From assembly GCA_944326355.1 (NCBI GenBank), contig CALVDO010000004.1, forward strand, positions 1 to 64,000: a DNA stretch of 64,000 nt, in the 5' to 3' direction. Positions 1-64,000 of the stretch are shown here, in pieces; within the stretch, counting starts at the first letter, position 1, and each line of letters begins with the position of its first letter. The position numbers and the translations under genes were made by a program. Source of the DNA: an uncultured Bacteroidales bacterium (lineage in GTDB: Bacteria > Bacteroidota > Bacteroidia > Bacteroidales > UBA932). The notes under the pieces are model-generated. The model was not told the DNA's origin and ran no database searches. It was given only the letters and a program-made list of their open reading frames with translations.

Positions 1-254
1 AATTTTCTGATGCTTGTAACTTATTGATGTTTAATAATTAAAACATTGTCGGAGAATTTTTCTCCGGACACTAGTGATTTTGAGGTTTTTGCCACTTCTC
101 AGGGAGCACCCTTGTGCATTGCCCCGAGAGGATGATTTCAATGTCTGAATAGGTAGGACAAGCCATGCTTCAGTCTTTCTGCCATACCCTCAAACCACAC
201 TGCCTTTAGTGTGCAGGCATCTCACAAATACCATTGAAAGACATTGCCAATAAC
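1..254. other. Non-coding region with no recognised gene
   Basis: No convincing coding frame, tRNA or rRNA is visible here. A short perfect hairpin (CGGAGAA, three-base loop, TTCTCCG) lies at about 50-67 but has no T-run on either side. The stretch is AT-richer than the rest of the window. It may be the downstream flank of a gene that lies outside the window. Confidence 0.4.
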
Positions 255-257
255 AAA

Positions 258-292
258 CAAAAAACCCCCATAACTCCAAGAGTTACGGAGGC
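258..292 (-). terminator. Rho-independent terminator of the NifU-like/GGGtGRT operon
   Basis: Read on the minus strand this is a stem with TAACTC/GAGTTA as its core (271-276 with 280-285), a three-base loop and further C-G pairs below a mismatch, followed at once by a run of six T residues (259-264 on the plus strand are A). It lies about 100 bases beyond the stop codon of the minus-strand gene ending at 393, so it most likely ends that operon. Confidence 0.7.
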
Positions 293-315
293 AAAGCTTT
301 TGCGGTAAGTCATTG

Positions 316-383
316 TCTGTCTGAAGAAAACATTGCGCCTGCAAGGAGGGTCCCACGAAGTGGGAGGGTTTTCTGAAGACAGA
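316..383. repeat. Long imperfect inverted repeat enclosing a perfect hairpin
   Basis: The outer arms 316-331 and 368-383 are complementary over 16 bases with two mismatches. They enclose a perfect small hairpin, TCCCAC-GAA-GTGGGA (351-365). The element lies between the stop codon of the gene ending at 393 and its terminator, so it would be a structured 3' untranslated segment of that mRNA. Its nested shape also resembles short palindromic intergenic repeats that occur in many copies in some genomes. Copy number cannot be judged from one window. Confidence 0.4.
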
Positions 384-392
384 TGATGACGA

Positions 393-1403
393 CTACTTGT
401 TCAGTGCCTGGGCCACATCCACTGCGCAGGCAACGGTGCATCCCACCATTGGGTTGTTGCCTATTCCGAGGAAGCCCATCATCTCCACATGGGCTGGAAC
501 TGAGGAGGAACCTGCAAACTGGGCATCGCTGTGCATGCGGCCCATGGTGTCGGTCATGCCGTAAGAGGCTGGACCTGCGGCCATGTTGTCCGGATGGAGG
601 GTACGGCCTGTACCGCCGCCGGATGCAACTGAGAAGTATGGCTTGCCGGCGAGAACGCGCTCCTTCTTGTAGGTTCCGGCAACCGGGTGCTGGAAGCGGG
701 TAGGGTTGGTGGAGTTTCCTGTGATGGAAACGTCTACGCCCTCATGCCACATGATGGCAACGCCTTCGCGGACGTCGTCAGCACCGTAGCATTTTACCTT
801 TGCACGAGGACCGTTGCTGTATGCGATCTCGCGAACGACCTTGAGCTCTCCGGTGAAATAGTCGAACTCAGTCTGCACGTATGTGAAGCCGTTGATGCGG
901 GAGATGATCTGAGCGGCGTCCTTTCCGAGACCGTTGAGGATGACGCGGAGAGGCTCCTTGCGCACCTTGTCGGCCTTAGCGGCGATCTTGATGGCGCCCT
1001 CTGCGGCTGCGAAAGACTCGTGGCCGGCGAGGAAGGCGAAGCACTTGGTCTCCTCGCGGAGGAGGCGTGCGGCGAGGTTGCCGTGTCCGAGACCGACCTT
1101 GCGGTCGTCAGCCACAGATCCCGGGATGCAGAATGACTGAAGGCCGATTCCGATGGCCTCTGCGGCGTCAGCAGCAGTCTTGCAGCCCTTCTTGAGGGCT
1201 ATGGCGCAGCCGACTACATAAGCCCACTTCGCATTCTCGAAGCAGATAGGCTGGGTGTCTTCGCAAGCCTTGTAAGGATCGAGACCATACTGGTCGCAGA
1301 TGGCGTTGGCCTCTTCGATGTCCTTGATGCCGTTTTCGTTGAGAGCGGCAAGAATCTGTTTGATGCGGCGGTCCTGGCTCTCGAATTTGACTTCTCTTAT
1401 CAT
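393..1403 (-). CDS. GGGtGRT family protein
   Basis: This 336-residue protein carries the motif that names its family, GGGTGRT, at about residues 262-268, preceded by SVAS. No signal peptide or membrane segment is visible, so it should be cytosolic. The family is widespread in anaerobic Bacteroidota and Firmicutes and has no established biochemical function that I know of. The gene starts 14 bases after the NifU-like scaffold gene and has a strong Shine-Dalgarno sequence (GGAGGA), which is unusual for Bacteroidota and fixes the start. The tight pairing suggests that it works with iron-sulfur cluster or sulfur chemistry, but that is inference. Several cysteines (51-75, 92, 121, 205) could be ligands. 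Family assignment is secure; function is not. Confidence 0.85.
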   Translation of the reverse strand: MIREVKFESQDRRIKQILAALNENGIKDIEEANAICDQYGLDPYKACEDTQPICFENAKWAYVVGCAIALKKGCKTAADAAEAIGIGLQSFCIPGSVADDRKVGLGHGNLAARLLREETKCFAFLAGHESFAAAEGAIKIAAKADKVRKEPLRVILNGLGKDAAQIISRINGFTYVQTEFDYFTGELKVVREIAYSNGPRAKVKCYGADDVREGVAIMWHEGVDVSITGNSTNPTRFQHPVAGTYKKERVLAGKPYFSVASGGGTGRTLHPDNMAAGPASYGMTDTMGRMHSDAQFAGSSSVPAHVEMMGFLGIGNNPMVGCTVACAVDVAQALNK

Positions 1404-1417
1404 AATAGTCGTCCTCC

Positions 1418-2119
1418 TTATTCTTTACGTGGGTCAATGTATTTAACTGCACCGGCCTCCTTGGTGAAGCGGCCGTAAGTGCCGGTCACCTGCTTGAGAG
1501 CCTCATTGGCATCCGTTCCCTTCTTAACGAGATCCATGAACTTGCCGAGATGCACGAATTCGTATCCGCAGATCTCGTCGTTCTCGTCAAGAGCGACGGT
1601 CTTAATGTAGCCCTCCGCCATCTCGAGATAGCGGGGTCCCTTGGCGAGCGTTCCGTAGAGCGTGCCCACCTGGCTGCGGAGGCCCTTTCCGAGGTCCTCG
1701 AGACCTGCTCCGATCATGAGTCCGCCCTCAGAAAATGCAGACTGCGTGCGTCCGTACACGATCTGGAGGAAGAGTTCACGCATCGCGGTGTTGATGGCGT
1801 CGCACACGAGGTCCGTGTTGAGAGCCTCCAGAATAGTCTTTCCCGGAAGTATCTCGGAAGCCATAGCCGCTGAGTGAGTCATGCCTGAGCATCCGATGGT
1901 CTCCACGAGAGCCTCCTGAATGACACCCTCCTTCACATTGAGAGTGAGCTTGCAGGCGCCCTGCTGAGGAGCACACCAGCCGATTCCGTGCGTAAGGCCG
2001 GAAATGTCAGTGATTTCCTTTGCTTTCACCCATTTTCCCTCTTCTGGGATAGGAGCCGGACCGTGGTTTGGCCCTTTTTTGACGCAACACATCTGTTGCA
2101 CTTCATGAGAATAAACCAT
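1418..2119 (-). CDS. NifU/IscU-like iron-sulfur cluster assembly scaffold
   Basis: The 233-residue product resembles the NifU N-terminal/IscU scaffold fold, on which Fe-S clusters are built before transfer to apoproteins. The conserved patch IGCSGMTHS at about 75-83 corresponds to the family's GC-S-A-S region, and cysteines at 49, 56, 77 and 106 are candidate ligands. A Cys-Cys pair at 11-12 near the N terminus is an extra feature. It is longer than a typical IscU (about 130 residues) because of a C-terminal extension shared by the form found beside GGGtGRT genes. No cysteine desulfurase is next to it. It is first in a two-gene operon with the GGGtGRT gene, and a -7 element lies about 45 bases upstream. 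Confidence 0.8.
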   Translation of the reverse strand: MVYSHEVQQMCCVKKGPNHGPAPIPEEGKWVKAKEITDISGLTHGIGWCAPQQGACKLTLNVKEGVIQEALVETIGCSGMTHSAAMASEILPGKTILEALNTDLVCDAINTAMRELFLQIVYGRTQSAFSEGGLMIGAGLEDLGKGLRSQVGTLYGTLAKGPRYLEMAEGYIKTVALDENDEICGYEFVHLGKFMDLVKKGTDANEALKQVTGTYGRFTKEAGAVKYIDPRKE

Positions 2120-2163
2120 AACCTTATAATTATTGTGAACAAAAGTTTTCTTTTAAGCCGGTG

Positions 2164-2171
2164 CAAATATA
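2164..2171 (-). promoter_or_regulatory. Bacteroidota-type -7 element for the scaffold operon
   Basis: On the minus strand the octamer reads TATATTTG, a full match to the TAnnTTTG -7 consensus. It sits about 45 bases upstream of the scaffold start at 2119. No good TTTG -33 element lies at the normal distance, so the call rests on the -7 box and its position. Confidence 0.45.
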
Positions 2172-2405
2172 GTGATTTTTCGACAACCTGAGATATGCCG
2201 GAACCGATTATCAGAAAATGGCGTACCGAAAAGTTAAAACATTTAATCTAATACGGCCACAGAATTGAAATCATCAAGCCAAAAGGCGGCCTAAGGCAGT
2301 TTCAGACAAGGGCGACAGCAATAGAATGTTACAATTTATAGCACTACACTACAGAGGTTTAATGTTAAAATTATGTTAAATGTCGGAAAAATTGTAAGGA
2401 AAAAT

Positions 2406-2436
2406 TTGGAGATATGGAAAAAAGCAGTACCTTTGC
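2406..2436 (+). promoter_or_regulatory. Promoter for the structured leader and SDR operon
   Basis: TTTG at 2406-2409 is followed after 19 bases by TACCTTTG at 2429-2436. This fits both boxes of the Bacteroidota housekeeping promoter and their spacing. Transcription would start near 2443, giving a leader of about 200 bases before the SDR start codon, or a short stand-alone RNA ending near the T-run at 2511-2517. Confidence 0.6.
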
Positions 2437-2479
2437 ATTCGGTTATTAGTTTTAGTGTTATTAATTATGTGGTTAGTAT

Positions 2480-2546
2480 GAGGGGTCCCCACGGGAGTGG
2501 CGACAACCTCTTTTTTTATGTATATACCCCTCTGGCTTGTCGTCAC
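2480..2546 (+). ncRNA. Structured leader or small RNA with terminator-like and pseudoknot pairings
   Basis: GAGG (2480-2483) can pair with CCTC just before seven T residues (2511-2517), enclosing a CCAC-GGGA-GTGG hairpin with a GNRA-type loop. That is a terminator-like fold. The longer GAGGGGT (2480-2486) can instead pair with ACCCCTC (2526-2532), and GTGGCGACAA (2497-2506) with TTGTCGTCAC (2537-2546, one G-U pair). The order of these four arms makes an H-type pseudoknot that competes with the terminator. It could be an attenuator of the downstream SDR gene or the 3' end of a small RNA. I do not recognise a known riboswitch class. Confidence 0.4.
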
Positions 2547-2641
2547 AAGTCCGCATCATCCTGTGCCCAGGAGCACGACGCCGCATGCCCGGAATGAAAA
2601 CGGCAGGAAGACGAGCTCGGAGGATAAAGCAGGGCAATACA

Positions 2642-3412
2642 ATGGACATGAAGGGGAAAACGGTTCTCATAACTGGAGCGGGAAGCGGCATCGGCGCGGC
2701 CTGTGCGCTGAGATTCGCGTCTGAAGGGTGCAGAGTCATCCTCAACGGAAGAAACGCAGGCAGACTCGCCGAGGTCGAGGAGGAGATCCGCTCGAGATTC
2801 GGGACGGAGACGCTTACTCTCAGGTTCGACGTCAGGGACAGGAAGGCCGCGGAAGAGGCGCTCGGATCGCTGCCGGATGAATGGAGGGCGATTGACGTGC
2901 TCGTGAACAACGCCGGACTCGCGCTCGGACTGGACAAGGAGCATGAGGGAAATCTCGACGACTGGGAGACAGTCATCGACACCAATATAAAGGGAACGCT
3001 TGCCATGACGCGGCTCATCGTGCCTGGAATGGTGGAGCGGGGACGCGGACACATCATCAACATCGGCTCGATTGCCGGAGACGCGGCATATCCGGGAGGC
3101 AGCGTGTACTGCGCCACGAAGGCGGCGGTGAAGGCGCTGAGCGACGGGCTTAGGATAGATCTGGTGGACACTCCCCTGCGAGTGACCGACATCAAGCCGG
3201 GACAGGTGGAGACGGACTTCAGCATGGTGCGCTTCCACGGCGACGCGGAGAGGGCCGCCAGAGTGTACGAAGGCTACAGGCCGCTTGAAGCCGCCGACAT
3301 CGCGGAGACGGTATGGTTTGCCGCCTCGATGCCGGAGCATGTCCAGATCGCCGAGATGCTCGTCCTGCCCACATGCCAGGCCACAGCCGGAATCATTCAC
3401 AAGGAGTTATAA
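2642..3412 (+). CDS. SDR family NAD(P)-dependent oxidoreductase (YdfG-like)
   Basis: This is a classical short-chain dehydrogenase of 256 residues. It has the cofactor motif TGAGSGIG (11-18), NNAG (89-92) and the catalytic set Ser143, Tyr156, Lys160. The arginine-rich segment after beta-2 favours NADPH. The pattern around the C terminus resembles YdfG-type enzymes, which reduce malonic semialdehyde or oxidise 3-hydroxy acids such as L-allo-threonine, but the substrate here is not shown. The frame is open further upstream, yet the TGxxxGIG spacing supports the ATG at 2642 (a second ATG follows at 2648). The exonuclease gene begins eight bases after its stop, so the two are probably cotranscribed from the promoter near 2430. 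Confidence 0.85.
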   Translation: MDMKGKTVLITGAGSGIGAACALRFASEGCRVILNGRNAGRLAEVEEEIRSRFGTETLTLRFDVRDRKAAEEALGSLPDEWRAIDVLVNNAGLALGLDKEHEGNLDDWETVIDTNIKGTLAMTRLIVPGMVERGRGHIINIGSIAGDAAYPGGSVYCATKAAVKALSDGLRIDLVDTPLRVTDIKPGQVETDFSMVRFHGDAERAARVYEGYRPLEAADIAETVWFAASMPEHVQIAEMLVLPTCQATAGIIHKEL

Positions 3413-3420
3413 GACGGCAG

Positions 3421-3915
3421 ATGAAGGACTTTGCGGCAATAGACTTCGAGACGGCAAACCGCTGCAGCACAAGTGTATGCAGCGTGGGGATAGTGGTCGT
3501 GAGAGACGGCATCATCACAGAGAGATTCCACAGGCTGATAAAGCCTGAGCCTGAATATTATTCATGGTGGAACACGAGAATACACGGCATCACGAGGGAG
3601 GACACGGAGAACGCCCCGACATTTCCCGAAGTATGGGCCGAGGCAGAGCCTCTGATAGAAGGACTCACCCTCACGGCGCACAACAGCCGCTTCGACGAGG
3701 GCTGCCTCAAGGCCGTGTTCAAGGCATACGGGATGGACTATCCGGACTACACGTTCCTCTGCACCTGCAACGCCTCTCGCAAGGCGTTCGGGAAGACGCT
3801 GCCGGACCACAGGCTGCCGACCGTAGCCGCAAGATGCGGATATGATCTTACGGCCCACCACAATGCGCTCGCCGACGCGGAAGCCTGCGCGGCAATTGCG
3901 CTCAAGATTCTCTGA
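3421..3915 (+). CDS. 3'-5' exonuclease, DEDDh (DnaQ/RNase T) family
   Basis: The 164-residue protein is essentially one exonuclease domain. All metal-binding positions are visible: Asp8 and Glu10 in IDFET (Exo I), Asp92 in HNSRFD (Exo II), and His147 with Asp152 in HNALAD (Exo III, DEDDh type). It lacks the extra domains of full DNA polymerase III epsilon, so it is a stand-alone nuclease of the kind used in DNA repair or RNA trimming. It follows the SDR gene by eight bases and precedes uvrB by 37 bases, which fits a role in repair but does not prove one. Confidence 0.85.
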
Positions 3916-3952
3916 CGTTCTGCATCAACTTTACATTTTATCGGGAAACGGG

Positions 3953-6127
3953 ATGAAATTCAAGATAGTATCCGACTACAAGCCGGCAGGAGACCAGCCT
4001 GACGCGATAAAGGGAATCTGCTCCGCCCTCAAGGACGGAGTCGACGCCGTGACACTTCTCGGAGTTACCGGCTCGGGAAAGACGTTCACAATGGCGAACG
4101 TGATCGAGCAGCTGCAGCGTCCTGCCCTCATTCTGAGCCACAACAAGACGCTCGCGGCACAGCTCTACGGCGAATTCAAGGCGTTCTTTCCGGGGAACGC
4201 AGTGGAGTACTTCGTCTCCTACTACGACTATTACCAGCCGGAGGCATACATCCCCACCACCGACACCTATATAGAAAAGGACCTGAGCATAAACGACGAG
4301 ATCGAGAAGCTGAGGCTCAGCGCAGCATCGTCACTTCTGTCCGGCAGACGCGACGTGATAGTGATCTCAAGCGTGTCCTGTCTCTACGGCATCGGCAACC
4401 CCGAGGACTTCCACGCCCAGACGGTGACCATCCGCAAGGGTGAGACGAGAAGCATGACCAGACTGCTGTATCAGCTCGTGGACGCCCTTTATTCAAGGAC
4501 GGAAGTCGAGTTCAAGAGAGGCACTTTCAGAGTCAGGGGAGATACGGTGGACATCTGCATCGGCTACGGCGAGAACGCGGTCAGAGTGGAGTTTTTCGGC
4601 GACGAGGTGGACAGCATATCGGTGATAGACCCTGTCACAGGAGCCTTCATCGACAGCCTCGACGAGGTGTCGATCTACCCGGCCAACAACTTTGTCACCA
4701 CGAAAGAGCGTTCGGCCAAGGCGGTGAGCCAGATACAGGACGACATGATGAGGCAGTGCGAATATTTCCAGGACATCGGGAAGCCGCTGGAGGCCAAACG
4801 ACTTAAGCAGAGGGTAGAATACGATCTGGAGATGATAAAGGAGATGGGCTACTGTCCTGGCATCGAGAATTATTCGAGATACTTCGACGGCAGGAGCGAG
4901 GGGATGAGGCCGTTCTGCCTGATAGACTATTTTCCAAAGGATTTCATCACCTTCATCGACGAGAGCCACGTGACTCTGCCTCAGATAAGGGCGATGTACG
5001 GCGGAGACCATTCCCGCAAGTCTGTACTCATCGAGTACGGCTTCCGGCTTCCGGCCGCAGCGGACAACCGTCCGCTGAAATTCGACGAATTTGAAGCCGT
5101 GACGGGGCAGAAGGTGTACGTCAGCGCGACGCCGGGAGACTACGAGCTTGAGAAGTCCGAGGGTCTTGTCGTGGAGCAGGTCGTAAGGCCGACGGGGCTG
5201 CTCGACCCTCCGATAGAGGTGCGTCCGACCAAGAATCAGGTGGACGACCTTCTCGAAGAGATCCGCGTAAGGGCGGAGAAGGACGAGCGGGTGCTTGTGA
5301 CGACGCTCACCAAGAGGATGGCGGAGGAGCTGGAGAAATACTTTACGAAGATGGGAGTGCGCTGCCGCTACATACACTCCGACGTGGACACTCTCGAGAG
5401 AGTCGAGATCATCGAAGACTTCAAGAACGGGCTCTTCGACGTGCTCGTGGGAGTCAACCTGCTCAGGGAGGGGCTGGACATACCTACGGTGTCGCTCGTG
5501 GCCATCCTCGACGCGGACAAGGAGGGATTCCTCCGCTCGGGAAGGGCTCTCACGCAGACCGCCGGACGCGCCGCGAGAAATGTCAACGGCCTGGTCATCA
5601 TGTATGCGGACTCCGTGACGCAGTCCATGCAGGAGACCATCTATGAGACAGACCGCAGGCGTGCCAAGCAGATGGAATACAACAAGAAGCACGGCATCAC
5701 CCCTACTCAGGTGGGAATCAGGAAGAACACTCTCGCAGACGGATACGGACAGGAGGGCACGAAGCGCAATCCGAGGCTCGCCAACACGGTTTCGGGCAAA
5801 GTGTCCGCCGCCAACTCCTACGATGCCCCGCACTACATTCCGGACCCGTCGGATCTCGGCAAAGGCAGGGTGTCGGTCGGCCTCGGCCACGACTCGGTCC
5901 GCGAGACCAATTCAGCATACAGAGACGGCTACATCGAGGCAGACCTCGCGGCCGTGCTTCAGGACCCGGTCATCAGGTCGATGTCCAGACCGCAGGTTGA
6001 GAAGGCCGCGGAACAGGCGCGGAAGAACATGCAGAAGGCGGCGGCCGACCTCGACTTCCTCGCCGCCGCGAAATACAGGGACGAGATGTGGGCCCTGAAG
6101 GAATACCTGAAGGTCTGGAAAGACTGA
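3953..6127 (+). CDS. uvrB: Excinuclease ABC subunit B
   Basis: UvrB is the damage-verifying helicase-like subunit of nucleotide excision repair: it receives DNA from UvrA and recruits UvrC. The 724-residue product has Walker A GVTGSGKT (37-44), the beta-hairpin region [12 protein letters not shown] (90-101) that inserts between the DNA strands, the DESH Walker B motif (336-339), and a C-terminal UVR helix-pair (about 685-720) that binds UvrC. It is about 50 residues longer than E. coli UvrB because of a linker rich in Gly, Ser, Asn and Pro at about 630-680. The start at 3953 matches the family N terminus; the open frame extends upstream into the preceding gene. Confidence 0.97.
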
Positions 6128-6272
6128 CCCGGACGGCGGCATCTGCCGACCGGCGCGAGGCATAATGTCGGCCAAGACGGAATGCCGACCGGCACTCCCG
6201 CGCCGGACGGCACGGAAAATGAATGTGAACGGCGCGGAAAATGAATTGACGGACTTATAAAACATTACAGCC

Positions 6273-8441
6273 ATGGACGTGATCGAGACAAATTTCCCCA
6301 AATTCGATGACAGAGGCCGTGAACTCATCAGAAAAGCTTACCTGATCGCCGAAAAGGCGCTTGAAGGTCAGACGAGAGGAAACGGGAGCCCATTCATCGG
6401 ACACCCTCTCGGCGTGGCAAAGATTGCGGCGGACGAGATCGGACTTCCGGCCGAGTGCATAGCGGCCGTATTTCTGCATGAGGCGGTGAGAATGAAGCCC
6501 GACTGCGACATCTGGACGGGCGCGCAGTTCGGCCAGGACATCTACACTATGGTCGAAGGCCTCAACCGCATATCCACCATCAAGCCCAAGGACACGAGAC
6601 TGGAGGCCGACAACTACAAGCGGCTCATCGTTTCATACTCCAAGGACCCGCGCGTGACCGTTCTCAAGCTGGCGGACAGGCTTGAGGTGATGCGCTCACT
6701 GGACATGTTTCCGAAGCTCTCGAGAGAAAGGAAGATCCTCGAGACCCTTATGCTCTACATTCCCCTCGCCCACCAGCTCGGTCTCTACAACATGAAGAGC
6801 GAGATGGAGGACATCTATTTCCGCTATGCCGAGCCTCAGCAGTACAGGGCCATCACCAACAAGCTCAAGGCCACCGAAAAGGACAGGCAGAAGCTGATGA
6901 CCCAATTTATCGAGCCGCTGAAGCAGAAGCTCTCTGACGCAGGCATCAGCTACAAGCTGAAGATAAGGACAAAGACGGCCTATTCGATATGGCGCAAGAT
7001 GCAGAAGCAGAAGGTGCCGTTCGAGGGGGTCTACGACGTGTTTGCCATAAGGTTCATCATCGACTGCGACGAGGACAGGGAGACCGAGCACGCTCTGTGC
7101 TGGCAGGTATTCTCATACGTGACCGAAGAATACGAGTCCGACACGTCGAGGCTCAGGAACTGGATATCCAATCCGAAGCCGAACGGCTATGAGTCCCTGC
7201 ACATCACCGTCAAGAACAGTGACGACATATACCTCGAAGTCCAGATAAGGACGAAGAGAATGGACGACATGGCCGAAAACGGACTTGCCTCCCACTGGTC
7301 CTACAAAGGGATAAAGCATGAGGCCACCCTCGACAAGTGGCTGACCTCGGTACGCAGCATTCTGGAGCATCCGGACTCGGAAGAAAGCGCCGCCTACGAG
7401 GATGAGCTTCCGGAGCCGCCTTCAAACGAGATATTCGTGTTCACCCCGAGCGGGGAGCTGCGCAAGCTTCCTGCGGGAGCTACCGTCCTGGACTTCGCCT
7501 TCGACATCCACTCCAACCTCGGCACAAGATGCACCGGAGGCAAGGTCAACGGCAAGGCGGTCCCTCTCAAGGAAAAGCTCAGGACGGGAGACATCGTGGA
7601 GATAATGAGCGGCAAGAACCAGAAGCCTTCAGCAGACTGGCTCAATTTCGTCGTCACCTCAAAGGCACGCTCGAAGATCCGTCAGAAACTCAGCGAAGCT
7701 GAATTCGAAAAGGCCGCAGAAGGGAAGGAGATGCTCGCCAGAAGGCTCAAGAACTGGAAGATGGAGCTGAGCGACGAGACTCTCGCCATACTGATGAAAA
7801 AGCTCCAGTTCAAGACCGTAAACGCCTTCTATGCCGCCCTCGGGAACGGCTCTGTCGACATAGCCTCCATGAAGGACATGATCAGCGAGGCCGCCGGCAT
7901 CCAAAGCGGCGAAAAAAGCACAGGCGGACAGCATGCCGAAAAGCCGGGAGAGACCGACAGAAAAGACGCGAGAAAGGTCTCTTCCGACGACATTCTCGTC
8001 ATCGACGCCAGAAACCTCAAGAATCTGGACTATAAGATGGCCAAGTGCTGCAATCCGGTGTACGGGGACGACGTATTCGGCTTCGTTTCCATCAGGGAGG
8101 GAATAAAAATCCACAGAATCTCCTGTCCGAATGCGGCAAGGCTCATCGAGATGTACCCGTACCGCATCCAGAAGGTGCGCTGGAGCGACACTCCGAGCTC
8201 TTCGGGCTTTCAGGCGACGCTCAAGATCACGGCCGCGCACGAGCCTTCGGTCATCAATGAGATCATCGACGTGGTCAACACCTTCAAGGCCTCCATCCGC
8301 GCCTTCAACGTCAACGAGAACTCAAGGAGCGGCACATACGAGATCAGCCTCAAGCTGTCAGTGACCAGCAACCTCGAGCTCGACAAGGTGATTTCGAAGA
8401 TCCGTGTTGCCAGGAATGTGCTCCGGGTGTCCAGAGTCTGA
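6273..8441 (+). CDS. RelA/SpoT family (p)ppGpp synthetase with degenerate hydrolase site
   Basis: The 722-residue protein has the full long-RSH layout: N-terminal HD-like domain (about 20-170), synthetase (about 200-345), TGS (about 395-455), a zinc-finger-like region with KCCNP (about 590) and a C-terminal ACT domain. The synthetase looks intact: Asp255 in VYDVFAIR, Tyr306 in PNGYESLH and Glu322 in EVQIRTK. The hydrolase site does not: the usual HD pair is His69-Glu70 (LHEAV instead of LHDVV) and the usual RLHNMR is RLEVMR, losing the conserved Asn, although His44 and Asp135 remain. It is therefore probably a synthetase with little or no hydrolase activity, functionally like RelA. It should respond to the ribosome through its C-terminal domains. 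Confidence 0.9.
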   Translation: MDVIETNFPKFDDRGRELIRKAYLIAEKALEGQTRGNGSPFIGHPLGVAKIAADEIGLPAECIAAVFLHEAVRMKPDCDIWTGAQFGQDIYTMVEGLNRISTIKPKDTRLEADNYKRLIVSYSKDPRVTVLKLADRLEVMRSLDMFPKLSRERKILETLMLYIPLAHQLGLYNMKSEMEDIYFRYAEPQQYRAITNKLKATEKDRQKLMTQFIEPLKQKLSDAGISYKLKIRTKTAYSIWRKMQKQKVPFEGVYDVFAIRFIIDCDEDRETEHALCWQVFSYVTEEYESDTSRLRNWISNPKPNGYESLHITVKNSDDIYLEVQIRTKRMDDMAENGLASHWSYKGIKHEATLDKWLTSVRSILEHPDSEESAAYEDELPEPPSNEIFVFTPSGELRKLPAGATVLDFAFDIHSNLGTRCTGGKVNGKAVPLKEKLRTGDIVEIMSGKNQKPSADWLNFVVTSKARSKIRQKLSEAEFEKAAEGKEMLARRLKNWKMELSDETLAILMKKLQFKTVNAFYAALGNGSVDIASMKDMISEAAGIQSGEKSTGGQHAEKPGETDRKDARKVSSDDILVIDARNLKNLDYKMAKCCNPVYGDDVFGFVSIREGIKIHRISCPNAARLIEMYPYRIQKVRWSDTPSSSGFQATLKITAAHEPSVINEIIDVVNTFKASIRAFNVNENSRSGTYEISLKLSVTSNLELDKVISKIRVARNVLRVSRV

Positions 8442-8489
8442 CCGACCGCACTGCCCGGCCGGCCCGGCCGCACTGCCCCGACAAATAAT

Positions 8490-8521
8490 GAGGGGGACCC
8501 AAAATCAATTGAGTCCCCCTC
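8490..8521. terminator. Terminator hairpin between convergent genes
   Basis: GAGGGGGAC at 8490-8498 pairs perfectly with GTCCCCCTC at 8513-8521, with a 14-base AT-rich loop. It lies between the RelA/SpoT gene (plus) and the surface lipoprotein gene (minus). Flanking T-runs are weak on both sides, so it may serve both directions imperfectly. Confidence 0.6.
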
Positions 8522-8566
8522 TTCAAAACGGTCAGAATTGCTATGTCATTTTTTCACCTTGTTCCG

Positions 8567-11500
8567 TCAATCGGGAATATACTCCAGATAATAGACGTTG
8601 ACACTGTTTACAGGCGCATAGATGTAGACTGTAGCAGTCTGCCTCGTCTGCGCGAGCTGCTCTGAGGTTATCTGCGTCGACACTTCGTTGCTGCTGTAGC
8701 CTCCGGTAGGAGCGGCTGCCTCATAGAGGTTCACGATGTCGGCGCCGTCATTCATGACCAGGTCGATCTTCACGGTTCTGCCCGTATCACTGCCGCTACC
8801 TGACCTGAGATAATGCTTGATCGTGCCTGGCTTGGTGACCTTGAACGAGATGTAGTTGCTTGTAGGAATCCCGTCATCCCCGACATCCGAAGCTCCCTGC
8901 AGCTTGATTCTCTCGCTGCCTCCGTCCCAGTCGACGGACTTGTTGCTCTTTCCTGCATAGGTTATCTTGTCGATCGTCACCGGATCTGCCCCTGCCGCAA
9001 CGAGAGCCGTAGTGCCGCTCGTGCCGTATGTCGTTCTGAGATAGTCGATGACATCCTTCTGCTCCTCTACGGCAAGAGGATCTGAAGGTATGGTGGCGTC
9101 AGGGTCATAGCCTTCAGGTGTCCATGTGATTTCGAACACGCGGAGGGAGGCGTCGGCCCAAAGGATGATCTCGTCTCCGGCATTGGCTGTGACGGCTTCA
9201 GAGAATGTGCCGCGGGCATCTGTCGGTGCTTCATGCGCAGGGCCTGAAGTGCCGGCTGCGGACACATAGAGATTTCGGCCTGTTGCAGTGGCGTCAAAGG
9301 TCACGGTGACTGTACCGCTGCCGCCTGCAAGAAATCTCAGGAAGCGCCTGTCAGGCGGATTGTTGCTTGACCCCGGATACTGGAAGCATACGACTCCGTC
9401 CGAATTGGCAAAGCGGATCGTATTGCCGGCATAGTACTCGAGGTTGTTGTAGACGAACGAATCACCCCAGATAGTTTCAGGATTCGTATTCTCCGAAGAG
9501 CCTATCAGTTCCTGCATGAAGGTGAAGTCTGCGACTCCCCATGTCGTAGGCATGGATGAGGAAACGTTCGTCAGAGTCTCTCTTCTGATGAATCCCACAG
9601 CCTCGGAGAACTCTGAAGGCTCATGCGCAATATCGGTCTCAGACACGTCTGCCCTCACGGAGAAGCTGTACATTCCTGTCGCAAGTCCTGCAACGGCAAA
9701 GTCATGGCTGTTGCCTGTCACCGAGAGTGAATCTTCCTGTGACGGGACAGGACCTGTCCACCTGATCATGTATGAAGCGGCGTTGTCAACCGCGTCCCAT
9801 GAGAGGGTAACTGATCCTTCGGATGCCTCCGGAAGAGAAATCGCCACATTCGCAGGAGTGTCAAGAGGCGACGCGCCGGCGCTCGATGTGTCGGAAATCC
9901 ATGAGAGTTCACTCATTACGATAGGGCCGCAGGCATAGATCCATATAAGATGCCGCTCACCCGGATTGAAGTCCGCGAATACTACCCTCGAGCGTGCCGC
10001 TCCTGCGTGTACCGCTCCTGAGACCTCTGTCACAGAAGAGCCGTCGGCAGGCCCGTAGGCCACGGAGATATGGTCGTTCGTAGAGCCGTCGGCGGCTGTG
10101 GAGATGACCACAGATCCCGGCCCGTCAACGAGGAATGCCATGGCGCAGTCGGTCGGAGTGCCGGCATATTCGAACGTCGGCTCAGCAGTGAACTCGAATC
10201 CTTCCTCAGTCACGTTGATCGGATTGGAAGATATGACGAAACGGGTGTTTCCTCTCACGCATGACTGGTCGATGACGTCATAATAAGTGTCAGTATCGGT
10301 AAGATCCCAGTTGTAGCCGTACTCAACGGGCACAAGATCAGGGTCCGGCTGCTCGACATATTCGGAAAGCCACCTCGGGTCTCCTGCCGAAGCCGAGAGA
10401 ACAGCCGCATTGGTGATGTTGAAGAGCCCCCTCTCGCTGTTGTAGCAAGGGTCAGCCGAAAGGAGCGCACCGCCGCCTGAAGACGCCCTCGTCGAGGTGA
10501 AGCTTGTCGTAAAGAACGTGGCCTCGTCGCCGAGATTATACCACCAGTTGTTGGACACGGTCGCCGGGTTGAATGCGGCGGCGCCCCAGACATATCTGCC
10601 GTCGACTCCGTGTACAGAGCTTCCGCTCATGTTCAGGATGACGTTGTTTCTGAATGAGCTTGCCCCTACCGCAGCGCGGATATAGAACAGGCCGTAGCTG
10701 TTGGAATATGTGGTGAGATTGTTCAGGGTGTTGTTCTCGAAGGTGAAGGTTCCGAGAGAATAACTGTCGTCTATCCTGAAGAACTCGCGCATTCCGTCCG
10801 TGAACGTACTGTTGCGCACCGAGATCGTGCCTATGGTGCCGAATGTCTCGCCTGTTGTACCCCTGAAGCCGAAGGCCTCGCCTCCGTTGCCCTCAGTGTC
10901 CGACACCTGTATTCCGTCGAACGAAATCGTGCCTATGCTTGCCACTGTCGTTCCGGTGGACGCATAGAGGAGACCTCTCTTGTATGACGTGAGGTCACAG
11001 TTCACGATGGAGATCGTGTTGATCGGGGTCGTGACTGCAGAGGCGAATGTTATGAGATGGTTCTGTTCGTAGGAGTTGCCGTCGAAATGCAGGGCTTCCG
11101 CACGGAAGTCGGTCACGCCGTCGGCAAGAGAGAATGTTCCTATCACGCGCGGCTTCGCTCCGTCGACCGTCTCCTCACCGTAGATGGAGAGGGTTGACGC
11201 AGTCACGTTCATCTGGCCCATGTAATACGCCGTGTCGGCATATACGACTGCGATGCGCGGAGCCCCGTCCTTAATGGCGATACGGAAGGCCGAAGTGTCT
11301 GAGACGCGGGTGACTCCGTTCATATCAGGCCTTGTCCATGCATAGACGGTGCCTCTGTTGGCCGAATTATAGTGGGCCGCGATGGTGTAGCGCACCGACG
11401 GCTGAAGATTAGTCACGGTGGCCGAGGTCTCGCCTGCGGCTACAGTCTGCACGAGATATGCGGCTGAAGCGTCGGTAGGATGAGGAGAGATTCTCAGCTG

Positions 11501-12067
11501 GTTGACGCCTTCTTCATCCCCTTCGGCAAGAGTCCATGACACCGAGACAGACTCGGAGGTACGGTCTGTGACAGTAAAGCTCTCCACAGGGTCCATGACA
11601 GTGTAGGTGTCGATAGGATAAGGGAATGCAGCCCACTTTGAGTCGCCCTGTCCCTCATTCTCGGTGTTCTGTCCGCAGACGCGGGCGTAGTAGGAATACT
11701 CAGCGTCAAGCTCGAGGCTCACGCTCGTGGACGTGCCGCTCTCCGACGGCGTCACAGTCTCCGTCATATACGGGTCGGAAAGCATCTCCTCAGTGATCTC
11801 ATCGGCGGAAGCCGGAGCGTCTTCTGTGGCGAACCTGTAGACTTCGAGCAGATACTGGGTGGCAGTATTGGAGTTGGTCCAGGTGAAGGTCACTGTCCGG
11901 CCGTCCGAAGTGCTTACGACCGCAGACGTGCTTCCCGGAGTGAGGACGTTCGGAAGATTCAGATCTTCTATAACTTCCGGCATTTCCTCAACACAGCTGC
12001 TGACAGCAAGGCCTGAGACGATGAACGCCGAAAGGGAAAATATCAGTCTGGATAATGATTTTTTCAT
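8567..12067 (-). CDS. Large surface lipoprotein with FN3 and beta-helix domains (DUF4957/DUF5123-like)
   Basis: The 1166-residue protein starts at the ATG at 12067: MKKSLSRLIFSLSAF leads to a lipobox ending at Cys25 (AVSSC). The frame is open for 24 more codons upstream without a signal. After the lipobox come two fibronectin-III-like domains (about 35-225), then a long right-handed beta-helix-like section with repeated FxNN and ISVRNS turns (about 280-490) like the DUF4957/DUF5123 proteins of pectin loci, another FN3 domain (about 690-780) and C-terminal beta domains. It lies 68 bases after susD, the usual position of SusE/SusF-type glycan-binding proteins. It probably binds pectin at the cell surface; the beta-helix could also be a lyase-like domain, but no catalytic residues can be identified by eye. 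Confidence 0.75.
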   Translation of the reverse strand: MKKSLSRLIFSLSAFIVSGLAVSSCVEEMPEVIEDLNLPNVLTPGSTSAVVSTSDGRTVTFTWTNSNTATQYLLEVYRFATEDAPASADEITEEMLSDPYMTETVTPSESGTSTSVSLELDAEYSYYARVCGQNTENEGQGDSKWAAFPYPIDTYTVMDPVESFTVTDRTSESVSVSWTLAEGDEEGVNQLRISPHPTDASAAYLVQTVAAGETSATVTNLQPSVRYTIAAHYNSANRGTVYAWTRPDMNGVTRVSDTSAFRIAIKDGAPRIAVVYADTAYYMGQMNVTASTLSIYGEETVDGAKPRVIGTFSLADGVTDFRAEALHFDGNSYEQNHLITFASAVTTPINTISIVNCDLTSYKRGLLYASTGTTVASIGTISFDGIQVSDTEGNGGEAFGFRGTTGETFGTIGTISVRNSTFTDGMREFFRIDDSYSLGTFTFENNTLNNLTTYSNSYGLFYIRAAVGASSFRNNVILNMSGSSVHGVDGRYVWGAAAFNPATVSNNWWYNLGDEATFFTTSFTSTRASSGGGALLSADPCYNSERGLFNITNAAVLSASAGDPRWLSEYVEQPDPDLVPVEYGYNWDLTDTDTYYDVIDQSCVRGNTRFVISSNPINVTEEGFEFTAEPTFEYAGTPTDCAMAFLVDGPGSVVISTAADGSTNDHISVAYGPADGSSVTEVSGAVHAGAARSRVVFADFNPGERHLIWIYACGPIVMSELSWISDTSSAGASPLDTPANVAISLPEASEGSVTLSWDAVDNAASYMIRWTGPVPSQEDSLSVTGNSHDFAVAGLATGMYSFSVRADVSETDIAHEPSEFSEAVGFIRRETLTNVSSSMPTTWGVADFTFMQELIGSSENTNPETIWGDSFVYNNLEYYAGNTIRFANSDGVVCFQYPGSSNNPPDRRFLRFLAGGSGTVTVTFDATATGRNLYVSAAGTSGPAHEAPTDARGTFSEAVTANAGDEIILWADASLRVFEITWTPEGYDPDATIPSDPLAVEEQKDVIDYLRTTYGTSGTTALVAAGADPVTIDKITYAGKSNKSVDWDGGSERIKLQGASDVGDDGIPTSNYISFKVTKPGTIKHYLRSGSGSDTGRTVKIDLVMNDGADIVNLYEAAAPTGGYSSNEVSTQITSEQLAQTRQTATVYIYAPVNSVNVYYLEYIPD

Positions 12068-12135
12068 ATAGTCTTCTTTTAGGGATGCGGCCAGACACGG
12101 GGAGCGTCGTGCCGCATCCGTTGAAATTTCATTTG

Positions 12136-14052
12136 TCAATAGCCGTAGTCATTTGCGAGAGCCCCCTGAGCGTTTGTGATGGTAGTCTCGAAGATCGGCC
12201 ACCACATGTGCATCTCCGGATCAACGCTCGTGTCATAGAATCCCGCTGAAGTGGCCTTGTCCGCTATGGAGTTCGACGACGAGCTCGTGAACGCCGAAGT
12301 CTCGCTTATATAGGCGGACGCCTCGCCGTCGGAATTGAGATACGGAATCCAGCCCGAGCCTGCCGGAGGAGTGTCCAGAGTGGCGTCCGACTCACCCGGA
12401 TGTATGCCGTACATTTCAATCGTAGGAATGCCGTTGGCGGTGCCGTGACGATACCACAGGTAGCGGCTGATGTTGGAATAGTTGAATCCGGTGATAGGAC
12501 CGGTGGTGCCCGCTCTCATGGCCTGCAGCTCCTGTGCGGCAAGATCCATTCTCTCCTGAAGCAGGTTCTCACCCCATCTGATGAGGTCGGCCTTGCGGAG
12601 GAACTCGCCGACGAACTCCAGAGCACGCTGTTTCTGTATCTCGGCAAAGATTGCAGTCTCTCCAGAGAGGGCGTCAACAATGGCGTCAGCCTCAGACTCA
12701 TATCCCTTATAGGCCCTTCTGAGCACCTTTCTGAGACATTCTTTGGCGAATGACTCGTCGCGATTGCCCACCTCGGATGAGTTGGCGATCTCAGCCGCCA
12801 TGAGAAGGATGTCCGCGTAACGCATGTACACCGGCTTCACTCCGTCGTCATTTCCGCCGCCGTATGGAGAAGTGGTCATCCATTCGAATCTGTACTTTCC
12901 GAAATACCAGTCGGCGATTCCGGCAGGGTAAGGGAGAGTACCGTCGCCTCTGTCTTCCCAGAGCCAGTTGACGCAGCTGATGTCACGGCGCACGTCATGG
13001 CCGTTCAGGTCATACATGTAGTAGAGATATGGCACAGGACCGGCCTGACCGCCTCTGTCGCTCGTAGTCGGAGAATATGCGGTATAACCCTCATTGCGGA
13101 CAGCGAAAGTGTAGTTCCAGCGGCCGCGTGAGTTGCTGAACGGAATCACCCAGATGATTTCATGGCCCGCGGTCAGATCCATGTTGTTCACACTTCTCCA
13201 GAGCTCCTCATAGTCCATGAGCTCAAGCCCGCTTTCATTGATGGCCTGTCTGAGGTATTCAAGAGCCTTAGGATAGAGCACGCTCTTCTGAAGATCCGGA
13301 TCGTTGGACAGACGGATGCTTCCCGGATCGCCCGTGCCGGCCATTCCGTCGGCAGGTCTGAGGCTGTATCCCGAGGCCATCAGGGCTACGCGGGCATACA
13401 TTCCTATCGCAAACGCCTTGCCTACGCGGTCAACCGTAGTCGCCGTGTTCCAGTCGAGGTAGCCGATGGCTTCTTCGAGATCGGCGAGAAGCTGGGTATA
13501 GAGGTCGTCCTTGTCAGCCTTGTTGAGATAGATGGTCTCCGGAGTCACCGGGGCGAAGCGTGCCGGCACTTCTCCAAACGCCTTCATGAGCTCGGTGTAG
13601 AGGACCGCACGCATCACGAGCGCCTCTCCGAGAAGGGCTGCCATCTCTGGCCTGGTGTCCGGATTCCCGTACTCACGGATTCCGGCAATGCTCAGGTTGG
13701 CACGCTCGATGCCGGCGAAGAGCTCATTGTAAGGTCCGTTGGCGAGGTTAAGCGTGCTGTTTGTCCTCGTGAGGCTGTATCTCACGATGGTGGCGTTGTC
13801 ATTGAGAGTGGTGGAGACATACCACTCAATGTCGTTGTTATATCCGTACCACGGAAGGTAGCGTCCCCTGTGTGAGTTCGTATGGCCGAACACCTCATAT
13901 ATCGAATAGATCTGATACGAGGTCAGAGTCGGATCGGCGAACACGGAAGGTTCATCGAAAGTGGACTGGGATTCCGTCGTGAGGTCGCAGGACGTGAGTA
14001 AGAGTCCCGCAAGAATCCCCGCACTTACAAATATTCTCTTTATTATGTTCAT
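12136..14052 (-). CDS. SusD/RagB family nutrient-uptake outer-membrane lipoprotein (pectin locus)
   Basis: The 638-residue lipoprotein (signal peptide ending LLTSC, Cys22) has the tetratricopeptide-like helical layout of SusD, including ERANLSIAGI and the C-terminal QKQRALEFVGEFLRKADLIRWGENL region. SusD proteins sit as lids on the SusC channel and capture oligosaccharides. It follows susC by 19 bases and precedes the large surface lipoprotein. With the surrounding pectin lyases and esterases, its cargo is most likely oligogalacturonides or related pectin fragments. Confidence 0.92.
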   Translation of the reverse strand: MNIIKRIFVSAGILAGLLLTSCDLTTESQSTFDEPSVFADPTLTSYQIYSIYEVFGHTNSHRGRYLPWYGYNNDIEWYVSTTLNDNATIVRYSLTRTNSTLNLANGPYNELFAGIERANLSIAGIREYGNPDTRPEMAALLGEALVMRAVLYTELMKAFGEVPARFAPVTPETIYLNKADKDDLYTQLLADLEEAIGYLDWNTATTVDRVGKAFAIGMYARVALMASGYSLRPADGMAGTGDPGSIRLSNDPDLQKSVLYPKALEYLRQAINESGLELMDYEELWRSVNNMDLTAGHEIIWVIPFSNSRGRWNYTFAVRNEGYTAYSPTTSDRGGQAGPVPYLYYMYDLNGHDVRRDISCVNWLWEDRGDGTLPYPAGIADWYFGKYRFEWMTTSPYGGGNDDGVKPVYMRYADILLMAAEIANSSEVGNRDESFAKECLRKVLRRAYKGYESEADAIVDALSGETAIFAEIQKQRALEFVGEFLRKADLIRWGENLLQERMDLAAQELQAMRAGTTGPITGFNYSNISRYLWYRHGTANGIPTIEMYGIHPGESDATLDTPPAGSGWIPYLNSDGEASAYISETSAFTSSSSNSIADKATSAGFYDTSVDPEMHMWWPIFETTITNAQGALANDYGY

Positions 14053-14071
14053 GATTCTCTCGTATTAGGAA

Positions 14072-17000
14072 TTAGAAGGTAAGGTTGACGCCCACCACAT
14101 ATCCGATGCTCTTCGGATAGGCGGAATAGTCCACGCCAGGAGTAAGAGGAGTGGCCCTGCGGGTATCCACTTCAGGGTCATATCCAGAGTATCTCGTGAG
14201 GCAGAAGAGGTTGGTTCCCGTCACATAGACACGCAGACGGGAAATCTTCGCCTTCATGGTTATGTGCGACGGAAGGGTGTAGCCTATAGTCGCGGAAGTC
14301 AGGCGCAGGAAGGAGCCGTCCTCCACAGCCCAGTCGGAAAGGACCGCGCGACCCACTGCCGGAGACCACAGAGTGGCGTTGGCATTCACTTCCCTGAGCT
14401 GCTCAGGGTCGGTGATGAGCTGTCCCGTCGACCAGTCGATATTGGTCCACCTCTGCTCGTCCGTCTTCATGAGGTTCCTGTTGGTGTACTTTCTCGAAGA
14501 GGTGAACTCTATCTTGTTGGCGTTGTAGATGTCGTTTCCGAAGACATAGTTGAAGTTGGCCGAGAAATCGAAACCGTAGAGATAACCGGTGAGGTTGATT
14601 CCGCCGTAGCCCACAGGAGTGGCGTTGCCAATGATGGTCTTGTCGTCTGAAGTGACGACACCGTCATCTGTCATGTCTTTCAGCTTCATTGCTCCCGGCC
14701 TGAGATATTCTGCTCCGATCACGTCCGAGCAGTCTACCACATCATCGTTGAGCACCCAGCCCGTACCGTCGTACGTGAAGTCGTCCACTGTGTAGAAGCC
14801 GTCCGACTGATAGCCGTAGATGTTGCCGAGAGGCTGGCCCACGGTCACGAGATAGTCTGTTCCGATCTCGGTGGATGCCCACTGGGTCTCTGATTCAATC
14901 CTGTCAAGACCTCCGAGGCTCGTCACCATGTTCTCGTTGATGCTGAGGTTGGCGCCGAGAGTGAGGCCGAAGTTCTCCCTCTCCACGAGGACAGCGTTGA
15001 GAGACACCTCGAAACCTCTGTTGCGCACGGAGCCCATGTTGCGGTACTGGAACTCATATCCCGAGCCTGCGGTCGGGAACTGGATGAGGAGGTTATTGGT
15101 GGTGTTGTGGTAGAGTTCGAACGATCCGTTGAGCCTGCCCTTGAAGAAAGAGAAGTCGAGTCCGACATTGTGCGAAACGGTAGTCTCCCAGGTCAGGTCC
15201 TCATTAGGCATGATAGTGTCCCCGTCGTCAGTCACAGTCGACCAGTAGGTGTCGCTCTGCGAGATCCATGAAGTGGAGAATGAGGCGAAGTTGAGCATGG
15301 TCATGCCTGAAGGAATGTTGTTGTTTCCTGCAGTACCGTAGCTGTAGCGCAGCTTGAGGTTGTCAAGCCAGTTGGACGCTCCCTCCATCCACGGCTCGTT
15401 TGAGATGGTCCACGAAGCTGCCGCCGAAGGGAAGAAGCCCCACTGGTTGCCCTTGGTGAACTTCGATGATCCGTCGGCTCTCATCGTCGCCGAGACTGAA
15501 TACCTTTCGTCGAACACATAGTTGACTCTTCCGAAGAACGAGAGAAGCCTGTCGTTAGGGTCATAGTAGTTGTTGGTGGAGATGGCCGTACCTGTGGACA
15601 TGAAGTTCCATGCAGTCTGGGAATCGAAGAAGTCAGGGAAATTCTCGACTACTGCGGTGAGTTCATTGGACTTCTTGACGATGTACTCAGTACCTGCGAG
15701 GAGATCCAGCTGATGACGGTCGTCCTTGAACACTTCAGAGAAGTTGTAGCTGAGAGTGTTGGTATTGCGGATAGTCTGCCTGTACTGGTCCGTGTATCTT
15801 GTGGCCGGATGGTCCTGATACTGCGCGGTGTTGCCCACATAGTAAGTAGTCAGTCCGTAGAAGCGGTTGTTCTCCTGCGTATAGTCCTCAAGACCGCCCT
15901 CTACCCTGAGGTTGAGGTTCTTGATTATATGCCATGTAACGGCTCCGTTCACCGTCCAGTTCCTGCGGACGCGCTTGTTGTCATTGTCGGCCACGGACAG
16001 AAGAGGCGGAGCGTTGTCGCCGTAATCCTCCTCAAGGTCAGAGCCTGAAATCGCGCCTCCGGCGATAGGAATAGGAGCATACTGCACCGAATGCTTGAGG
16101 CGGCCGTTTCCGGAAGTAGATCCGGCGTCATTCATGGAATTGGAGCCTGAGCCCATGATTGTGGTATGGGAATACCTTGCGTTGACGTCAAACTCGAGTT
16201 CCTTGATAGGCTTGAAGTTGGCCTTGAAATTGAGGTTGTCCCTCTTATAGGTCGAGCCGGTCATGATGGCGTTGTCTCCCACATGGGAATAACTGGCGGT
16301 CCACCTTACCTTTTCCGTGCTTCCGGACACCGAGACATTGTGGCTCATGTTCGTGCCCGTATTGCCGAACACCTGCTGAATCCAGTCGTTGCCCTCGAGT
16401 CCGCGATACAGGTCCATATCTTCATACACTCCGAAATAATCCATGTAATCATCTTCGTATGTGCCTCTGACCATGGAGAGTTCATATTGGTTCCGGACAA
16501 AGTCGTACGGGTCCTCGACCTGGATGGCATCCCTGTTGGCCATCCACTTCTGTCCCCAATAGCCGTTGTAGCTCACGGAGAATTTGCCGCTTGTGCCGCC
16601 CTTTGTGGTGATCAGCACTACTCCGTTGGCGCCTCGTGAACCATAGATTGCGGTAGAGAAGGCATCCTTAAGCACATCGATGGACTGTATGTCCGAAGCC
16701 GGAATGTCCGATATGCTCTCGACAGGAAAGCCGTCCACGATATACAGAGGCGAGCTGTCCTGCGTGATGGAGCCGGAACCGCGGACGCGGATCTTGATTT
16801 CTGCGTCCGGATCACCCTCGGTGGCCGTCACCTGCACTCCGGCCATCCTTCCGGAGAGAGCCTCGCTCACCGTCGTCACCGGGACTGCCGTAAGAGCCTT
16901 GCTGTCGATGGAGGAGACGGATCCCATGAGATCCTTGCGCTTCACCGTGGCATAACCTATGACGACAGTCTCTTCGAGGAAATTGGCGTCCTCTTCAAGA

Positions 17001-17284
17001 ATCACGTCGATTCTCGTTGAATTTCCGACCTCGACATGATGAGTCTTCATGCCGATGCAGGAGAATACGAGAGTCTTGCCTTTGGCATTCTGAATGTCGA
17101 TGACGTATTTTCCGTCAGCATCAGTCGATACGCCCAAAGTGGTGCCGTCCACAAATACAGACACGCCTACCAGAGGCAGGCCGCCCGAATCTTTTACGAC
17201 ACCGCTGATCTCCTGGGCATAGAGCGACAATGTCGCGAAAAGCCCGGCGACCAGCAGAGAAATCCTGTATGTCAGATTTTTCAT
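14072..17284 (-). CDS. SusC/RagA family TonB-linked outer-membrane transporter (pectin locus)
   Basis: The 1070-residue protein begins with a cleavable signal peptide (ending about LYAQ), a carboxypeptidase-regulatory-like domain (EISGVVKDSGGLPLVGV, about 25-100), a plug domain (GYATVKRKDLMGSVSSI onward) and a 22-strand barrel ending in an aromatic residue (VVGVNLTF). It imports oligosaccharides bound by SusD using TonB energy. It is the first gene of a susC-susD-surface lipoprotein unit and has its own upstream region, separated from the enzyme operon by a strong terminator. Confidence 0.94.
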   Translation of the reverse strand: MKNLTYRISLLVAGLFATLSLYAQEISGVVKDSGGLPLVGVSVFVDGTTLGVSTDADGKYVIDIQNAKGKTLVFSCIGMKTHHVEVGNSTRIDVILEEDANFLEETVVIGYATVKRKDLMGSVSSIDSKALTAVPVTTVSEALSGRMAGVQVTATEGDPDAEIKIRVRGSGSITQDSSPLYIVDGFPVESISDIPASDIQSIDVLKDAFSTAIYGSRGANGVVLITTKGGTSGKFSVSYNGYWGQKWMANRDAIQVEDPYDFVRNQYELSMVRGTYEDDYMDYFGVYEDMDLYRGLEGNDWIQQVFGNTGTNMSHNVSVSGSTEKVRWTASYSHVGDNAIMTGSTYKRDNLNFKANFKPIKELEFDVNARYSHTTIMGSGSNSMNDAGSTSGNGRLKHSVQYAPIPIAGGAISGSDLEEDYGDNAPPLLSVADNDNKRVRRNWTVNGAVTWHIIKNLNLRVEGGLEDYTQENNRFYGLTTYYVGNTAQYQDHPATRYTDQYRQTIRNTNTLSYNFSEVFKDDRHQLDLLAGTEYIVKKSNELTAVVENFPDFFDSQTAWNFMSTGTAISTNNYYDPNDRLLSFFGRVNYVFDERYSVSATMRADGSSKFTKGNQWGFFPSAAASWTISNEPWMEGASNWLDNLKLRYSYGTAGNNNIPSGMTMLNFASFSTSWISQSDTYWSTVTDDGDTIMPNEDLTWETTVSHNVGLDFSFFKGRLNGSFELYHNTTNNLLIQFPTAGSGYEFQYRNMGSVRNRGFEVSLNAVLVERENFGLTLGANLSINENMVTSLGGLDRIESETQWASTEIGTDYLVTVGQPLGNIYGYQSDGFYTVDDFTYDGTGWVLNDDVVDCSDVIGAEYLRPGAMKLKDMTDDGVVTSDDKTIIGNATPVGYGGINLTGYLYGFDFSANFNYVFGNDIYNANKIEFTSSRKYTNRNLMKTDEQRWTNIDWSTGQLITDPEQLREVNANATLWSPAVGRAVLSDWAVEDGSFLRLTSATIGYTLPSHITMKAKISRLRVYVTGTNLFCLTRYSGYDPEVDTRRATPLTPGVDYSAYPKSIGYVVGVNLTF

Positions 17285-17512
17285 AAAAGAACTTTTTTGG
17301 TTAGTACTTGTTATTATTGGTTATTCATGTCATTAATCGTCCTTGTGCCCGCCTCTCTTGTCTGTGTCCGCTTTATTGCGGGCCCTCTTTCCGCTCTGCG
17401 GATTAACGGATATGCGAAATTAGGCAATCGGCGCTATGGAATATGCGAAAAATTGTCGCAATGCATGTATTTTTTAACACAGGGACAAATTTTCCGTGTA
17501 CGGTAACGAAAA
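17285..17512 (-). promoter_or_regulatory. Upstream region of the pectin susC with 31-bp-spaced direct repeats
   Basis: Two identical decamers, ATATGCGAAA, start at 17410 and 17441, 31 bases apart (about three helical turns). On the minus strand the first gives TAATTTCG (17415-17422), a near match to the -7 box, so the repeats overlap the likely promoter. Spaced direct repeats are what an AraC-type output domain, like that of the hybrid sensor in this locus, would bind. This is inference. No gene is seen in the stretch. Confidence 0.35.
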
Positions 17513-17513
17513 T

Positions 17514-17561
17514 AAAAAAAGGAGACGGCCTCAGCCCCTGAGGGGCAATGAGGTCATCTCC
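17514..17561 (-). terminator. Strong Rho-independent terminator of the pectin enzyme operon
   Basis: On the minus strand a long stem forms from 17561 to 17521, with the tip GCCCCTCAGGGGC and the outer arms GGAGA/TCTCC, followed directly by seven T residues (17514-17520 are A on the plus strand). It lies about 55 bases after the stop codon of the PL1 gene and separates the enzyme operon from the susC unit. Confidence 0.85.
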
Positions 17562-17614
17562 AGTCGGATGCCGCCCTCTCCGCCGCCATACGGCGGGCCG
17601 CGATGCCCGGGGCA

Positions 17615-19465
17615 TCAGTTGAGCGGCGTATATATGCCTCCCGCAACCTGTGCCGCGACGACATTGCGGACAAGATAATGCAGATACATCTCGATATTCG
17701 TGTAGCGTCCGTGAATGTCGATGGTCACAGCCCCGGCATCGTCAGCCGAAACGTCCAGTCCGAACTGCTCCTCAAACCAGTCCGGCATGCCGTCGCCGTC
17801 GGTGTCGGTCTTGTCGTTTGCCTCATTCGGAGTGTCGGCCGAATACTCAGGCCAGCCTCCTGCGGCAGACGGGGTATCGATGATGCCTCCGGTGCTTCCG
17901 TTCCCGCCGCCAGTGACCGACGCCGTGCCGGACTGCGCGTCAGAACATGCGCGCTCATCCACTGCATCCCTGACGAGAGAAGCGCCGCCGACCTCGCAGA
18001 TGCGGGCAAAGGCGTCTGCGGCAGAATGTGTCGTGGTGTAGACGGTCTGTCCGGCAGGACCGGAGAGAGGAAGCTGGGCAGAGAGCAGTCTCTCGGGGTC
18101 AGGAGGGGTGTTGGTGCCGTCGTCATGCCAATAGACGCCGTCCTGCGCCGTCATGTCAGGATAGTCATAATAGTAATTTCCCGACAAGTACAGATATGGA
18201 TATCCATAGTCAGTTGATGAGGAAGTATAGATTCCGTTCGCATCGATGAAATAACGGCGGTCTCTTGATGCAGGCCCCTTTCTGTAATAATTGGCCACCA
18301 TGTTGAAGTGTCCGCCTTCTCCTCCGTAGGTGGAATTGCTGCCCCAGTTGTAGACGGCGTTGTTGCGATAGTCCACATTGCCCCGCCTGTCAGGATCGGA
18401 CGGATTCTCATATATCTCAGGATGGTCGAAGCGCGGGTTACGGCTGTCATGGTTGGCCAGCATGTTGTGGTGGAAAGATGCGTTCTCTCCGCCCCAGATG
18501 CCGCCGTAGCCATGATTGCCCTTGTCATGCATCGAATTCCTGAGGCTCTCGGTCAGGATGCACCACTGCATCGTGAAGTTCGCGTTGCCGTAGAATGACG
18601 CGCACTCGTCGATTGACCAGGACATTGAGCAGTGGTCCAGAATGATGTCTGAATGTCTCCGTCCCCAGATGGCATCCTCTCCGTCACCGGCATTCGGTCC
18701 CTCGTCGCCGAGGCGGAAGCGGACAAATCTTATGATGACATTGTCGGCCTCTATCACAGTGGCGTAATTCTTAATGCAGATTCCGTCGCCCGGAGCAGTC
18801 TGACCGGCGATGGTGAGATTGCCGTTTCTGATCTTGAGCTGAGACTGGAGCTCGATGATGCCCGCAACGTCGAAAACCACGATTCTCGCTCCGGTCGCCT
18901 CGACGGCGGCACGCAGCGAGCCTTCTCCGCTGTCATTCAGGTTGGTGACACGGATGATTCTTCCGCCGCGGCCTCCCGTTGTGTACATTCCGCCGCCCTC
19001 GGCTCCAGGGAAGGCGAGAGCCGTACCGAGCTCATCTTCCGCGGCCGGTATGAGCATGGCCTTGTAGGCCTCGTTGTCCCCCTGGCCAGGATCGTCCGGA
19101 TTATCAGGCACATCCTCTCCAGTTACAACAGGCTCTGAAGAAACGAATTCTGAATATTCCATTCCCGCTATAGCCCTCACCATGCAGGTGTAAGACGTTC
19201 CCGTCTCAAGTTCGCTGAAGACGGTCGAGGTGGTCGTCTCGTATTTAAGTTCCACGGAAGCACCGTCCTCCGTCGTCACAAGTCTCACGGCATACTGTTC
19301 CGCTCCCGGAACGGCATCCCATGCAAAGGCCAGAGACACGCCGGTGACTCCCGTGCAGCGGACGTTCTCCGGAGCGGCGAGCACCATGCCCGTATCGGGC
19401 TCGTGGTTCTGGCAGGCGGCAAGGAGAATGAGTCCCGCCGCAGTCAGCACTGAAAATCTCTTCAT
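17615..19465 (-). CDS. Pectate lyase family 1 lipoprotein with N-terminal FN3 domain
   Basis: The 616-residue protein has a lipoprotein signal (LLAAC, Cys18), a fibronectin-III domain (about 30-115), then a right-handed beta-helix of the PL1 pectate lyase type (about 145-616) beginning GAEGGGMYTTGGRGG. Typical PL1 segments are present: LTIAGQTAPGDGICI, IIRFVRFRLGD, ILDHCSMSWSIDE with acidic residues suited to calcium, and SRNPRFDHPEIY with arginines expected at the active site. It should cleave homogalacturonan by beta-elimination at the cell surface. It is the last gene of the enzyme operon and is related to the PL1 half of the preceding fusion gene. Confidence 0.88.
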   Translation of the reverse strand: MKRFSVLTAAGLILLAACQNHEPDTGMVLAAPENVRCTGVTGVSLAFAWDAVPGAEQYAVRLVTTEDGASVELKYETTTSTVFSELETGTSYTCMVRAIAGMEYSEFVSSEPVVTGEDVPDNPDDPGQGDNEAYKAMLIPAAEDELGTALAFPGAEGGGMYTTGGRGGRIIRVTNLNDSGEGSLRAAVEATGARIVVFDVAGIIELQSQLKIRNGNLTIAGQTAPGDGICIKNYATVIEADNVIIRFVRFRLGDEGPNAGDGEDAIWGRRHSDIILDHCSMSWSIDECASFYGNANFTMQWCILTESLRNSMHDKGNHGYGGIWGGENASFHHNMLANHDSRNPRFDHPEIYENPSDPDRRGNVDYRNNAVYNWGSNSTYGGEGGHFNMVANYYRKGPASRDRRYFIDANGIYTSSSTDYGYPYLYLSGNYYYDYPDMTAQDGVYWHDDGTNTPPDPERLLSAQLPLSGPAGQTVYTTTHSAADAFARICEVGGASLVRDAVDERACSDAQSGTASVTGGGNGSTGGIIDTPSAAGGWPEYSADTPNEANDKTDTDGDGMPDWFEEQFGLDVSADDAGAVTIDIHGRYTNIEMYLHYLVRNVVAAQVAGGIYTPLN

Positions 19466-19544
19466 GATATACTTGTCTTCTCGTTCAATTCATTTTTCAT
19501 CCGGCGTCCCGTTGCACACGGCTTCAGGCCATCTGACGGCATTC

Positions 19545-22007
19545 TCATCGTCTGACGTCGTTTTCCGAATCAATGATTCCCGGTATTCCTGTCACAGACC
19601 CGGAGAAAGTCGCCGTTCCCGTCCGGACCTCCTTCACTATCCTCTTGTCCACATCGTCCCTGCGGTGCGAAGCTCCGGCCGACTTGAGCACTGCGGCAGC
19701 CTCCTTCATCACAAGTCCGGGCATCATCGGGCGGCGGCACGCGAACGGAGTTTCAGGCGATACAGCCTCGTACTCGGCCGCATACTCAGCAATCTCCTCC
19801 TCATCGGGATCCTTGCCGAGGTAATTTCCGTCCTCAACCGCCGAGACATCGTAGATGTTGTCCTTTATATAATACGAGCCCGGAATCATGGAAGTGCTTT
19901 CCGAGGTGGATATCTCCACATATCGCCCGTTGAGATTCTTTGTTCCGGGGCCGGCCTTGAAGAGGTTGCCGACGATGTTGAACCAGCCCTCTTCTCCTCC
20001 GTAGATGGCCTTCATGCCCCAGTTGTAGACTATGTTGTTGACAAACTCGACGGTTCCTCTGCGGAAAAGCAGATCAGTTCCGTCATAAATCGCAGGATGG
20101 TCGAAACGAGGATTGCGGCTGTTGTTGTGCGCTATCAGATTGTGATGAAAAGTCACGTTCCGGCCGCCCCAGATGCCTCCGTACCCGTGCTCCCCCTTGT
20201 GATGTATCGAGCTGTTGAGAGCTTCTGAGATGATGCACCACTGTATAGTGGCATTGCTGTTGGCATAGAATGAGGCATTTTCGTCGGTCGCCCAGCTGAT
20301 GGAGCAGTGGTCGATGATTATGTTCTTGTTATGACGCGAGCCGAGAGCATCGTTCTCGTCCTCCGCCGCAGAGCCCATCCTGAATCTCAGGTAGCGGATG
20401 ATGACCTCGTCGGTGCCGATGTACACCCCGTGGTCTCTTATCGTTATGCCCTGTCCTGGCGCAGTCTGTCCGAGGATGGTTATATACGGATCCTCTATCT
20501 TGAGGGTCGACTTCAGATGTATGTCCCCGCTCACGGCGAACTTCACAATCCTCGGTCCTTCAGACCTGACGGCGTGCCTGAGCGTACCCTCCTCCTCGCT
20601 GTCCTCGAGAGAGGTGACTGTGTAGACCTTTCCTCCGCGGCCTCCTGCGGTGTACATTCCTCCGCCCTCAGCGCCCTCAAAAGCCGGCACTTCAGCGAAG
20701 TCCACGCTCACGGCCTTCCCGTCAGAAATGCAGGTGCCGTCATACACATAGTCGACATTGTTCGCGGCCTCATATTCGAGTGAAGCCCAGATGAAAGGTC
20801 CGACACCCTTGCAGTCATTGTCGATGACAGGCTCGCTGAGATAGTATTCATATTTGCCGCTGCGGTTTTCCTTGCCTCCGAGCCCCGCCACCGAGCAGCA
20901 TGAGGTGATGGATATCGTGCCGTCGGGATTGTTTCTGACAAAGGCCGATATGAATCTGCGGTAGGCTTCGCGAGAATAGTCCCGCCAGTCCCCACCTTTC
21001 AGAAGTCCGGTCCGGACGCCCTTCAGAGCGGCATATACGAACATGGCGGATGCCGTGGCCTCCAGATAGTTGCCCTCGCGGCCGGGAGAATCGAGCACCT
21101 GAAACCACATCCCGGTCTCAGGATCGGCGTAGCGGCGCACCGTCTCCATCAGGTAACGGAACTGCTCCTCGAGCACGGCCCTGTCAGAGTGCTTTTCAGG
21201 GAAATAGTCGAGAGTCTCGACGAGAGCGAGAGCATACCAGCCGCATGCCCGTCCCCAGGCGTGGGCCGATTGCCCGGTCAGGGAATCAGCCCAGAACATT
21301 GAGCGCGACTCGTCCCAGGCATGACGGAAAAGCCCTGTCTCTGAATCATAAGTGTGCTCTGCCGCACCTTTGAAATGCCCTGCGATGTCATGAAAGAGCG
21401 AGTCCCTTTCAGCCTTAGGAGAGAATCTCGCAGTGTATTCGGCATAGAAAGGCTGAGCCATATAAAGGCCGTCGAGCCACACCTGATGCGGATATATCTG
21501 CTTGTGCCAGAAGATGCCGTCTGAAGTGCGCGGCTGGGTGTCGATCTGCTCCCTTATCTTCCGCAGGACGCGACGGTATTTCTGATCTCTGAAGTCATCG
21601 TACAGCCTGTAATAGATCCTTGCCGGGCAGATGTGGTCGAGATTATAGGCCTCCTTGCTGTATTTGTAGACGGCGCCGTCCTCCGTGGCCATCGTATCGG
21701 CCCACCGCCTCACATAGTCGACGGCATAATCCAGATCGTAGCGTTCCGCGACGTCGAGAAACGACAGCAGCTCCAGTCCGGTGGTATAGTTCCACTTGAG
21801 ACTGCCGTTCCTGCCGTCGAGCCATGACGCCTGCGGATTTCTGGCCATCTCGGACATCATCATCTTCACTGAATACGGCTCTATATCCCGTATGAATCCG
21901 AGATTCTCCTCCGCCGAAAGAGGCTGAACAGCCGACAGTGAGGCCATCAGGGCGGCCGCAGCCGTGCCGAGACCTGACAATATTCTCATTTTCATGGTAT
22001 TCTGCAT
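19545..22007 (-). CDS. Fusion of GH105 unsaturated uronyl hydrolase and PL1 pectate lyase
   Basis: The 820-residue protein joins two enzymes in one frame. After a signal peptide (about 1-32), residues 40-415 form a GH105 alpha/alpha-barrel: the likely catalytic Asp179 lies in VWLDGLYMAQP and the HAWGRACGW motif is at 249-257. Residues about 445-820 are a PL1 lyase domain (GAEGGGMYTAGGRGG, TILGQTAPGQG, IDHCSISWATDE, SRNPRFDHPAIY). A lyase creates delta-4,5-unsaturated ends and GH105 removes such residues, so the two activities act in sequence on the same oligosaccharide. The exact GH105 substrate (unsaturated galacturonyl or rhamnogalacturonyl) is not shown. The signal peptide has no clear lipobox, so a periplasmic location is likely. 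The gene lies 22 bases after the hybrid sensor gene. Confidence 0.87.
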   Translation of the reverse strand: MQNTMKMRILSGLGTAAAALMASLSAVQPLSAEENLGFIRDIEPYSVKMMMSEMARNPQASWLDGRNGSLKWNYTTGLELLSFLDVAERYDLDYAVDYVRRWADTMATEDGAVYKYSKEAYNLDHICPARIYYRLYDDFRDQKYRRVLRKIREQIDTQPRTSDGIFWHKQIYPHQVWLDGLYMAQPFYAEYTARFSPKAERDSLFHDIAGHFKGAAEHTYDSETGLFRHAWDESRSMFWADSLTGQSAHAWGRACGWYALALVETLDYFPEKHSDRAVLEEQFRYLMETVRRYADPETGMWFQVLDSPGREGNYLEATASAMFVYAALKGVRTGLLKGGDWRDYSREAYRRFISAFVRNNPDGTISITSCCSVAGLGGKENRSGKYEYYLSEPVIDNDCKGVGPFIWASLEYEAANNVDYVYDGTCISDGKAVSVDFAEVPAFEGAEGGGMYTAGGRGGKVYTVTSLEDSEEEGTLRHAVRSEGPRIVKFAVSGDIHLKSTLKIEDPYITILGQTAPGQGITIRDHGVYIGTDEVIIRYLRFRMGSAAEDENDALGSRHNKNIIIDHCSISWATDENASFYANSNATIQWCIISEALNSSIHHKGEHGYGGIWGGRNVTFHHNLIAHNNSRNPRFDHPAIYDGTDLLFRRGTVEFVNNIVYNWGMKAIYGGEEGWFNIVGNLFKAGPGTKNLNGRYVEISTSESTSMIPGSYYIKDNIYDVSAVEDGNYLGKDPDEEEIAEYAAEYEAVSPETPFACRRPMMPGLVMKEAAAVLKSAGASHRRDDVDKRIVKEVRTGTATFSGSVTGIPGIIDSENDVRR

Positions 22008-22029
22008 TATTTTACTGTCATTTTCATCT

Positions 22030-25000
22030 TTATGACTGATCGTTAGTCTTGTGTTCCTTTATATAGTCCGCCGGCGAGACGCCGAAATGCTTTTTGAAGG
22101 AGCGGCTGAAATAGCCGGGATCGGAGAAGCCCACCTTGTATGAAGTCTCCGACACCGAATACTGTCCGCTCTTGAGGTAATAAGTAGCCTTTTCAAGACG
22201 ATACTCCTGTATCAGCTCCACAGGAGACTTGCCGGTGAGACCCTTGAGCTTGTTGTACATCGAGGTGCGTCCCATGCCCACATAGCTTGCCATGTTGTCC
22301 ACCGTCACCTCTGAATCCGACACATTCTCCTCAAGCCACTTCATCACCTTCTTTATCAGCTCCTCATCCCTGTCGGTAATGACGATCTCGTCGGGAGCTA
22401 TCTCCACCTTGGCCCGTTTCTGACGGTTCTGGGCATTCTCCCCGGTTCCGGACGCCTCCATTGCCGAGAGCTTGGATATGAGTTCCCTCCTCCTGTCAAG
22501 AAGATTCTCCATCCGCGCCGTCAGAAGCTCCATCGTGAACGGTTTGGCGATATAGCCGTCCGCCCCATACTTCATGGCCTTGACATGAGTGTCATTCTCA
22601 TGTTTGGCCGTAATCATTATTATAGGTATGTGGCTCGTGCTGAAATCGCCCCTGATCTTATTGATGAGCTCTATGCCGTCCATCTCGGGCATCATCAGAT
22701 CCGTGACTATCATATCCGGCATCCATCCGCCGGCAATGATCGAGAGCGCCTCCTTTCCGTCTGATGCGTCACGCACTTCGTACCTGTTGATCAGACAATT
22801 ATATATGTACACCTTGAGCTCGGCGTTGTCCTCAGCCACGAGCACCTTGAGAGCGCCCGGCGGATATGTCGGCTTCACTCTGTACTTGCTCAGTCCGTAG
22901 GCTGCCTCCGAATCTTCTCCCGAAGCGAGGACGTCATCTTCTATAAATTCGGCTGTCTCTTCAGAAAAGCGGTCACGGTCAACCGGAAGGGTGACATAGA
23001 ATTCCGATCCTCTGTTGACCTGGCTCTCCACCCAGATGCGCCCGCCGTGCATCTCTACTATCTCCTTGCAGAATGCCAGTCCTATGCCGCTGCTGGACAT
23101 CCCCTTCAGACTTGACTCAGATCCCTGCACAAACATCTCGAAAATAGCCGAACGCTTGTCCTTAGGCACTCCTATCCCGTTGTCTTTCACCATGATGGTA
23201 AACTCCGACGCCCCTTCCTTATGATATATCGCCACTTCTATGCGTCCTCCGTTGGAAGTGTACTTGAAAGCGTTTGACATCAGATTGTATATCAGCGCCT
23301 CGAGCCGGCCCTCATCTCCCCACACCATCAGAGAATCAGCAGAATGCGTGAGTATCAGCTCCATATCCCGTTCAGAGGCCATGTCCCTGAAGTCGTCGTA
23401 AACGGACTTGACAAGGCGGACTATGTCGAGCTGCCGCACCCTGAGCCTCATCTTGCCGCTGACTATCCTACGGATGTCGAGCAGCTGGTCCACAAGCGTC
23501 ATCATCCTCCTCGCATTGCGCTGCACCATGTTGACGCTGTACTCGAAGCGGTCTCCCGGGCTGATGTTCTTGCGCAGCTCGTCCGTTCCGCCGAGAATCA
23601 GGGTCAGAGGTGTCCTCAGCTCATGGGATATGTTGGTGAAGAAGCGCACCTTAAGGTCATTGAGATTCTGCTCCAGCATCACGTCGTTGCGAAGTTTCAC
23701 CGAAGTCATGAACATCTTGACAAGTATGGCGGCCACGAGCAGGACGACAAGCACATAGAAAATCTTTGCAGCCATGCTGTTCCACACGGACGGCCTCACC
23801 CTCACTTCAATTGAAAGCGTCTCAGTGTCAGCCTTGTTGCCGTGCGAAGAGGAAGCGGAAACCATGAACACGTACTTCCCGGGAGGGATTCCGGAATAAG
23901 TCGCACTGTTCGACGGCGCGGCGATCCACTTCTTGTCATATCCCTCCAGCTTATACATGCAGTTGACCATTCCCTGCAGCTTGTAATTGAGCGGGGCGAA
24001 ATCGATCCTGAAGAATGAACAGTCGTGGGGTATCTCTATCTCCCGTCCCATAGGAGTCCTTTTCCCGTCAAGACTCAGTCCGGAAAAGGCAAGACGCAGA
24101 GGCTCCGACTGGTAGACGAAATCATCGGGATCAATGCGGTATATGTTGGTGTACGTGCCGAAGACAAGTGTGCCGTCTCTCAGCCTCGAGCAGGTGGCCT
24201 CGCTGAACGTCGTCTGCACCAGTCCGTCATACTTGGTGTAATTGATGACGGACCGGTCGCCGTGCTCCACCTTTGATATTCCGGTCTCGGTGGCGAGCCA
24301 GAGGTCACCGTCCTCGTCACACACTCCCGACAGGACAATGTTGCTCGACAGGCCGTCGGCCGTACTGATCACGTCAAAGTAGGCTCTGTCCCCGTCGAAG
24401 CCGATCCTGTTGACGCCCCCTCCGAAAGTGCATAGCCAGGTGTTGCCGTCATCATCATCGAAGATATGTATAATGTCGTTGTTTCCGAGAGAGCGGATGT
24501 CGCCCGGAATCTTTTTCACGGAATGGAATACGGTCAGCTCAGTGTTGTCCTGAGGCCAGAACCATATCAGGCCGGCTATTGTGGCGACAAGAACCCTGCC
24601 GTCGCTCATGCAGTGGACATATCTCACCCTGTCTCCATATTCGAGCGGATAGCCGGGAAAGTCCTCATACACGGTGCGGAACGATTCGCCGTCGGGATCG
24701 GGGAGCATGGAGAGTCCCCCTCCGTATGTGCCGAACCACATCCGGCCATCCCTGTCCTGCGCGATCGAATAGATGTTGTCCGAGCTGACTGAAGCGGGGT
24801 CCGCCGGATCATGTCTGAAGCGGGCAAGACTGAAGTTCCCGTCTTCGGAAGGGGTGAGGCGGATGATTCCCTCGCCTTTTGTGCCGAGCCAGATCCGTCC
24901 GGAGGAGTCTTCGCTTATGCAATAGATGTTTCCGAGTCTTTCCGAATCGGGAAACCGGCGGCAGGATGACATGTCGGGAGAATAGACATAGAGCTCACGG

Positions 25001-26388
25001 CTCTTGGTGGCAGCCCACACATTGTCGCGGCTGTCACGGAATATGGCACGGACTTCAGAGGACGAAAGCCTGTCCGCCGATCTGGTCGGAGGCACTATCA
25101 CGTCGAGCTTGGGCGTGATTACGGTGACACGCTCGAGCCCTCTGGCGATGGTCGATAGCCACAGTACCCCCGTACTGTCCACCTCAAAGCAGGCCACTCC
25201 GTTCATGAAGCGGCTTTCCGTGCGTCCCTTGACATTCTCCAGAGGCACCACGGTGTCATTCTCACGGTCATAATAGCCGAAGCCGTAGTTGTTCATCTTG
25301 ATCCACAGCTGGCCGTCATGTTCCTTCACGTCAGCAAGAGTGTCAACATAGTATGACATGACGTTGCGCGGATGCTCATAATGGCGGAAACGGCTTCTCT
25401 GCGGATTGTAGGACCAGATGCCGGTGCGCTCGGTGGCTATCCACAGAAGTCCCTCCGAATCCGGGAAAAGATAACGCACACGCCCCATGTCGGTCCGGAG
25501 CATCTCAAGAGTGAACGAAGCGGTGTCCACTGCCGCCACGGCATTGTCGCTGAAGCCGAGATAGAGCCTGCGCGAATCGCCCTCGCCCGTGATAGACATC
25601 GCGGTGGCCCTGCCGGCCCCATAGTCAGACAGCAGTATCCTGTCCTGCTTGCCGGAGCTCTTGTCCACCGAGAGAAGCTGCCCTGTGGAGAGGAAATATA
25701 CCCTGTCTCCGAATTCGGCGAACGACAATACAGATGAAACCCTGGACAACAGCTCACTCCCGTCATTCTCAATTACCGAGACTCCGTATTCTGACGCCGC
25801 GTAAATCCTTCCGGAGGAATCCTCATACACGGCATACACGTTCTTGCCGAGATCGCTGTCTCCCGCACTGAAGAAAAGCCTGACGTCCAGATCGCTCGAA
25901 ATCCGGCACAGCCCGGCGTCCCGGAACGAGACCCAGGTGTTTCCGCTCCTGTCGCAATAAAACATCTTCATCTTCAGGTCGGAGGAGCCGAGGGCCGGCA
26001 GGTCGTCCGGTATCGCAGTAAACTTCTCATAGACAGGATCAAAACGATACAGACGATAATCATAGGACGTCAGCCAGAGATAGCCCTCCCCGTCTTCGTC
26101 CACCGACAGAATCCTGTTGTGGGAAAGATTGGTGTAGTCGCCGGGAAGCATCGTATAGTTGACGAATCTGTTGCCGTCGAAGCGGCTGAGCCCGTACCAT
26201 GTGCACAGCCAGATATATCCTGTCCTGTCCTGATGTATGTCCGCTATCGAATTGTGAGGAAGCCCGTCCTCTGAAGAATAGTGCTCGAATATGCAGTCGA
26301 GCGGAGCGGCACAAGAGTCTGATGCCGGAGCCGCCACAAGCAGCGCCGACATCATCAAAACAGTCAGGAAACCAAGTCTCGAACCCAT
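22030..26388 (-). CDS. Hybrid two-component sensor kinase/response regulator (HTCS)
   Basis: One polypeptide of about 1452 residues carries a whole signalling pathway. It has a signal peptide, a periplasmic two-blade propeller sensor (about 30-770), a Y_Y_Y domain (about 775-850), one membrane segment (about 874-895), HisKA with His at about 922 (NISHELRTPL), HATPase (N box near 1038, then DNGIGVP and GIGLAF), a receiver with the phosphoacceptor Asp at about 1230 (IVTDLMMPEMDG), and an AraC-type DNA-binding domain at the C terminus. HTCS proteins sense oligosaccharides in the periplasm and switch on their own utilisation locus. Its position among pectin genes suggests pectic oligosaccharides as ligand. 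A GTG three bases before the chosen ATG could also start it. Confidence 0.94.
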   Translation of the reverse strand: MGSRLGFLTVLMMSALLVAAPASDSCAAPLDCIFEHYSSEDGLPHNSIADIHQDRTGYIWLCTWYGLSRFDGNRFVNYTMLPGDYTNLSHNRILSVDEDGEGYLWLTSYDYRLYRFDPVYEKFTAIPDDLPALGSSDLKMKMFYCDRSGNTWVSFRDAGLCRISSDLDVRLFFSAGDSDLGKNVYAVYEDSSGRIYAASEYGVSVIENDGSELLSRVSSVLSFAEFGDRVYFLSTGQLLSVDKSSGKQDRILLSDYGAGRATAMSITGEGDSRRLYLGFSDNAVAAVDTASFTLEMLRTDMGRVRYLFPDSEGLLWIATERTGIWSYNPQRSRFRHYEHPRNVMSYYVDTLADVKEHDGQLWIKMNNYGFGYYDRENDTVVPLENVKGRTESRFMNGVACFEVDSTGVLWLSTIARGLERVTVITPKLDVIVPPTRSADRLSSSEVRAIFRDSRDNVWAATKSRELYVYSPDMSSCRRFPDSERLGNIYCISEDSSGRIWLGTKGEGIIRLTPSEDGNFSLARFRHDPADPASVSSDNIYSIAQDRDGRMWFGTYGGGLSMLPDPDGESFRTVYEDFPGYPLEYGDRVRYVHCMSDGRVLVATIAGLIWFWPQDNTELTVFHSVKKIPGDIRSLGNNDIIHIFDDDDGNTWLCTFGGGVNRIGFDGDRAYFDVISTADGLSSNIVLSGVCDEDGDLWLATETGISKVEHGDRSVINYTKYDGLVQTTFSEATCSRLRDGTLVFGTYTNIYRIDPDDFVYQSEPLRLAFSGLSLDGKRTPMGREIEIPHDCSFFRIDFAPLNYKLQGMVNCMYKLEGYDKKWIAAPSNSATYSGIPPGKYVFMVSASSSHGNKADTETLSIEVRVRPSVWNSMAAKIFYVLVVLLVAAILVKMFMTSVKLRNDVMLEQNLNDLKVRFFTNISHELRTPLTLILGGTDELRKNISPGDRFEYSVNMVQRNARRMMTLVDQLLDIRRIVSGKMRLRVRQLDIVRLVKSVYDDFRDMASERDMELILTHSADSLMVWGDEGRLEALIYNLMSNAFKYTSNGGRIEVAIYHKEGASEFTIMVKDNGIGVPKDKRSAIFEMFVQGSESSLKGMSSSGIGLAFCKEIVEMHGGRIWVESQVNRGSEFYVTLPVDRDRFSEETAEFIEDDVLASGEDSEAAYGLSKYRVKPTYPPGALKVLVAEDNAELKVYIYNCLINRYEVRDASDGKEALSIIAGGWMPDMIVTDLMMPEMDGIELINKIRGDFSTSHIPIIMITAKHENDTHVKAMKYGADGYIAKPFTMELLTARMENLLDRRRELISKLSAMEASGTGENAQNRQKRAKVEIAPDEIVITDRDEELIKKVMKWLEENVSDSEVTVDNMASYVGMGRTSMYNKLKGLTGKSPVELIQEYRLEKATYYLKSGQYSVSETSYKVGFSDPGYFSRSFKKHFGVSPADYIKEHKTNDQS

Positions 26389-26424
26389 CACGGCAAACGT
26401 CCCGATAAGAAATTTCCCCTAAAT

Positions 26425-28167
26425 TTAGAAAATTTTGAAATACCATGCCGTGGTTTCCGGCGAAGTAGTCGCCCCGGGAGTGTCCCTCGGTCCGAGCACA
26501 GCCTCCGGAGTGTAGTCGTCCAGATCCCTGGCCTTCAGGAAATGAGCCCACTTCACCCTGCTCTCCTTGCCTGCCGCCCCGGGACCGCTGTTTCCGTACT
26601 CGGCATAGAAAGATGTCTTCTCGGCGTCAGGCTTGTTCCAGTTGTGCCAGCCCTCCGGCCGAATGTGCGGCCCGAGCTCGCAGCTGATGAACACTGTCCT
26701 CGAATACGGCCTCCACGGACGCCCGAGATATACTTTCGTGATGCCTTCGGCGCCTGTCAGGCGGCAGTTTCTGAACACGAAGCCATATTCCTCCCCTTGC
26801 GGTGTGGCGGCGGCTGTCACATAGCTGTTCTTCTTGCTCATGACGGTGCATCCGTCGAAATAGGCAGTGGCGAAGCCGAAGATGAAGTCGGTCGTCCCCT
26901 CGATGTAGCAGTCCTTGAAATAGTGTCTCTGCCCCGGGCCGAAATCATATACGGTGTCCTGATTGGCGATGAAGCGGCAGCGGATGAAGGCCGCCCTGTC
27001 TCCGTCGACAGTGATCGCGCAGGCCTGGCCTATCTCCGGGCCTTCTCCCGCACTGTTTTCAAAAGTCAGGTTCTCGGCGAGGAAGTCGTTAGCGTGCATG
27101 AACACCGTGGATGTGGCCGAAGTGCCCATCGGATAGCCTGTCGAGCCGTTTCTGAGTGCATAGTCATCCCAGGTGATGACCGTAGTGAGCGCGTCTTCCC
27201 CGATGAGATGCAGCTTCTGCTTGTTGGCAGGAACGGTGACCTTCTCCCGGTAGATTCCCTTCTTTATGAATATCCGCGTCTCGTCCTGTTTGCAATAGTC
27301 GGGAGCGGCATTCACAGCCTCCTGTACAGTGAAGAAGTCTCCGCTGCCGTCCTTCGCGACGACAAAGTCATACTGTGTCACGTGAGGCTTCAGCTCCGGA
27401 ATCACGTCCGTGATGGCGGGCAGAAGAAGCTCTACGAGCTTTCTTGCTCCGGGCACATTTGTGTGGGTGTTGTCGGTGAGTCCGTCCGGATGGCGGGGGT
27501 TGACGCCGGCGGGAATCCACATATAATATTTTCTCGAGGCTTCGTCACCAATGGAGACCAGCCATTCCTGGGTGATCGTGCAGGCGTCCACGAACGGGAC
27601 TCCGAACTCCTCGGCCACCTGTCTCGCCGCCTCGGGATAATCCCCGTGACAGTCTCGTCTCAGATTTCCCTCGCCGTCAAACCACCTTCTCGAGACCGGG
27701 CTGAAGACAACAGGCTTCGCCCCCACGGACAGAGCATATTTCACAAACATTCTGAGATTCTCCTGATAGAGGCCGAAAGCAGGAGCGTATCTCGTGCTGT
27801 CGTCGACTTTCGAATCGTTATGCCCGAACTGGATGAAGAGATACTCTCCTGCCTTGAGATCGGCCTTCACCCTGTCCCAGAGGCCGAGGGATATGAAACT
27901 CTTGGTGCTGCGCCCGTTCTGCGCGTAATTCGCCACGGTCACGCAGCTGTCGAGATGGGACGGAAGCCTCTGTCCCCATCCCCTCTCAGGATTCTCCTTG
28001 GACAGATCCTTGTCCGCCATTGTAGAGTCACCCATGAGCCGGAGGACTATCCTGTCCGACCCTGACGCACTTTCCGATGCCCGGGCCTCGAAGGACGGCA
28101 TCAGCGCGGACATGGCCGCAACTGAGACGGCGGCCAGTCCCGACTTTATGATTTTCAATATTTTCAT
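26425..28167 (-). CDS. Fusion of SGNH acetylesterase (CE12-like) and pectin methylesterase (CE8)
   Basis: The 580-residue secreted protein (signal peptide to about residue 30) has two esterase halves. Residues 40-255 are an SGNH/GDSL domain with nucleophile Ser48 in GDSTM, NGRS (84-87), GHND (115-118) and the catalytic Asp232-x2-His235 in TDNTHTN, resembling rhamnogalacturonan acetylesterases. Residues 265-580 are a CE8 pectin methylesterase with GSGDF, Gln403-Asp404 (QDT), Asp427 in DFIFG and LGRPW (482-486), the standard catalytic set. Together they would remove acetyl and methyl groups so that lyases and polygalacturonase can cut. It is 30 bases downstream of the GH28 gene in the same operon. 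Confidence 0.9.
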   Translation of the reverse strand: MKILKIIKSGLAAVSVAAMSALMPSFEARASESASGSDRIVLRLMGDSTMADKDLSKENPERGWGQRLPSHLDSCVTVANYAQNGRSTKSFISLGLWDRVKADLKAGEYLFIQFGHNDSKVDDSTRYAPAFGLYQENLRMFVKYALSVGAKPVVFSPVSRRWFDGEGNLRRDCHGDYPEAARQVAEEFGVPFVDACTITQEWLVSIGDEASRKYYMWIPAGVNPRHPDGLTDNTHTNVPGARKLVELLLPAITDVIPELKPHVTQYDFVVAKDGSGDFFTVQEAVNAAPDYCKQDETRIFIKKGIYREKVTVPANKQKLHLIGEDALTTVITWDDYALRNGSTGYPMGTSATSTVFMHANDFLAENLTFENSAGEGPEIGQACAITVDGDRAAFIRCRFIANQDTVYDFGPGQRHYFKDCYIEGTTDFIFGFATAYFDGCTVMSKKNSYVTAAATPQGEEYGFVFRNCRLTGAEGITKVYLGRPWRPYSRTVFISCELGPHIRPEGWHNWNKPDAEKTSFYAEYGNSGPGAAGKESRVKWAHFLKARDLDDYTPEAVLGPRDTPGATTSPETTAWYFKIF

Positions 28168-28172
28168 ATTAT

Positions 28173-28208
28173 CTGCATTCAGTCATTTTACCTGCATTCA
28201 GTCATTTA
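28173..28208. repeat. 19-bp-period tandem duplication over the GH28 stop codon
   Basis: The sequence CTGCATTCAGTCATTT occurs at 28173 and again at 28192. The second copy contains the last codons and stop of the GH28 gene; the first copy lies in the gap before the esterase gene. It looks like replication slippage and has no obvious function. Confidence 0.6.
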
Positions 28209-29817
28209 TGACTATCTCCCCTTCCCCGTGACGGAACACGGACACTCCCCCTTCACCGGCAGCGTCGCGGCATGACTCGATCCTCACGTTGCGGCAGTTG
28301 GCGAAGATGAAGCCCTCACCTTCAGCCTGACGGATGTCCACATTCTTAAGGAGCACACCGTCAGAATAACGTATGTCAGCGCCCTTTTCTGAGACTATGA
28401 GGCAGTCTTCCACCGTTATTCCGGAAATGTTCTTCTCAGGAATGCCGTTGAAGTACATTGCTCGTGCGGCTCCGCTGCACACGATGTTGCTGATGTGGAT
28501 GTCCCTGAACTCCGGGGTGGTCTCGTCCACCGGGACCGGCTCAATGTCATAGAGGGCAGCGACCTCGTCCTCGGCGGCTTCAAGCGCCGACTTGCCTCCG
28601 TAGTGCAGGTCGAAGAGCAGAGGCTCGGCAGGTATGTCCATCATGGTCACGCCGTCGATGTGGACATTCTCGACCACTCCGCCGCGCCCCCTGCAGCTCT
28701 TGAAGCGCAGGCCGACGTCCGTGCCGAGAAAGCGGCAGTTGGTCACCGATATGTTGCTCACGCCTCCGGACATCTCGCTTCCCACCACGAACCCTCCGTG
28801 ACCGTGAAATACCACGCAGTTGTCCACGATGAGATTGCGGCACGGCCTCGCACGCCGGCGTCCGTCCTCGTCCTTGCCCGACTTGATACAGATGGCGTCA
28901 TCTCCGACGTCGAAAGAGGAGTTGACCACAAGCACGTCTTCACAGGAGTCGATGTCCAGCCCGTCACCATTCTGCGAATACCACGGATTGCGCACGGTCA
29001 CATTGCTGATGATGACGTTGCGGCACATGAGCGGATGTATGTTCCAGCATGGGGAATTCTGGAAAAGCACGTCTTCGAGCAGGACATTCTCGCACTCCAT
29101 GAAACTTATCATCACCGGACGCAGATAGGTCTTCACCGACTCCCAGTCCTCCTCAGTCTCCATCCCCTGCGGCACATTGAAGGCATCGCTCACGACAGAG
29201 CCCCTGAAAGAGGTCGAATCAGGATACCACACGTCGCCCTTGGCATTGGTGAAGCCTCCTGAGGCAAGAAGTTCCTTCCACTGCGACGGGGCCATCTTCG
29301 ACTTCTTCACCTGACGCCAGTCGTCACCGGATCCGTCTATCGTGCCTCCGCCGGTGATCGAGACGTTCTTCACGCCGACCGCGTTCACCGGAGATATGCA
29401 TCTGCGTGTGTCAAGTCCCTCAAAGACCGTCTCTACTATCGGATAGAGCTCCCTGTCCGATGAGAAACGGATGATTGCGTCGGGAGTGACATGGAGATCG
29501 ATGTTGTCCTTGAGAGTAACAGGGCCCGTGAGCCAGATGCCCTCGGGCACCACAAGATGTCCTCCGCCCATCGCGGAGAGAGAATCTATAGCCTTTCGGA
29601 AAGCCTCGGAATTGAGAGTCACCCCGTCGCCCACGGCGCCGAAATCTGTGAGGATCACCCGGTGGTCAGGGATGTCGGGACGATGCACTTGCGGCATGTC
29701 GAACGGCAGGTCTTCATAGAGATAGCCGAACTCATAGCTGCTGCAGCCTGTGGCCAGCATTCCCGCCGACAGCAGGAGCGCCGCAGCTGATACGGATAAG
29801 ATTTTTGACAGACTCAT
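28198..29817 (-). CDS. GH28 polygalacturonase lipoprotein
   Basis: The 539-residue lipoprotein (Cys25, LATGC) is a right-handed beta-helix glycoside hydrolase of family 28, which hydrolyses alpha-1,4-galacturonide bonds. All family motifs are visible: NGDGLDI (283-289) with the catalytic Asp, the Asp-Asp pair DVGDD (303-307), HGHGG (338-342) and RFK (371-373). It starts with ATG at 29817 and is the first gene of the pectin enzyme operon. Exo or endo action, and homogalacturonan versus substituted pectin, cannot be told from sequence alone. Confidence 0.93.
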
Positions 29818-29875
29818 TGGTTATAGGTTTTTACGTGTCGGCTATGCGCGAAAAAATCCGCACATTCATCTTTTG

Positions 29876-29883
29876 CAAAAGTA
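29876..29883 (-). promoter_or_regulatory. -7 element for the pectin enzyme operon
   Basis: The minus-strand octamer TACTTTTG matches TAnnTTTG. It lies about 60 bases upstream of the GH28 start, which is first in its operon. The -33 box is poor, as expected for a promoter that needs an activator such as the hybrid sensor, but that reading is inference. Confidence 0.4.
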
Positions 29884-29949
29884 GTCATCCGTCCCCGTTT
29901 CAGATTGCACTTTTTATCGCATTTCGGTCAATTATTTTCAGAATGTTTC

Positions 29950-29957
29950 TAAATTTG
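29950..29957 (+). promoter_or_regulatory. -7 element for tatA-tatC
   Basis: TAAATTTG is a perfect -7 box, 30 bases before the tatA start codon at 29988. No clear TTTG lies at the right distance upstream. It is divergent from the GH28 promoter, and the two share a 170-base intergenic region. Confidence 0.45.
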
Positions 29958-29987
29958 CCGCATTCATCCGCAACTTTTGCAAAGGAT

Positions 29988-30164
29988 ATGAACAGTCTGC
30001 TTTTTTTGAACCTCGGCGGAGGTGAAGTGCTCATCATCGCCCTCGTAGTCCTTCTGATATTCGGAGGAGCAAAGATTCCCGAGCTCATGCGCGGGATAGG
30101 CAAAGGCATCAGAAGCTTCAAGGACGGAATGAAGGACATCGAACAGGACATCAACAGGGAATAG
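29988..30164 (+). CDS. tatA: Twin-arginine translocase subunit TatA/E
   Basis: The 58-residue protein has the TatA plan: short N terminus, one membrane helix (about 11-24, [15 protein letters not shown]), the [17 protein letters not shown] hinge and amphipathic helix, and a charged tail. TatA forms the pore-like assembly that moves folded proteins across the inner membrane. The open frame extends 61 codons upstream, but the ATG at 29988 gives the correct family N terminus. tatC follows after nine bases. No tatB is seen, so this is probably a two-component TatA-TatC system. Confidence 0.92.
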
Positions 30165-30173
30165 ACGTCCTTC

Positions 30174-30992
30174 ATGCAGAAGACGCCGGCACGGACTCAA
30201 GATACCCCCGTAAATGAAAACCGGGAGGAAATGACGTTCTGGGGACATCTCGAAGTCCTCAGATGGTGCATCATGCGCGTAGCCATAGCTCTGGCAATAT
30301 GCATGGTCGCCTGCTTCGTCGCCATGCCGCACATCTTCGACAGCTTCATCCTCGGCCCGACCACCTCCGACTTCTTCCTCTACAGATGGCTCTCCGGCCT
30401 GAAGGGAGGCGGAGGCATCTTCCCGGACTTCAGCTCGGACTTCTCGGTCGACATCATCAACATAAATGTCGCCACGCAGTTCACCACCCACATGAGCACG
30501 TCGTTCTGGATGGCGCTCGTGATCGTCTTTCCATACCTTATATATGAGATATGGAAATTCATCAGGCCGGCGCTGCTTCCCGGGGAGAAACGCAGCATCG
30601 GAGCCGGATTCCTGTTCGGGACCCTGATGTTCTACCTCGGATGCGCCATAGGCTACGGGCTCGTGTTCCCGTTCACTTTCAGATTCCTCACCGAATACAC
30701 GATCAGCGCCGAAATCACCAATCAGATCTCGCTCAGCTCATACATCAGCAACTTTCTGATGATGATCTTCATAATGGGAATCGTATTCGAGATGCCTCTC
30801 CTTGCGTGGGTGCTCTCCGCAATGGGCGTCATCCGGCGAGACATGTTAGTCTCCGGCCGCCGCTATGCCGTAGTGATACTCCTCATACTGGCGGCAGTCA
30901 TCACCCCTACAGGCGACCCCTTCAGCCTGATGATCGTATTCATTCCTCTCTACCTGCTCTACGAACTGGCGATCCGCGTGGTCCGCAAATAG
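30174..30992 (+). CDS. tatC: Sec-independent protein translocase TatC
   Basis: TatC is the receptor for twin-arginine signal peptides. The 272-residue product has six predicted membrane helices and the conserved cytoplasmic start EMTFWGHLEVLRWCIMRV, corresponding to the HLxELRxRL motif. A periplasmic insert (about 60-100, rich in Gly, Ser and Asp) is longer than in E. coli TatC, as is common in Bacteroidota. It is the second gene of the tatA-tatC operon. Its long soluble N terminus (about 20 residues) rests on the ATG at 30174. Confidence 0.95.
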   Translation: MQKTPARTQDTPVNENREEMTFWGHLEVLRWCIMRVAIALAICMVACFVAMPHIFDSFILGPTTSDFFLYRWLSGLKGGGGIFPDFSSDFSVDIININVATQFTTHMSTSFWMALVIVFPYLIYEIWKFIRPALLPGEKRSIGAGFLFGTLMFYLGCAIGYGLVFPFTFRFLTEYTISAEITNQISLSSYISNFLMMIFIMGIVFEMPLLAWVLSAMGVIRRDMLVSGRRYAVVILLILAAVITPTGDPFSLMIVFIPLYLLYELAIRVVRK

Positions 30993-31034
30993 GCTACGGG
31001 AGCGGCAGGCCGACCCGGGAATTCCGGAAACGAC

Positions 31035-31066
31035 AAAAAAAGACGGCGGCCATTGCGGCCGCCGTC
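31035..31066 (-). terminator. Rho-independent terminator of the aldolase gene
   Basis: GACGGCGGCC (31042-31051) and GGCCGCCGTC (31057-31066) form a perfect 10-bp stem with a five-base loop. On the minus strand it is followed by a T-run (plus-strand A residues 31035-31041). It lies 25 bases after the aldolase stop codon and also faces the end of tatC. Confidence 0.88.
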
Positions 31067-31090
31067 ATCTGCGATATCTGAACGTACTGC

Positions 31091-32092
31091 TTATTCTGCC
31101 TTTCCGTCAGAACCGAGCACATTGATGATCTTGTGGATATACAGCTTCTTCATCTCGTCACGGGCAGGTCCGAGATACTTGCGAGGGTCAAACTCAGCCG
31201 GCTTCTCGGCGAATACCTTGCGCACTGCGGCAGTCATCGCGAGACGTGAGTCAGAGTCGATGTTGATCTTGCATACTGCTGACTTGGCGGCCTTGCGGAG
31301 CTCCTCCTCAGGGATTCCGATGGCGGCCTCAAGATTTCCGCCGTATTTGTTGATCATGTCCACATATTCCTGCGGAACGGAAGAAGAGCCGTGAAGAACG
31401 ATAGGGAAGCCCGGAAGCTCCTTCATCACGCCGTCAAGCACGTCGAATGCGAGAGGCGGCGGAACGAGACGGCCGGTCTTAGGATCCAGAGTACACTGCT
31501 CAGGCTTGAACTTGTATGCTCCGTGAGACGTTCCGATGGAGATGGCGAGAGAGTCGCAGCCGGTCTTGGTGGTGAAGTCAACCACCTCTTCAGGCTTCGT
31601 ATAAGTGTGATGCTCAGCCTGAACCTCATCCTCAACGCCGGCGAGTACTCCGAGCTCTCCCTCAACGGTCACGTCATACTGATGGGCATACTCGACCACC
31701 TTCTTGGTGAGAGCGACATTCTCGTCATAAGGAAGATGTGAACCGTCGATCATGACTGATGAGAATCCCATGTCCACGCAGCTCTTGCACAGCTCGTAAG
31801 AATCGCCGTGGTCGAGATGGAGAACGATCTGAGGATGTTCCCATCCGAGCTCCTTGGCATACTCGACAGCTCCCTCGGCCATGTAGCGGAGAAGAGTCTG
31901 ATTGGCGTAGTTGCGGGCGCCCTTTGAAACCTGGAGAATTACCGGAGACTTGGTCTCTGCAGCAGCCTGGATAATGGCCTGAAGCTGCTCCATATTGTTG
32001 AAGTTGAACGCAGGAATCGCATATCCCCCGTTGATGGCCTTCCTGAACATCTCCCTGGTGTTCACGAGGCCGAGTGTCTTATAAGATACCAT
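31091..32092 (-). CDS. fba: Class II fructose-bisphosphate aldolase
   Basis: The enzyme splits fructose 1,6-bisphosphate to dihydroxyacetone phosphate and glyceraldehyde 3-phosphate in glycolysis and makes it in gluconeogenesis. The 333-residue protein has the zinc-binding HLDHGD (92-97), VEGELGVLAG, SIGTSHGAYKF with the second histidine region, and VLHGSSSV with the third. It stands alone on the minus strand between the two polysaccharide loci with its own terminator. A -7 box lies about 210 bases upstream, implying a long leader. Confidence 0.96.
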   Translation of the reverse strand: MVSYKTLGLVNTREMFRKAINGGYAIPAFNFNNMEQLQAIIQAAAETKSPVILQVSKGARNYANQTLLRYMAEGAVEYAKELGWEHPQIVLHLDHGDSYELCKSCVDMGFSSVMIDGSHLPYDENVALTKKVVEYAHQYDVTVEGELGVLAGVEDEVQAEHHTYTKPEEVVDFTTKTGCDSLAISIGTSHGAYKFKPEQCTLDPKTGRLVPPPLAFDVLDGVMKELPGFPIVLHGSSSVPQEYVDMINKYGGNLEAAIGIPEEELRKAAKSAVCKINIDSDSRLAMTAAVRKVFAEKPAEFDPRKYLGPARDEMKKLYIHKIINVLGSDGKAE

Positions 32093-32304
32093 ACTTTATA
32101 TATTAAAAGTTTTTCTGAATCCGAGCCCGCTCCCGGCAGCCTCTGATGGCGCACTTGAGCGAATGTCAGCCATTTTCTCGAAAGAATACGGCAAACCCTT
32201 GTCTTATCCTGCAATAAGCCTGCCATTTCACCCAGAGAACAGACATTTCACTCCGGAAACCGACATTTTGCGCCGGACGCGCAGAATCCCGCCGAAAAGC
32301 CGTG

Positions 32305-32312
32305 CAAAAATA
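32305..32312 (-). promoter_or_regulatory. Candidate -7 element for the aldolase gene
   Basis: The minus-strand octamer TATTTTTG fits TAnnTTTG. It would start transcription near 32298, giving a 5' leader of about 205 bases before the aldolase ATG. The 32093-32360 stretch holds no gene that I can recognise. Confidence 0.35.
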
Positions 32313-32360
32313 AACAATTTTGCCGGAAATAAAAATCTGACCCAAGATTTGCCTTCAGGG

Positions 32361-32391
32361 GTTGGATATATGAAAAACATCCTTAAATTTG
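32361..32391 (+). promoter_or_regulatory. Promoter of the alginate esterase operon
   Basis: GTTG at 32361-32364, a 19-base spacer and TAAATTTG at 32384-32391 make a good Bacteroidota promoter. Transcription should begin near 32398, directly at the double operator that follows, and run into the esterase gene at 32498. Confidence 0.6.
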
Positions 32392-32400
32392 CACTCATCA

Positions 32401-32429
32401 AATTGGTCTACCAATCTGGTCTACCAATT
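32401..32429 (+). promoter_or_regulatory. Double GntR-type operator before the esterase operon
   Basis: Two inverted-repeat sites, TTGGTCTACCAA (32403-32414) and CTGGTCTACCAA (32416-32427), lie 13 bp apart. Each has TGGT-N2-ACCA, the form bound by FadR-type GntR proteins (TNGTNNNACNA family). The first TGGT starts 12 bases after the -7 box, so a bound repressor would cover the transcription start. The same 29-bp block, identical at 25 positions, occurs before susC at 35158. The likely ligand protein is the GntR/FCD regulator encoded at 54999. Confidence 0.7.
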
Positions 32430-32497
32430 GGACGCCTACGCCGGAAGAGGCACGCAAAGAGAAGTTCCGGCACATCACATGATTAAGACACATTGAA

Positions 32498-33508
32498 ATG
32501 AAACGCAGATCCATCATTTCTGCGGCTATTCTGCCGCTTTTCGCCGGCCTCACGATGCTGACTTCCGCCCAGAGCGCGGCGGCTCAGGAAAAAGTGCCGA
32601 CCAACAGATACTCCATGAAGCTGAGCCTCAATGAGGACGGCACATATTCCCTCCAGAAGGCCGAGCGCTATGCCGCCATCGTGGATCTCTCCAAGATAGA
32701 GGATCTTACCGTGCCTTTCACCCTTGTCCGCGAAAGACTCTCGTCAAAGGACTACAAAGGAGTGGAGACAAAGGAATTCACTTATAAAGTACATGACGGC
32801 TACGAGCTTAAGCTCAAGGTCGACCTCGCTGTGACTGACAATCCGGCGCCGGTGGTCTTCTATCTCCACGGAGGCGGATGGTCGAGAGGCACATTCGAGT
32901 CCAACAGGGTGCTGTCCCAGTATATGGCCAAGCAGAAGGGAGTGACCGGAGTGAGAATCGAGTACACGATGGACGGCGATCCTGAAGGCACTGTGGATGT
33001 GGCCGTACAGGATGTTCTGGACGCGGTCGAGTTCATCAGGAAGCATGCCGAAGAGCTCAATGTGGACCCTTCGAGAACAGGGTTCGTCGGCAATTCGGCA
33101 GGCGCGCATCTTGCCGCCTGCGGAGCAATGCTGTGCAAGGACGCCAAGGCTTTTGTAGGCTATTCAGGCATCTACGACCTGACCACGGCGGCCATTACCA
33201 CAAGGGCAAAGACTCCTGCCAGAGTGGCATACTTCAGGGACAAGGACCCGAAGACTCTCGCTGAGGCTTCTCCTGTGCGCATGATACCGAAAAGGAGGAC
33301 TCTGGCCGCGATGCTCGTGTGCGGCACGGCCGACATCACCGTCGAATGGTCACAGAGCCGGGAATTTGCCGAGGCTCTCGAAAAAAGGGGCAACAAGGTG
33401 GATCTCGAGGTGTACGAGAACTACGACCACAACCTGAGTTCCAACAGTTCGGACAAGATGGAAGAGATATTCTTCAAGACCGTCGGCTTCCTCTCGGAAA
33501 ACCTCTGA
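32498..33508 (+). CDS. Secreted alpha/beta-hydrolase esterase (alginate locus)
   Basis: The 336-residue protein has a signal peptide (about 1-30, ending SAAAQ) and an alpha/beta-hydrolase fold of the hormone-sensitive-lipase/carbohydrate-esterase type: oxyanion motif HGGGW (124-128), nucleophile Ser200 in GNSAG, an acid likely in CGTADITVEW, and His in NYDHNLS near the C terminus. Such enzymes remove acetyl or other acyl groups from glycans. It is the first gene behind the GntR operator at 32401, followed after 13 bases by a second esterase, so a role in de-esterifying alginate is plausible. The exact substrate is not shown by sequence. Confidence 0.8.
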   Translation: MKRRSIISAAILPLFAGLTMLTSAQSAAAQEKVPTNRYSMKLSLNEDGTYSLQKAERYAAIVDLSKIEDLTVPFTLVRERLSSKDYKGVETKEFTYKVHDGYELKLKVDLAVTDNPAPVVFYLHGGGWSRGTFESNRVLSQYMAKQKGVTGVRIEYTMDGDPEGTVDVAVQDVLDAVEFIRKHAEELNVDPSRTGFVGNSAGAHLAACGAMLCKDAKAFVGYSGIYDLTTAAITTRAKTPARVAYFRDKDPKTLAEASPVRMIPKRRTLAAMLVCGTADITVEWSQSREFAEALEKRGNKVDLEVYENYDHNLSSNSSDKMEEIFFKTVGFLSENL

Positions 33509-33521
33509 AAAAAGAACAGCC

Positions 33522-35060
33522 GTGAAACTTTGTTCCATTAATATCTTTCCGGCAGCGGCGTCTGGTGCGGCCTCGTCCCGCAAGGCGGCGCTGCCTTTCC
33601 TCATGATGGCCGCAGTCCTCTGCGCCCTTATCCTTCCGGCTGACCATGCCGCCGCCCAGACAAGGCTTCCGGCCCTGTTCAGCGACGGGATGGTGCTTCA
33701 GCGCTCGTCTGACGCCCCGGTATGGGGCTGGGACATTCCCGGCACTGAAATCTCCGTGACGGCGTCGTGGGACGGACGCTCATGCACCGCGACAGCCGGA
33801 GAAGACGGCAGATGGATGACCCGCATCGAGACTCCTGAAGCCGGCGGGCCATACGAAATCACGGTGCGTGGCTCAGAAGAGAAGGTGATCAGAGGGGTGC
33901 TCTCGGGAGAAGTGTGGATATGCAGCGGACAGTCCAATATGGCCATGCCGGTGAGAGGCTACACCTCACAGCCGGTGGAGGACTCGTTCCGGACCATCCT
34001 CTCCGCTCCGGAATATGGAGAGAGGATACATGTGTTCAACGTGACGAAAGACCCGGGGCCTGAAGTCAGGGAGGATTGCCGGGGTCTCTGGAAAGAGGCG
34101 TCCTGCGAAAGCGCAGCCTCGACTTCAGCCGTAGCATGGCATTTCGCCGTAGCCCTCACCGAAGCCCTCGGAGTCCCTGTAGGAATAATTGTCTCGGCAT
34201 ACGGAAGCACGAAGATTGAGCCGTGGACACCGAAAGACGCGCTCGAAGATGCTCTCGAAGGCGCCATTCCTAAAAAGCTCCTCGAGGAAAAGCTCTCCGC
34301 GCGGAATGTGGAGGGCAAGGCTCCGACAGAAGCGGGCTCGCTGTACAACAGCATGATAGCTCCGCTCTCACCTTACGCCGCCAAAGGATTCCTGTGGTAT
34401 CAGGGATGCTCAAGCAGAAAAGACTACGGCCATTACGCCCTGATGCAGACGGCGATGGTCGGAGCGTGGAGGCGCGCGTGGGGAGACGATAACGCCGAAA
34501 TGCCGTTCATATTCGCGACGATAGCTCCGCACGCATACGGAAATGCAGAAGACGCCGTCAGGGCATATTTCGTGGAAAGTCAGCTTAAGTCTCTGGAGAT
34601 GATTCCCAACAGCCATGCCGTGGTGACGGAGGGACTCGGAGAGAAAGACTGCATCCACCCGCCCAAAAAGCGGGAGGTGGGAGAAATGATGGCCTGGACA
34701 GCACTTTCAAAGACTTACGGAGTGTCAGGCATGACAGCAGGCTATCCGCAGTACGACAGAATGGAGACAGGCGAAGGAGTGGTGACCGTATGGTTTTCCA
34801 ACGCGAAATACGGGCTGTGCCCTTCGTATGGAGAGCCCGTGAAGGGATTTTACCTTGCAGGGAAAGACCGTACATTCCACGAGGCCACAGCCGTCATCCT
34901 CAAGAATCCGCTCAGAGTGGAAGTGCGCTGTGACGCAGTGCCGGAGCCCGTCGCGGTCAGATATTCATTTTTCAACTGGTGCGAATCCAACCTGACCGAC
35001 ACGTTCGGCATCCCGGTCCCTCCTTTCAGAAGCGACGACTGGCCCAATAACAAGGAATGA
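33522..35060 (+). CDS. Sialate O-acetylesterase-like (SASA family) esterase
   Basis: The 512-residue secreted protein has an N-terminal beta domain and an SGNH hydrolase domain of the SASA family. The nucleophile Ser138 lies in WICSGQSNM, and LWYQGCSS (about 287-294) takes the place of the usual WYQGE-N block. Family members deacetylate sialic acids or acetylated plant and other polysaccharides. It begins with GTG at 33522, 13 bases after the preceding esterase gene, and an ATG 27 codons later is a less likely start because it would cut the signal region. Its location under the alginate-type operator argues for acetylated uronate polymer rather than sialic acid as substrate (inference). Confidence 0.8.
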   Translation: MKLCSINIFPAAASGAASSRKAALPFLMMAAVLCALILPADHAAAQTRLPALFSDGMVLQRSSDAPVWGWDIPGTEISVTASWDGRSCTATAGEDGRWMTRIETPEAGGPYEITVRGSEEKVIRGVLSGEVWICSGQSNMAMPVRGYTSQPVEDSFRTILSAPEYGERIHVFNVTKDPGPEVREDCRGLWKEASCESAASTSAVAWHFAVALTEALGVPVGIIVSAYGSTKIEPWTPKDALEDALEGAIPKKLLEEKLSARNVEGKAPTEAGSLYNSMIAPLSPYAAKGFLWYQGCSSRKDYGHYALMQTAMVGAWRRAWGDDNAEMPFIFATIAPHAYGNAEDAVRAYFVESQLKSLEMIPNSHAVVTEGLGEKDCIHPPKKREVGEMMAWTALSKTYGVSGMTAGYPQYDRMETGEGVVTVWFSNAKYGLCPSYGEPVKGFYLAGKDRTFHEATAVILKNPLRVEVRCDAVPEPVAVRYSFFNWCESNLTDTFGIPVPPFRSDDWPNNKE

Positions 35061-35116
35061 GGGCCGGGGGCATGACAGAAAATAATGTCCGGACACGGAT
35101 TTTTTGAAATGGCGAT

Positions 35117-35148
35117 ATTGCAATTTTCAAATAATCTGGTCATATTTG
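35117..35148 (+). promoter_or_regulatory. Promoter of the alginate susC operon
   Basis: ATTG at 35117-35120, a 20-base spacer and CATATTTG at 35141-35148 resemble the -33/-7 boxes, with one mismatch in each. Transcription would start near 35155. The double operator begins nine bases after the -7 box, the same arrangement as at the esterase promoter. Confidence 0.5.
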
Positions 35149-35157
35149 TCGAAACTT

Positions 35158-35186
35158 AATTGGTCAACCAATCTGGCAGACCAATT
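35158..35186 (+). promoter_or_regulatory. Double GntR-type operator before the alginate susC
   Basis: TTGGTCAACCAA (35160-35171) and CTGGCAGACCAA (35173-35184) repeat with a 13-bp period. The block differs from the one at 32401 at only four of 29 positions, all inside or next to the non-conserved spacers. The distance from -7 box to first TGGT is 12 bases in both. Conservation of arms, period and promoter geometry points to one repressor acting at two promoters. Confidence 0.7.
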
Positions 35187-35260
35187 TTCGGGCAAGTCCG
35201 GACAAGACTACACGGAAACCATAAACAATTTTTAAGTATATCTTATAAACTGATAACCTT

Positions 35261-38200
35261 ATGCAGGCTTACAAGATTCTGGTCAATTGCCTTGCGACTC
35301 TCCTGATACTTTTCGGGAGCGGCATCTTCAGCAAGGCGTATGCTCAGCAGAAGACCATAACCGGTGTAGTGACCGACGATCAGGGTCCTCTCATCGGAGT
35401 GTCAGTGATGCTGAAGGGATCGACCTCAACCGGAACCGTCACAGACCTTGACGGAAAATACTCTCTGACGGTGGACTCCGCCGACCCTGTACTGGTGTTT
35501 TCCTGCATCGGCTACAGGACAGTCGAGGAAAATGTCTCAAAGACAGACGTGATGAACGTCTTTATGTCGATCGACGCCACTCTGCTCAACGAAGCCGTTG
35601 CCATCGGATACGGTACGGTGACTAAATCACATCTTACAGGCTCCGTCTCAAAGCTCGGAGGAGAATCACTGCTTGACACCCCTGTCTCTGACGTGACGAC
35701 AGCCCTCCAGGGACAGATCGCCGGACTCTCCATCAACAACACGACCTCCGAAGTCGGAGTGACGCCATCGCTCAGAGTGCGTGGGGCAGGGTCCATCTCT
35801 GCAGACAGCTCGCCTCTGGTCATCGTGGACGGATATCCCGTACCGGACGGACTCTCGACCGTCAACGCGGCGGACATCCAGTCCATCGAAGTGCTCAAGG
35901 ACGCAGCGTCCGCGGCCATCTACGGATCACGTGCGGCCAACGGAGTCATAATGATCACTACCAAGAGCGGAGAAATCGACAAGCCGAACTATACCGTGAA
36001 GGTATATCAGGGAATGAAATACGCATACAGGCTTCATGACATCATGACAGCCACAGAGTATATGCAGATGAGGGACTGGGAAGGCTCTCTCGGGGGCTCG
36101 AGCTCAATCGCCCAGGACAGGGCGGCCGCATGGCTTGAGCAGAACCTCGGCTCTACCGACTGGCAGAGGGAAGGCCTGCGCGACTTCACGGACATCACCA
36201 ACGTGCAGTTCTCGGTGTCCGGAGGAAAGAAGGGCATGAGGCACTACACTTCCGGGGCCTATACCCACGACGAGGGAATCATGCTCCAGAATGCGGTCGA
36301 CAAGCTGTCGTTCAGGACAAGGGCGGACATCGACCTCTCCAGAATAGTGAAGATGGGCTACAATGTGTCGGCCACCTACCAGAAGTCGAGCCGTCCCCGC
36401 AACAACTTCATAGACTTCTACCGCACGCCGTCATTCCTTCCGGTCTACCACAACGACTGGTCGACCGCGTTCACGGGAGGCTACACGGGCTTCGCCAGAG
36501 GTAGCCACTTCGCCAAAGTGCTCACTCCTACCGGGACGCCGGACGAGTACGGCAACCCTACATGGGAGGAATCTTCTCCGTACAGCTCGGCCAACAACAA
36601 CCCGAAGAGCGTGATGGCCAACACCGAGAGATGGAGCGAGAAATTCTCCGCGCTTGCCAACGTCTATATCGAGATTCAGCTCTGCAAGGGGCTCACGTTC
36701 AAGTCTTCAAACGGAGTAAACTTCAACTTCCAGCCTCAGTACAGCTACTCCAACGTCAACGCGACTAAAGACGGGATGCCGAGCGAGGCGATGTATGACA
36801 GCAGGCTCTACCTCGACCTCCTGACGGAAAACACCCTCAACTACAGCGGCACGTTCGGGAAGCACAAGATAGACGCCCTCCTCGGATATACGGCCGAAAG
36901 GACGAGAGTCCAGAGAGCGACGATGAACGCGACCGGCTTCCCGACTGACGACATCCACACTCTCAACGCCGCAACAATCTTCGAGCTCGCGTCAGAGAAC
37001 AACGGAAACGGAAGCGGCACCGGCACGTTCAGATACCCGGACGAGGTGCTTGAATCGGCTCTCGCGAGGGTGGCATACAGCTATGCGGACAAATATCTTG
37101 TGTCGGCGTCGATACGTCTCGACCGCTCGTCACTCTTCACCAGAGGAAACAGGAACGCGTGGTTCCCGTCGGTGTCCCTCGGATGGAGAATATCCGAAGA
37201 GCCGTTCATGCAGCAGGTGCGCTGGATAAACAATCTCAAGCTCAGGGCTTCATACGGAGTGACCGGCAACAACAACGTCGAATACTATGCCGCACTTGAG
37301 GTGCTCAACAGCGCCAACTATGTGACAGGCGAAGGCAACGGCTCTCTGGCAAACGGAGCGGCAAACATTTCCACGACCCTCGCCAATGAAGACATCACAT
37401 GGGAGCAGACGGATGAGTTCAATGTCGGTCTCGACTTCGGCTTCCTCGACGGACGCATCAATCTCACGGCAGACGGATACTACTCCATCACCCGCGCCCT
37501 CCTCTTCGAGCAGCCTACCCAGTCTTTCACAGGCTTCACCAAATACTGGAACAACATCGGCCGCGTCAGAAACGCCGGACTCGAAATCCAGCTCGACACC
37601 TACAACATCGAGCACAAGAACTTCTCATGGGAGACCAACATCAACTTCTCCTTCAACCGCAACAGGCTTCTGGAGATCGGAGGAGAGAAGGAGGTCATAA
37701 CACAGGGAGAACGCTCAGAGAGCTATATCGCCAGAGTCGGAGAGCCGCTCATACAGTACTACGGCTTCAAGACCATCGGCGTGTGGAACAGCACTGAGGA
37801 GATACAGGCCAACCCGCACTTCTCCAATGACGTGCCGGGAGGACTCAGAATCCTGGACGCAAACGAAGACGGAGTCCTCAACGACGAGGACCGCGTGCCT
37901 ATCGGAGATCCGTATCCCGACTTCTCATACGGCATGACCAACACGTTCAGGATCGGCCACCTCGACATATCCTTCCTCATTCAGGGAGTGCAGGGCGTGT
38001 CGGTGTTCAACGGCGACGTCTTCTATAACGAGACCCACAAGTACAACAGGGCATACGTCACTGACCGCTGGGTGAGCGCAGAACATCCGGGCGACGGCAA
38101 GACTCCGTACGGCAAGATAGGCTACGACATGATGCTCACTGACTACCCTATCCAGGACGCCTCATACGTCTGCCTCAGAAACGCGACAATAGGCTACACC

Positions 38201-38416
38201 TTCACGAAGAAGATGCTCAACAGCAAGCTGAACGGGCTGAGGATATACCTCTCGGGCAATAACCTCGCCTACATCTGGAGCAAGGACTACAAGGGAATCA
38301 ATCCGGAGTCGAGGATGACGAGCGGCGTATATGACACGCCTATGATCGACGGATACCAGAGAGGAGGATTCCCGCTCACTTCAACTGTAATACTCGGTAT
38401 CGACTTCAAATTCTAA
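35261..38416 (+). CDS. SusC/RagA family TonB-linked outer-membrane transporter (alginate locus)
   Basis: The 1051-residue protein has a signal peptide (ending about AYAQ), a carboxypeptidase-regulatory-like domain (TITGVVTDDQGPLIGV, about 30-110), a plug (GYGTVTKSHLTGSVSKL onward; SIEVLKDAASAAIYG) and a barrel ending GIDFKF. It should import alginate oligosaccharides captured by the SusD that follows 12 bases later. The flanking PL6/PL17 lyases, KdgF and DEH reductase set the substrate. A promoter with a GntR-type double operator lies just upstream. Confidence 0.94.
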   Translation: MQAYKILVNCLATLLILFGSGIFSKAYAQQKTITGVVTDDQGPLIGVSVMLKGSTSTGTVTDLDGKYSLTVDSADPVLVFSCIGYRTVEENVSKTDVMNVFMSIDATLLNEAVAIGYGTVTKSHLTGSVSKLGGESLLDTPVSDVTTALQGQIAGLSINNTTSEVGVTPSLRVRGAGSISADSSPLVIVDGYPVPDGLSTVNAADIQSIEVLKDAASAAIYGSRAANGVIMITTKSGEIDKPNYTVKVYQGMKYAYRLHDIMTATEYMQMRDWEGSLGGSSSIAQDRAAAWLEQNLGSTDWQREGLRDFTDITNVQFSVSGGKKGMRHYTSGAYTHDEGIMLQNAVDKLSFRTRADIDLSRIVKMGYNVSATYQKSSRPRNNFIDFYRTPSFLPVYHNDWSTAFTGGYTGFARGSHFAKVLTPTGTPDEYGNPTWEESSPYSSANNNPKSVMANTERWSEKFSALANVYIEIQLCKGLTFKSSNGVNFNFQPQYSYSNVNATKDGMPSEAMYDSRLYLDLLTENTLNYSGTFGKHKIDALLGYTAERTRVQRATMNATGFPTDDIHTLNAATIFELASENNGNGSGTGTFRYPDEVLESALARVAYSYADKYLVSASIRLDRSSLFTRGNRNAWFPSVSLGWRISEEPFMQQVRWINNLKLRASYGVTGNNNVEYYAALEVLNSANYVTGEGNGSLANGAANISTTLANEDITWEQTDEFNVGLDFGFLDGRINLTADGYYSITRALLFEQPTQSFTGFTKYWNNIGRVRNAGLEIQLDTYNIEHKNFSWETNINFSFNRNRLLEIGGEKEVITQGERSESYIARVGEPLIQYYGFKTIGVWNSTEEIQANPHFSNDVPGGLRILDANEDGVLNDEDRVPIGDPYPDFSYGMTNTFRIGHLDISFLIQGVQGVSVFNGDVFYNETHKYNRAYVTDRWVSAEHPGDGKTPYGKIGYDMMLTDYPIQDASYVCLRNATIGYTFTKKMLNSKLNGLRIYLSGNNLAYIWSKDYKGINPESRMTSGVYDTPMIDGYQRGGFPLTSTVILGIDFKF

Positions 38417-38428
38417 AGAGAGACAGTG

Positions 38429-39919
38429 ATGAAAAAATATATTTATCTTATCATCGCAGGAATTCTTGCGGCAGGCTGCAATCTTGACCAGTATCCGTAT
38501 TCCGAGGTAGCCTCGGATGACTACATCAAGGACGAGACCTCCCTTAACAATGTGGTCAACGGAGCCTACAATGCCCTGCACGGGGTGATGTACTATGAAT
38601 GGGCAATGACCGAACTCCGCAGCGACAACGCCAGAATGAGGCTGAACAACTCAACTTCAGCCGACTCGAAGCTCATCGAACAGCTTGACCAGGGCACGAT
38701 ACTCACGGCCAACTCGTGGGTGGAGGAATACTGGAACTCGGTATATGACGGCATAACGAGAGCAAACAACGTGCTCGCCAACCTCGACGTTGTGGAAGAC
38801 GGCGTGCGCAGGGCACAGTTTGAGGGAGAGGCCCGCTTCCTCAGGGCACATCTCTACTTCAATCTCGCCAGGCTCTTCGGGCCGGCGTTCATAGTGACAG
38901 GCAAGATGGGGGCGGACGAGGCCCGTCACATGCAGAGATCCTCTACGGATGACGTGTACGCCCTCATCGAAAGCGACCTCAACGCCATAGTGGACGGCGA
39001 GCTCCTTCCCGTGAATCTGGAGTCGGCCTATCTCGGAAGGGCTGACATGAAGGCTGCCAAGGCGCTCCTTGCCAAAGTCTGCATGACGCACTACAAGGCC
39101 GGAGAAGACCAGTATGCCTATGCCAAGGAACTTCTCGAGGACGTGCTCGAATACTGCGGCAACCCGACTTCCGCATCTTCACTCGTGCCATACGACCAGA
39201 TATTCTCAGTCACAAATGAGCTGAATGACGAGATAATCTTCACCGTGAGATACCGCTCCGGCAACATCGGGCTCGGAAGTCCGTTCTCCACCCTCTTCGG
39301 TCCGCTCAACAACGGAGGCAATGTGGTGATAGGCTCGCCGAAGCACTATAACTTCCCGTCCGACGACCTCATCGCCGCCTACGACCCTGAAGACCTCCGC
39401 CGCGATGTGGTGTTCCGTCAGGGATATGACAACGAGACTACCGGGCAATATGTCGAGGCACGCTGGTGCAACAAGTTCATGCAGAACGACATGGCAAACG
39501 AATATGACGCAGAGAACGACTGGCCGGTCATCCGTCTCGGAGACGTGATCCTTCTCTATGCGGAGATTCTCAACGAGCTTTCCGGCCCGTCACAGGATGC
39601 TCTCAACTACCTCAACATGATCAGGGAGAGGGCGGGAGTGACGCCTTATACCCTTGAGGAGCTGTCGTCGAAATTCGAGTTCAGGCAGGCAGTCCGCAAG
39701 GAGAGGAGACTCGAGCTGGCAATGGAAAACCAGAGATGGTTCGACCTGCTCAGATGGGGCATAGCCACAGAGACCGTCAACGCATTCCTCGCATCGGAGA
39801 CCTTCTATCAGGACTACGACTATGTGGTCAATCCGATAGCAGACTGGCAGACTCTGCTTCCTGTCCCTATCTCAGTGACCAACATCAATCCTGACGTGGC
39901 TCAGAATCCTGGATATTGA
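38429..39919 (+). CDS. SusD/RagB family outer-membrane lipoprotein (alginate locus)
   Basis: The 496-residue lipoprotein (Cys17, LAAGC) has the SusD plan: NNVVNGAYNAL, the helical repeats, EGEARFLRAHLYFNLARLFG, and the C-terminal AVRKERRLELAMENQRWFDLLRW signature. It acts as the oligosaccharide-binding lid on SusC. I chose the ATG at 38429; a GTG directly before it is also possible. It is shorter than the pectin SusD by about 140 residues, so the two are not recent duplicates. Confidence 0.92.
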   Translation: MKKYIYLIIAGILAAGCNLDQYPYSEVASDDYIKDETSLNNVVNGAYNALHGVMYYEWAMTELRSDNARMRLNNSTSADSKLIEQLDQGTILTANSWVEEYWNSVYDGITRANNVLANLDVVEDGVRRAQFEGEARFLRAHLYFNLARLFGPAFIVTGKMGADEARHMQRSSTDDVYALIESDLNAIVDGELLPVNLESAYLGRADMKAAKALLAKVCMTHYKAGEDQYAYAKELLEDVLEYCGNPTSASSLVPYDQIFSVTNELNDEIIFTVRYRSGNIGLGSPFSTLFGPLNNGGNVVIGSPKHYNFPSDDLIAAYDPEDLRRDVVFRQGYDNETTGQYVEARWCNKFMQNDMANEYDAENDWPVIRLGDVILLYAEILNELSGPSQDALNYLNMIRERAGVTPYTLEELSSKFEFRQAVRKERRLELAMENQRWFDLLRWGIATETVNAFLASETFYQDYDYVVNPIADWQTLLPVPISVTNINPDVAQNPGY

Positions 39920-39961
39920 CAGTCAAGACAAATGGAATACGGGACATTAAAACAAAGAATC

Positions 39962-41707
39962 ATGCACAAGATCCACAGATACATACTGCTCGCGGCAGTG
40001 TCCGTGCTGCCGCTCTCCTGCGAGACCCTTAGCGTCGATGAGGAGATACAGCACGCCCCGATAATCACCTCATTCACTCCGATGACGGCTCCGGCCGGAG
40101 CAGAGGTGGTCATCACCGGTGAATACCTCAACAATGTCACTTCAGCGAGAATCGGAGACGTGGAAGTGGAGATCATCGAGAAGGTGTCCAACACCCGTCT
40201 CTCCATCGAAGTGAAGCAGGGAGTGACCTCAGGACGCATCATCCTGGTCAACCCGACAGGTGAAGGCGCCTCCGACACAGAGTTCACCTGCTCTTACGCA
40301 GTGCCCGAGATAACGGCCTCGCTTCTGCAGCAGAGTGCAGAGCTCGGAGAGGAGATCCTCATCTCCGGCACTCACCTCGACTCTGCCGTCGGCGTGTTCT
40401 TCTCGTCCGAGGAGGATGAGGGGGAGCTCCATGAGGCCGAGATAATCAGCCGTAACGATGACGAGATGGTCGCAAAGGTGCCGTATGTGAAAGGCAGTCG
40501 GGCCAGGATCACTATGTCGTACTATGACGAGTCGGGCCTTCAGTACACTTCATCTGACGGAGCACCTTCAATAGAGGTAATCAAATACTCCCCTGCCCTC
40601 GACCTCGGATTCACCTTCGAGAGGACTGCGGTAGGCAGCAGCATCACTCTGACAGGACAGTACCTCAACAACATAGAGAGAGTGACAGTACGCAGGGCAG
40701 ACCCTCAGGAGGGAGAGTCGGCTGAAGAATTCGACGCCATCTTCTCCGCTTCGGGAGAATCCCTCTCCTTCACTGTTCCGGCAGGCGACTTCCCGGACGG
40801 CGAGACCGCCACAATCGTCAAGGCATACTGGTTTGACGGCAACGAGTCGGCAGAATTCACCAACACGCTCACAGTGTACGTGCCTCTCGTATTCTTCTGG
40901 CAGAACATCGTAACGGAATGCCAGACTCAGAACGAGAACGGACTCTACGCCGCATTCTTCTCTCCTCAGACAGGTCTTGTCTACCCGAACGCCGACTGGG
41001 CGACGGTCCTCGACCCGATAGCCATGAAGAATCAGGGGGCGCAGTACGCGGACAAGAACGTGCTCGTAGAGAACGTCATCTCCGAAGAGGAATATTATTC
41101 GGTGGTACCGTACTTCTTCTTCTCAGTCTCCAGCGGCACCGACCTGCAGATCAACTCACCTGCCAACTCGAACAGCCAGTTCAAGAACTTCGGAATCTCA
41201 TATCCGGTGTCAAGCGGCAACCGTGTGCCCGGAACGAACAGCTCTACCGCATCAGGCACCCCTATCCTCGCCTTCCGCGCTCTCAACGCTGAAAATGCGG
41301 CTGAAGCCGAACTCATAAGGAAAGTCGTGAACGGCGAGATCGATGACATCAACGAGGAGCTCTTCCCTATAGACGCAGCCAATCAGACGATAGCCGGGGT
41401 TGGCTTCGGCTCGGCAAGCGGCGGAATCAAACACACGGGCACTCCGAACTGGCCGGGAGTGAGCACGCCGGCAGACAAGGTGGACACAGTCCAGGACCTC
41501 GGAGACTCAGATCTCGTCATCCTGATGGCATGGTATGACTACAACGGGTACAACTCGGACAATGATGTCGAGAACATCCGCAGAATCGGACTCATGCACA
41601 TCACTCAAGTACACTGGATCGTCTCCAACAATGACTTCAGGGGAACTCAGGTGACCTTCGACTGCTACTGGCAGAAATACGACTACGACTATTCGAAACT
41701 TCAGTAA
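39962..41707 (+). CDS. TIG/IPT-domain surface lipoprotein 1 (SusE/F position)
   Basis: The 581-residue protein begins at the ATG at 39962, giving a short lipoprotein signal ending LPLSC (Cys20); the frame is open for ten more codons upstream. Three immunoglobulin-like TIG/IPT domains follow (about 30-110, 115-200, 205-300; each has the AxxGxxVxIxGxYL pattern), then a unique C-terminal domain of about 270 residues. That domain matches the C-terminal domain of the next gene (EEYYSVVPYFFFSVSSG against EEYYGVQPYTFIILSSG, and a shared ending V-x-FD-x-YW). The position after susD suggests an alginate-binding surface protein. The C-terminal domain probably makes the contact (inference). Confidence 0.82.
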   Translation: MHKIHRYILLAAVSVLPLSCETLSVDEEIQHAPIITSFTPMTAPAGAEVVITGEYLNNVTSARIGDVEVEIIEKVSNTRLSIEVKQGVTSGRIILVNPTGEGASDTEFTCSYAVPEITASLLQQSAELGEEILISGTHLDSAVGVFFSSEEDEGELHEAEIISRNDDEMVAKVPYVKGSRARITMSYYDESGLQYTSSDGAPSIEVIKYSPALDLGFTFERTAVGSSITLTGQYLNNIERVTVRRADPQEGESAEEFDAIFSASGESLSFTVPAGDFPDGETATIVKAYWFDGNESAEFTNTLTVYVPLVFFWQNIVTECQTQNENGLYAAFFSPQTGLVYPNADWATVLDPIAMKNQGAQYADKNVLVENVISEEEYYSVVPYFFFSVSSGTDLQINSPANSNSQFKNFGISYPVSSGNRVPGTNSSTASGTPILAFRALNAENAAEAELIRKVVNGEIDDINEELFPIDAANQTIAGVGFGSASGGIKHTGTPNWPGVSTPADKVDTVQDLGDSDLVILMAWYDYNGYNSDNDVENIRRIGLMHITQVHWIVSNNDFRGTQVTFDCYWQKYDYDYSKLQ

Positions 41708-41719
41708 CACTTTGACGTC

Positions 41720-43687
41720 ATGATGAAAATCAGAAACAAGATATCAGCGCTGCTGCTCTCCGCCGCATTTCTCGCGCTCGGAAGCTGCACGGAAGAGGTG
41801 CAGGCACCGGTGCAGACTCCGGCAGTGAACAGCGAGACCATCAGCCCCGCAACAGACGAGAGCGGCTCTGTAATAGCCTGCATAGGCACTCAGGTGACGC
41901 TCGGCGGCTTCAACCTCGACAAAGTCGGAGCCGTCACCATTGAAGACATCGAGGCCACGATAGTGGAGCAGAGCATCAGCAGCATCATCTTCGAGATCCC
42001 TGCTCTTCCTGAGGCAGAATATCCGCAGAGGGACAACCCTTATCAGGTGACCCTGCGCGTCTACGACTCCGACCGGGAGACGATCGTGTTCACATGGCCA
42101 TATTATGTCACCGTACCCGTTACGGACGCCATAGTCGAGAGCTTCTCTCCTGAGACCGGCACCGTGGGCGACGTCATCACCATAAGCGGACGCAACCTCG
42201 ATCAGGTGACTGCGGTGACGTTCAACGGCATCGAAGTCGGCAACGCCTACTTCTCCGAAGGCTCATCCGCCGATGCCGTCCTCGTGCCTGTTCCCGCAGG
42301 AATAGAAAGCGCCGGAGCCTCGACCCCAGTCACCATCACGGCAGTGTGGGGAGGAGGCAGAACAATAGACGTGACTTCGGAAGAAAAGCCGTTCACGCTT
42401 CTCGTGCCGGCATTCACCGCCTTCACACCTGAGGATGAATATGTACTCGGATCAGAGATCACCCTCGGAGGCGAAAACCTCGACCTCGTGAGCGAGGTAA
42501 GATGGGGAGAGCATCAGCTCACCATCCTCGAAGGCAGGACAGCCGAGAGCATCACGGTGGCCATACCGACCAACATCCCTCAGGCAGACCCGGTAAACGT
42601 GACGGCTGCGCTCACAGCAGCATACGGCAGTCCTGCCCAGACGCTCACAATTGCGGAGGAAATGACCGTCAACACGACGGCAGTAGGACCTGCAGAGCCT
42701 GTATATGAATCCATCGAGTCTTCGGACGGAAGCGAAAACATCTATCTCCGCAAGGAGGTCACGGTCAGAGGCCGCAACATGGCATCTGTGGAGAAGTTCA
42801 TCCTCGAGAGTCAGGACGGGGACAATGCGGAGGCTGAAGTGACCGAAAAGGACGACTACTCAGCAAAGTTCGTCATCCCCGAAGAAATCAGCGGAACAGC
42901 AGCCAAGCAGATGACTCTCACGGCAGTATGGAACGGCGGCAACAGGACGGAGTTCGGCGAGGTGACCATCTTCCCGTTCTATTTCCAGACGGGGCTGAGG
43001 CTGGGCATCGGCTCGGGAAACAACACTCCGGAGAGCGGGCTCAGCAACTCGTTCCTCATGCTCGACGACCTCGCCACCATCTCCACGGCGGAATATGTTG
43101 AAGATAATGTCGACCCTTACCTCATGTCGGGAAGCAATACCGTCACGACGGCTCAGAACACCGTGACCGGCTCACAGGAGGAATATTACGGAGTGCAGCC
43201 ATACACATTCATCATACTCTCCAGCGGCAAGCTGAGGATGTGCAACCCGGCCAACACCGCCAACCAGATCAGGAACTTCGTCTATGACGACGGAAGCGGC
43301 AAGACCAGGCTTCCGCAGACGTTCGGAACTCCGGTCCTGCGTCTGGAGGTGGCTTCTGATACTGAAAATCCTGAGCTGAAGGCCGCCGCAGCGAACGGTA
43401 CGCTCACCGACATCACCATGTTCTCAGACAGGTGCGGGTCAAATGTGGTGGACTTCGCCGTCACTGAAGACGAAAAGAGCTGGACCGAGGGCAGCGTGGT
43501 GATAATCCAGTATGTCAACTACACGGGAGCATCTTCCGCGTCGTTCTCCTTCGACACCGTCTGCAGACAGGGATACATGGTCATCCGAGACATAACTGCC
43601 GGAGATCCGGTGTCTGGCTCAATCGACACCAACCCTGACGGCTATGTCGAATTCGACCTCTACTGGTCAAATGTGATCAACGAATAG
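41720..43687 (+). CDS. TIG/IPT-domain surface lipoprotein 2, paralogue of the preceding gene
   Basis: The 655-residue lipoprotein (Cys23, LGSC) has about four TIG/IPT domains (GTQVTLGGFNL, GDVITISGRNL, GSEITLGGENL, RKEVTVRGRNM), one more than its neighbour, and a C-terminal domain homologous to that of the 39962 gene. It lies 12 bases after it. The pair arose by duplication, with a change in the number of spacer domains so that the two binding modules would reach different distances from the membrane. Binding of alginate is inferred from context only. Confidence 0.82.
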   Translation: MMKIRNKISALLLSAAFLALGSCTEEVQAPVQTPAVNSETISPATDESGSVIACIGTQVTLGGFNLDKVGAVTIEDIEATIVEQSISSIIFEIPALPEAEYPQRDNPYQVTLRVYDSDRETIVFTWPYYVTVPVTDAIVESFSPETGTVGDVITISGRNLDQVTAVTFNGIEVGNAYFSEGSSADAVLVPVPAGIESAGASTPVTITAVWGGGRTIDVTSEEKPFTLLVPAFTAFTPEDEYVLGSEITLGGENLDLVSEVRWGEHQLTILEGRTAESITVAIPTNIPQADPVNVTAALTAAYGSPAQTLTIAEEMTVNTTAVGPAEPVYESIESSDGSENIYLRKEVTVRGRNMASVEKFILESQDGDNAEAEVTEKDDYSAKFVIPEEISGTAAKQMTLTAVWNGGNRTEFGEVTIFPFYFQTGLRLGIGSGNNTPESGLSNSFLMLDDLATISTAEYVEDNVDPYLMSGSNTVTTAQNTVTGSQEEYYGVQPYTFIILSSGKLRMCNPANTANQIRNFVYDDGSGKTRLPQTFGTPVLRLEVASDTENPELKAAAANGTLTDITMFSDRCGSNVVDFAVTEDEKSWTEGSVVIIQYVNYTGASSASFSFDTVCRQGYMVIRDITAGDPVSGSIDTNPDGYVEFDLYWSNVINE

Positions 43688-43708
43688 AAAATGCGCGACT
43701 GAAAAAGA

Positions 43709-45196
43709 ATGCACGACGTCATGAAACAAGTCATTTTATCCGCATTTACGGGTGTCCTGCTCATCACGGCGGGACATCCTGAGGCGGATGCCTCTTCTCT
43801 GACGGAACCGACACAGACCACGGAGCCGACACAGCCGACGGATGTGACACAGCCGACACAGCCGGAGCGGCGGACTGCTTCGGAGATGACTGCGTCCGGT
43901 ACAGACATGACTGCATCCGGTACAGACATGACTGCGTCCGGTGAAACGGCAGGGACAAGCTACGAAGTGTCATCCGCAGAGGAGCTGTCGGCCTTGAGAA
44001 AAAAGCTGAAGGCAGGCGACACTGTGATCTGGAAGAACGGCACATATCGTGACGCCGGCGCAAGGCTCTACGGAGAAGGGACGGAAAACGCCCCGATCAC
44101 CCTGAAGGCGGAGACTCCCGGAGGAGTCATCTTCACCGGGGCCTCATCCCTCTCGCTCAACGGCAGCCATCTGGTCGCCGAGGGGTTCTGCTGGAAGGAA
44201 CTCGACACTTCGGTGAAAAGCTCTATAATGAGCTTCTCGAAGACGAGCTCCGACTGCCGCTTCTCAGACTGCATGATCGACGGAGCGAAGAGCAGGGCGT
44301 CGGAGACCGACTCCAAATGGGTGTCATTCTACGGGGAGCGCAACATCGTGGAACACTGCACGTTCTCCGACAAGCGCAACATGGGCTGTCTGATGGTGGT
44401 CTGGTTTGAAGAGGGCAAAGTGCCCGGACATATCATAAGAAACAACTTCTTCTCCAGGCCATACACTCATTATGACGACAAGGGCAAGGCCCGCAACGGG
44501 CAGGAGGCCCTGCGGATCGGGACAAGCGACGTGTCCATGTCGGAGGGAGGATGCCTCGTGACCGGCAACCACTTCTTCCGCTGCAACGGGGAGAGGGCGG
44601 AGATCATCTCCAACAAATCCTGCGGCAACACATATTCGGGCAACCTTTTTGAGGAATGCGACGGGACGCTGACCCTCAGACACGGAAACCGCTGCACAGT
44701 CAGAGGCAACTGCTTCATCTCGGGGAGAAAGCCTGATTCGGGCGGAATACGCATCATCGGCGAAGATCATCTCGTGGAGGGCAACGTCATCAGCGGAGCG
44801 ACCGGAACAGGCTACAAGTCGGCCATCTGCCTCGTCAGGGGAGAGTCCGAGGCCGAGCTTTCGGGCTATTGGACGGTAAAGAACCCCGTGATAAGAGACA
44901 ATGTGCTGATAGACTGCCGCTGCGGAATCACCATCAACTGCAGCGGAAGGAAAAGTCAGGACAGACATCCGGAGAACGCGCTCTTCGAGAACAATGTGAT
45001 AGTGTCACACAAAGGCTACATGATGCCTGTATGTGTCATCGCGACTCCGGACGACGCCATGACATGGAAAGGCAACGTGATATTCGGCGGCAAGTGCAGC
45101 GGAATCTCGCTCCCTGCTGCGGCTCAGGAGCCGGAACTTCCGGACTACGGAAAGGAACGTGAGGCGATACGGGAAAACGCCGGCGTAAGATGGTAA
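43709..45196 (+). CDS. Polysaccharide lyase family 6 (alginate lyase) with repeat linker
   Basis: The 495-residue secreted protein has a signal peptide, a linker of Thr-Gln-Pro and Met-Thr-Ala-Ser-Gly-Thr-Asp repeats (about 30-82) and a PL6 right-handed beta-helix. The catalytic pair is visible: Lys303 in IISNKS and Arg324 in TLRHGN, 21 residues apart as in chondroitinase B (Lys250/Arg271). NGQEALRIG (263-271) and CNGERAEI supply the probable calcium site. PL6 enzymes cut alginate or dermatan sulfate by beta-elimination; PL17, KdgF and DEH reductase nearby favour alginate. No lipobox is seen. The gene overlaps nothing and is 21 bases after the TIG gene. Confidence 0.88.
   Translation: MHDVMKQVILSAFTGVLLITAGHPEADASSLTEPTQTTEPTQPTDVTQPTQPERRTASEMTASGTDMTASGTDMTASGETAGTSYEVSSAEELSALRKKLKAGDTVIWKNGTYRDAGARLYGEGTENAPITLKAETPGGVIFTGASSLSLNGSHLVAEGFCWKELDTSVKSSIMSFSKTSSDCRFSDCMIDGAKSRASETDSKWVSFYGERNIVEHCTFSDKRNMGCLMVVWFEEGKVPGHIIRNNFFSRPYTHYDDKGKARNGQEALRIGTSDVSMSEGGCLVTGNHFFRCNGERAEIISNKSCGNTYSGNLFEECDGTLTLRHGNRCTVRGNCFISGRKPDSGGIRIIGEDHLVEGNVISGATGTGYKSAICLVRGESEAELSGYWTVKNPVIRDNVLIDCRCGITINCSGRKSQDRHPENALFENNVIVSHKGYMMPVCVIATPDDAMTWKGNVIFGGKCSGISLPAAAQEPELPDYGKEREAIRENAGVRW
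43886..43948 (+). repeat. Three 21-bp in-frame tandem repeats in the PL6 linker
   Basis: Units begin ATGACTGC at 43886, 43907 and 43928, each encoding MTASGTD (last one MTASGET). A second, shorter Thr-Gln-Pro repeat lies just upstream (about 43812-43868). The array keeps the reading frame and lengthens the flexible tether between signal peptide and catalytic domain. Confidence 0.8.
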
Positions 45197-45208
45197 CAAG
45201 AATCGGAA

Positions 45209-47407
45209 ATGAACGGAAAACTTCATAAGATGGCAGGGACGGCAGCGATGGCTGCCGCCATTATGGCCGGAGCGGCGAGCGTGCTTATGGCTCCGGCAGC
45301 GGAAGCCGCCAATGTCAGAGTCACTCTCGGCGAAGTGGCCGAAAGGCTGAGTGAGGCGGCCGGGGGCGACACCCTGACCGTCATCGCCGGGACATACAGG
45401 GACATGACTCTCGACTGGTCCGCCGACGCATCTGCCGAACGGCCGACTGTGGTCATCGCGGAACGCCCGGGCGCAGTCGTGATAAGCGGCCGCTCGTCGC
45501 TGAACATATCGGGAAAGGGACTCACTGTGTCATCTCTCGTATTTGCCGACGGAGAGATTGAAAAGGGAGCCGTGGTATCCTTCAGAAAGGGGGACTCGCT
45601 CGCGCGGGAATGCAGGCTCACAGACTGCGTGATCGACAGCTACGATCCCCCGCGCAGAGACATGAACACGAGCCACGTCCATCTCTACGGCAGAGACAAC
45701 CGAGTGGACCACTGCTCCTTCCTCGGCAAGAAGTCGCTCGGAGTCACCTTGATAGTATGGCTCAACTACACATCATGCCTCGACAACAGGCATTCCATAG
45801 ACCACAACATCTTCGGCCCGAGACCGGTATACGGTTCGAACGGCGCCGAGACCATAAGGATCGGCACGTCGCAGCAGTGCATGGAATCGTCCCGCACCTC
45901 TGTGAAGGACAATCTGTTCCTCCGCTGCAACGGAGAGGTCGAAGTGATCTCGGTCAAGTCAAGCGACAATGTCATCGAGGGCAATATACTCTATGAATGC
46001 CAGGGCGTGCTCGCCCTCAGACACGGGGAACGCAACATCGTCCGAGACAATATGTTCATCGGCAACGAAGTGAGAAACACCGGAGGAGTGCGCATCGTTG
46101 ACTCAGGGCATGAAGTGGTCGGCAACAAGTTTTACGACCTCGCGGGAGACAGGTTCTTCTCTGCGCTCGCACTTATGAGCGCCGTGCCCAATTCCCTGCC
46201 GAACAGATATGTGCAGGTGGAAGACGTGCTCATCGAAGGCAACGGGTTCTACGGCTGCAGATCAATCGAATTCGGCACCGGACTCGACTATGAGAGGACA
46301 CTTCCGCCAAAGGACATAACCTTCAGAGGCAACCTGATATGCAATCCTGATATGACCGCGGCATACGAGGCCTTTCCTGACGCAGACGGCATCATGTTCG
46401 AAGACAACGAAGTACGCCTCGCGGACGTCGAAGCCCGTCCTGAATACTCCGCCGTCGCCGAAGGCAAGGGAGCGCAGTGGTACGCCGATGCGGAAGAACT
46501 CAGACGCGGCATCGCACAGCCTGAAGCGGCAGCTGAGACAGACGGGAACGGCGTCGCCAAGACGATGGCCGGAAGCGGCGAAAAGATCATTGCCGAGCCG
46601 GGACAGAACCTTGCGGCCATCGTGGCGGCGGCTCCGGCAGGTGCATCGGTCATCCTCACGGACGGCACGCACAGGATAGAAGAAAGCCTGCGCATTTCTG
46701 TTCCGGTTGAGATTCTGGCGGCGGAAGGCGCCGAACCGGTGCTCAAGTTCGCAGGAAAGAAAAGTGACGACATGGTGAAGATCTGCGACGGAGGACGTCT
46801 GAGCATCAGCGGGATCACTTTCGACGGCACACCTGCAGACGGACGCCCGGGAGCAAAAGCCGGCATATCCACGGACACCGACATGATAAGCAGCTACAGC
46901 CTCAAGGTCGACAGATGCACGTTCAGGAACTTCGGCGAGAGTTCATTCATTCCGGTCAAGGGAATGAAAGGTACATTCGCGGACAGCGTCGTCATCAGCC
47001 GCTGCACATTCCGAGACCTTTCCGGAGATGCGGTCAACTATGCTGCCGAACTTGACGACAAAGGGAGATACAGCGCGGACGACGTCATAATCGAAGACTG
47101 CACTTTTGACCACATACTGGGAATCCCCGTCAACATCGCCCGCAACGGAAGCGACGAGAGCACTGCCGGGCCATACGTGCACGTCAGAGGCTGCGAATTC
47201 ATCGACTGCTGCAACAAGGTGCGCGGCTCAGTCATCAGAATAATCGGGGCACAGGTCCTTGAGATAAGCGGATGCGACTTCACGGACAGCGGACGGGGCG
47301 GCTACAGCATCCGGCTCGACGACGCTCCGTGGGAAAAGCTGGACATAAGAGACCTTAAATTCACAAATTCAGGCAAAATATTATCCAACAGAGAGTTAAC
47401 CCTCTAA
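45209..47407 (+). CDS. Two-domain PL6 alginate lyase
   Basis: The 732-residue secreted protein (signal peptide to about residue 33) has an N-terminal PL6 beta-helix with Lys250 in VISVKS and Arg271 in ALRHGE, the same numbers as the catalytic pair of chondroitinase B. NGAETIRIG and NGEVEVI (two acidic residues) form the probable calcium site. A second parallel beta-helix occupies about 455-732. This two-domain plan is like the exo-acting PL6 enzyme AlyGC, in which the second helix aids dimer formation. It lies 12 bases after the first PL6 gene. Exo action on polyguluronate is possible but not shown. Confidence 0.88.
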   Translation: MNGKLHKMAGTAAMAAAIMAGAASVLMAPAAEAANVRVTLGEVAERLSEAAGGDTLTVIAGTYRDMTLDWSADASAERPTVVIAERPGAVVISGRSSLNISGKGLTVSSLVFADGEIEKGAVVSFRKGDSLARECRLTDCVIDSYDPPRRDMNTSHVHLYGRDNRVDHCSFLGKKSLGVTLIVWLNYTSCLDNRHSIDHNIFGPRPVYGSNGAETIRIGTSQQCMESSRTSVKDNLFLRCNGEVEVISVKSSDNVIEGNILYECQGVLALRHGERNIVRDNMFIGNEVRNTGGVRIVDSGHEVVGNKFYDLAGDRFFSALALMSAVPNSLPNRYVQVEDVLIEGNGFYGCRSIEFGTGLDYERTLPPKDITFRGNLICNPDMTAAYEAFPDADGIMFEDNEVRLADVEARPEYSAVAEGKGAQWYADAEELRRGIAQPEAAAETDGNGVAKTMAGSGEKIIAEPGQNLAAIVAAAPAGASVILTDGTHRIEESLRISVPVEILAAEGAEPVLKFAGKKSDDMVKICDGGRLSISGITFDGTPADGRPGAKAGISTDTDMISSYSLKVDRCTFRNFGESSFIPVKGMKGTFADSVVISRCTFRDLSGDAVNYAAELDDKGRYSADDVIIEDCTFDHILGIPVNIARNGSDESTAGPYVHVRGCEFIDCCNKVRGSVIRIIGAQVLEISGCDFTDSGRGGYSIRLDDAPWEKLDIRDLKFTNSGKILSNRELTL

Positions 47408-47436
47408 ATCACAAAAACCGCATAAAACACACATAA

Positions 47437-49695
47437 ATGAAGAACATCATAAGAAATATGGCTCTCGCCGCACTGGCACTGCCCCTTGCAATGAGCCTTT
47501 CCGCCGCCTCGGAACATCCGAAGCGTCAGGATGCGGCTTTGGAGAAAAGCCATCCGATACTGATGCTGACGGAAGAATCCGTTGTCGAGATGCGCGAGGC
47601 CGCCGGCTCAGTGCCACGCTTTGACGCGGCGGTTGCGCAGCTCATCGCGGAAGCCGACGCCGCCGTGGAGAGAGAGCTCTGCGTTCCGGTTCCGAAAGAC
47701 GGCGGAGGCGGCTACACCCACGAGATGCACAAGCAGAACTACTATGACATGTATAACTGCGGAGTGGCATGGCAGCTCACCGGAGACGAGAGATACGCCG
47801 AAAAGACGAAGGAGATAATGTATGCCTACGCCGAAATGTACCCCGGACTGGGCTACCATCCCCTCGGACTCTCCTCAGTACCGGGAAAGATATTCTGGCA
47901 GACCCTCAACGAGAGCGTGTGGCTCGTACACACATCGGTCGCATACGACTGCATCAGGGACTGGCTGACCGAGAAGGACAGAAGGCATCTTGAGAAGAAT
48001 CTCTTTCGGCCGGTGGCCGAATTCATAATGGACGGGACTCCGGACAACAGGGCGAACAACGTCACCTTCAACAAGATGCATAATCACGGCACTTGGGCGA
48101 CGGCCGCCGTGGGCATGATGGCCATAGCGATGGACGATGACGACCTCCTCGACAAGGCCCTCTACGGCTCGGACGAGACGGGAAAGAACGGAGGCTTCAT
48201 CATGCAGCTTGACCGGCTCTTCTCCCCCGACGGATATTTCACAGAGGGAGCATATTACCAGAGATACGCGATATGGCCTTTCGTGACGTTCGCCCAGTGC
48301 ATCGACCACTACAGGCCGGAGCTGGAGATATTCTCATACCGCGACGGCATCATAGTCAAGGCCGTGGAGGCCCTGCTCCAGATGGCATACGACGGGGAGT
48401 TCTTCCGATTCAATGACGCTCTGGAGAAAGGCTATGATGCACAGGAACTGATATATGCCGTGGACATAGCCTACAATGCCGACAGAAGCAGAAAGGACCT
48501 GCTCTCCATCGCACGCGACAGTCAGGACAGAGTGCTCGTGTCGGACGCGGGATATGCGGTGGCCAAAGACATTCAGGACGGACAGGCCGAGCCGTTCGAG
48601 CTGAAGAGCCTTCTCTTCAGAGACGGAGCCGACGGGAATCAGGGCGGATTCGTCGTGATGCGCTCGCCGAGAGAAGACCAGAACAGCGCAGTGACCTTCA
48701 AGGCCACGTCGCACGGGCTCAGCCACGGGCATTATGACAAGCTGACGTTCGCATACTATGACAACGGGCACGAGATAATCACCGACTACGGCGCCGCAAG
48801 ATTCATCAACATCGAGGCCAAGTACAGCGGGCACTACACCGCCGAGAACAAGACCTACGCCATGACGACGATAGCGCACAACACCCTCGTCGCCGACTGC
48901 CGGAGCCATTTCGACGGCAAGATCAAAGTCTCATCCCTGCATTGGCCGCAGATGATGTGGGCGGATCTCGGAAAGAAGGCGGTGCAGACGGTGTCGGCAG
49001 TCGACACCGCAGCCATTCCGGGAGTGAGGATGCAGCGAGTGATCACATACGCCGACGTGCCATTCCTCGAATACCCTCTCATAATGGACCTGATGAAGGC
49101 GGAGAGCGCTCAAGAGCATGTCTACGACTATCCCGTCCACTACAACGGCCATGAGATCAGCCTCAGCGTGCCTTACGAGAAAGCTCTCGACGTCATGAGG
49201 CCTCTCGGAAAGGAAGACGGCTACAGGCATCTGTGGGTAGAGGCTCAAGCTCATGGAGGAGACGGAGTCACCTCATACACTTGGATGACAGGAGACAGGA
49301 TGTACACGATAAGCACGGCCACCACCCCTCAGACCGAGATATTCATCGTGAGGACGGGAGCGGATGACCCGAATTTCAACCTCCGCTCAGAGCCGGGCTA
49401 TGTGCTGCGCGAGAACGGCAGAAGCAGCCACACTTTCGCGTCCTGTATAGAAACGCACGGCCGCTACGACATGCAGGTGGAGCAGTCGGCCAACCTCGTG
49501 CATTCGTGCAAGGGAGTGAAAGTGCTGCACGACGACGGAGACCTCACCGTCGTGGAATACGAGTTCATAAACGGACACAGCGTCGTCCTCGCCTGCTGCC
49601 TCAGAGCCACATCGCCGCAGGAGAGGCATTCGGTGACACTCCCCGACGGCACGACGCTCACATGGACCGGAGCAGTGTCGGTGACGTGCCGATAG
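47437..49695 (+). CDS. PL17 family oligo-alginate lyase
   Basis: The 752-residue secreted protein has an alpha/alpha-barrel alginate-lyase domain and a C-terminal heparinase II/III-like beta-sandwich. Asn216 and His217 in MHNHGTW, and Tyr273 in EGAYYQRYA, line up with the substrate-neutralising Asn201/His202 and the catalytic Tyr258 of Alg17c (constant offset of 15); SHGLSHGHYDKL carries the further histidine. PL17 enzymes release unsaturated monouronate from the ends of alginate oligomers, giving the substrate of the KdgF-like protein encoded next. The signal peptide lacks a lipobox, so periplasmic action is likely. Confidence 0.93.
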   Translation: MKNIIRNMALAALALPLAMSLSAASEHPKRQDAALEKSHPILMLTEESVVEMREAAGSVPRFDAAVAQLIAEADAAVERELCVPVPKDGGGGYTHEMHKQNYYDMYNCGVAWQLTGDERYAEKTKEIMYAYAEMYPGLGYHPLGLSSVPGKIFWQTLNESVWLVHTSVAYDCIRDWLTEKDRRHLEKNLFRPVAEFIMDGTPDNRANNVTFNKMHNHGTWATAAVGMMAIAMDDDDLLDKALYGSDETGKNGGFIMQLDRLFSPDGYFTEGAYYQRYAIWPFVTFAQCIDHYRPELEIFSYRDGIIVKAVEALLQMAYDGEFFRFNDALEKGYDAQELIYAVDIAYNADRSRKDLLSIARDSQDRVLVSDAGYAVAKDIQDGQAEPFELKSLLFRDGADGNQGGFVVMRSPREDQNSAVTFKATSHGLSHGHYDKLTFAYYDNGHEIITDYGAARFINIEAKYSGHYTAENKTYAMTTIAHNTLVADCRSHFDGKIKVSSLHWPQMMWADLGKKAVQTVSAVDTAAIPGVRMQRVITYADVPFLEYPLIMDLMKAESAQEHVYDYPVHYNGHEISLSVPYEKALDVMRPLGKEDGYRHLWVEAQAHGGDGVTSYTWMTGDRMYTISTATTPQTEIFIVRTGADDPNFNLRSEPGYVLRENGRSSHTFASCIETHGRYDMQVEQSANLVHSCKGVKVLHDDGDLTVVEYEFINGHSVVLACCLRATSPQERHSVTLPDGTTLTWTGAVSVTCR

Positions 49696-49820
49696 CCATA
49701 CGGAAATCCGGACAGCCATACGGACGACAGGGAGACAAGACGGACGGCGAAACGCAGCCAGATACGAATGAAACATATCCGGAACATATAAATGCAGAAC
49801 ATATATTATTGAAAAGTATT

Positions 49821-50180
49821 ATGAAGACAAGAAGCAAGACATTCCAGATCGAAAAGGAGACCGCGTGGGAGACCACAGGTCCGGGCGTGAAAAGACAGAT
49901 CATGGGCTACGACGGCCAGCTGATGATGGTTAAGGTTCATTTCAAGAAGGGAGCCGTAGGCACCCTCCACGAGCACTATCACAGTCAGGCCACCTATGTG
50001 GTGAGCGGCAAGTTCGAACTCCAGATCGGAGACGAGAAGAGAGTGATCGAGGCCGGAGACGGCTACTATGTGGAGCCGGACGCTCTCCACGGCTGCGTAT
50101 GCCTTGAGGAAGGTACGCTCATCGACACGTTCTCTCCCGTACGCGAGGACTTTCTCCGCGCGTCCGGCCTGCTCAAGTGA
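49821..50180 (+). CDS. kdgF: KdgF-like cupin, unsaturated uronate ring-opening
   Basis: The 119-residue single-domain cupin has metal-binding candidates in TLHEHYHSQ (His50, His52, His54, Gln56) and His90, as in KdgF. KdgF turns 4,5-unsaturated monouronates from pectin or alginate into linear keto-uronate (DEH). The frame is open far upstream, but the start at 49821 gives the family length and avoids a frame overlapping PL17. It has no signal peptide, so the step is cytoplasmic, fitting a transporter and a reductase encoded directly downstream. Its product would also serve the pectin pathway. Confidence 0.88.
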   Translation: MKTRSKTFQIEKETAWETTGPGVKRQIMGYDGQLMMVKVHFKKGAVGTLHEHYHSQATYVVSGKFELQIGDEKRVIEAGDGYYVEPDALHGCVCLEEGTLIDTFSPVREDFLRASGLLK

Positions 50181-50224
50181 GACCGGCTGTCATGAAATTG
50201 TGAAATCACACGAAAAGGACAAGA

Positions 50225-51526
50225 ATGAAGATCAAAGGATTGAGATGGTGGGTGATCTCCCTCATTGTGGCCATCACCATCATCAACTACCTGGACAGGA
50301 ACACTCTCTCCATCATGTGGCAGGGCATAGTCGAAAGCCTCGGCCTCATCGACAGGGAGGGGCTTACGGAAGCCGAATACAGCACCAGGACAAAAGAGCT
50401 TTACGCCTACATCAACATGTTTTTCATGGTGGCGTACGGCATCTCCCAGATGCTCTCCGGCAAACTGTATGACAAGATCGGCACAAGAAAGGGATTTGTG
50501 ACTTCAGTCCTCATCTGGGGCATCTCTGACGCCTGCACCTCGCTGGCGACAGGAGTAAAGTCTCTCTGCGGATTCCGCGCCGCGCTCGGTCTCGGAGAAG
50601 CCGGCCCGTGGCCGGGAGCAACCAAGAGCAACGCCGAATGGTTCCCGCAGAAGGAGCGTGCGATGGCACAGGGGCTGTTCAACGCCGGCGCGTCTGTCGG
50701 AGCGATACTCTCCCCTATCATCATCGCCCTGCTGTACACGGTATGCGGATGGAAGCTGACATTCGTCGTAGTCGGAAGCCTCGGCATCCTCTGGATTATC
50801 CCGTGGCTGATCATCAACAAGAAAGGACCGAAGGAGCATCCGTGGATAACCGACCGTGAGCGAGAATACATCATATCCGGCCAGCCTGAATGCAAGGTCT
50901 GCTCGGACAAGGGTCTCTCATGGAAAGAGCTGCTCTCCAACAGGAAGAGCTACGCAGTGATCCTCGGGAGATTCTTCCTCGACCCTATATGGTGGATGTT
51001 CGTCACATGGCTTCCGATCTACCTCTTCGATGTCTATAAGTTTGACATCAAGGACATCGGAATGACGGCATGGGTTCCGTACGTCGGAGCGGCGATCGGC
51101 TCGCTCACCGGCGGATGGTTCTCCGGATGGCTCGTAAGCAGGGGCAGAAGCGTCAACTTCGCCCGCAAGCTCTCCATCGTGATCGGCGCCCTGCTCACCC
51201 TTCCGTCACTCGTGGCGGTAGCCTTCGTGCATGACGCGGTTTCGGCTGTTCTCCTCATGGCGGTGATACTCTGCGGATATCAGTTCTCCATGAACAACAT
51301 CCAGACTCTCGCGAGCGACCTCTACACCGGGAAGAGCGTAGGCTCGCTCGCAGGACTCGGCGGAGCTGCGGCAACCCTCGGGACGATCATATCCATCTTC
51401 CTCGTGCCTATGCTGACTGAAGGCGGCAACTGGCTGCCGTTCTTCATCATGGGAGCTCTGCTCGTGCCGCTCAGCCTCATCTGCATCTTCGCATTCGGAG
51501 GAAAGATCGAGCAGCAGGTGAAATAG
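50225..51526 (+). CDS. MFS transporter, hexuronate (ExuT-like) family
   Basis: The 433-residue protein has twelve likely membrane helices and the N-terminal NYLDRNTLSIMW motif of the anion:cation symporter family that includes hexuronate transporters. The loop GKLYDKIGTRKG matches the MFS signature between helices 2 and 3. In this setting it most likely brings unsaturated monouronate or DEH from the periplasm into the cytoplasm. It lies 44 bases after kdgF and 47 before the reductase gene. Confidence 0.9.
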   Translation: MKIKGLRWWVISLIVAITIINYLDRNTLSIMWQGIVESLGLIDREGLTEAEYSTRTKELYAYINMFFMVAYGISQMLSGKLYDKIGTRKGFVTSVLIWGISDACTSLATGVKSLCGFRAALGLGEAGPWPGATKSNAEWFPQKERAMAQGLFNAGASVGAILSPIIIALLYTVCGWKLTFVVVGSLGILWIIPWLIINKKGPKEHPWITDREREYIISGQPECKVCSDKGLSWKELLSNRKSYAVILGRFFLDPIWWMFVTWLPIYLFDVYKFDIKDIGMTAWVPYVGAAIGSLTGGWFSGWLVSRGRSVNFARKLSIVIGALLTLPSLVAVAFVHDAVSAVLLMAVILCGYQFSMNNIQTLASDLYTGKSVGSLAGLGGAAATLGTIISIFLVPMLTEGGNWLPFFIMGALLVPLSLICIFAFGGKIEQQVK

Positions 51527-51573
51527 AAACATTTTAAACAACACATTTAACGGTTTTTAAAAACAGAAAAGAC

Positions 51574-52335
51574 ATGAACTGTAAAAGACTTGAAGGAAAA
51601 GTTGCCGTCGTGACAGGCGGCGCCCGCGACCTCGGCCGCGCAGTTTCCGTGAAACTCGCACTTGAGGGAGCAAAAGTTTGTCTCAACTATTTTGACAATG
51701 AGGATGACGCCATGGCAACCCTCGAGATGATCAAGAAGGACGGGGGCACAGCCATCGCCGTTCAGGGAGACATGACCAAGGCTGCCGACGTGAAGAATCT
51801 CTTTGCAAAGACCGCTGAGGCATTCGGGGACAAGATTCACGTGCTCGTGAACGTGGTAGGCGGACTCGTCGGAAGGAAGCTCATCACAGAACAGGACGAG
51901 GCATGGTACGACTTCCTTATGGACGTCAACATGAGAAGCGTGTTCCTCTGCACGAGGGAGGCAGTTCCTATGATGACCGAAGGCGGCTCCATCATCAACT
52001 TCTCATCTCAGGCAGCAAGGGACGGCGGCGGCCCGGGCGCATCCATGTACGCCACAGCAAAGGCTGCCGTAATGTGCCACACGAGGGCGATGGCAAAGGA
52101 ACTCGGCCCTCAGGGCATCAGAGTCAATGCGCTCGCCCCGGGAATGATCAACACTTCGTTCCACGACAGATTCACCAAGCCTGAGGCAAGGGAGAACCTC
52201 CACCACACCGCACCTCTGCGCAGAGAGGGAACGGCCGCTGAAGTAGCCGACCTGGTATGCTTCCTCGCTTCCGAGGAGTCTTCATACCTCACCGGAACAG
52301 CCATCGACATCAACGGAGGCTGCCTCTTCTCATAA
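51574..52335 (+). CDS. SDR family 4-deoxy-L-erythro-5-hexoseulose uronate (DEH) reductase
   Basis: The 253-residue short-chain dehydrogenase has TGGARDLG (14-21), catalytic Ser145, Tyr159 and Lys163, and the C-terminal LTGTAIDINGG. The usual NNAG is NVVG (93-96). Placed right after lyases, KdgF and a uronate transporter, it most likely reduces DEH to 2-keto-3-deoxygluconate with NAD(P)H, as the corresponding gene does in marine flavobacterial alginate loci. A KduD-like 5-dehydrogenase is the alternative. KDG kinase and aldolase, needed next, are not in this window. A stem-loop follows the gene. Confidence 0.85.
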   Translation: MNCKRLEGKVAVVTGGARDLGRAVSVKLALEGAKVCLNYFDNEDDAMATLEMIKKDGGTAIAVQGDMTKAADVKNLFAKTAEAFGDKIHVLVNVVGGLVGRKLITEQDEAWYDFLMDVNMRSVFLCTREAVPMMTEGGSIINFSSQAARDGGGPGASMYATAKAAVMCHTRAMAKELGPQGIRVNALAPGMINTSFHDRFTKPEARENLHHTAPLRREGTAAEVADLVCFLASEESSYLTGTAIDINGGCLFS

Positions 52336-52355
52336 TCCGCAAGAGTACTGGAAAC

Positions 52356-52403
52356 ATGGCTTCCGCCTTCTCGGCATGTCCGCCGGCATCTGGCGGAAGC
52401 CAT
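52356..52403 (+). terminator. Stem-loop after the DEH reductase gene
   Basis: Arms ATGGCTTCCGCC (52356-52367) and GGCGGAAGCCAT (52392-52403) pair perfectly over 12 bp with a 24-base loop. The stem is followed by an AT-rich stretch but no clean T-run, so termination would be partial. It marks the end of the susC-to-reductase operon; the next PL6 has its own promoter. Confidence 0.6.
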
Positions 52404-52446
52404 TTATCTTGACTCCCATTTATCTTGACTACTATTTATCTTTATA
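52399..52446 (+). repeat. Three 16-bp direct repeats upstream of the third PL6 gene
   Basis: CATTTATCTTGACT occurs at 52401 and 52417, with a third degenerate copy (CTATTTATCTTTA) at about 52432, a period of 16 bp. The array lies just upstream of a -7 box and overlaps the region where the -33 box should be. It may be a regulator array or the result of slippage. Confidence 0.6.
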
Positions 52447-52449
52447 GTC

Positions 52450-52457
52450 TATTTTTG
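52450..52457 (+). promoter_or_regulatory. -7 element for the third PL6 gene
   Basis: TATTTTTG fits the -7 consensus. CTTG at 52424-52427 could serve as -33 with a 22-base spacer. The start point would be near 52464, only about 17 bases before the ATG at 52481. No GntR-type site is seen here. Confidence 0.45.
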
Positions 52458-52480
52458 ACGACACCGCTTTGACACGAACG

Positions 52481-53971
52481 ATGAAAACCACTTCACTTCT
52501 GAAACTTGCCGTTGCGACGCTTCTGCTTGCCGGCACCGCATCATGCGAAGACACGGCTCTCACTCCTTCGGACGGAGATTCCGCAGGCCAGGGAGACGAT
52601 CCGGGCAAGAATCCCGACGACGGCAACGGAGACGGACAGGACGGAGATGAGGACGGTGACGACAACGGAGAAGAGAACCCCGGAGGCGGCGAAGAACAGC
52701 CGTCGGAAGATCTCGTGATATCGTCTGCGGCTGAGCTCGAGGCCCTCGGCGACATACCGGCCGGGAGTACGGTCGTATGGAAAGACGGAGTCTACGAAGA
52801 TGCCGCTCTTGTCCTCGGCTGGACAGGTACGGAAGAGAATCCGATCGTTTTCAGAGCCGAGACCCCGGGAGGCGTGACCTTCACGGGCGCCTCATCGCTT
52901 ACGGTCAGCGGCAGCCGGATTGAAATAAGCGGCTTCAGATGGCGCGACCCCGAGCCTGCCGGAGAACATCTCATACGCTTCAGAAGCGGGTCGTCCCACT
53001 GCGTTCTCGAGGACTGCGAAGTGGACGGTTCGGGCAGCGAGCCGCGTGGCGAAGGGAGTTCGTTCAAATGGGTGTCACTCTATGGCACCGGACACACCGT
53101 GACAAGATGCGCATTCAACGACAAGAAGGACATGGGTGCCCTTCTCGTGGTGTGGCTCGAAGACGGAGTGCAGGCCGGCCATGTCATATCACACAACAGC
53201 TTCAGCCGTCCGGAGACCATTCTCGACAGCGAGGGCGAGCCGGCCAATGAGCAGGAAGTCATGAGGATAGGCGACAGCAGCAACTCTATGCAGGACGCAG
53301 GATGCATCATCGAGAACAATTATTTCCACAGCTGCAACGGCGAAAAGGCAGAGATAGTCTCCAACAAGAGCTGCGGCAATGTCTACAGGGGCAACGCATT
53401 CTTCGAGAGCTGCGGGACCCTCACTCTGAGACACGGCAACAACTGCACCGTCAGCGGCAACTTCTTCTACGGCTCCGACTTGTCTGACACGGGAGGAGTA
53501 CGCATCATCGGCGAAGGCCATATGGTGGAGAACAATGTGTTCGAACGCCTCAACAGCGTAGGCTACAAGGCCGCGCTCTGCATCTGCGCCGGGCAGGAGA
53601 ATCCGGAGCTCAGCGGATATTGGCAGGTAAAGAACGCCACCGTAAGAGCCAACGTGTTCATCGACTGCAACCTCGCCATGCACATCAACTACGGCAGCTC
53701 TTCAATGGTGCTTCCGGTGCTCTCCACCGTGATTGAAGACAATGTGGCCGTTACCCCTGAAGGACCTGACGGAAGCCTGTATGTGGTCAGATACGAGAAC
53801 ACCGATCCGCAGGCGGAGATCACATGGAGCGGAAACACGTTCTACGGCCGTTTCAGGAACAACTATTTCGGCCTCACTTCCGTAAAGACCCGTCCTGAGG
53901 TCAGCAGCTGCCTCGGGCAGATTGAAGACGTCGCCTCGGCGGCCGGCCCGTCATGGGACGCCGGACAATGA
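52481..53971 (+). CDS. PL6 alginate lyase lipoprotein with acidic linker
   Basis: The 496-residue lipoprotein (Cys22, TASC) has an Asp/Gly/Glu-rich linker (about 28-75) and a PL6 beta-helix. Lys296 in IVSNKS and Arg317 in TLRHGN form the catalytic pair, 21 residues apart. It is close in sequence to the PL6 at 43709 (shared CNGE-x-AEI, NKSCGN, TLTLRHGN), but is anchored to the membrane and so probably acts at the cell surface, supplying oligomers to SusC/SusD. The ATG at 52481 is preferred over a TTG four codons upstream. Confidence 0.88.
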   Translation: MKTTSLLKLAVATLLLAGTASCEDTALTPSDGDSAGQGDDPGKNPDDGNGDGQDGDEDGDDNGEENPGGGEEQPSEDLVISSAAELEALGDIPAGSTVVWKDGVYEDAALVLGWTGTEENPIVFRAETPGGVTFTGASSLTVSGSRIEISGFRWRDPEPAGEHLIRFRSGSSHCVLEDCEVDGSGSEPRGEGSSFKWVSLYGTGHTVTRCAFNDKKDMGALLVVWLEDGVQAGHVISHNSFSRPETILDSEGEPANEQEVMRIGDSSNSMQDAGCIIENNYFHSCNGEKAEIVSNKSCGNVYRGNAFFESCGTLTLRHGNNCTVSGNFFYGSDLSDTGGVRIIGEGHMVENNVFERLNSVGYKAALCICAGQENPELSGYWQVKNATVRANVFIDCNLAMHINYGSSSMVLPVLSTVIEDNVAVTPEGPDGSLYVVRYENTDPQAEITWSGNTFYGRFRNNYFGLTSVKTRPEVSSCLGQIEDVASAAGPSWDAGQ

Positions 53972-54039
53972 CGGGGCGGCGGACGAGAATACATGACCTG
54001 ACGACAGTCAACAATGAGGAACAGAAAGAAAGACATCAG

Positions 54040-54951
54040 ATGAAGACACTCAGAATAATATTATTGACGGCGCTTCTCTCGGCATCATGCGAAGAAGCCA
54101 GTCTGGCCGACGGCAATCAGGACAAAGACAGAGGAGGCCAGACAGACCCCACCGAAGACATCAGGAAGGAAGGGGCGCTGACAGCGGACGGCAACGACGC
54201 CGACACCTACAGCCTCATACTCAAATCCGGCTACAACTATGAGACGCCGGACAATTCCGGAGCCCATGCCTCCGCCCCGTTCAGGCACATAAGGCAGAGC
54301 TATGACGATGAGCTCGGAAAGTATGTGTTCGACTTCATCCTCCATATTGAAAATGACGATGACAGAGGCAAGCCGGACGTGACCGACAGGCAGAGGAACG
54401 AGATAAAGACCGACGCCAAGTCTCCTGCAGGCATGGTGGCACAGGAGGGCGAGACACTCAGGATGACATGGAAATTCAGGCTTCCGGAGGGGATGAAGAC
54501 CACAAAGGCATTCTCGCATATCCACCAGATCAAGGGAATAAGCGACAAGGAAGGGACAGCGGACGTGGCCATGCCGGTGTTCACTTTCACCGTCCGCACC
54601 CTGAGCAGCGGGAAACAGCAGTTCCAGGTGATCCATGTGGGTCCGTCCCCTTCTTCAAACACATATCTCGCAAAGGCTGACCTTTCTGAATTTCTCGGAG
54701 AATGGGTCGAGGCCACAGAGACAGTACGCTTCAGCGACAATGGTGCCTACGAACTCGTAATCAGAAGGATAAGCGACGGAAAAACGCTCGTCTCAGTCAA
54801 AGAGGACGACATCGCCACATGGCGCGAGGCAGCGGCAGGCATGAGACCCAAATGGGGGCTATACCGCAACTTCGGAGAAGACGGGTCGCTCAAGCCTGAG
54901 CTCCGGGATGAGGTGCTCAGATTCGCTGACTTCCTGATCGAGAAGCCCTAA
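54040..54951 (+). CDS. Lipoprotein with a jelly-roll polysaccharide-lyase-like domain
   Basis: The 303-residue lipoprotein (ALLSASC, Cys17) has three spaced motifs of concanavalin-like lyases: RNEIK (119-123), HIHQIKG (160-166) and KWGLYR (271-276). They resemble the R-x-E-x-R, Q-x-H and Y-x-K-x-G-x-Y blocks of PL7 and related heparinase I/glucuronan lyase folds. I cannot place it in a named family by eye. It lies 68 bases after the PL6 lipoprotein gene, between that and the regulator, so activity on alginate or a related uronan is the natural guess. The ATG at 54040 gives the correct lipoprotein signal; the frame is open 29 codons upstream. Confidence 0.65.
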   Translation: MKTLRIILLTALLSASCEEASLADGNQDKDRGGQTDPTEDIRKEGALTADGNDADTYSLILKSGYNYETPDNSGAHASAPFRHIRQSYDDELGKYVFDFILHIENDDDRGKPDVTDRQRNEIKTDAKSPAGMVAQEGETLRMTWKFRLPEGMKTTKAFSHIHQIKGISDKEGTADVAMPVFTFTVRTLSSGKQQFQVIHVGPSPSSNTYLAKADLSEFLGEWVEATETVRFSDNGAYELVIRRISDGKTLVSVKEDDIATWREAAAGMRPKWGLYRNFGEDGSLKPELRDEVLRFADFLIEKP

Positions 54952-54952
54952 A

Positions 54953-54985
54953 ATTGGTGTTATTGGTTTAATTTTTATATCTTCG
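54953..54985 (+). promoter_or_regulatory. Candidate promoter of the GntR gene with TTGGT half-sites
   Basis: ATTG at 54953-54956, a 21-base spacer and TATCTTCG at 54978-54985 are a weak promoter match. Two TTGGT half-sites (54954-54958 and 54963-54967) overlap the -33 region as direct, not inverted, copies. Autoregulation by the GntR protein is possible but unproven. Confidence 0.35.
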
Positions 54986-54998
54986 CGGGGAAATCCTA

Positions 54999-55703
54999 AT
55001 GAAAAAATTTAAAATGACGAATTGTACGCATTCCAAGGAAGTTGCAGCAGTGATTGATCATGTGAGAGGACTTCTGGATTCGGGAAGGATAAGACCCGGA
55101 GACAGGCTCCCTGCGGAGAGAAGACTTGCGGAACAGCTTGGTGTGGGCAGGGCCTATGTCAGAACGGCATTCCAGAAGCTTGAATTCTACGGCATAGTCA
55201 GGACTTTCCCGCAGAGCGGCACCGTCGTGGCAAACCAGACTGTCCAGGTGCTGGAAAGCCTCATCTCGGACATGCTCCAGATAGACAACTACGACTTCTC
55301 CTCCCTCGTCCGCGTCAGGGTTCTGCTTGAAGTCGAGGCCATAAGGCTGTGCGCAGAAAACAGAAACGACAACGACATAGCCCTGATGAAGGCGGCTCTC
55401 GAAGACTGCGACAACAGCCTTGAGACCGACCGCAGGGTTGAAAAGGACTTCGCATATCATCAGGCCATAGCGAGATCGTCGCATAATCCTGTCATCGCCT
55501 CCCTTCTGCTTGTGATAACTCCCGACGTGCTGTCCTATTATTTCAAATACAAAGTGTGCGACACGCCTGCCGACATAGTGAGGCAAGAACACCACGACAT
55601 GCTGAGATACATTGTGGAACAGAAGCCCGACAAGGCGGAAGAAATGCTCCGCAAGCATCTTGAGGGAGTATGCCGCCTCGCAAACGAACAGAAGTTCCAC
55701 TGA
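54999..55703 (+). CDS. GntR family regulator, FadR/FCD subfamily (alginate locus)
   Basis: The 234-residue protein has an N-terminal winged helix (RIRPGDRLPAERRLAEQLGVGRAYVR, about 28-56) and a C-terminal FCD ligand domain (about 85-230). The usual metal-binding set is visible: Asp150 and His154 (DFAYH), His198/199 (EHHDM) and His220 (RKHLEG). FCD regulators usually repress and let go on binding a small carboxylic acid; a monouronate or keto-deoxygluconate would fit here. A GntR-type repressor of alginate use is known from the marine flavobacterium Zobellia galactanivorans. The matching operators lie at 32401 and 35158. Confidence 0.92.
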   Translation: MKKFKMTNCTHSKEVAAVIDHVRGLLDSGRIRPGDRLPAERRLAEQLGVGRAYVRTAFQKLEFYGIVRTFPQSGTVVANQTVQVLESLISDMLQIDNYDFSSLVRVRVLLEVEAIRLCAENRNDNDIALMKAALEDCDNSLETDRRVEKDFAYHQAIARSSHNPVIASLLLVITPDVLSYYFKYKVCDTPADIVRQEHHDMLRYIVEQKPDKAEEMLRKHLEGVCRLANEQKFH

Positions 55704-55742
55704 GACCTCCGGCCGCCGGAGAAAGAACATGACAGACTTTAA

Positions 55743-56333
55743 ATGAACAAGGACAAACGGATGAACAGGAAAGTAATAATTTTTTCAGCCCCGTCAGGCG
55801 CGGGCAAAAGCACCATCGTCAATCACCTGCTCCATCTTCACCCGGAGCTTGAATTTTCAATATCAGCGACTTCCAGAGCCCCGAGAGGGAACGAGCAGAA
55901 CGGGAAAGAATATTATTTCTTCTCCGAGAGCGAGTTCAGGGACCTTATCGCACGCGATATGTTCATTGAACACGAGGAAGTCTATCCCGGGTCGTTTTAC
56001 GGCACTCTGAAATCCGAAGTCGAGCGAATCTGGGCAAAAGGGCACGCGATAGTGTTCGACATCGACGTCAAGGGCGGGGTAAATCTCAAGAGAATCTTCG
56101 GGGCGCAGGCTTTCTCGATCTTCATTCAGGCTCCGTCTGTCGAGGTCCTCAGGCAGAGGCTTACAGGCAGGGGCACTGATTCTCCGGAAGCCATTGAGAG
56201 ACGTGTGGCCAAAGCGGCCGCAGAAACGGAATATGCGAAAGGCAAATTCGACTATGTTCTCGTCAATGACAATCTCGAAAAGGCCTTTGCCGAGGCAGAA
56301 AAGGCCGTCGGCGAATTTCTCTGCAGAGAGTAG
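55743..56333 (+). CDS. gmk: Guanylate kinase
   Basis: Guanylate kinase converts GMP to GDP with ATP. The 196-residue protein has the P-loop APSGAGKST (16-24), the GMP-binding ATSRAPRGNEQNGKEYYF region and the lid TGRGTDSPEAIERRV. A second ATG at 55761 would give a start closer to the family norm and cannot be excluded. nadD begins about 30 bases after the stop, so the two are likely cotranscribed. Confidence 0.95.
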   Translation: MNKDKRMNRKVIIFSAPSGAGKSTIVNHLLHLHPELEFSISATSRAPRGNEQNGKEYYFFSESEFRDLIARDMFIEHEEVYPGSFYGTLKSEVERIWAKGHAIVFDIDVKGGVNLKRIFGAQAFSIFIQAPSVEVLRQRLTGRGTDSPEAIERRVAKAAAETEYAKGKFDYVLVNDNLEKAFAEAEKAVGEFLCRE

Positions 56334-56364
56334 GCTACGCCTTCGGGAAGACAACGAAGAGGCG

Positions 56365-56934
56365 ATGAAGAGAGTGGCTGTATACTCCGGCACGTTCAAC
56401 CCGCTTCATATCGGTCATCTTGCGATCATGAGATATCTGACCGAGAGGATGGGGTTTGACGAGGTGTATCTCGTGGTTTCCCCGCAGAGCCCGTTCAAGT
56501 GTCATCTCGACGCCGAAAGCGGGAAAGAGAGGTTTAGAGCGGCGCAAGCAGCAGTGGCGAGACATCCTGAACTTAAGGTCCGTCCGGACGACACCGAGCT
56601 CCATCTTCCGGCGCCCAACTACACGATACGCACGCTCGACGCCCTGAAGAGGAGAGAACCCGACAACGGATTCACGCTTATCATAGGGGCGGACAATCTC
56701 GAGGAAATCGCAAGATGGCGCGACTACCGGAGGCTGCTCACGGAATACGGCGTGGCCGTCTACCCGAGACAGGGCCATGACATGGATGCCGCGAAGAAGC
56801 GTCTGGAGGGAGAGACGGGCGGAGACGGATACAGAATCACGCTGATGTCAGACGCTCCGGTCGTAGACGTCTCCTCCACCATGATCAGAGAAGGCCTTGC
56901 CGCCGGAAAGGACATGAGCCGCTTCCTGATGTAG
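56365..56934 (+). CDS. nadD: Nicotinate-nucleotide adenylyltransferase
   Basis: NadD joins nicotinate mononucleotide and ATP to form deamido-NAD in NAD synthesis. The 189-residue protein starts with GTFNPLHIGHL (9-19), containing the nucleotidyltransferase HxGH motif, and ends with the VSSTMIRE block (about 170-177) that completes the ATP site. The frame extends upstream through gmk, but the start at 56365 gives the right N terminus. It converges on btuB. Confidence 0.95.
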   Translation: MKRVAVYSGTFNPLHIGHLAIMRYLTERMGFDEVYLVVSPQSPFKCHLDAESGKERFRAAQAAVARHPELKVRPDDTELHLPAPNYTIRTLDALKRREPDNGFTLIIGADNLEEIARWRDYRRLLTEYGVAVYPRQGHDMDAAKKRLEGETGGDGYRITLMSDAPVVDVSSTMIREGLAAGKDMSRFLM

Positions 56935-57037
56935 GCTTTCAGACATGACGTATATACGGGCAAGGGCGGCGGATCTGCCGGCAACGCTCCGGACTGAGGC
57001 AGGACATCCCGCCCGGCGGACCGGCGGATAAAGGAAG

Positions 57038-59116
57038 TCATCTGCGGCGGAAGCCGAATTTAGGGGTAATCCCAACAAAGGCCTCGAAATTGATTCCGGG
57101 CATAGGATGAGAGAGTACCGAGACATAATCCTCATCAAAGAGATTCTTCACGGCAATCGAGACCGACATGTCCGCCCACCTGAACGAAAGCCGCCTGGAC
57201 ACGGTCAAATCGCTCATGAAATAGTCGGGCACTACGCCTGAGATTGAGACGTCATTGCTTGACATCGTGTATCTGTCGCTGTACCAGCACCATTTGTAGA
57301 GCAGACTCCATGAACGGAACGAAAGTGCCCCGACAACAGAAGCGGAATACTCCGGCACATACACAAGCTGTTTCCCCACCGAGTCATCCCGGATGCTCAT
57401 CGGCTCTCCGCAGTTGACCGACGGAGACCATGTGAAGCTGCCGTCGACGGACAGCCTCCAGTCTCGGGCAAATCTCCAGTCCATACGGAGCGTCTGCTCG
57501 ACCCCATAGGCATGGACCTTCATCAGATTGACCGGCCTGTAGAAATTCTTGCGTGCCCCATCCGGCAGCCAGAGAATCCAGTTGTCCACATAAGAATCAA
57601 ACCACGAGCCCTCCCCCGAAAGACTCATCTTCGCGTCGGAAAGACCGATGGAGAAAGAATATCCGACATCATAGAAAAGCCCGGTCTCCGGCTCGAGGTC
57701 CGGATTGCCGCCGGGCAGAAAATACCAGTCGTTGAGCGTCGGATAACGGCAGTTGCGTGACGCTGATGCCTTAAGATGCAGATTTCCTCCCGGAGAGACC
57801 AGAAAATCAAGACTCAAGGCCGGAAGCAGAGGAGAAAAGCTGTCTCCGTAAAGCTCCTCCCTCGCCGAGAGCACTACGGAGAGAGGACGCACAGGCCGCC
57901 ATCTTAGCGACACTGCGGCCGAAGCCTCGATCCTGGACGCCTCATAGCCGAGCCCTTCGCCTGACGGTGTCATCACCATCTCGTCTGCCGACCTGACATG
58001 ATGCCCGTTGAGGGTGAGATCCGTCTTCAGCCTCCACTTTTCTCCGAAATTTCTCGTATGGCGGCCGCGGAGAAAGACCGTGCCGGTACGGCTGCGGGAC
58101 TTTGTCATATAGTTCATCCCGGCATTCCCGTTCGCCCTGGCATAGTCATAGTCAAGTCCCGTCCAGGCATATCCCGCCGACACCTCGGCAGATGAGACGC
58201 TTCCCCACGAGCGGCTCCACGACAGGACAGAGCGCAGGGTGCTCTCCCTCTGCCCGTTGATGAAGTCGACAGGTTCGCCGTAGTCCACCGAAAGCCTCGG
58301 AAGCTCACGTCTCGAGCGCAAAAGCCAGACGGACAGGACAAAGGCGTCCCCGGCATCGGTATCATAGCGGACATCCTGAAGCAGATGCATATCAAGCCAC
58401 GCTCCGTTGACATTTCTCTCAACGGGATGCCTCGTGGCTATGATGTTCATGTCCCCGTCATAGACATTCTCGTTCTTGTCGGTGTTGACATATCTGAAAT
58501 CGTTTCTCGAAGATGAGACCGCCAGCCTCGTCGACGAGCTGAACCGTCGCCCCCCATAAGATATCCTGAGGTATTCGTCGGCCGTCACATAAGAACCGAA
58601 GCCCTGCACATACTGCATCGAGAAGCCCTTTCCCGGCTTTGCCCCCGTCACCAGCTCGACAGCTCCGCCCATCCCCCCCGAAACCGCGTCCAGAGAGGAA
58701 GTGCCGTGAAGCAGACGGACTCCGTCGGTAAGGAAGGACGGAATCATGGAAAAGTCGGTCATGCCGAGCATGGGAGAATTGATCTTCATCCCGTTCCAGA
58801 GCACCTGGGTATGCGAGGACGAAGTGCCTCGGAATGACACCGTGGAGAGTGACGATCTTCCGGACTGCTTCACGAACACGGCGGAATTATAGGCAAGCAG
58901 ATCAGACAGAGACACGGATATGTTCTCCCTCAGCGCGAGCGAATCGAAGACCGTCACCTTCATGCCGGGCCCGGACGAGAGTCTGAACGCCGTGACGGAC
59001 GCTCCCCGCAGCTCCTCGTGATGCTCCTGCGCGGCCAGCCGGCAGCACATGAAGCCCGAGAAGAGAGCCAGCGAAGCACAGAGCCAGCGTCCCGAAGACA
59101 TCTGCCGCAGACGCAT
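57038..59116 (-). CDS. btuB: TonB-dependent outer-membrane receptor, BtuB-like
   Basis: The 692-residue receptor has a signal peptide, a plug domain (about 40-150, with VKQSGRSSLSTVSFRGTSSSHTQVLWNGM) and a beta-barrel ending in a C-terminal segment for outer-membrane insertion. It lacks the carboxypeptidase-like domain of SusC proteins, consistent with a vitamin or siderophore receptor. Two facts point to vitamin B12: it overlaps the upstream BtuG-like gene by ATGA, and that gene is led by a cobalamin riboswitch. BtuB imports cobalamin with TonB energy. Confidence 0.88.
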   Translation of the reverse strand: MRLRQMSSGRWLCASLALFSGFMCCRLAAQEHHEELRGASVTAFRLSSGPGMKVTVFDSLALRENISVSLSDLLAYNSAVFVKQSGRSSLSTVSFRGTSSSHTQVLWNGMKINSPMLGMTDFSMIPSFLTDGVRLLHGTSSLDAVSGGMGGAVELVTGAKPGKGFSMQYVQGFGSYVTADEYLRISYGGRRFSSSTRLAVSSSRNDFRYVNTDKNENVYDGDMNIIATRHPVERNVNGAWLDMHLLQDVRYDTDAGDAFVLSVWLLRSRRELPRLSVDYGEPVDFINGQRESTLRSVLSWSRSWGSVSSAEVSAGYAWTGLDYDYARANGNAGMNYMTKSRSRTGTVFLRGRHTRNFGEKWRLKTDLTLNGHHVRSADEMVMTPSGEGLGYEASRIEASAAVSLRWRPVRPLSVVLSAREELYGDSFSPLLPALSLDFLVSPGGNLHLKASASRNCRYPTLNDWYFLPGGNPDLEPETGLFYDVGYSFSIGLSDAKMSLSGEGSWFDSYVDNWILWLPDGARKNFYRPVNLMKVHAYGVEQTLRMDWRFARDWRLSVDGSFTWSPSVNCGEPMSIRDDSVGKQLVYVPEYSASVVGALSFRSWSLLYKWCWYSDRYTMSSNDVSISGVVPDYFMSDLTVSRRLSFRWADMSVSIAVKNLFDEDYVSVLSHPMPGINFEAFVGITPKFGFRRR

Positions 59117-60219
59117 CAGTAGGCCCAGCAGAATGATCCGGGACAGATGCCGACGGTAAACTCGTCCTCACGCACCCCTTCCGCGGAATATCTGACCACT
59201 GCGCCGTTCTGCTGATAGTCGACGGCATCCGACACATAGATCTCCCCGGTCTCCGGACTGACAGTGAAGGAATAGGGATTGCCGTCCGCATCGATGAACG
59301 GCCCGGACGGGAGTTCTGAAGCCGAGGCTGACATCTTCCACACATCCCCGTTCCTGAGAAAGTAGAGATTTTCTCCTGAAGCGTCCGTCTGCAGTTCAGA
59401 AAGGCTGTCTCCGAGATTGAAAAGGATCTCCGTCTCCACCGTGAACGACTCAGGATCTATCCTGACGAGCTTAGGAGCCTCATACCCTGCAGGATTGCCC
59501 TCCCATGCTCCCCCGTCAGTCAGAGCCCAGAGCCTGCCGAAGGCATCGGCACAGACGGACTCCGGCTGAACGCCTACCTCAAGAGAGGCGACTATCTCAT
59601 CTGTCGAAGAATCTATCTTCAGCACGCTCTTCTGATACGACCAGCAGTTGACGAACACGTCATTCCCTATCATGACGATTCCCTCAGTGGAGGCCGAGCC
59701 CTGATCCATGCCGGTCTCTATGGTCCCCGTCACAGAATATGTCGACGGATCGACTATAAGAATCCGGCTGTCAAAAAGCTGGGTCACATACGCCTTCTCA
59801 TCGGTGACGAAACGGATGCATCTCGGAGAGGGGAGCTCAGGAGCCGTGACGCGCCCCTTCTCCCTGAAAGTGACCGGGTCCACAGCGAAGATCACGTGCG
59901 AGCCGTTCACAACGACCCAGAGCACCCCGTCATGATATGTCATCGACTGGCCTGTATCTCCGAGCCTCTGGCCGTTGGCTCTGTAGAAAACCTCATTCTC
60001 GACACTGCGGTCAGCAGGGTCATAATACGAGAGGGAAGCGTTGCCGCTGTTGAAACTTCCCTCCGAAAGGATGAACAGTCCGTCGCCTCCGGAAGGAGCG
60101 GGGTCATCTCCACCGGCCTGCGGCTTTTCCATACAGCCGAACGGAAGCAGCGAGAACAGAGGTAGCGCAAGCCACGCGAAAACGCGCCTGCGAATTCCAT
60201 GAGATACGGTAGTTTTCAT
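59116..60219 (-). CDS. btuG: BtuG-like beta-propeller surface lipoprotein
   Basis: The 367-residue lipoprotein (start ATG at 60219, Cys29 in LPFGC) is a YncE-like seven-bladed beta-propeller, seen in repeats such as GVLWVVVNGSHVIFAVDP, DEKAYVTQLFDSRILIVDP and NDVFVNCWSYQKSVLKID. In Bacteroides, BtuG proteins of this fold sit on BtuB and bind cobalamin extremely tightly. The open frame extends 29 codons upstream without a signal. Its stop overlaps the btuB start (ATGA), so the two are translationally coupled, and a cobalamin riboswitch precedes it. The sequence alone would allow other propeller functions; context makes BtuG likely. Confidence 0.85.
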   Translation of the reverse strand: MKTTVSHGIRRRVFAWLALPLFSLLPFGCMEKPQAGGDDPAPSGGDGLFILSEGSFNSGNASLSYYDPADRSVENEVFYRANGQRLGDTGQSMTYHDGVLWVVVNGSHVIFAVDPVTFREKGRVTAPELPSPRCIRFVTDEKAYVTQLFDSRILIVDPSTYSVTGTIETGMDQGSASTEGIVMIGNDVFVNCWSYQKSVLKIDSSTDEIVASLEVGVQPESVCADAFGRLWALTDGGAWEGNPAGYEAPKLVRIDPESFTVETEILFNLGDSLSELQTDASGENLYFLRNGDVWKMSASASELPSGPFIDADGNPYSFTVSPETGEIYVSDAVDYQQNGAVVRYSAEGVREDEFTVGICPGSFCWAY

Positions 60220-60380
60220 TCTGTTATGGTTTTTGTCGTTGTTTCTGCAAGCCGTATCCGCAGATACGCACATCCGCAACGCGGACGGGAGACTCCCCGA
60301 CGACATTTTCCGCCCCGGGAGGAGACGGAAGACAGAATGTCACGGTCGGCAGCCGTATTCCCGCGGCGCGTCATGCGGAC
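60220..60380 (-). promoter_or_regulatory. Expression platform between cobalamin aptamer and btuG
   Basis: This leader segment holds several GC-rich hairpins, for example GTATC-TGCG-GATAC (60271-60284 region on the minus strand), but no coding frame. It should carry the structure that changes with aptamer state. No clear terminator T-run is seen, which would favour control of translation. Confidence 0.4.
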
Positions 60381-60548
60381 GGATGCGGCAGGTCTTCTGA
60401 CTCGTCCGGTCCGTGCGCCTTCCCGCCTTATGGCAGTGACATAATGCACAGACTCTTACAATGGACATACAGCAACGGGTATTGTCCCGGATTCCGACCG
60501 GATTCCCTATTGAGCCCGACGGGCACCGCATCCGGGACGCATCCGCCT
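60381..60548 (-). ncRNA. Cobalamin (AdoCbl) riboswitch aptamer
   Basis: On the minus strand the conserved core blocks appear in order: GGTGCC, then AATAGGGAATCCGG, AATCCGGGAC, a TCACTGCC-type segment, GGGAAGGC, and the B12-box region GAGTCAGAAGACCTGCC. The outer stem closes by GGATGCG (5' end, near 60545) with CGCATCC (60381-60388). The aptamer lies 160 bases upstream of btuG-btuB, genes that take up vitamin B12, so high cobalamin should turn them off. Confidence 0.92.
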
Positions 60549-60570
60549 GCAATAATCTCGCCGCATTTGC

Positions 60571-60578
60571 TAAATTTG
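60571..60578 (+). promoter_or_regulatory. -7 element for the CYTH gene
   Basis: TAAATTTG is a perfect -7 box, 21 bases before the ATG at 60600. It is divergent from the riboswitch transcript. The -33 box is not evident. Confidence 0.4.
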
Positions 60579-60599
60579 CATCTGGAAACAGGATGAGTG

Positions 60600-61133
60600 A
60601 TGGAAAAGACCGCACACACAGAGACTGAAAGAAAATTTCTGGTGAAAGACTGCTCGTACAAGGCGTCTGCCACTGAAAGCATAAGAATGAAGCAGGGATA
60701 TATCTGCCGCGAATCAGGCAGAACGGTCCGCATACGAATCGCCGGAGACAGGGCATGGCTCACGATAAAGGGCCGTTCCACCGAAGACGGGCTGAGCAGG
60801 ATGGAATGGGAGACCGAAATCGGAGTCTCCGACGCCGAAATGCTCATGACCCTGTGCGGAGACAGCGAAAGCCGCCTGACAGGAGCGGAGGACTCCGGCA
60901 TAATCGACAAGACCCGGCATTATGTACCGGTCGGAGAACATATCTTTGAGGTGGATGAGTTTCACGGGGCAAATGAAGGGCTCACAATCGCCGAGATCGA
61001 GCTCAAAAACGAATCCGAGCCGTTCAGCAGACCTGAATGGCTCGGAAAGGAAGTCACCGGAGACCGGCGCTACTACAATTCAATGCTCATCGGACATCCC
61101 TATTCCGTCTGGGACGATCCGGCGAAGGCGTGA
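60600..61133 (+). CDS. CYTH domain protein (triphosphate tunnel metalloenzyme)
   Basis: The 177-residue protein begins with the CYTH signature ExExK (Glu8, Glu10, Lys12 in TETERKFLV) and continues with alternating charged strands that line a tunnel (VRIRIAG, AWLTIKG, EVDEF, IAEIELKNE). Family members hydrolyse inorganic triphosphate or thiamine triphosphate, or make cAMP. The short bacterial form mostly has triphosphatase activity. A GTG just before the chosen ATG is also possible. Its 3' end overlaps that of the convergent GH109-like gene by 34 bases. Confidence 0.88.
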   Translation: MEKTAHTETERKFLVKDCSYKASATESIRMKQGYICRESGRTVRIRIAGDRAWLTIKGRSTEDGLSRMEWETEIGVSDAEMLMTLCGDSESRLTGAEDSGIIDKTRHYVPVGEHIFEVDEFHGANEGLTIAEIELKNESEPFSRPEWLGKEVTGDRRYYNSMLIGHPYSVWDDPAKA

Positions 61134-62545
61134 CGGTAGCCCTGCACCTTGTTCCAGCCCCCGCGAGTGAAGTCGGGCACCTCCACGGGAGCGTTGCCGT
61201 TCTCTATCGATATGGCGGTCAGCTCCGTAAGGCAGCACCATTCCGCAAGGTCATAGACATCCATGTCGAGAGGGAGGCCGTTGCGCAGGCAGTAGATGAG
61301 CCTGTAGTCCATGATATAGTCCATGCCGCCGTGGCCTCCGACCTTTTTCGCGGTCTGCTCGAGCTCCTTTTGGATAGGATGCCTATACTTCGCCATCAGG
61401 GCATCCTTCACTTCCTCCGGAACGAAGCTGTGCGCCGAAAGATTCTCGATATCCACCTTGCCCTCGCCTGCGGCAGAGTCTGAATCGGGAGCCAGATCGC
61501 CAGCCTTCGAAAAGTCCACCATATATCCTTCGACAGGATACTTGTTGGCGAATCCCTTTGTGCCGGTAAGCTGATAGAGCCTGTTGTACGGACGAGGATT
61601 CACCACATCATGCTGAATCATTATCGTCTTGCCTTTCTCAGTGCGTATCATAGTCATCGTGTGGTCTCCGTTCCGGAAATCCGGAGCGGCCTCTCCGCGA
61701 TGCTTCTCGTAATATTCCTTCCCGTTGACGGCCCTGGTGTCCATCGACACGAGCACATTCATCTTGTCCCCCCTGTGGATGTCCATCGCCTGGCAGACAG
61801 GGCCGAGACCGTGCGTCGGATACACGTCTCCGCGATGATCCCTGTTGTAGAGAAGCCTCCAGTCATGCCAGTATTCATCCCAGAATTCGTCAAGATTGTG
61901 TATGTATGCACCCTCTCCGTGAAGAATCTCCCCGAAAAGTCCGTGCTGGGCCATATTGAGAGTCGTCAGCTCGAAAAAGTCATATACGCAGTTCTCCAGC
62001 TGCATACAGTGTCTTCTCGTCCGTTCCGAGACATTTATAAGACTCCATATCTCGTCGAGGCTCATTGCCGCAGGCACCTCAATCGCCGCATGCTTGCCGT
62101 GTTCCATCGCGTAGATGGCCATCTTCGCGTGAGACTTCCAGTCTGTGGCTATATACACGAGGTCGATGTCATCCCTCTCGCAGAGCCGCTTCCAGGCATC
62201 TTCCGAGCCGTAGTACAAAGCCGCTTCAGGCCGTCCGAACCTTTCAAGGATTCCGGCTGCGGCCTCAGCCCTGTCCTGCTCGAAGTCGCAGAGGGCGACT
62301 ATTTTCGTGCCGTCTATCTGGCACATTCTCTCCACGGCTCCCGGGCCGCGCATTCCCAAGCCGATGAATCCGATTCGCACCGTATCAAGCGGCGGAGCGG
62401 CAAAACCGATCATATCCTCCTGACCGGCAGGTCTCTCCGGAACTTCCGTCCTTATCATTGACATCTTCTCTCCCCCGGAACAGGAAAACAGCAGCGGCAG
62501 CAGCAAGGCCGCGACGGCAAAGACGAAAAAGCGTTTCATGGCCAT
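61100..62545 (-). CDS. GH109-type Gfo/Idh/MocA-fold lipoprotein glycosidase
   Basis: The 481-residue lipoprotein (Cys22, LLFSC) has the dinucleotide-binding N domain of the Gfo/Idh/MocA fold (GFIGLGMRG, 59-67) and family GH109 marks: EVPAAMSLDE, the YPTHGLGPV block and GHGGMDY near the C-terminal third. GH109 enzymes remove alpha-N-acetylgalactosamine by an NAD-dependent redox-elimination mechanism with bound cofactor. Exported GH109-like proteins are common in Bacteroidota and may have other substrates. No transport genes are linked to it. The N-terminal ATG at 62545 gives the lipoprotein signal. Confidence 0.87.
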   Translation of the reverse strand: MAMKRFFVFAVAALLLPLLFSCSGGEKMSMIRTEVPERPAGQEDMIGFAAPPLDTVRIGFIGLGMRGPGAVERMCQIDGTKIVALCDFEQDRAEAAAGILERFGRPEAALYYGSEDAWKRLCERDDIDLVYIATDWKSHAKMAIYAMEHGKHAAIEVPAAMSLDEIWSLINVSERTRRHCMQLENCVYDFFELTTLNMAQHGLFGEILHGEGAYIHNLDEFWDEYWHDWRLLYNRDHRGDVYPTHGLGPVCQAMDIHRGDKMNVLVSMDTRAVNGKEYYEKHRGEAAPDFRNGDHTMTMIRTEKGKTIMIQHDVVNPRPYNRLYQLTGTKGFANKYPVEGYMVDFSKAGDLAPDSDSAAGEGKVDIENLSAHSFVPEEVKDALMAKYRHPIQKELEQTAKKVGGHGGMDYIMDYRLIYCLRNGLPLDMDVYDLAEWCCLTELTAISIENGNAPVEVPDFTRGGWNKVQGYRHAFAGSSQTE

Positions 62546-62585
62546 TGATTTTTGGTAATTCTTAATATTTTTTGATAATTCTATA

Positions 62586-62615
62586 ATATGAAAAACTTGA
62601 ATATGAAAAACTTGA
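62586..62615. repeat. 15-bp perfect tandem repeat at the end of the pseudouridine synthase gene
   Basis: ATATGAAAAACTTGA occurs twice head to tail (62586-62600, 62601-62615), and part of it (GAAAACTTGAGATT) recurs at about 62633 inside the end of the coding region. This looks like slippage in the 3' flank of the gene ending at 62618. Confidence 0.7.
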
Positions 62616-62617
62616 GA

Positions 62618-63397
62618 TTACTGTCCATCACGGAAAACTTGAGATTTCTGCCCGCCTTCAGCAAGAGCCGCATCGGCGATCGGGGCCCAGCTGACCGGAA
62701 GAGGAGCCTCTATCGTCATCTCCGTCTTTCTGACCGGATGCACGAAACTTATCCTTCTGGCGTGAAGACATATTCCTCCGTCAGGATTCGAACGCTGCGC
62801 CCCGTATTTCAAATCTCCCTTTATGACGCAGCCGACGGAAGACAGCTGACACCTTATCTGATGATGTCTGCCGGTGAGGAGCTCGACCTCAACAAGCCAA
62901 TAGCGGTCGGCATGTCCAAGAGTCCGGTATCTGAGCCTCGCCTGCCTCGCGTCCTTTCTCATCTCAGGATTGCCAGTGTACACATAAGACTTGTTCTGGA
63001 CCTCGTTGCGCACAAGCCAGTCCGTCAGCTCTCCTGAAGAAGGATATGGTTCAGAGCATACGAGAGCCCAGTAGATCTTGTGCATATCACCCGTGCGGAA
63101 CATGGCATTGAGCCTTTCGAGAGCCTTCGATGTCTTGGCGAGGACCGTCACTCCGCTCACAGGCCGGTCCAGACGATGGGGAATGCCGATGAACACCCCT
63201 CCCTCCTTCTTGTTTCTCATCGCGATGAAGGCACGATACAGCTCGGCCAGAGTCTCATCCTCCGTCCTGTCGGCCTGAACTATCTCTCCTGAACGCTTGT
63301 TGACCACGAGGAGATGATTGTCCTCGTAAAGAATCCGGCTCTCGGCATCGGCATATTCGCGTTCTGTCAATTCTCTATACAGCATTGCCTGAAACAT
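62618..63397 (-). CDS. RluA family RNA pseudouridine synthase
   Basis: The 259-residue protein is a single catalytic domain with HRLDRPVSG (74-82); Asp77 is the catalytic aspartate that attacks uridine. Further family blocks are TGRHHQIR and LHARRISF. It has no S4 domain at the N terminus, so it is closer to the RluC/TruC type short enzymes than to RluD. Whether rRNA or tRNA is modified cannot be told from sequence. A -7 box lies upstream on the minus strand. Confidence 0.9.
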   Translation of the reverse strand: MFQAMLYRELTEREYADAESRILYEDNHLLVVNKRSGEIVQADRTEDETLAELYRAFIAMRNKKEGGVFIGIPHRLDRPVSGVTVLAKTSKALERLNAMFRTGDMHKIYWALVCSEPYPSSGELTDWLVRNEVQNKSYVYTGNPEMRKDARQARLRYRTLGHADRYWLVEVELLTGRHHQIRCQLSSVGCVIKGDLKYGAQRSNPDGGICLHARRISFVHPVRKTEMTIEAPLPVSWAPIADAALAEGGQKSQVFRDGQ

Positions 63398-63440
63398 TAA
63401 GTCCGGCCGCGGACCCGAAGCTCCTGCGGCTGACAGCGGA

Positions 63441-63448
63441 CAAATATA
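63441..63448 (-). promoter_or_regulatory. -7 element for the pseudouridine synthase gene
   Basis: The minus-strand octamer TATATTTG is a full -7 match, 44 bases before the start at 63397. The 294-base gap to dnaK also holds a perfect palindrome TGTCATGACA (63515-63524); no gene is seen in it. Confidence 0.45.
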
Positions 63449-63616
63449 GAAAATATACTGAAAATCCCGCGCAGAACATCACGTAAATTAGTTTTCCCCA
63501 TCTGAAGACGTCACTGTCATGACATGAGATTCTGACATTTTGACACATTCGGGGCGGCTCAGGCCATTGGCACAACATTCGATAATAGCGGGTCGTCGTC
63601 TCGGGACTCCGGATGA

Positions 63617-64000
<384 letters not shown>

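Follow-up and report, generated by a model that had tools for sequence, protein, structure and literature searches.

To our knowledge, few polysaccharide loci of the Bacteroidota have a worked-out one-component repressor. In marine bacteria the first such model for a polysaccharide locus was reported to be AusR (PMC7874173), a GntR-family repressor of alginate use in Zobellia galactanivorans, which is described as acting on single, double or triple operator copies and as being released by metabolic intermediates (PMC7874173, PMC8286568, PMC8073546). NanR of Escherichia coli reads GGTATA direct repeats, with several dimers lying side by side on the repeated operator, and its cooperativity needs a 32-residue N-terminal extension (PMC8012715). 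The FadR subfamily, to which the hexuronate regulators UxuR and ExuR belong, has the consensus TKGT/ACMA with a 2-nt center that the UxuR sites share (PMC4494728). The alginate loci of Bacteroides eggerthii and B. ovatus, like the locus described here, combine PL6, PL17, KdgF, MFS and SusC/D functions with a FadR-family GntR gene; for those two loci the regulator gene is named in passages that give no operator (PMC11381880).

The window, i.e. the whole stretch of 64,000 nucleotides analyzed from an uncultured Bacteroidales bacterium, includes an alginate locus with all its genes on the forward strand. Two esterases, of the BD-FAE type (32498-33508, PF20434) and the SASA type (33522-35060, PF03629), precede a SusC-type TonB-dependent receptor (35261-38416), a SusD-type protein (38426-39919) and two TIG-domain proteins (39932-41707 and 41720-43687), all identified by Pfam. 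These are followed by two PL6-type lyases (43709-45196 and 45209-47407, PF14592), a PL17-type lyase (47437-49695, PF05426 and PF07940), a 119-aa KdgF-like cupin (49821-50180), and, by profile matches, an MFS transporter (50225-51526) and an SDR that is likely a DEH reductase, the substrate being predicted (51574-52335). A third PL6-type lyase (52469-53971, PF14592), a PF14099 polysaccharide lyase (53953-54951) and a 234-aa FadR/FCD-type GntR regulator (54999-55703) complete the locus. We take the PF14592 enzymes to be PL6 and the PF05426/PF07940 enzyme, presumably, to be PL17. A terminator scan of nucleotides 51500-56500 gave no excess (4 against 4.7 expected).

Two 29-bp blocks, on the forward strand at 32401-32429 and 35158-35186, lie ahead of two predicted alginate-use operons, the first before the esterase operon and the second before the susC operon. 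Direct comparison showed identity at 25 of 29 positions. Each block is a predicted operator array of two units (TTGGTCTACCAAT and CTGGTCTACCAAT in array 1, TTGGTCAACCAAT and CTGGCAGACCAAT in array 2) with a period of exactly 13 bp. The preliminary description of this DNA had reported the blocks with these coordinates and this identity, placed them before the esterase operon and susC with a FadR-type GntR gene closing the locus, and measured 12 bases from the -7 element to the first TGGT; all of this held, the genes being confirmed by Pfam. Its further claim of two TGGT-N2-ACCA sites per block was right as to the period and wrong as to the second site of block 2, TGGCAGACCA, which departs from that pattern by one letter. 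The TTGGT-N2-ACCA units have the TKGT/ACMA boxes and the GT to AC distance of 2 or 3 nt that characterize FadR-subfamily sites.

The -7 consensus is TAnnTTTG. The predicted esterase-operon promoter (32362-32391, forward strand) consists of TTG at 32362-32364, 19 bases, and TAAATTTG at 32384-32391, and that of the susC operon (35118-35148, forward strand) of TTG at 35118-35120, 20 bases, and CATATTTG at 35141-35148. The latter box is one letter off the consensus and also precedes the arrays in three other loci (L097, L176 and L177). In array 1 the TGGT begins 12 bases past TAAATTTG, and in array 2 it begins 12 bases past CATATTTG. In relatives, operators adjoin promoters: an exact TANNTTTG was found within reach of operators, counted per strand, in 47 of 68 cases as compared to 27 of 2710 controls.

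The double pattern TGGYNNRCCAN3TGGYNNRCCA has two perfect matches in the 2.4-Mb genome, both at this locus, none with one mismatch and three with two mismatches; with up to three mismatches the total is 50, against 46 for a reversed control. Neither the single TGGT-N2-ACCA (14 sites, 22 in the reversed control) nor WTTGGTNNACCAAW with up to two mismatches (69, control 73) is enriched in the genome. Since the single 10-mer is not enriched, the signal resides in the double arrangement, and for the same reason single sites do not allow further members of the regulon to be named. Occurrence of the pattern at many unrelated genes, the outcome that the preliminary description had named as fatal to its proposal, was not what the scans of the genome and of relatives returned.

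The GntR protein matches PF00392 (59.3 bits) and PF07729 (80.8 bits), i.e. a winged helix plus an FCD domain, which places it in the FadR subfamily, and FadR-type folds head the list of PDB structures in a structure comparison (TM about 0.5), a likeness to NanR. Residues D150, H154, H198 and H220, which we take to be the Asp and three His metal-ligand positions of the FCD domain, are invariant in 37 of 37 homologues and present in 43 of 44 locus sequences, the other one (L064) being a cut sequence. The predicted metal site is intact and the protein classifies with the metal-binding FCD domains. It is the sole clear homologue in the genome; a second one on contig C11 was discarded as weak (E 9e-4). 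Scores against the NCBIfam models of NanR (112.1 bits, cut-off 260), UxuR (50.2 bits, cut-off 442) and ExuR (50.1 bits, cut-off 396) led us to reject these identities, and the protein lies far below the cut-offs of both hexuronate regulators although it shares their subfamily.

A FadR/GntR-family protein encoded among PL6- and PL17-type lyases, SusC/D and a KdgF-like cupin, together with operators present once, twice or three times at promoters of the locus (the window has two double ones, and relatives have all three kinds), resembles AusR as it is described in the literature. Of the alginate susC operons of relatives, 23 could be assessed: 17 begin with two or three units at exactly 13 bp, one has a pair at 17 bp and five have a single unit, which indicates that a double operator is not obligatory. 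This count leaves out the second, weaker susC hits L122 and L123, as well as L112, L120 and L121, whose upstream DNA was unusable, and scores L118 as a single unit, though a 6-of-9 second unit could be chained to it. Where susC follows closely behind a SASA esterase, the array was predicted before the esterase and found there in 3 of 3 cases. Pairs at exactly 13 bp numbered 4, 1, 20, 2, 31 and 0 in six groups, as compared to 0.40, 0.10, 0.65, 0.25, 0.70 and 0.05 expected. In f83 and f86 the spacing is fixed at 15 bp in 2 arrays.

Orthologues of the GntR protein were found in flavobacteria, where 25 of 53 operator groups show this 13-bp unit but in a promoter geometry unlike that of Bacteroidales: in 21 of 25 flavobacterial (f85) arrays the first unit and the -7 box overlap, whereas Bacteroidales arrays lie 11-18 bases downstream of the box. 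Where a box precedes a Bacteroidales array (21 cases), the promoter-proximal unit was the better match in 16, the worse in none and equal in 5. This survey required a box 5-19 bases ahead of the array, any first letter of the box being allowed, which excluded L111 and all but one of the 25 f85 arrays.

Within the genus, consensus sites occur in 7 of 8 genomes with gntR and in 4 of 113 without it, two of these four having the alginate locus. In other genera the two patterns match 13 of 79 genomes of the same set, and the only one of these with gntR has its site away from the locus; since most matches outside the genus thus lack gntR, the co-occurrence is demonstrated within the genus only. G081 appeared to be an exception, with a double site and no gntR at 1e-20, until alginate genes and, at the edge of a contig, a fragment of gntR were found. 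The double match in G124 sits within a long reading frame, and neither in G005 nor in G042 are locus genes close to the sites; all of these matches were taken as chance. Near the gntR of L058 and L060, which adjoins efflux-type genes, no operator site was found. The GntR-controlled alginate regulon with double operators put forward in the preliminary description thus has good support from the unique double site, its recurrence in relatives and its co-occurrence with gntR. The dimers would not sit over the transcription start, as that description had it, but a little past the start predicted from the -7 box.

The gntR gene has its own predicted promoter (54953-54985, forward strand), identified by conservation, in which TTGGT-N4-TTGGT (54954-54967) is followed by the -7-like TATCTTCG. 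This 9-bp direct repeat of the half-site, on which the preliminary description was silent, as it was on the AusR precedent, is conserved in 21 of 23 sequences, has one match in the whole genome, and was absent from the 12 f83, f85 and f86 loci examined, a further difference from the AusR side. It resembles the direct repeats read by NanR, unlike the arrays, which are palindromic units at 13 bp. The gntR promoters of relatives bear the operator unit found at alginate operons.

We favor, with a probability of roughly 0.8, the interpretation that the GntR protein binds the blocks as adjacent dimers and keeps transcription off until it is released by a product of alginate breakdown. The FadR/FCD-type protein encoded at the end of the locus would occupy the 13-bp-spaced palindromic units just downstream of the -7-like boxes, the better matching proximal unit anchoring one dimer and the second unit being filled cooperatively, and would repress the esterase and susC operons until released by a uronate intermediate, for instance DEH or KDG. 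The gntR promoter would supply repressor also when the operon is silent, the half-site repeat providing weak self-control. That this GntR is the binder is likely, given the co-occurrence within the genus and the lack of any other clear homologue in the genome; its action as a repressor is likely from the placement of the sites and the AusR precedent. The constancy of the 13-bp period from family to family makes it plausible that two dimers bind cooperatively, and release by a pathway intermediate is suggested by the AusR precedent and the intact FCD metal site.

It is possible, though we doubt it, that each unit is bound by GntR on its own, or the units in turn, so that the repeat would raise occupancy or keep a dimer nearby with no contact between dimers. 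The single-unit susC promoters (5/23) and the frequently weaker second unit would agree with this, as would the GntR domain beginning at residue 17 (Pfam), which leaves no room for a long N-terminal extension such as that of NanR. On the other hand, most pairs across families are at exactly 13 bp and f85 has 0 or 1 array at each of 11, 12, 14, 15, 16 and 17 bp; loose binding would not require such a fixed ruler. We also regard as unlikely that GntR is an activator or an elongation roadblock instead of hindering RNA polymerase at the promoter. A protein bound at the downstream Bacteroidales arrays could halt an early elongating polymerase, but downstream sites are ill-suited to activation, the overlap with the -7 box in f85 fits exclusion, and AusR is reported as a repressor (PMC8286568).

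That a different regulator binds the blocks while gntR merely travels with the locus seems very improbable. A LacI-type gene is divergent from the susC array in G081, and 3 of the 28 genomes searched for susC (G599, G603 and G605) carry gntR without a match at 1e-150, L055, L063, L066 and L069 being outside that search; against this, the unit fits the FadR-subfamily consensus and center (PMC4494728), the same site is found at gntR promoters of relatives, consensus sites track gntR within the genus, and in G061, where the DNA-binding wing of GntR differs, only the core site is present. Recent duplication or a chance repeat without regulatory role, which near-identity of blocks 2.8 kb apart might suggest, is largely contradicted and next to impossible, as the corresponding promoters of other genera and families also have arrays, in which the centers vary and the spacing is fixed.

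Returning to GntR as a repressor acting through adjacent dimers, we tentatively suggest, at less than even odds, that one FadR-type protein may use two operator grammars: 13-bp-phased palindromes at its targets, where the proximal unit would nucleate and zero to two further units tune shut-off, and a NanR-like 9-bp half-site direct repeat in its own promoter that would set the repressor level. The array may have moved relative to the -7 box across the Bacteroidota, from overlapping in flavobacteria to about one unit downstream in Bacteroidales, with the 13-bp ruler kept fixed. Among the titles and opening parts of abstracts surveyed, none mentioned the 13-bp period, these operators of Bacteroidales or the repeat in the gntR promoter; the original description of AusR, reportedly that of Dudek in 2020, may cover the period. 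As judged from the sequence, the locus is an AusR-type regulon in Bacteroidales with a different promoter geometry, for which we infer the binding, cooperativity and inducer. Alginate regulons can be predicted from sequence with this operator code, which consists of the unit, its 13-bp period, the copy number and the placement against the -7 box; the code connects the flavobacterial system with that of Bacteroidales and opens the role of copy number to tests with reporters.

The two operator blocks of the window lie at nucleotides 32401-32429 (AATTGGTCTACCAATCTGGTCTACCAATT), before the esterase operon, and 35158-35186 (AATTGGTCAACCAATCTGGCAGACCAATT), before susC; Pfam annotation agrees with this placement and with an FCD-type GntR gene (gntR, at 54999) in the same locus. 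The blocks share 25 of 29 positions, and in both the first TGGT follows a -7-like box (TAAATTTG, starting at 32384, and CATATTTG, starting at 35141) by 12 bases, as the preliminary description had claimed; TTG boxes are found 19 and 20 bases upstream of the respective -7-like boxes. The claim that each block consists of two TGGT-N2-ACCA units holds except for the second unit of block 2, which is one letter off. Across the organism's own assembly of 2,401,007 bases, the double pattern is matched perfectly at only two places, which are the window blocks rather than many unrelated genes; there are no matches with one mismatch, three with two, and 50 with up to three as compared to 46 for the reversed control. 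The single 10-mer TGGT-N2-ACCA is not enriched in this genome (14 versus 22 in the control). A class II fructose-bisphosphate aldolase gene (31091-32092) is divergent from the esterase operon, with which it has the upstream region in common.

The esterase and uptake part of the alginate locus includes, according to Pfam, a BD-FAE esterase, a SASA esterase, SusC, SusD and two TIG proteins. The lyases are three PF14592 proteins, which we take to be PL6-type, one protein combining an alginate-lyase with a heparinase domain, presumably PL17-type, and one PF14099 protein; the remainder comprises an MFS transporter, an SDR and the FCD-type GntR. A KdgF-like cupin gene (49821-50180) is located between the PL17 and MFS genes. 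Since the intergenic gaps from susC to gntR measure only -19 to 133 bases, susC through gntR likely form one long operon. Between the SDR and the third PL6-type lyase gene (52351-52431) there is an inverted repeat of 17 bases around a 24-base loop and, 3′ of it, two copies of the 16-base repeat CCATTTATCTTGACTM. This stretch might serve as a processing site, terminator or promoter inside the locus. A guanylate kinase gene (55743-56333) could be reached by read-through from the alginate operon, because it starts 39 bases past gntR on the same strand.

Orthologues of gntR were detected in 10 of 200 related genomes (1e-20) and, across the phylum, in 13 of 395 (1e-25), the own genome being included in both counts, and at 23 loci of named genomes. 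Among 121 same-genus genomes a site, either the double with no more than one mismatch allowed or a consensus site standing singly, was present in 7 of the 8 with gntR versus 4 of the 113 without it (Fisher, 4e-8). The gntR-positive genome lacking a consensus match, G061, has a core site ahead of its esterase and susC genes and a different DNA-binding wing. As for the four counted without gntR, G081 has a cut gntR plus locus genes, G040 (73% complete) carries a site at its alginate susC, and in G005 and G042 no locus genes were seen near the site. In the G081 locus L157 (1-1451) a LacI-type regulator gene and a sugar-kinase-like frame that by eye resembles KDG kinase run divergently to the alginate susC with its double operator. 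Outside the genus the patterns are background: of the 79 genomes that the set contains there, 13 have a match, and among these only G122 has gntR, with its match away from the alginate locus.

The SusC search of 28 genomes yielded 27 matches in 25 genomes; the other three (G599, G603 and G605) have gntR and no susC match at 1e-150, which speaks against the regulon reading, and L053, the gntR locus of a genome without such a match, has a site upstream of gntR. Excluding two second susC copies (L122, L123) gave 26 loci with the window, and dropping three with no usable upstream DNA (L112, L120, L121) left 23. A scan of related genomes had been proposed, and in it the 13-bp arrays recurred at susC operons: 14 of the 23 loci have two or three units at this spacing directly upstream of susC, and three (L098, L099, L100), in which susC is close behind the SASA esterase with no site directly before it, all have a 13-bp double upstream of the esterase. 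Triple units were found at 9 of 10 assessable Alistipes susC loci. L119 has two units spaced by 17 bp, L101, L102, L103 and L118 have single-unit promoters, and in G061 one core unit lies 12 bases past TATTTTTG, upstream of a 798-aa frame, the esterase and susC.

Exact 13-bp pairs, in counts that include close relatives and are non-independent, numbered 4 in the window's genus versus 0.40 expected from shuffled flanks, 1 versus 0.10 in other named Bacteroidales, 20 versus 0.65 in Alistipes, 2 versus 0.25 in groups f3 and f19, 31 versus 0.70 in f85 and 0 versus 0.05 in f83 and f86. In f85, presumably Flavobacteriaceae since the G432 protein matches Zeaxanthinibacter sp. PT1, 25 of 53 operator groups are 13-bp arrays (16 double, 8 triple, 1 quadruple), some weak ones of which may be due to chance; spacings of 11, 12, 14, 15, 16 and 17 bp occurred 0, 0, 1, 0, 0 and 1 times. 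Two arrays in f83 and f86 have 15-bp spacing. Of the Bacteroidales arrays, 21 have a box 5-19 bases upstream. In these the box ends 11-18 bases ahead of TGGT (12 bases in seven arrays, the two of the window among them), and the promoter-nearest unit is the better match in 16, the worse in none and equal in 5. In 21 of the 25 f85 arrays the TANNTTTG box overlaps the first TGGT by its last two letters, and none of the 25 has an exact box at a distance of 5-24 bases upstream. Whether the array is downstream of the -7 box or overlaps it, RNA polymerase would likely be hindered.

Forty pieces, of which 39 were loci and one was a part of the window, contained 34 near-consensus operators, agreeing with ATTGGTNNACCAAT at 11 or 12 of its 12 set letters. 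Exact TANNTTTG occurs 7-16 bases ahead of TGGT on at least one strand in 27 of the 34 and, counted per strand, is in reach in 47 of 68 cases versus 27 of 2710 control positions. The 20 operators with a box of this type on both strands each lie, by the gene map, between divergent esterase and lyase genes, flanked by two face-to-face promoters. A single predicted operator could thus shut two promoters with transcripts overlapping at their 5′ ends. These operators, midway between face-to-face TAnnTTTG boxes, are those of the loci L031 (2524), L034 (3263), L038 (2420), L041 (10737), L044 (2798) and L048 (7547), plus 14 others.

The window GntR is the sole clear homologue in its genome (the second match reaches only E 9e-4), and its closest named relatives are from an uncultured Bacteroidales bacterium (86%) and Candidatus Cryptobacteroides sp. 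(69%). Its structure model (mean pLDDT 82, pTM 0.61) has PDB matches headed by GntR/FadR-type structures, with TM about 0.5. Residues D150, H154, H198 and H220 are invariant in 37 of 37 homologues and found in 43 of 44 locus sequences (L064 is truncated). They correspond to the metal-binding residues of FCD domains, in keeping with a sugar-acid ligand. We consider it rather unlikely that GntR binds the units independently or in alternation, without dimer contact, an arrangement favored by the single-unit susC promoters among relatives and by the comparison with E. coli NanR, whose cooperativity, as described in PMC8012715, needs a 32-residue N-terminal extension, whereas the GntR domain of the window protein already begins at residue 17.

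The window locus is filed as a predicted AusR-type regulon because the Zobellia galactanivorans repressor AusR reportedly binds operators present in one, two or three copies (PMC7874173) and is reported to let go of them in response to breakdown products (PMC8286568). The promoter geometry and a repeat in the gntR promoter would set the window locus apart. Upstream of gntR the window has AATTGGTGTTATTGGTTTAATTTTTATATCTTCG; the element TTGG[TA]NNNATTGGT, with half-sites kept and middle letters variable, precedes gntR in 21 of 23 sequences (the window and L047-L068; 0 expected in shuffles), being missing from L052 and L066. It is also present in L023, and was not found in 8 other loci of relative genomes nor in 12 loci of f83, f85 and f86. 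In the own genome TTGGTNNNATTGGTTT has one match, with none added at one mismatch. L058 and L060 (Alistipes sp. An66 and A. montrealensis) hold lone gntR orthologues adjoining AcrB-type efflux genes, with no operator site within 20 kb; even so, their own promoter retains the half-site repeat. The element is read as the predicted own promoter of gntR, with the first TTGG as the -33 box. The half-site repeat would likely provide weak self-control, and through this promoter the repressor would still be made while the long operon is off.
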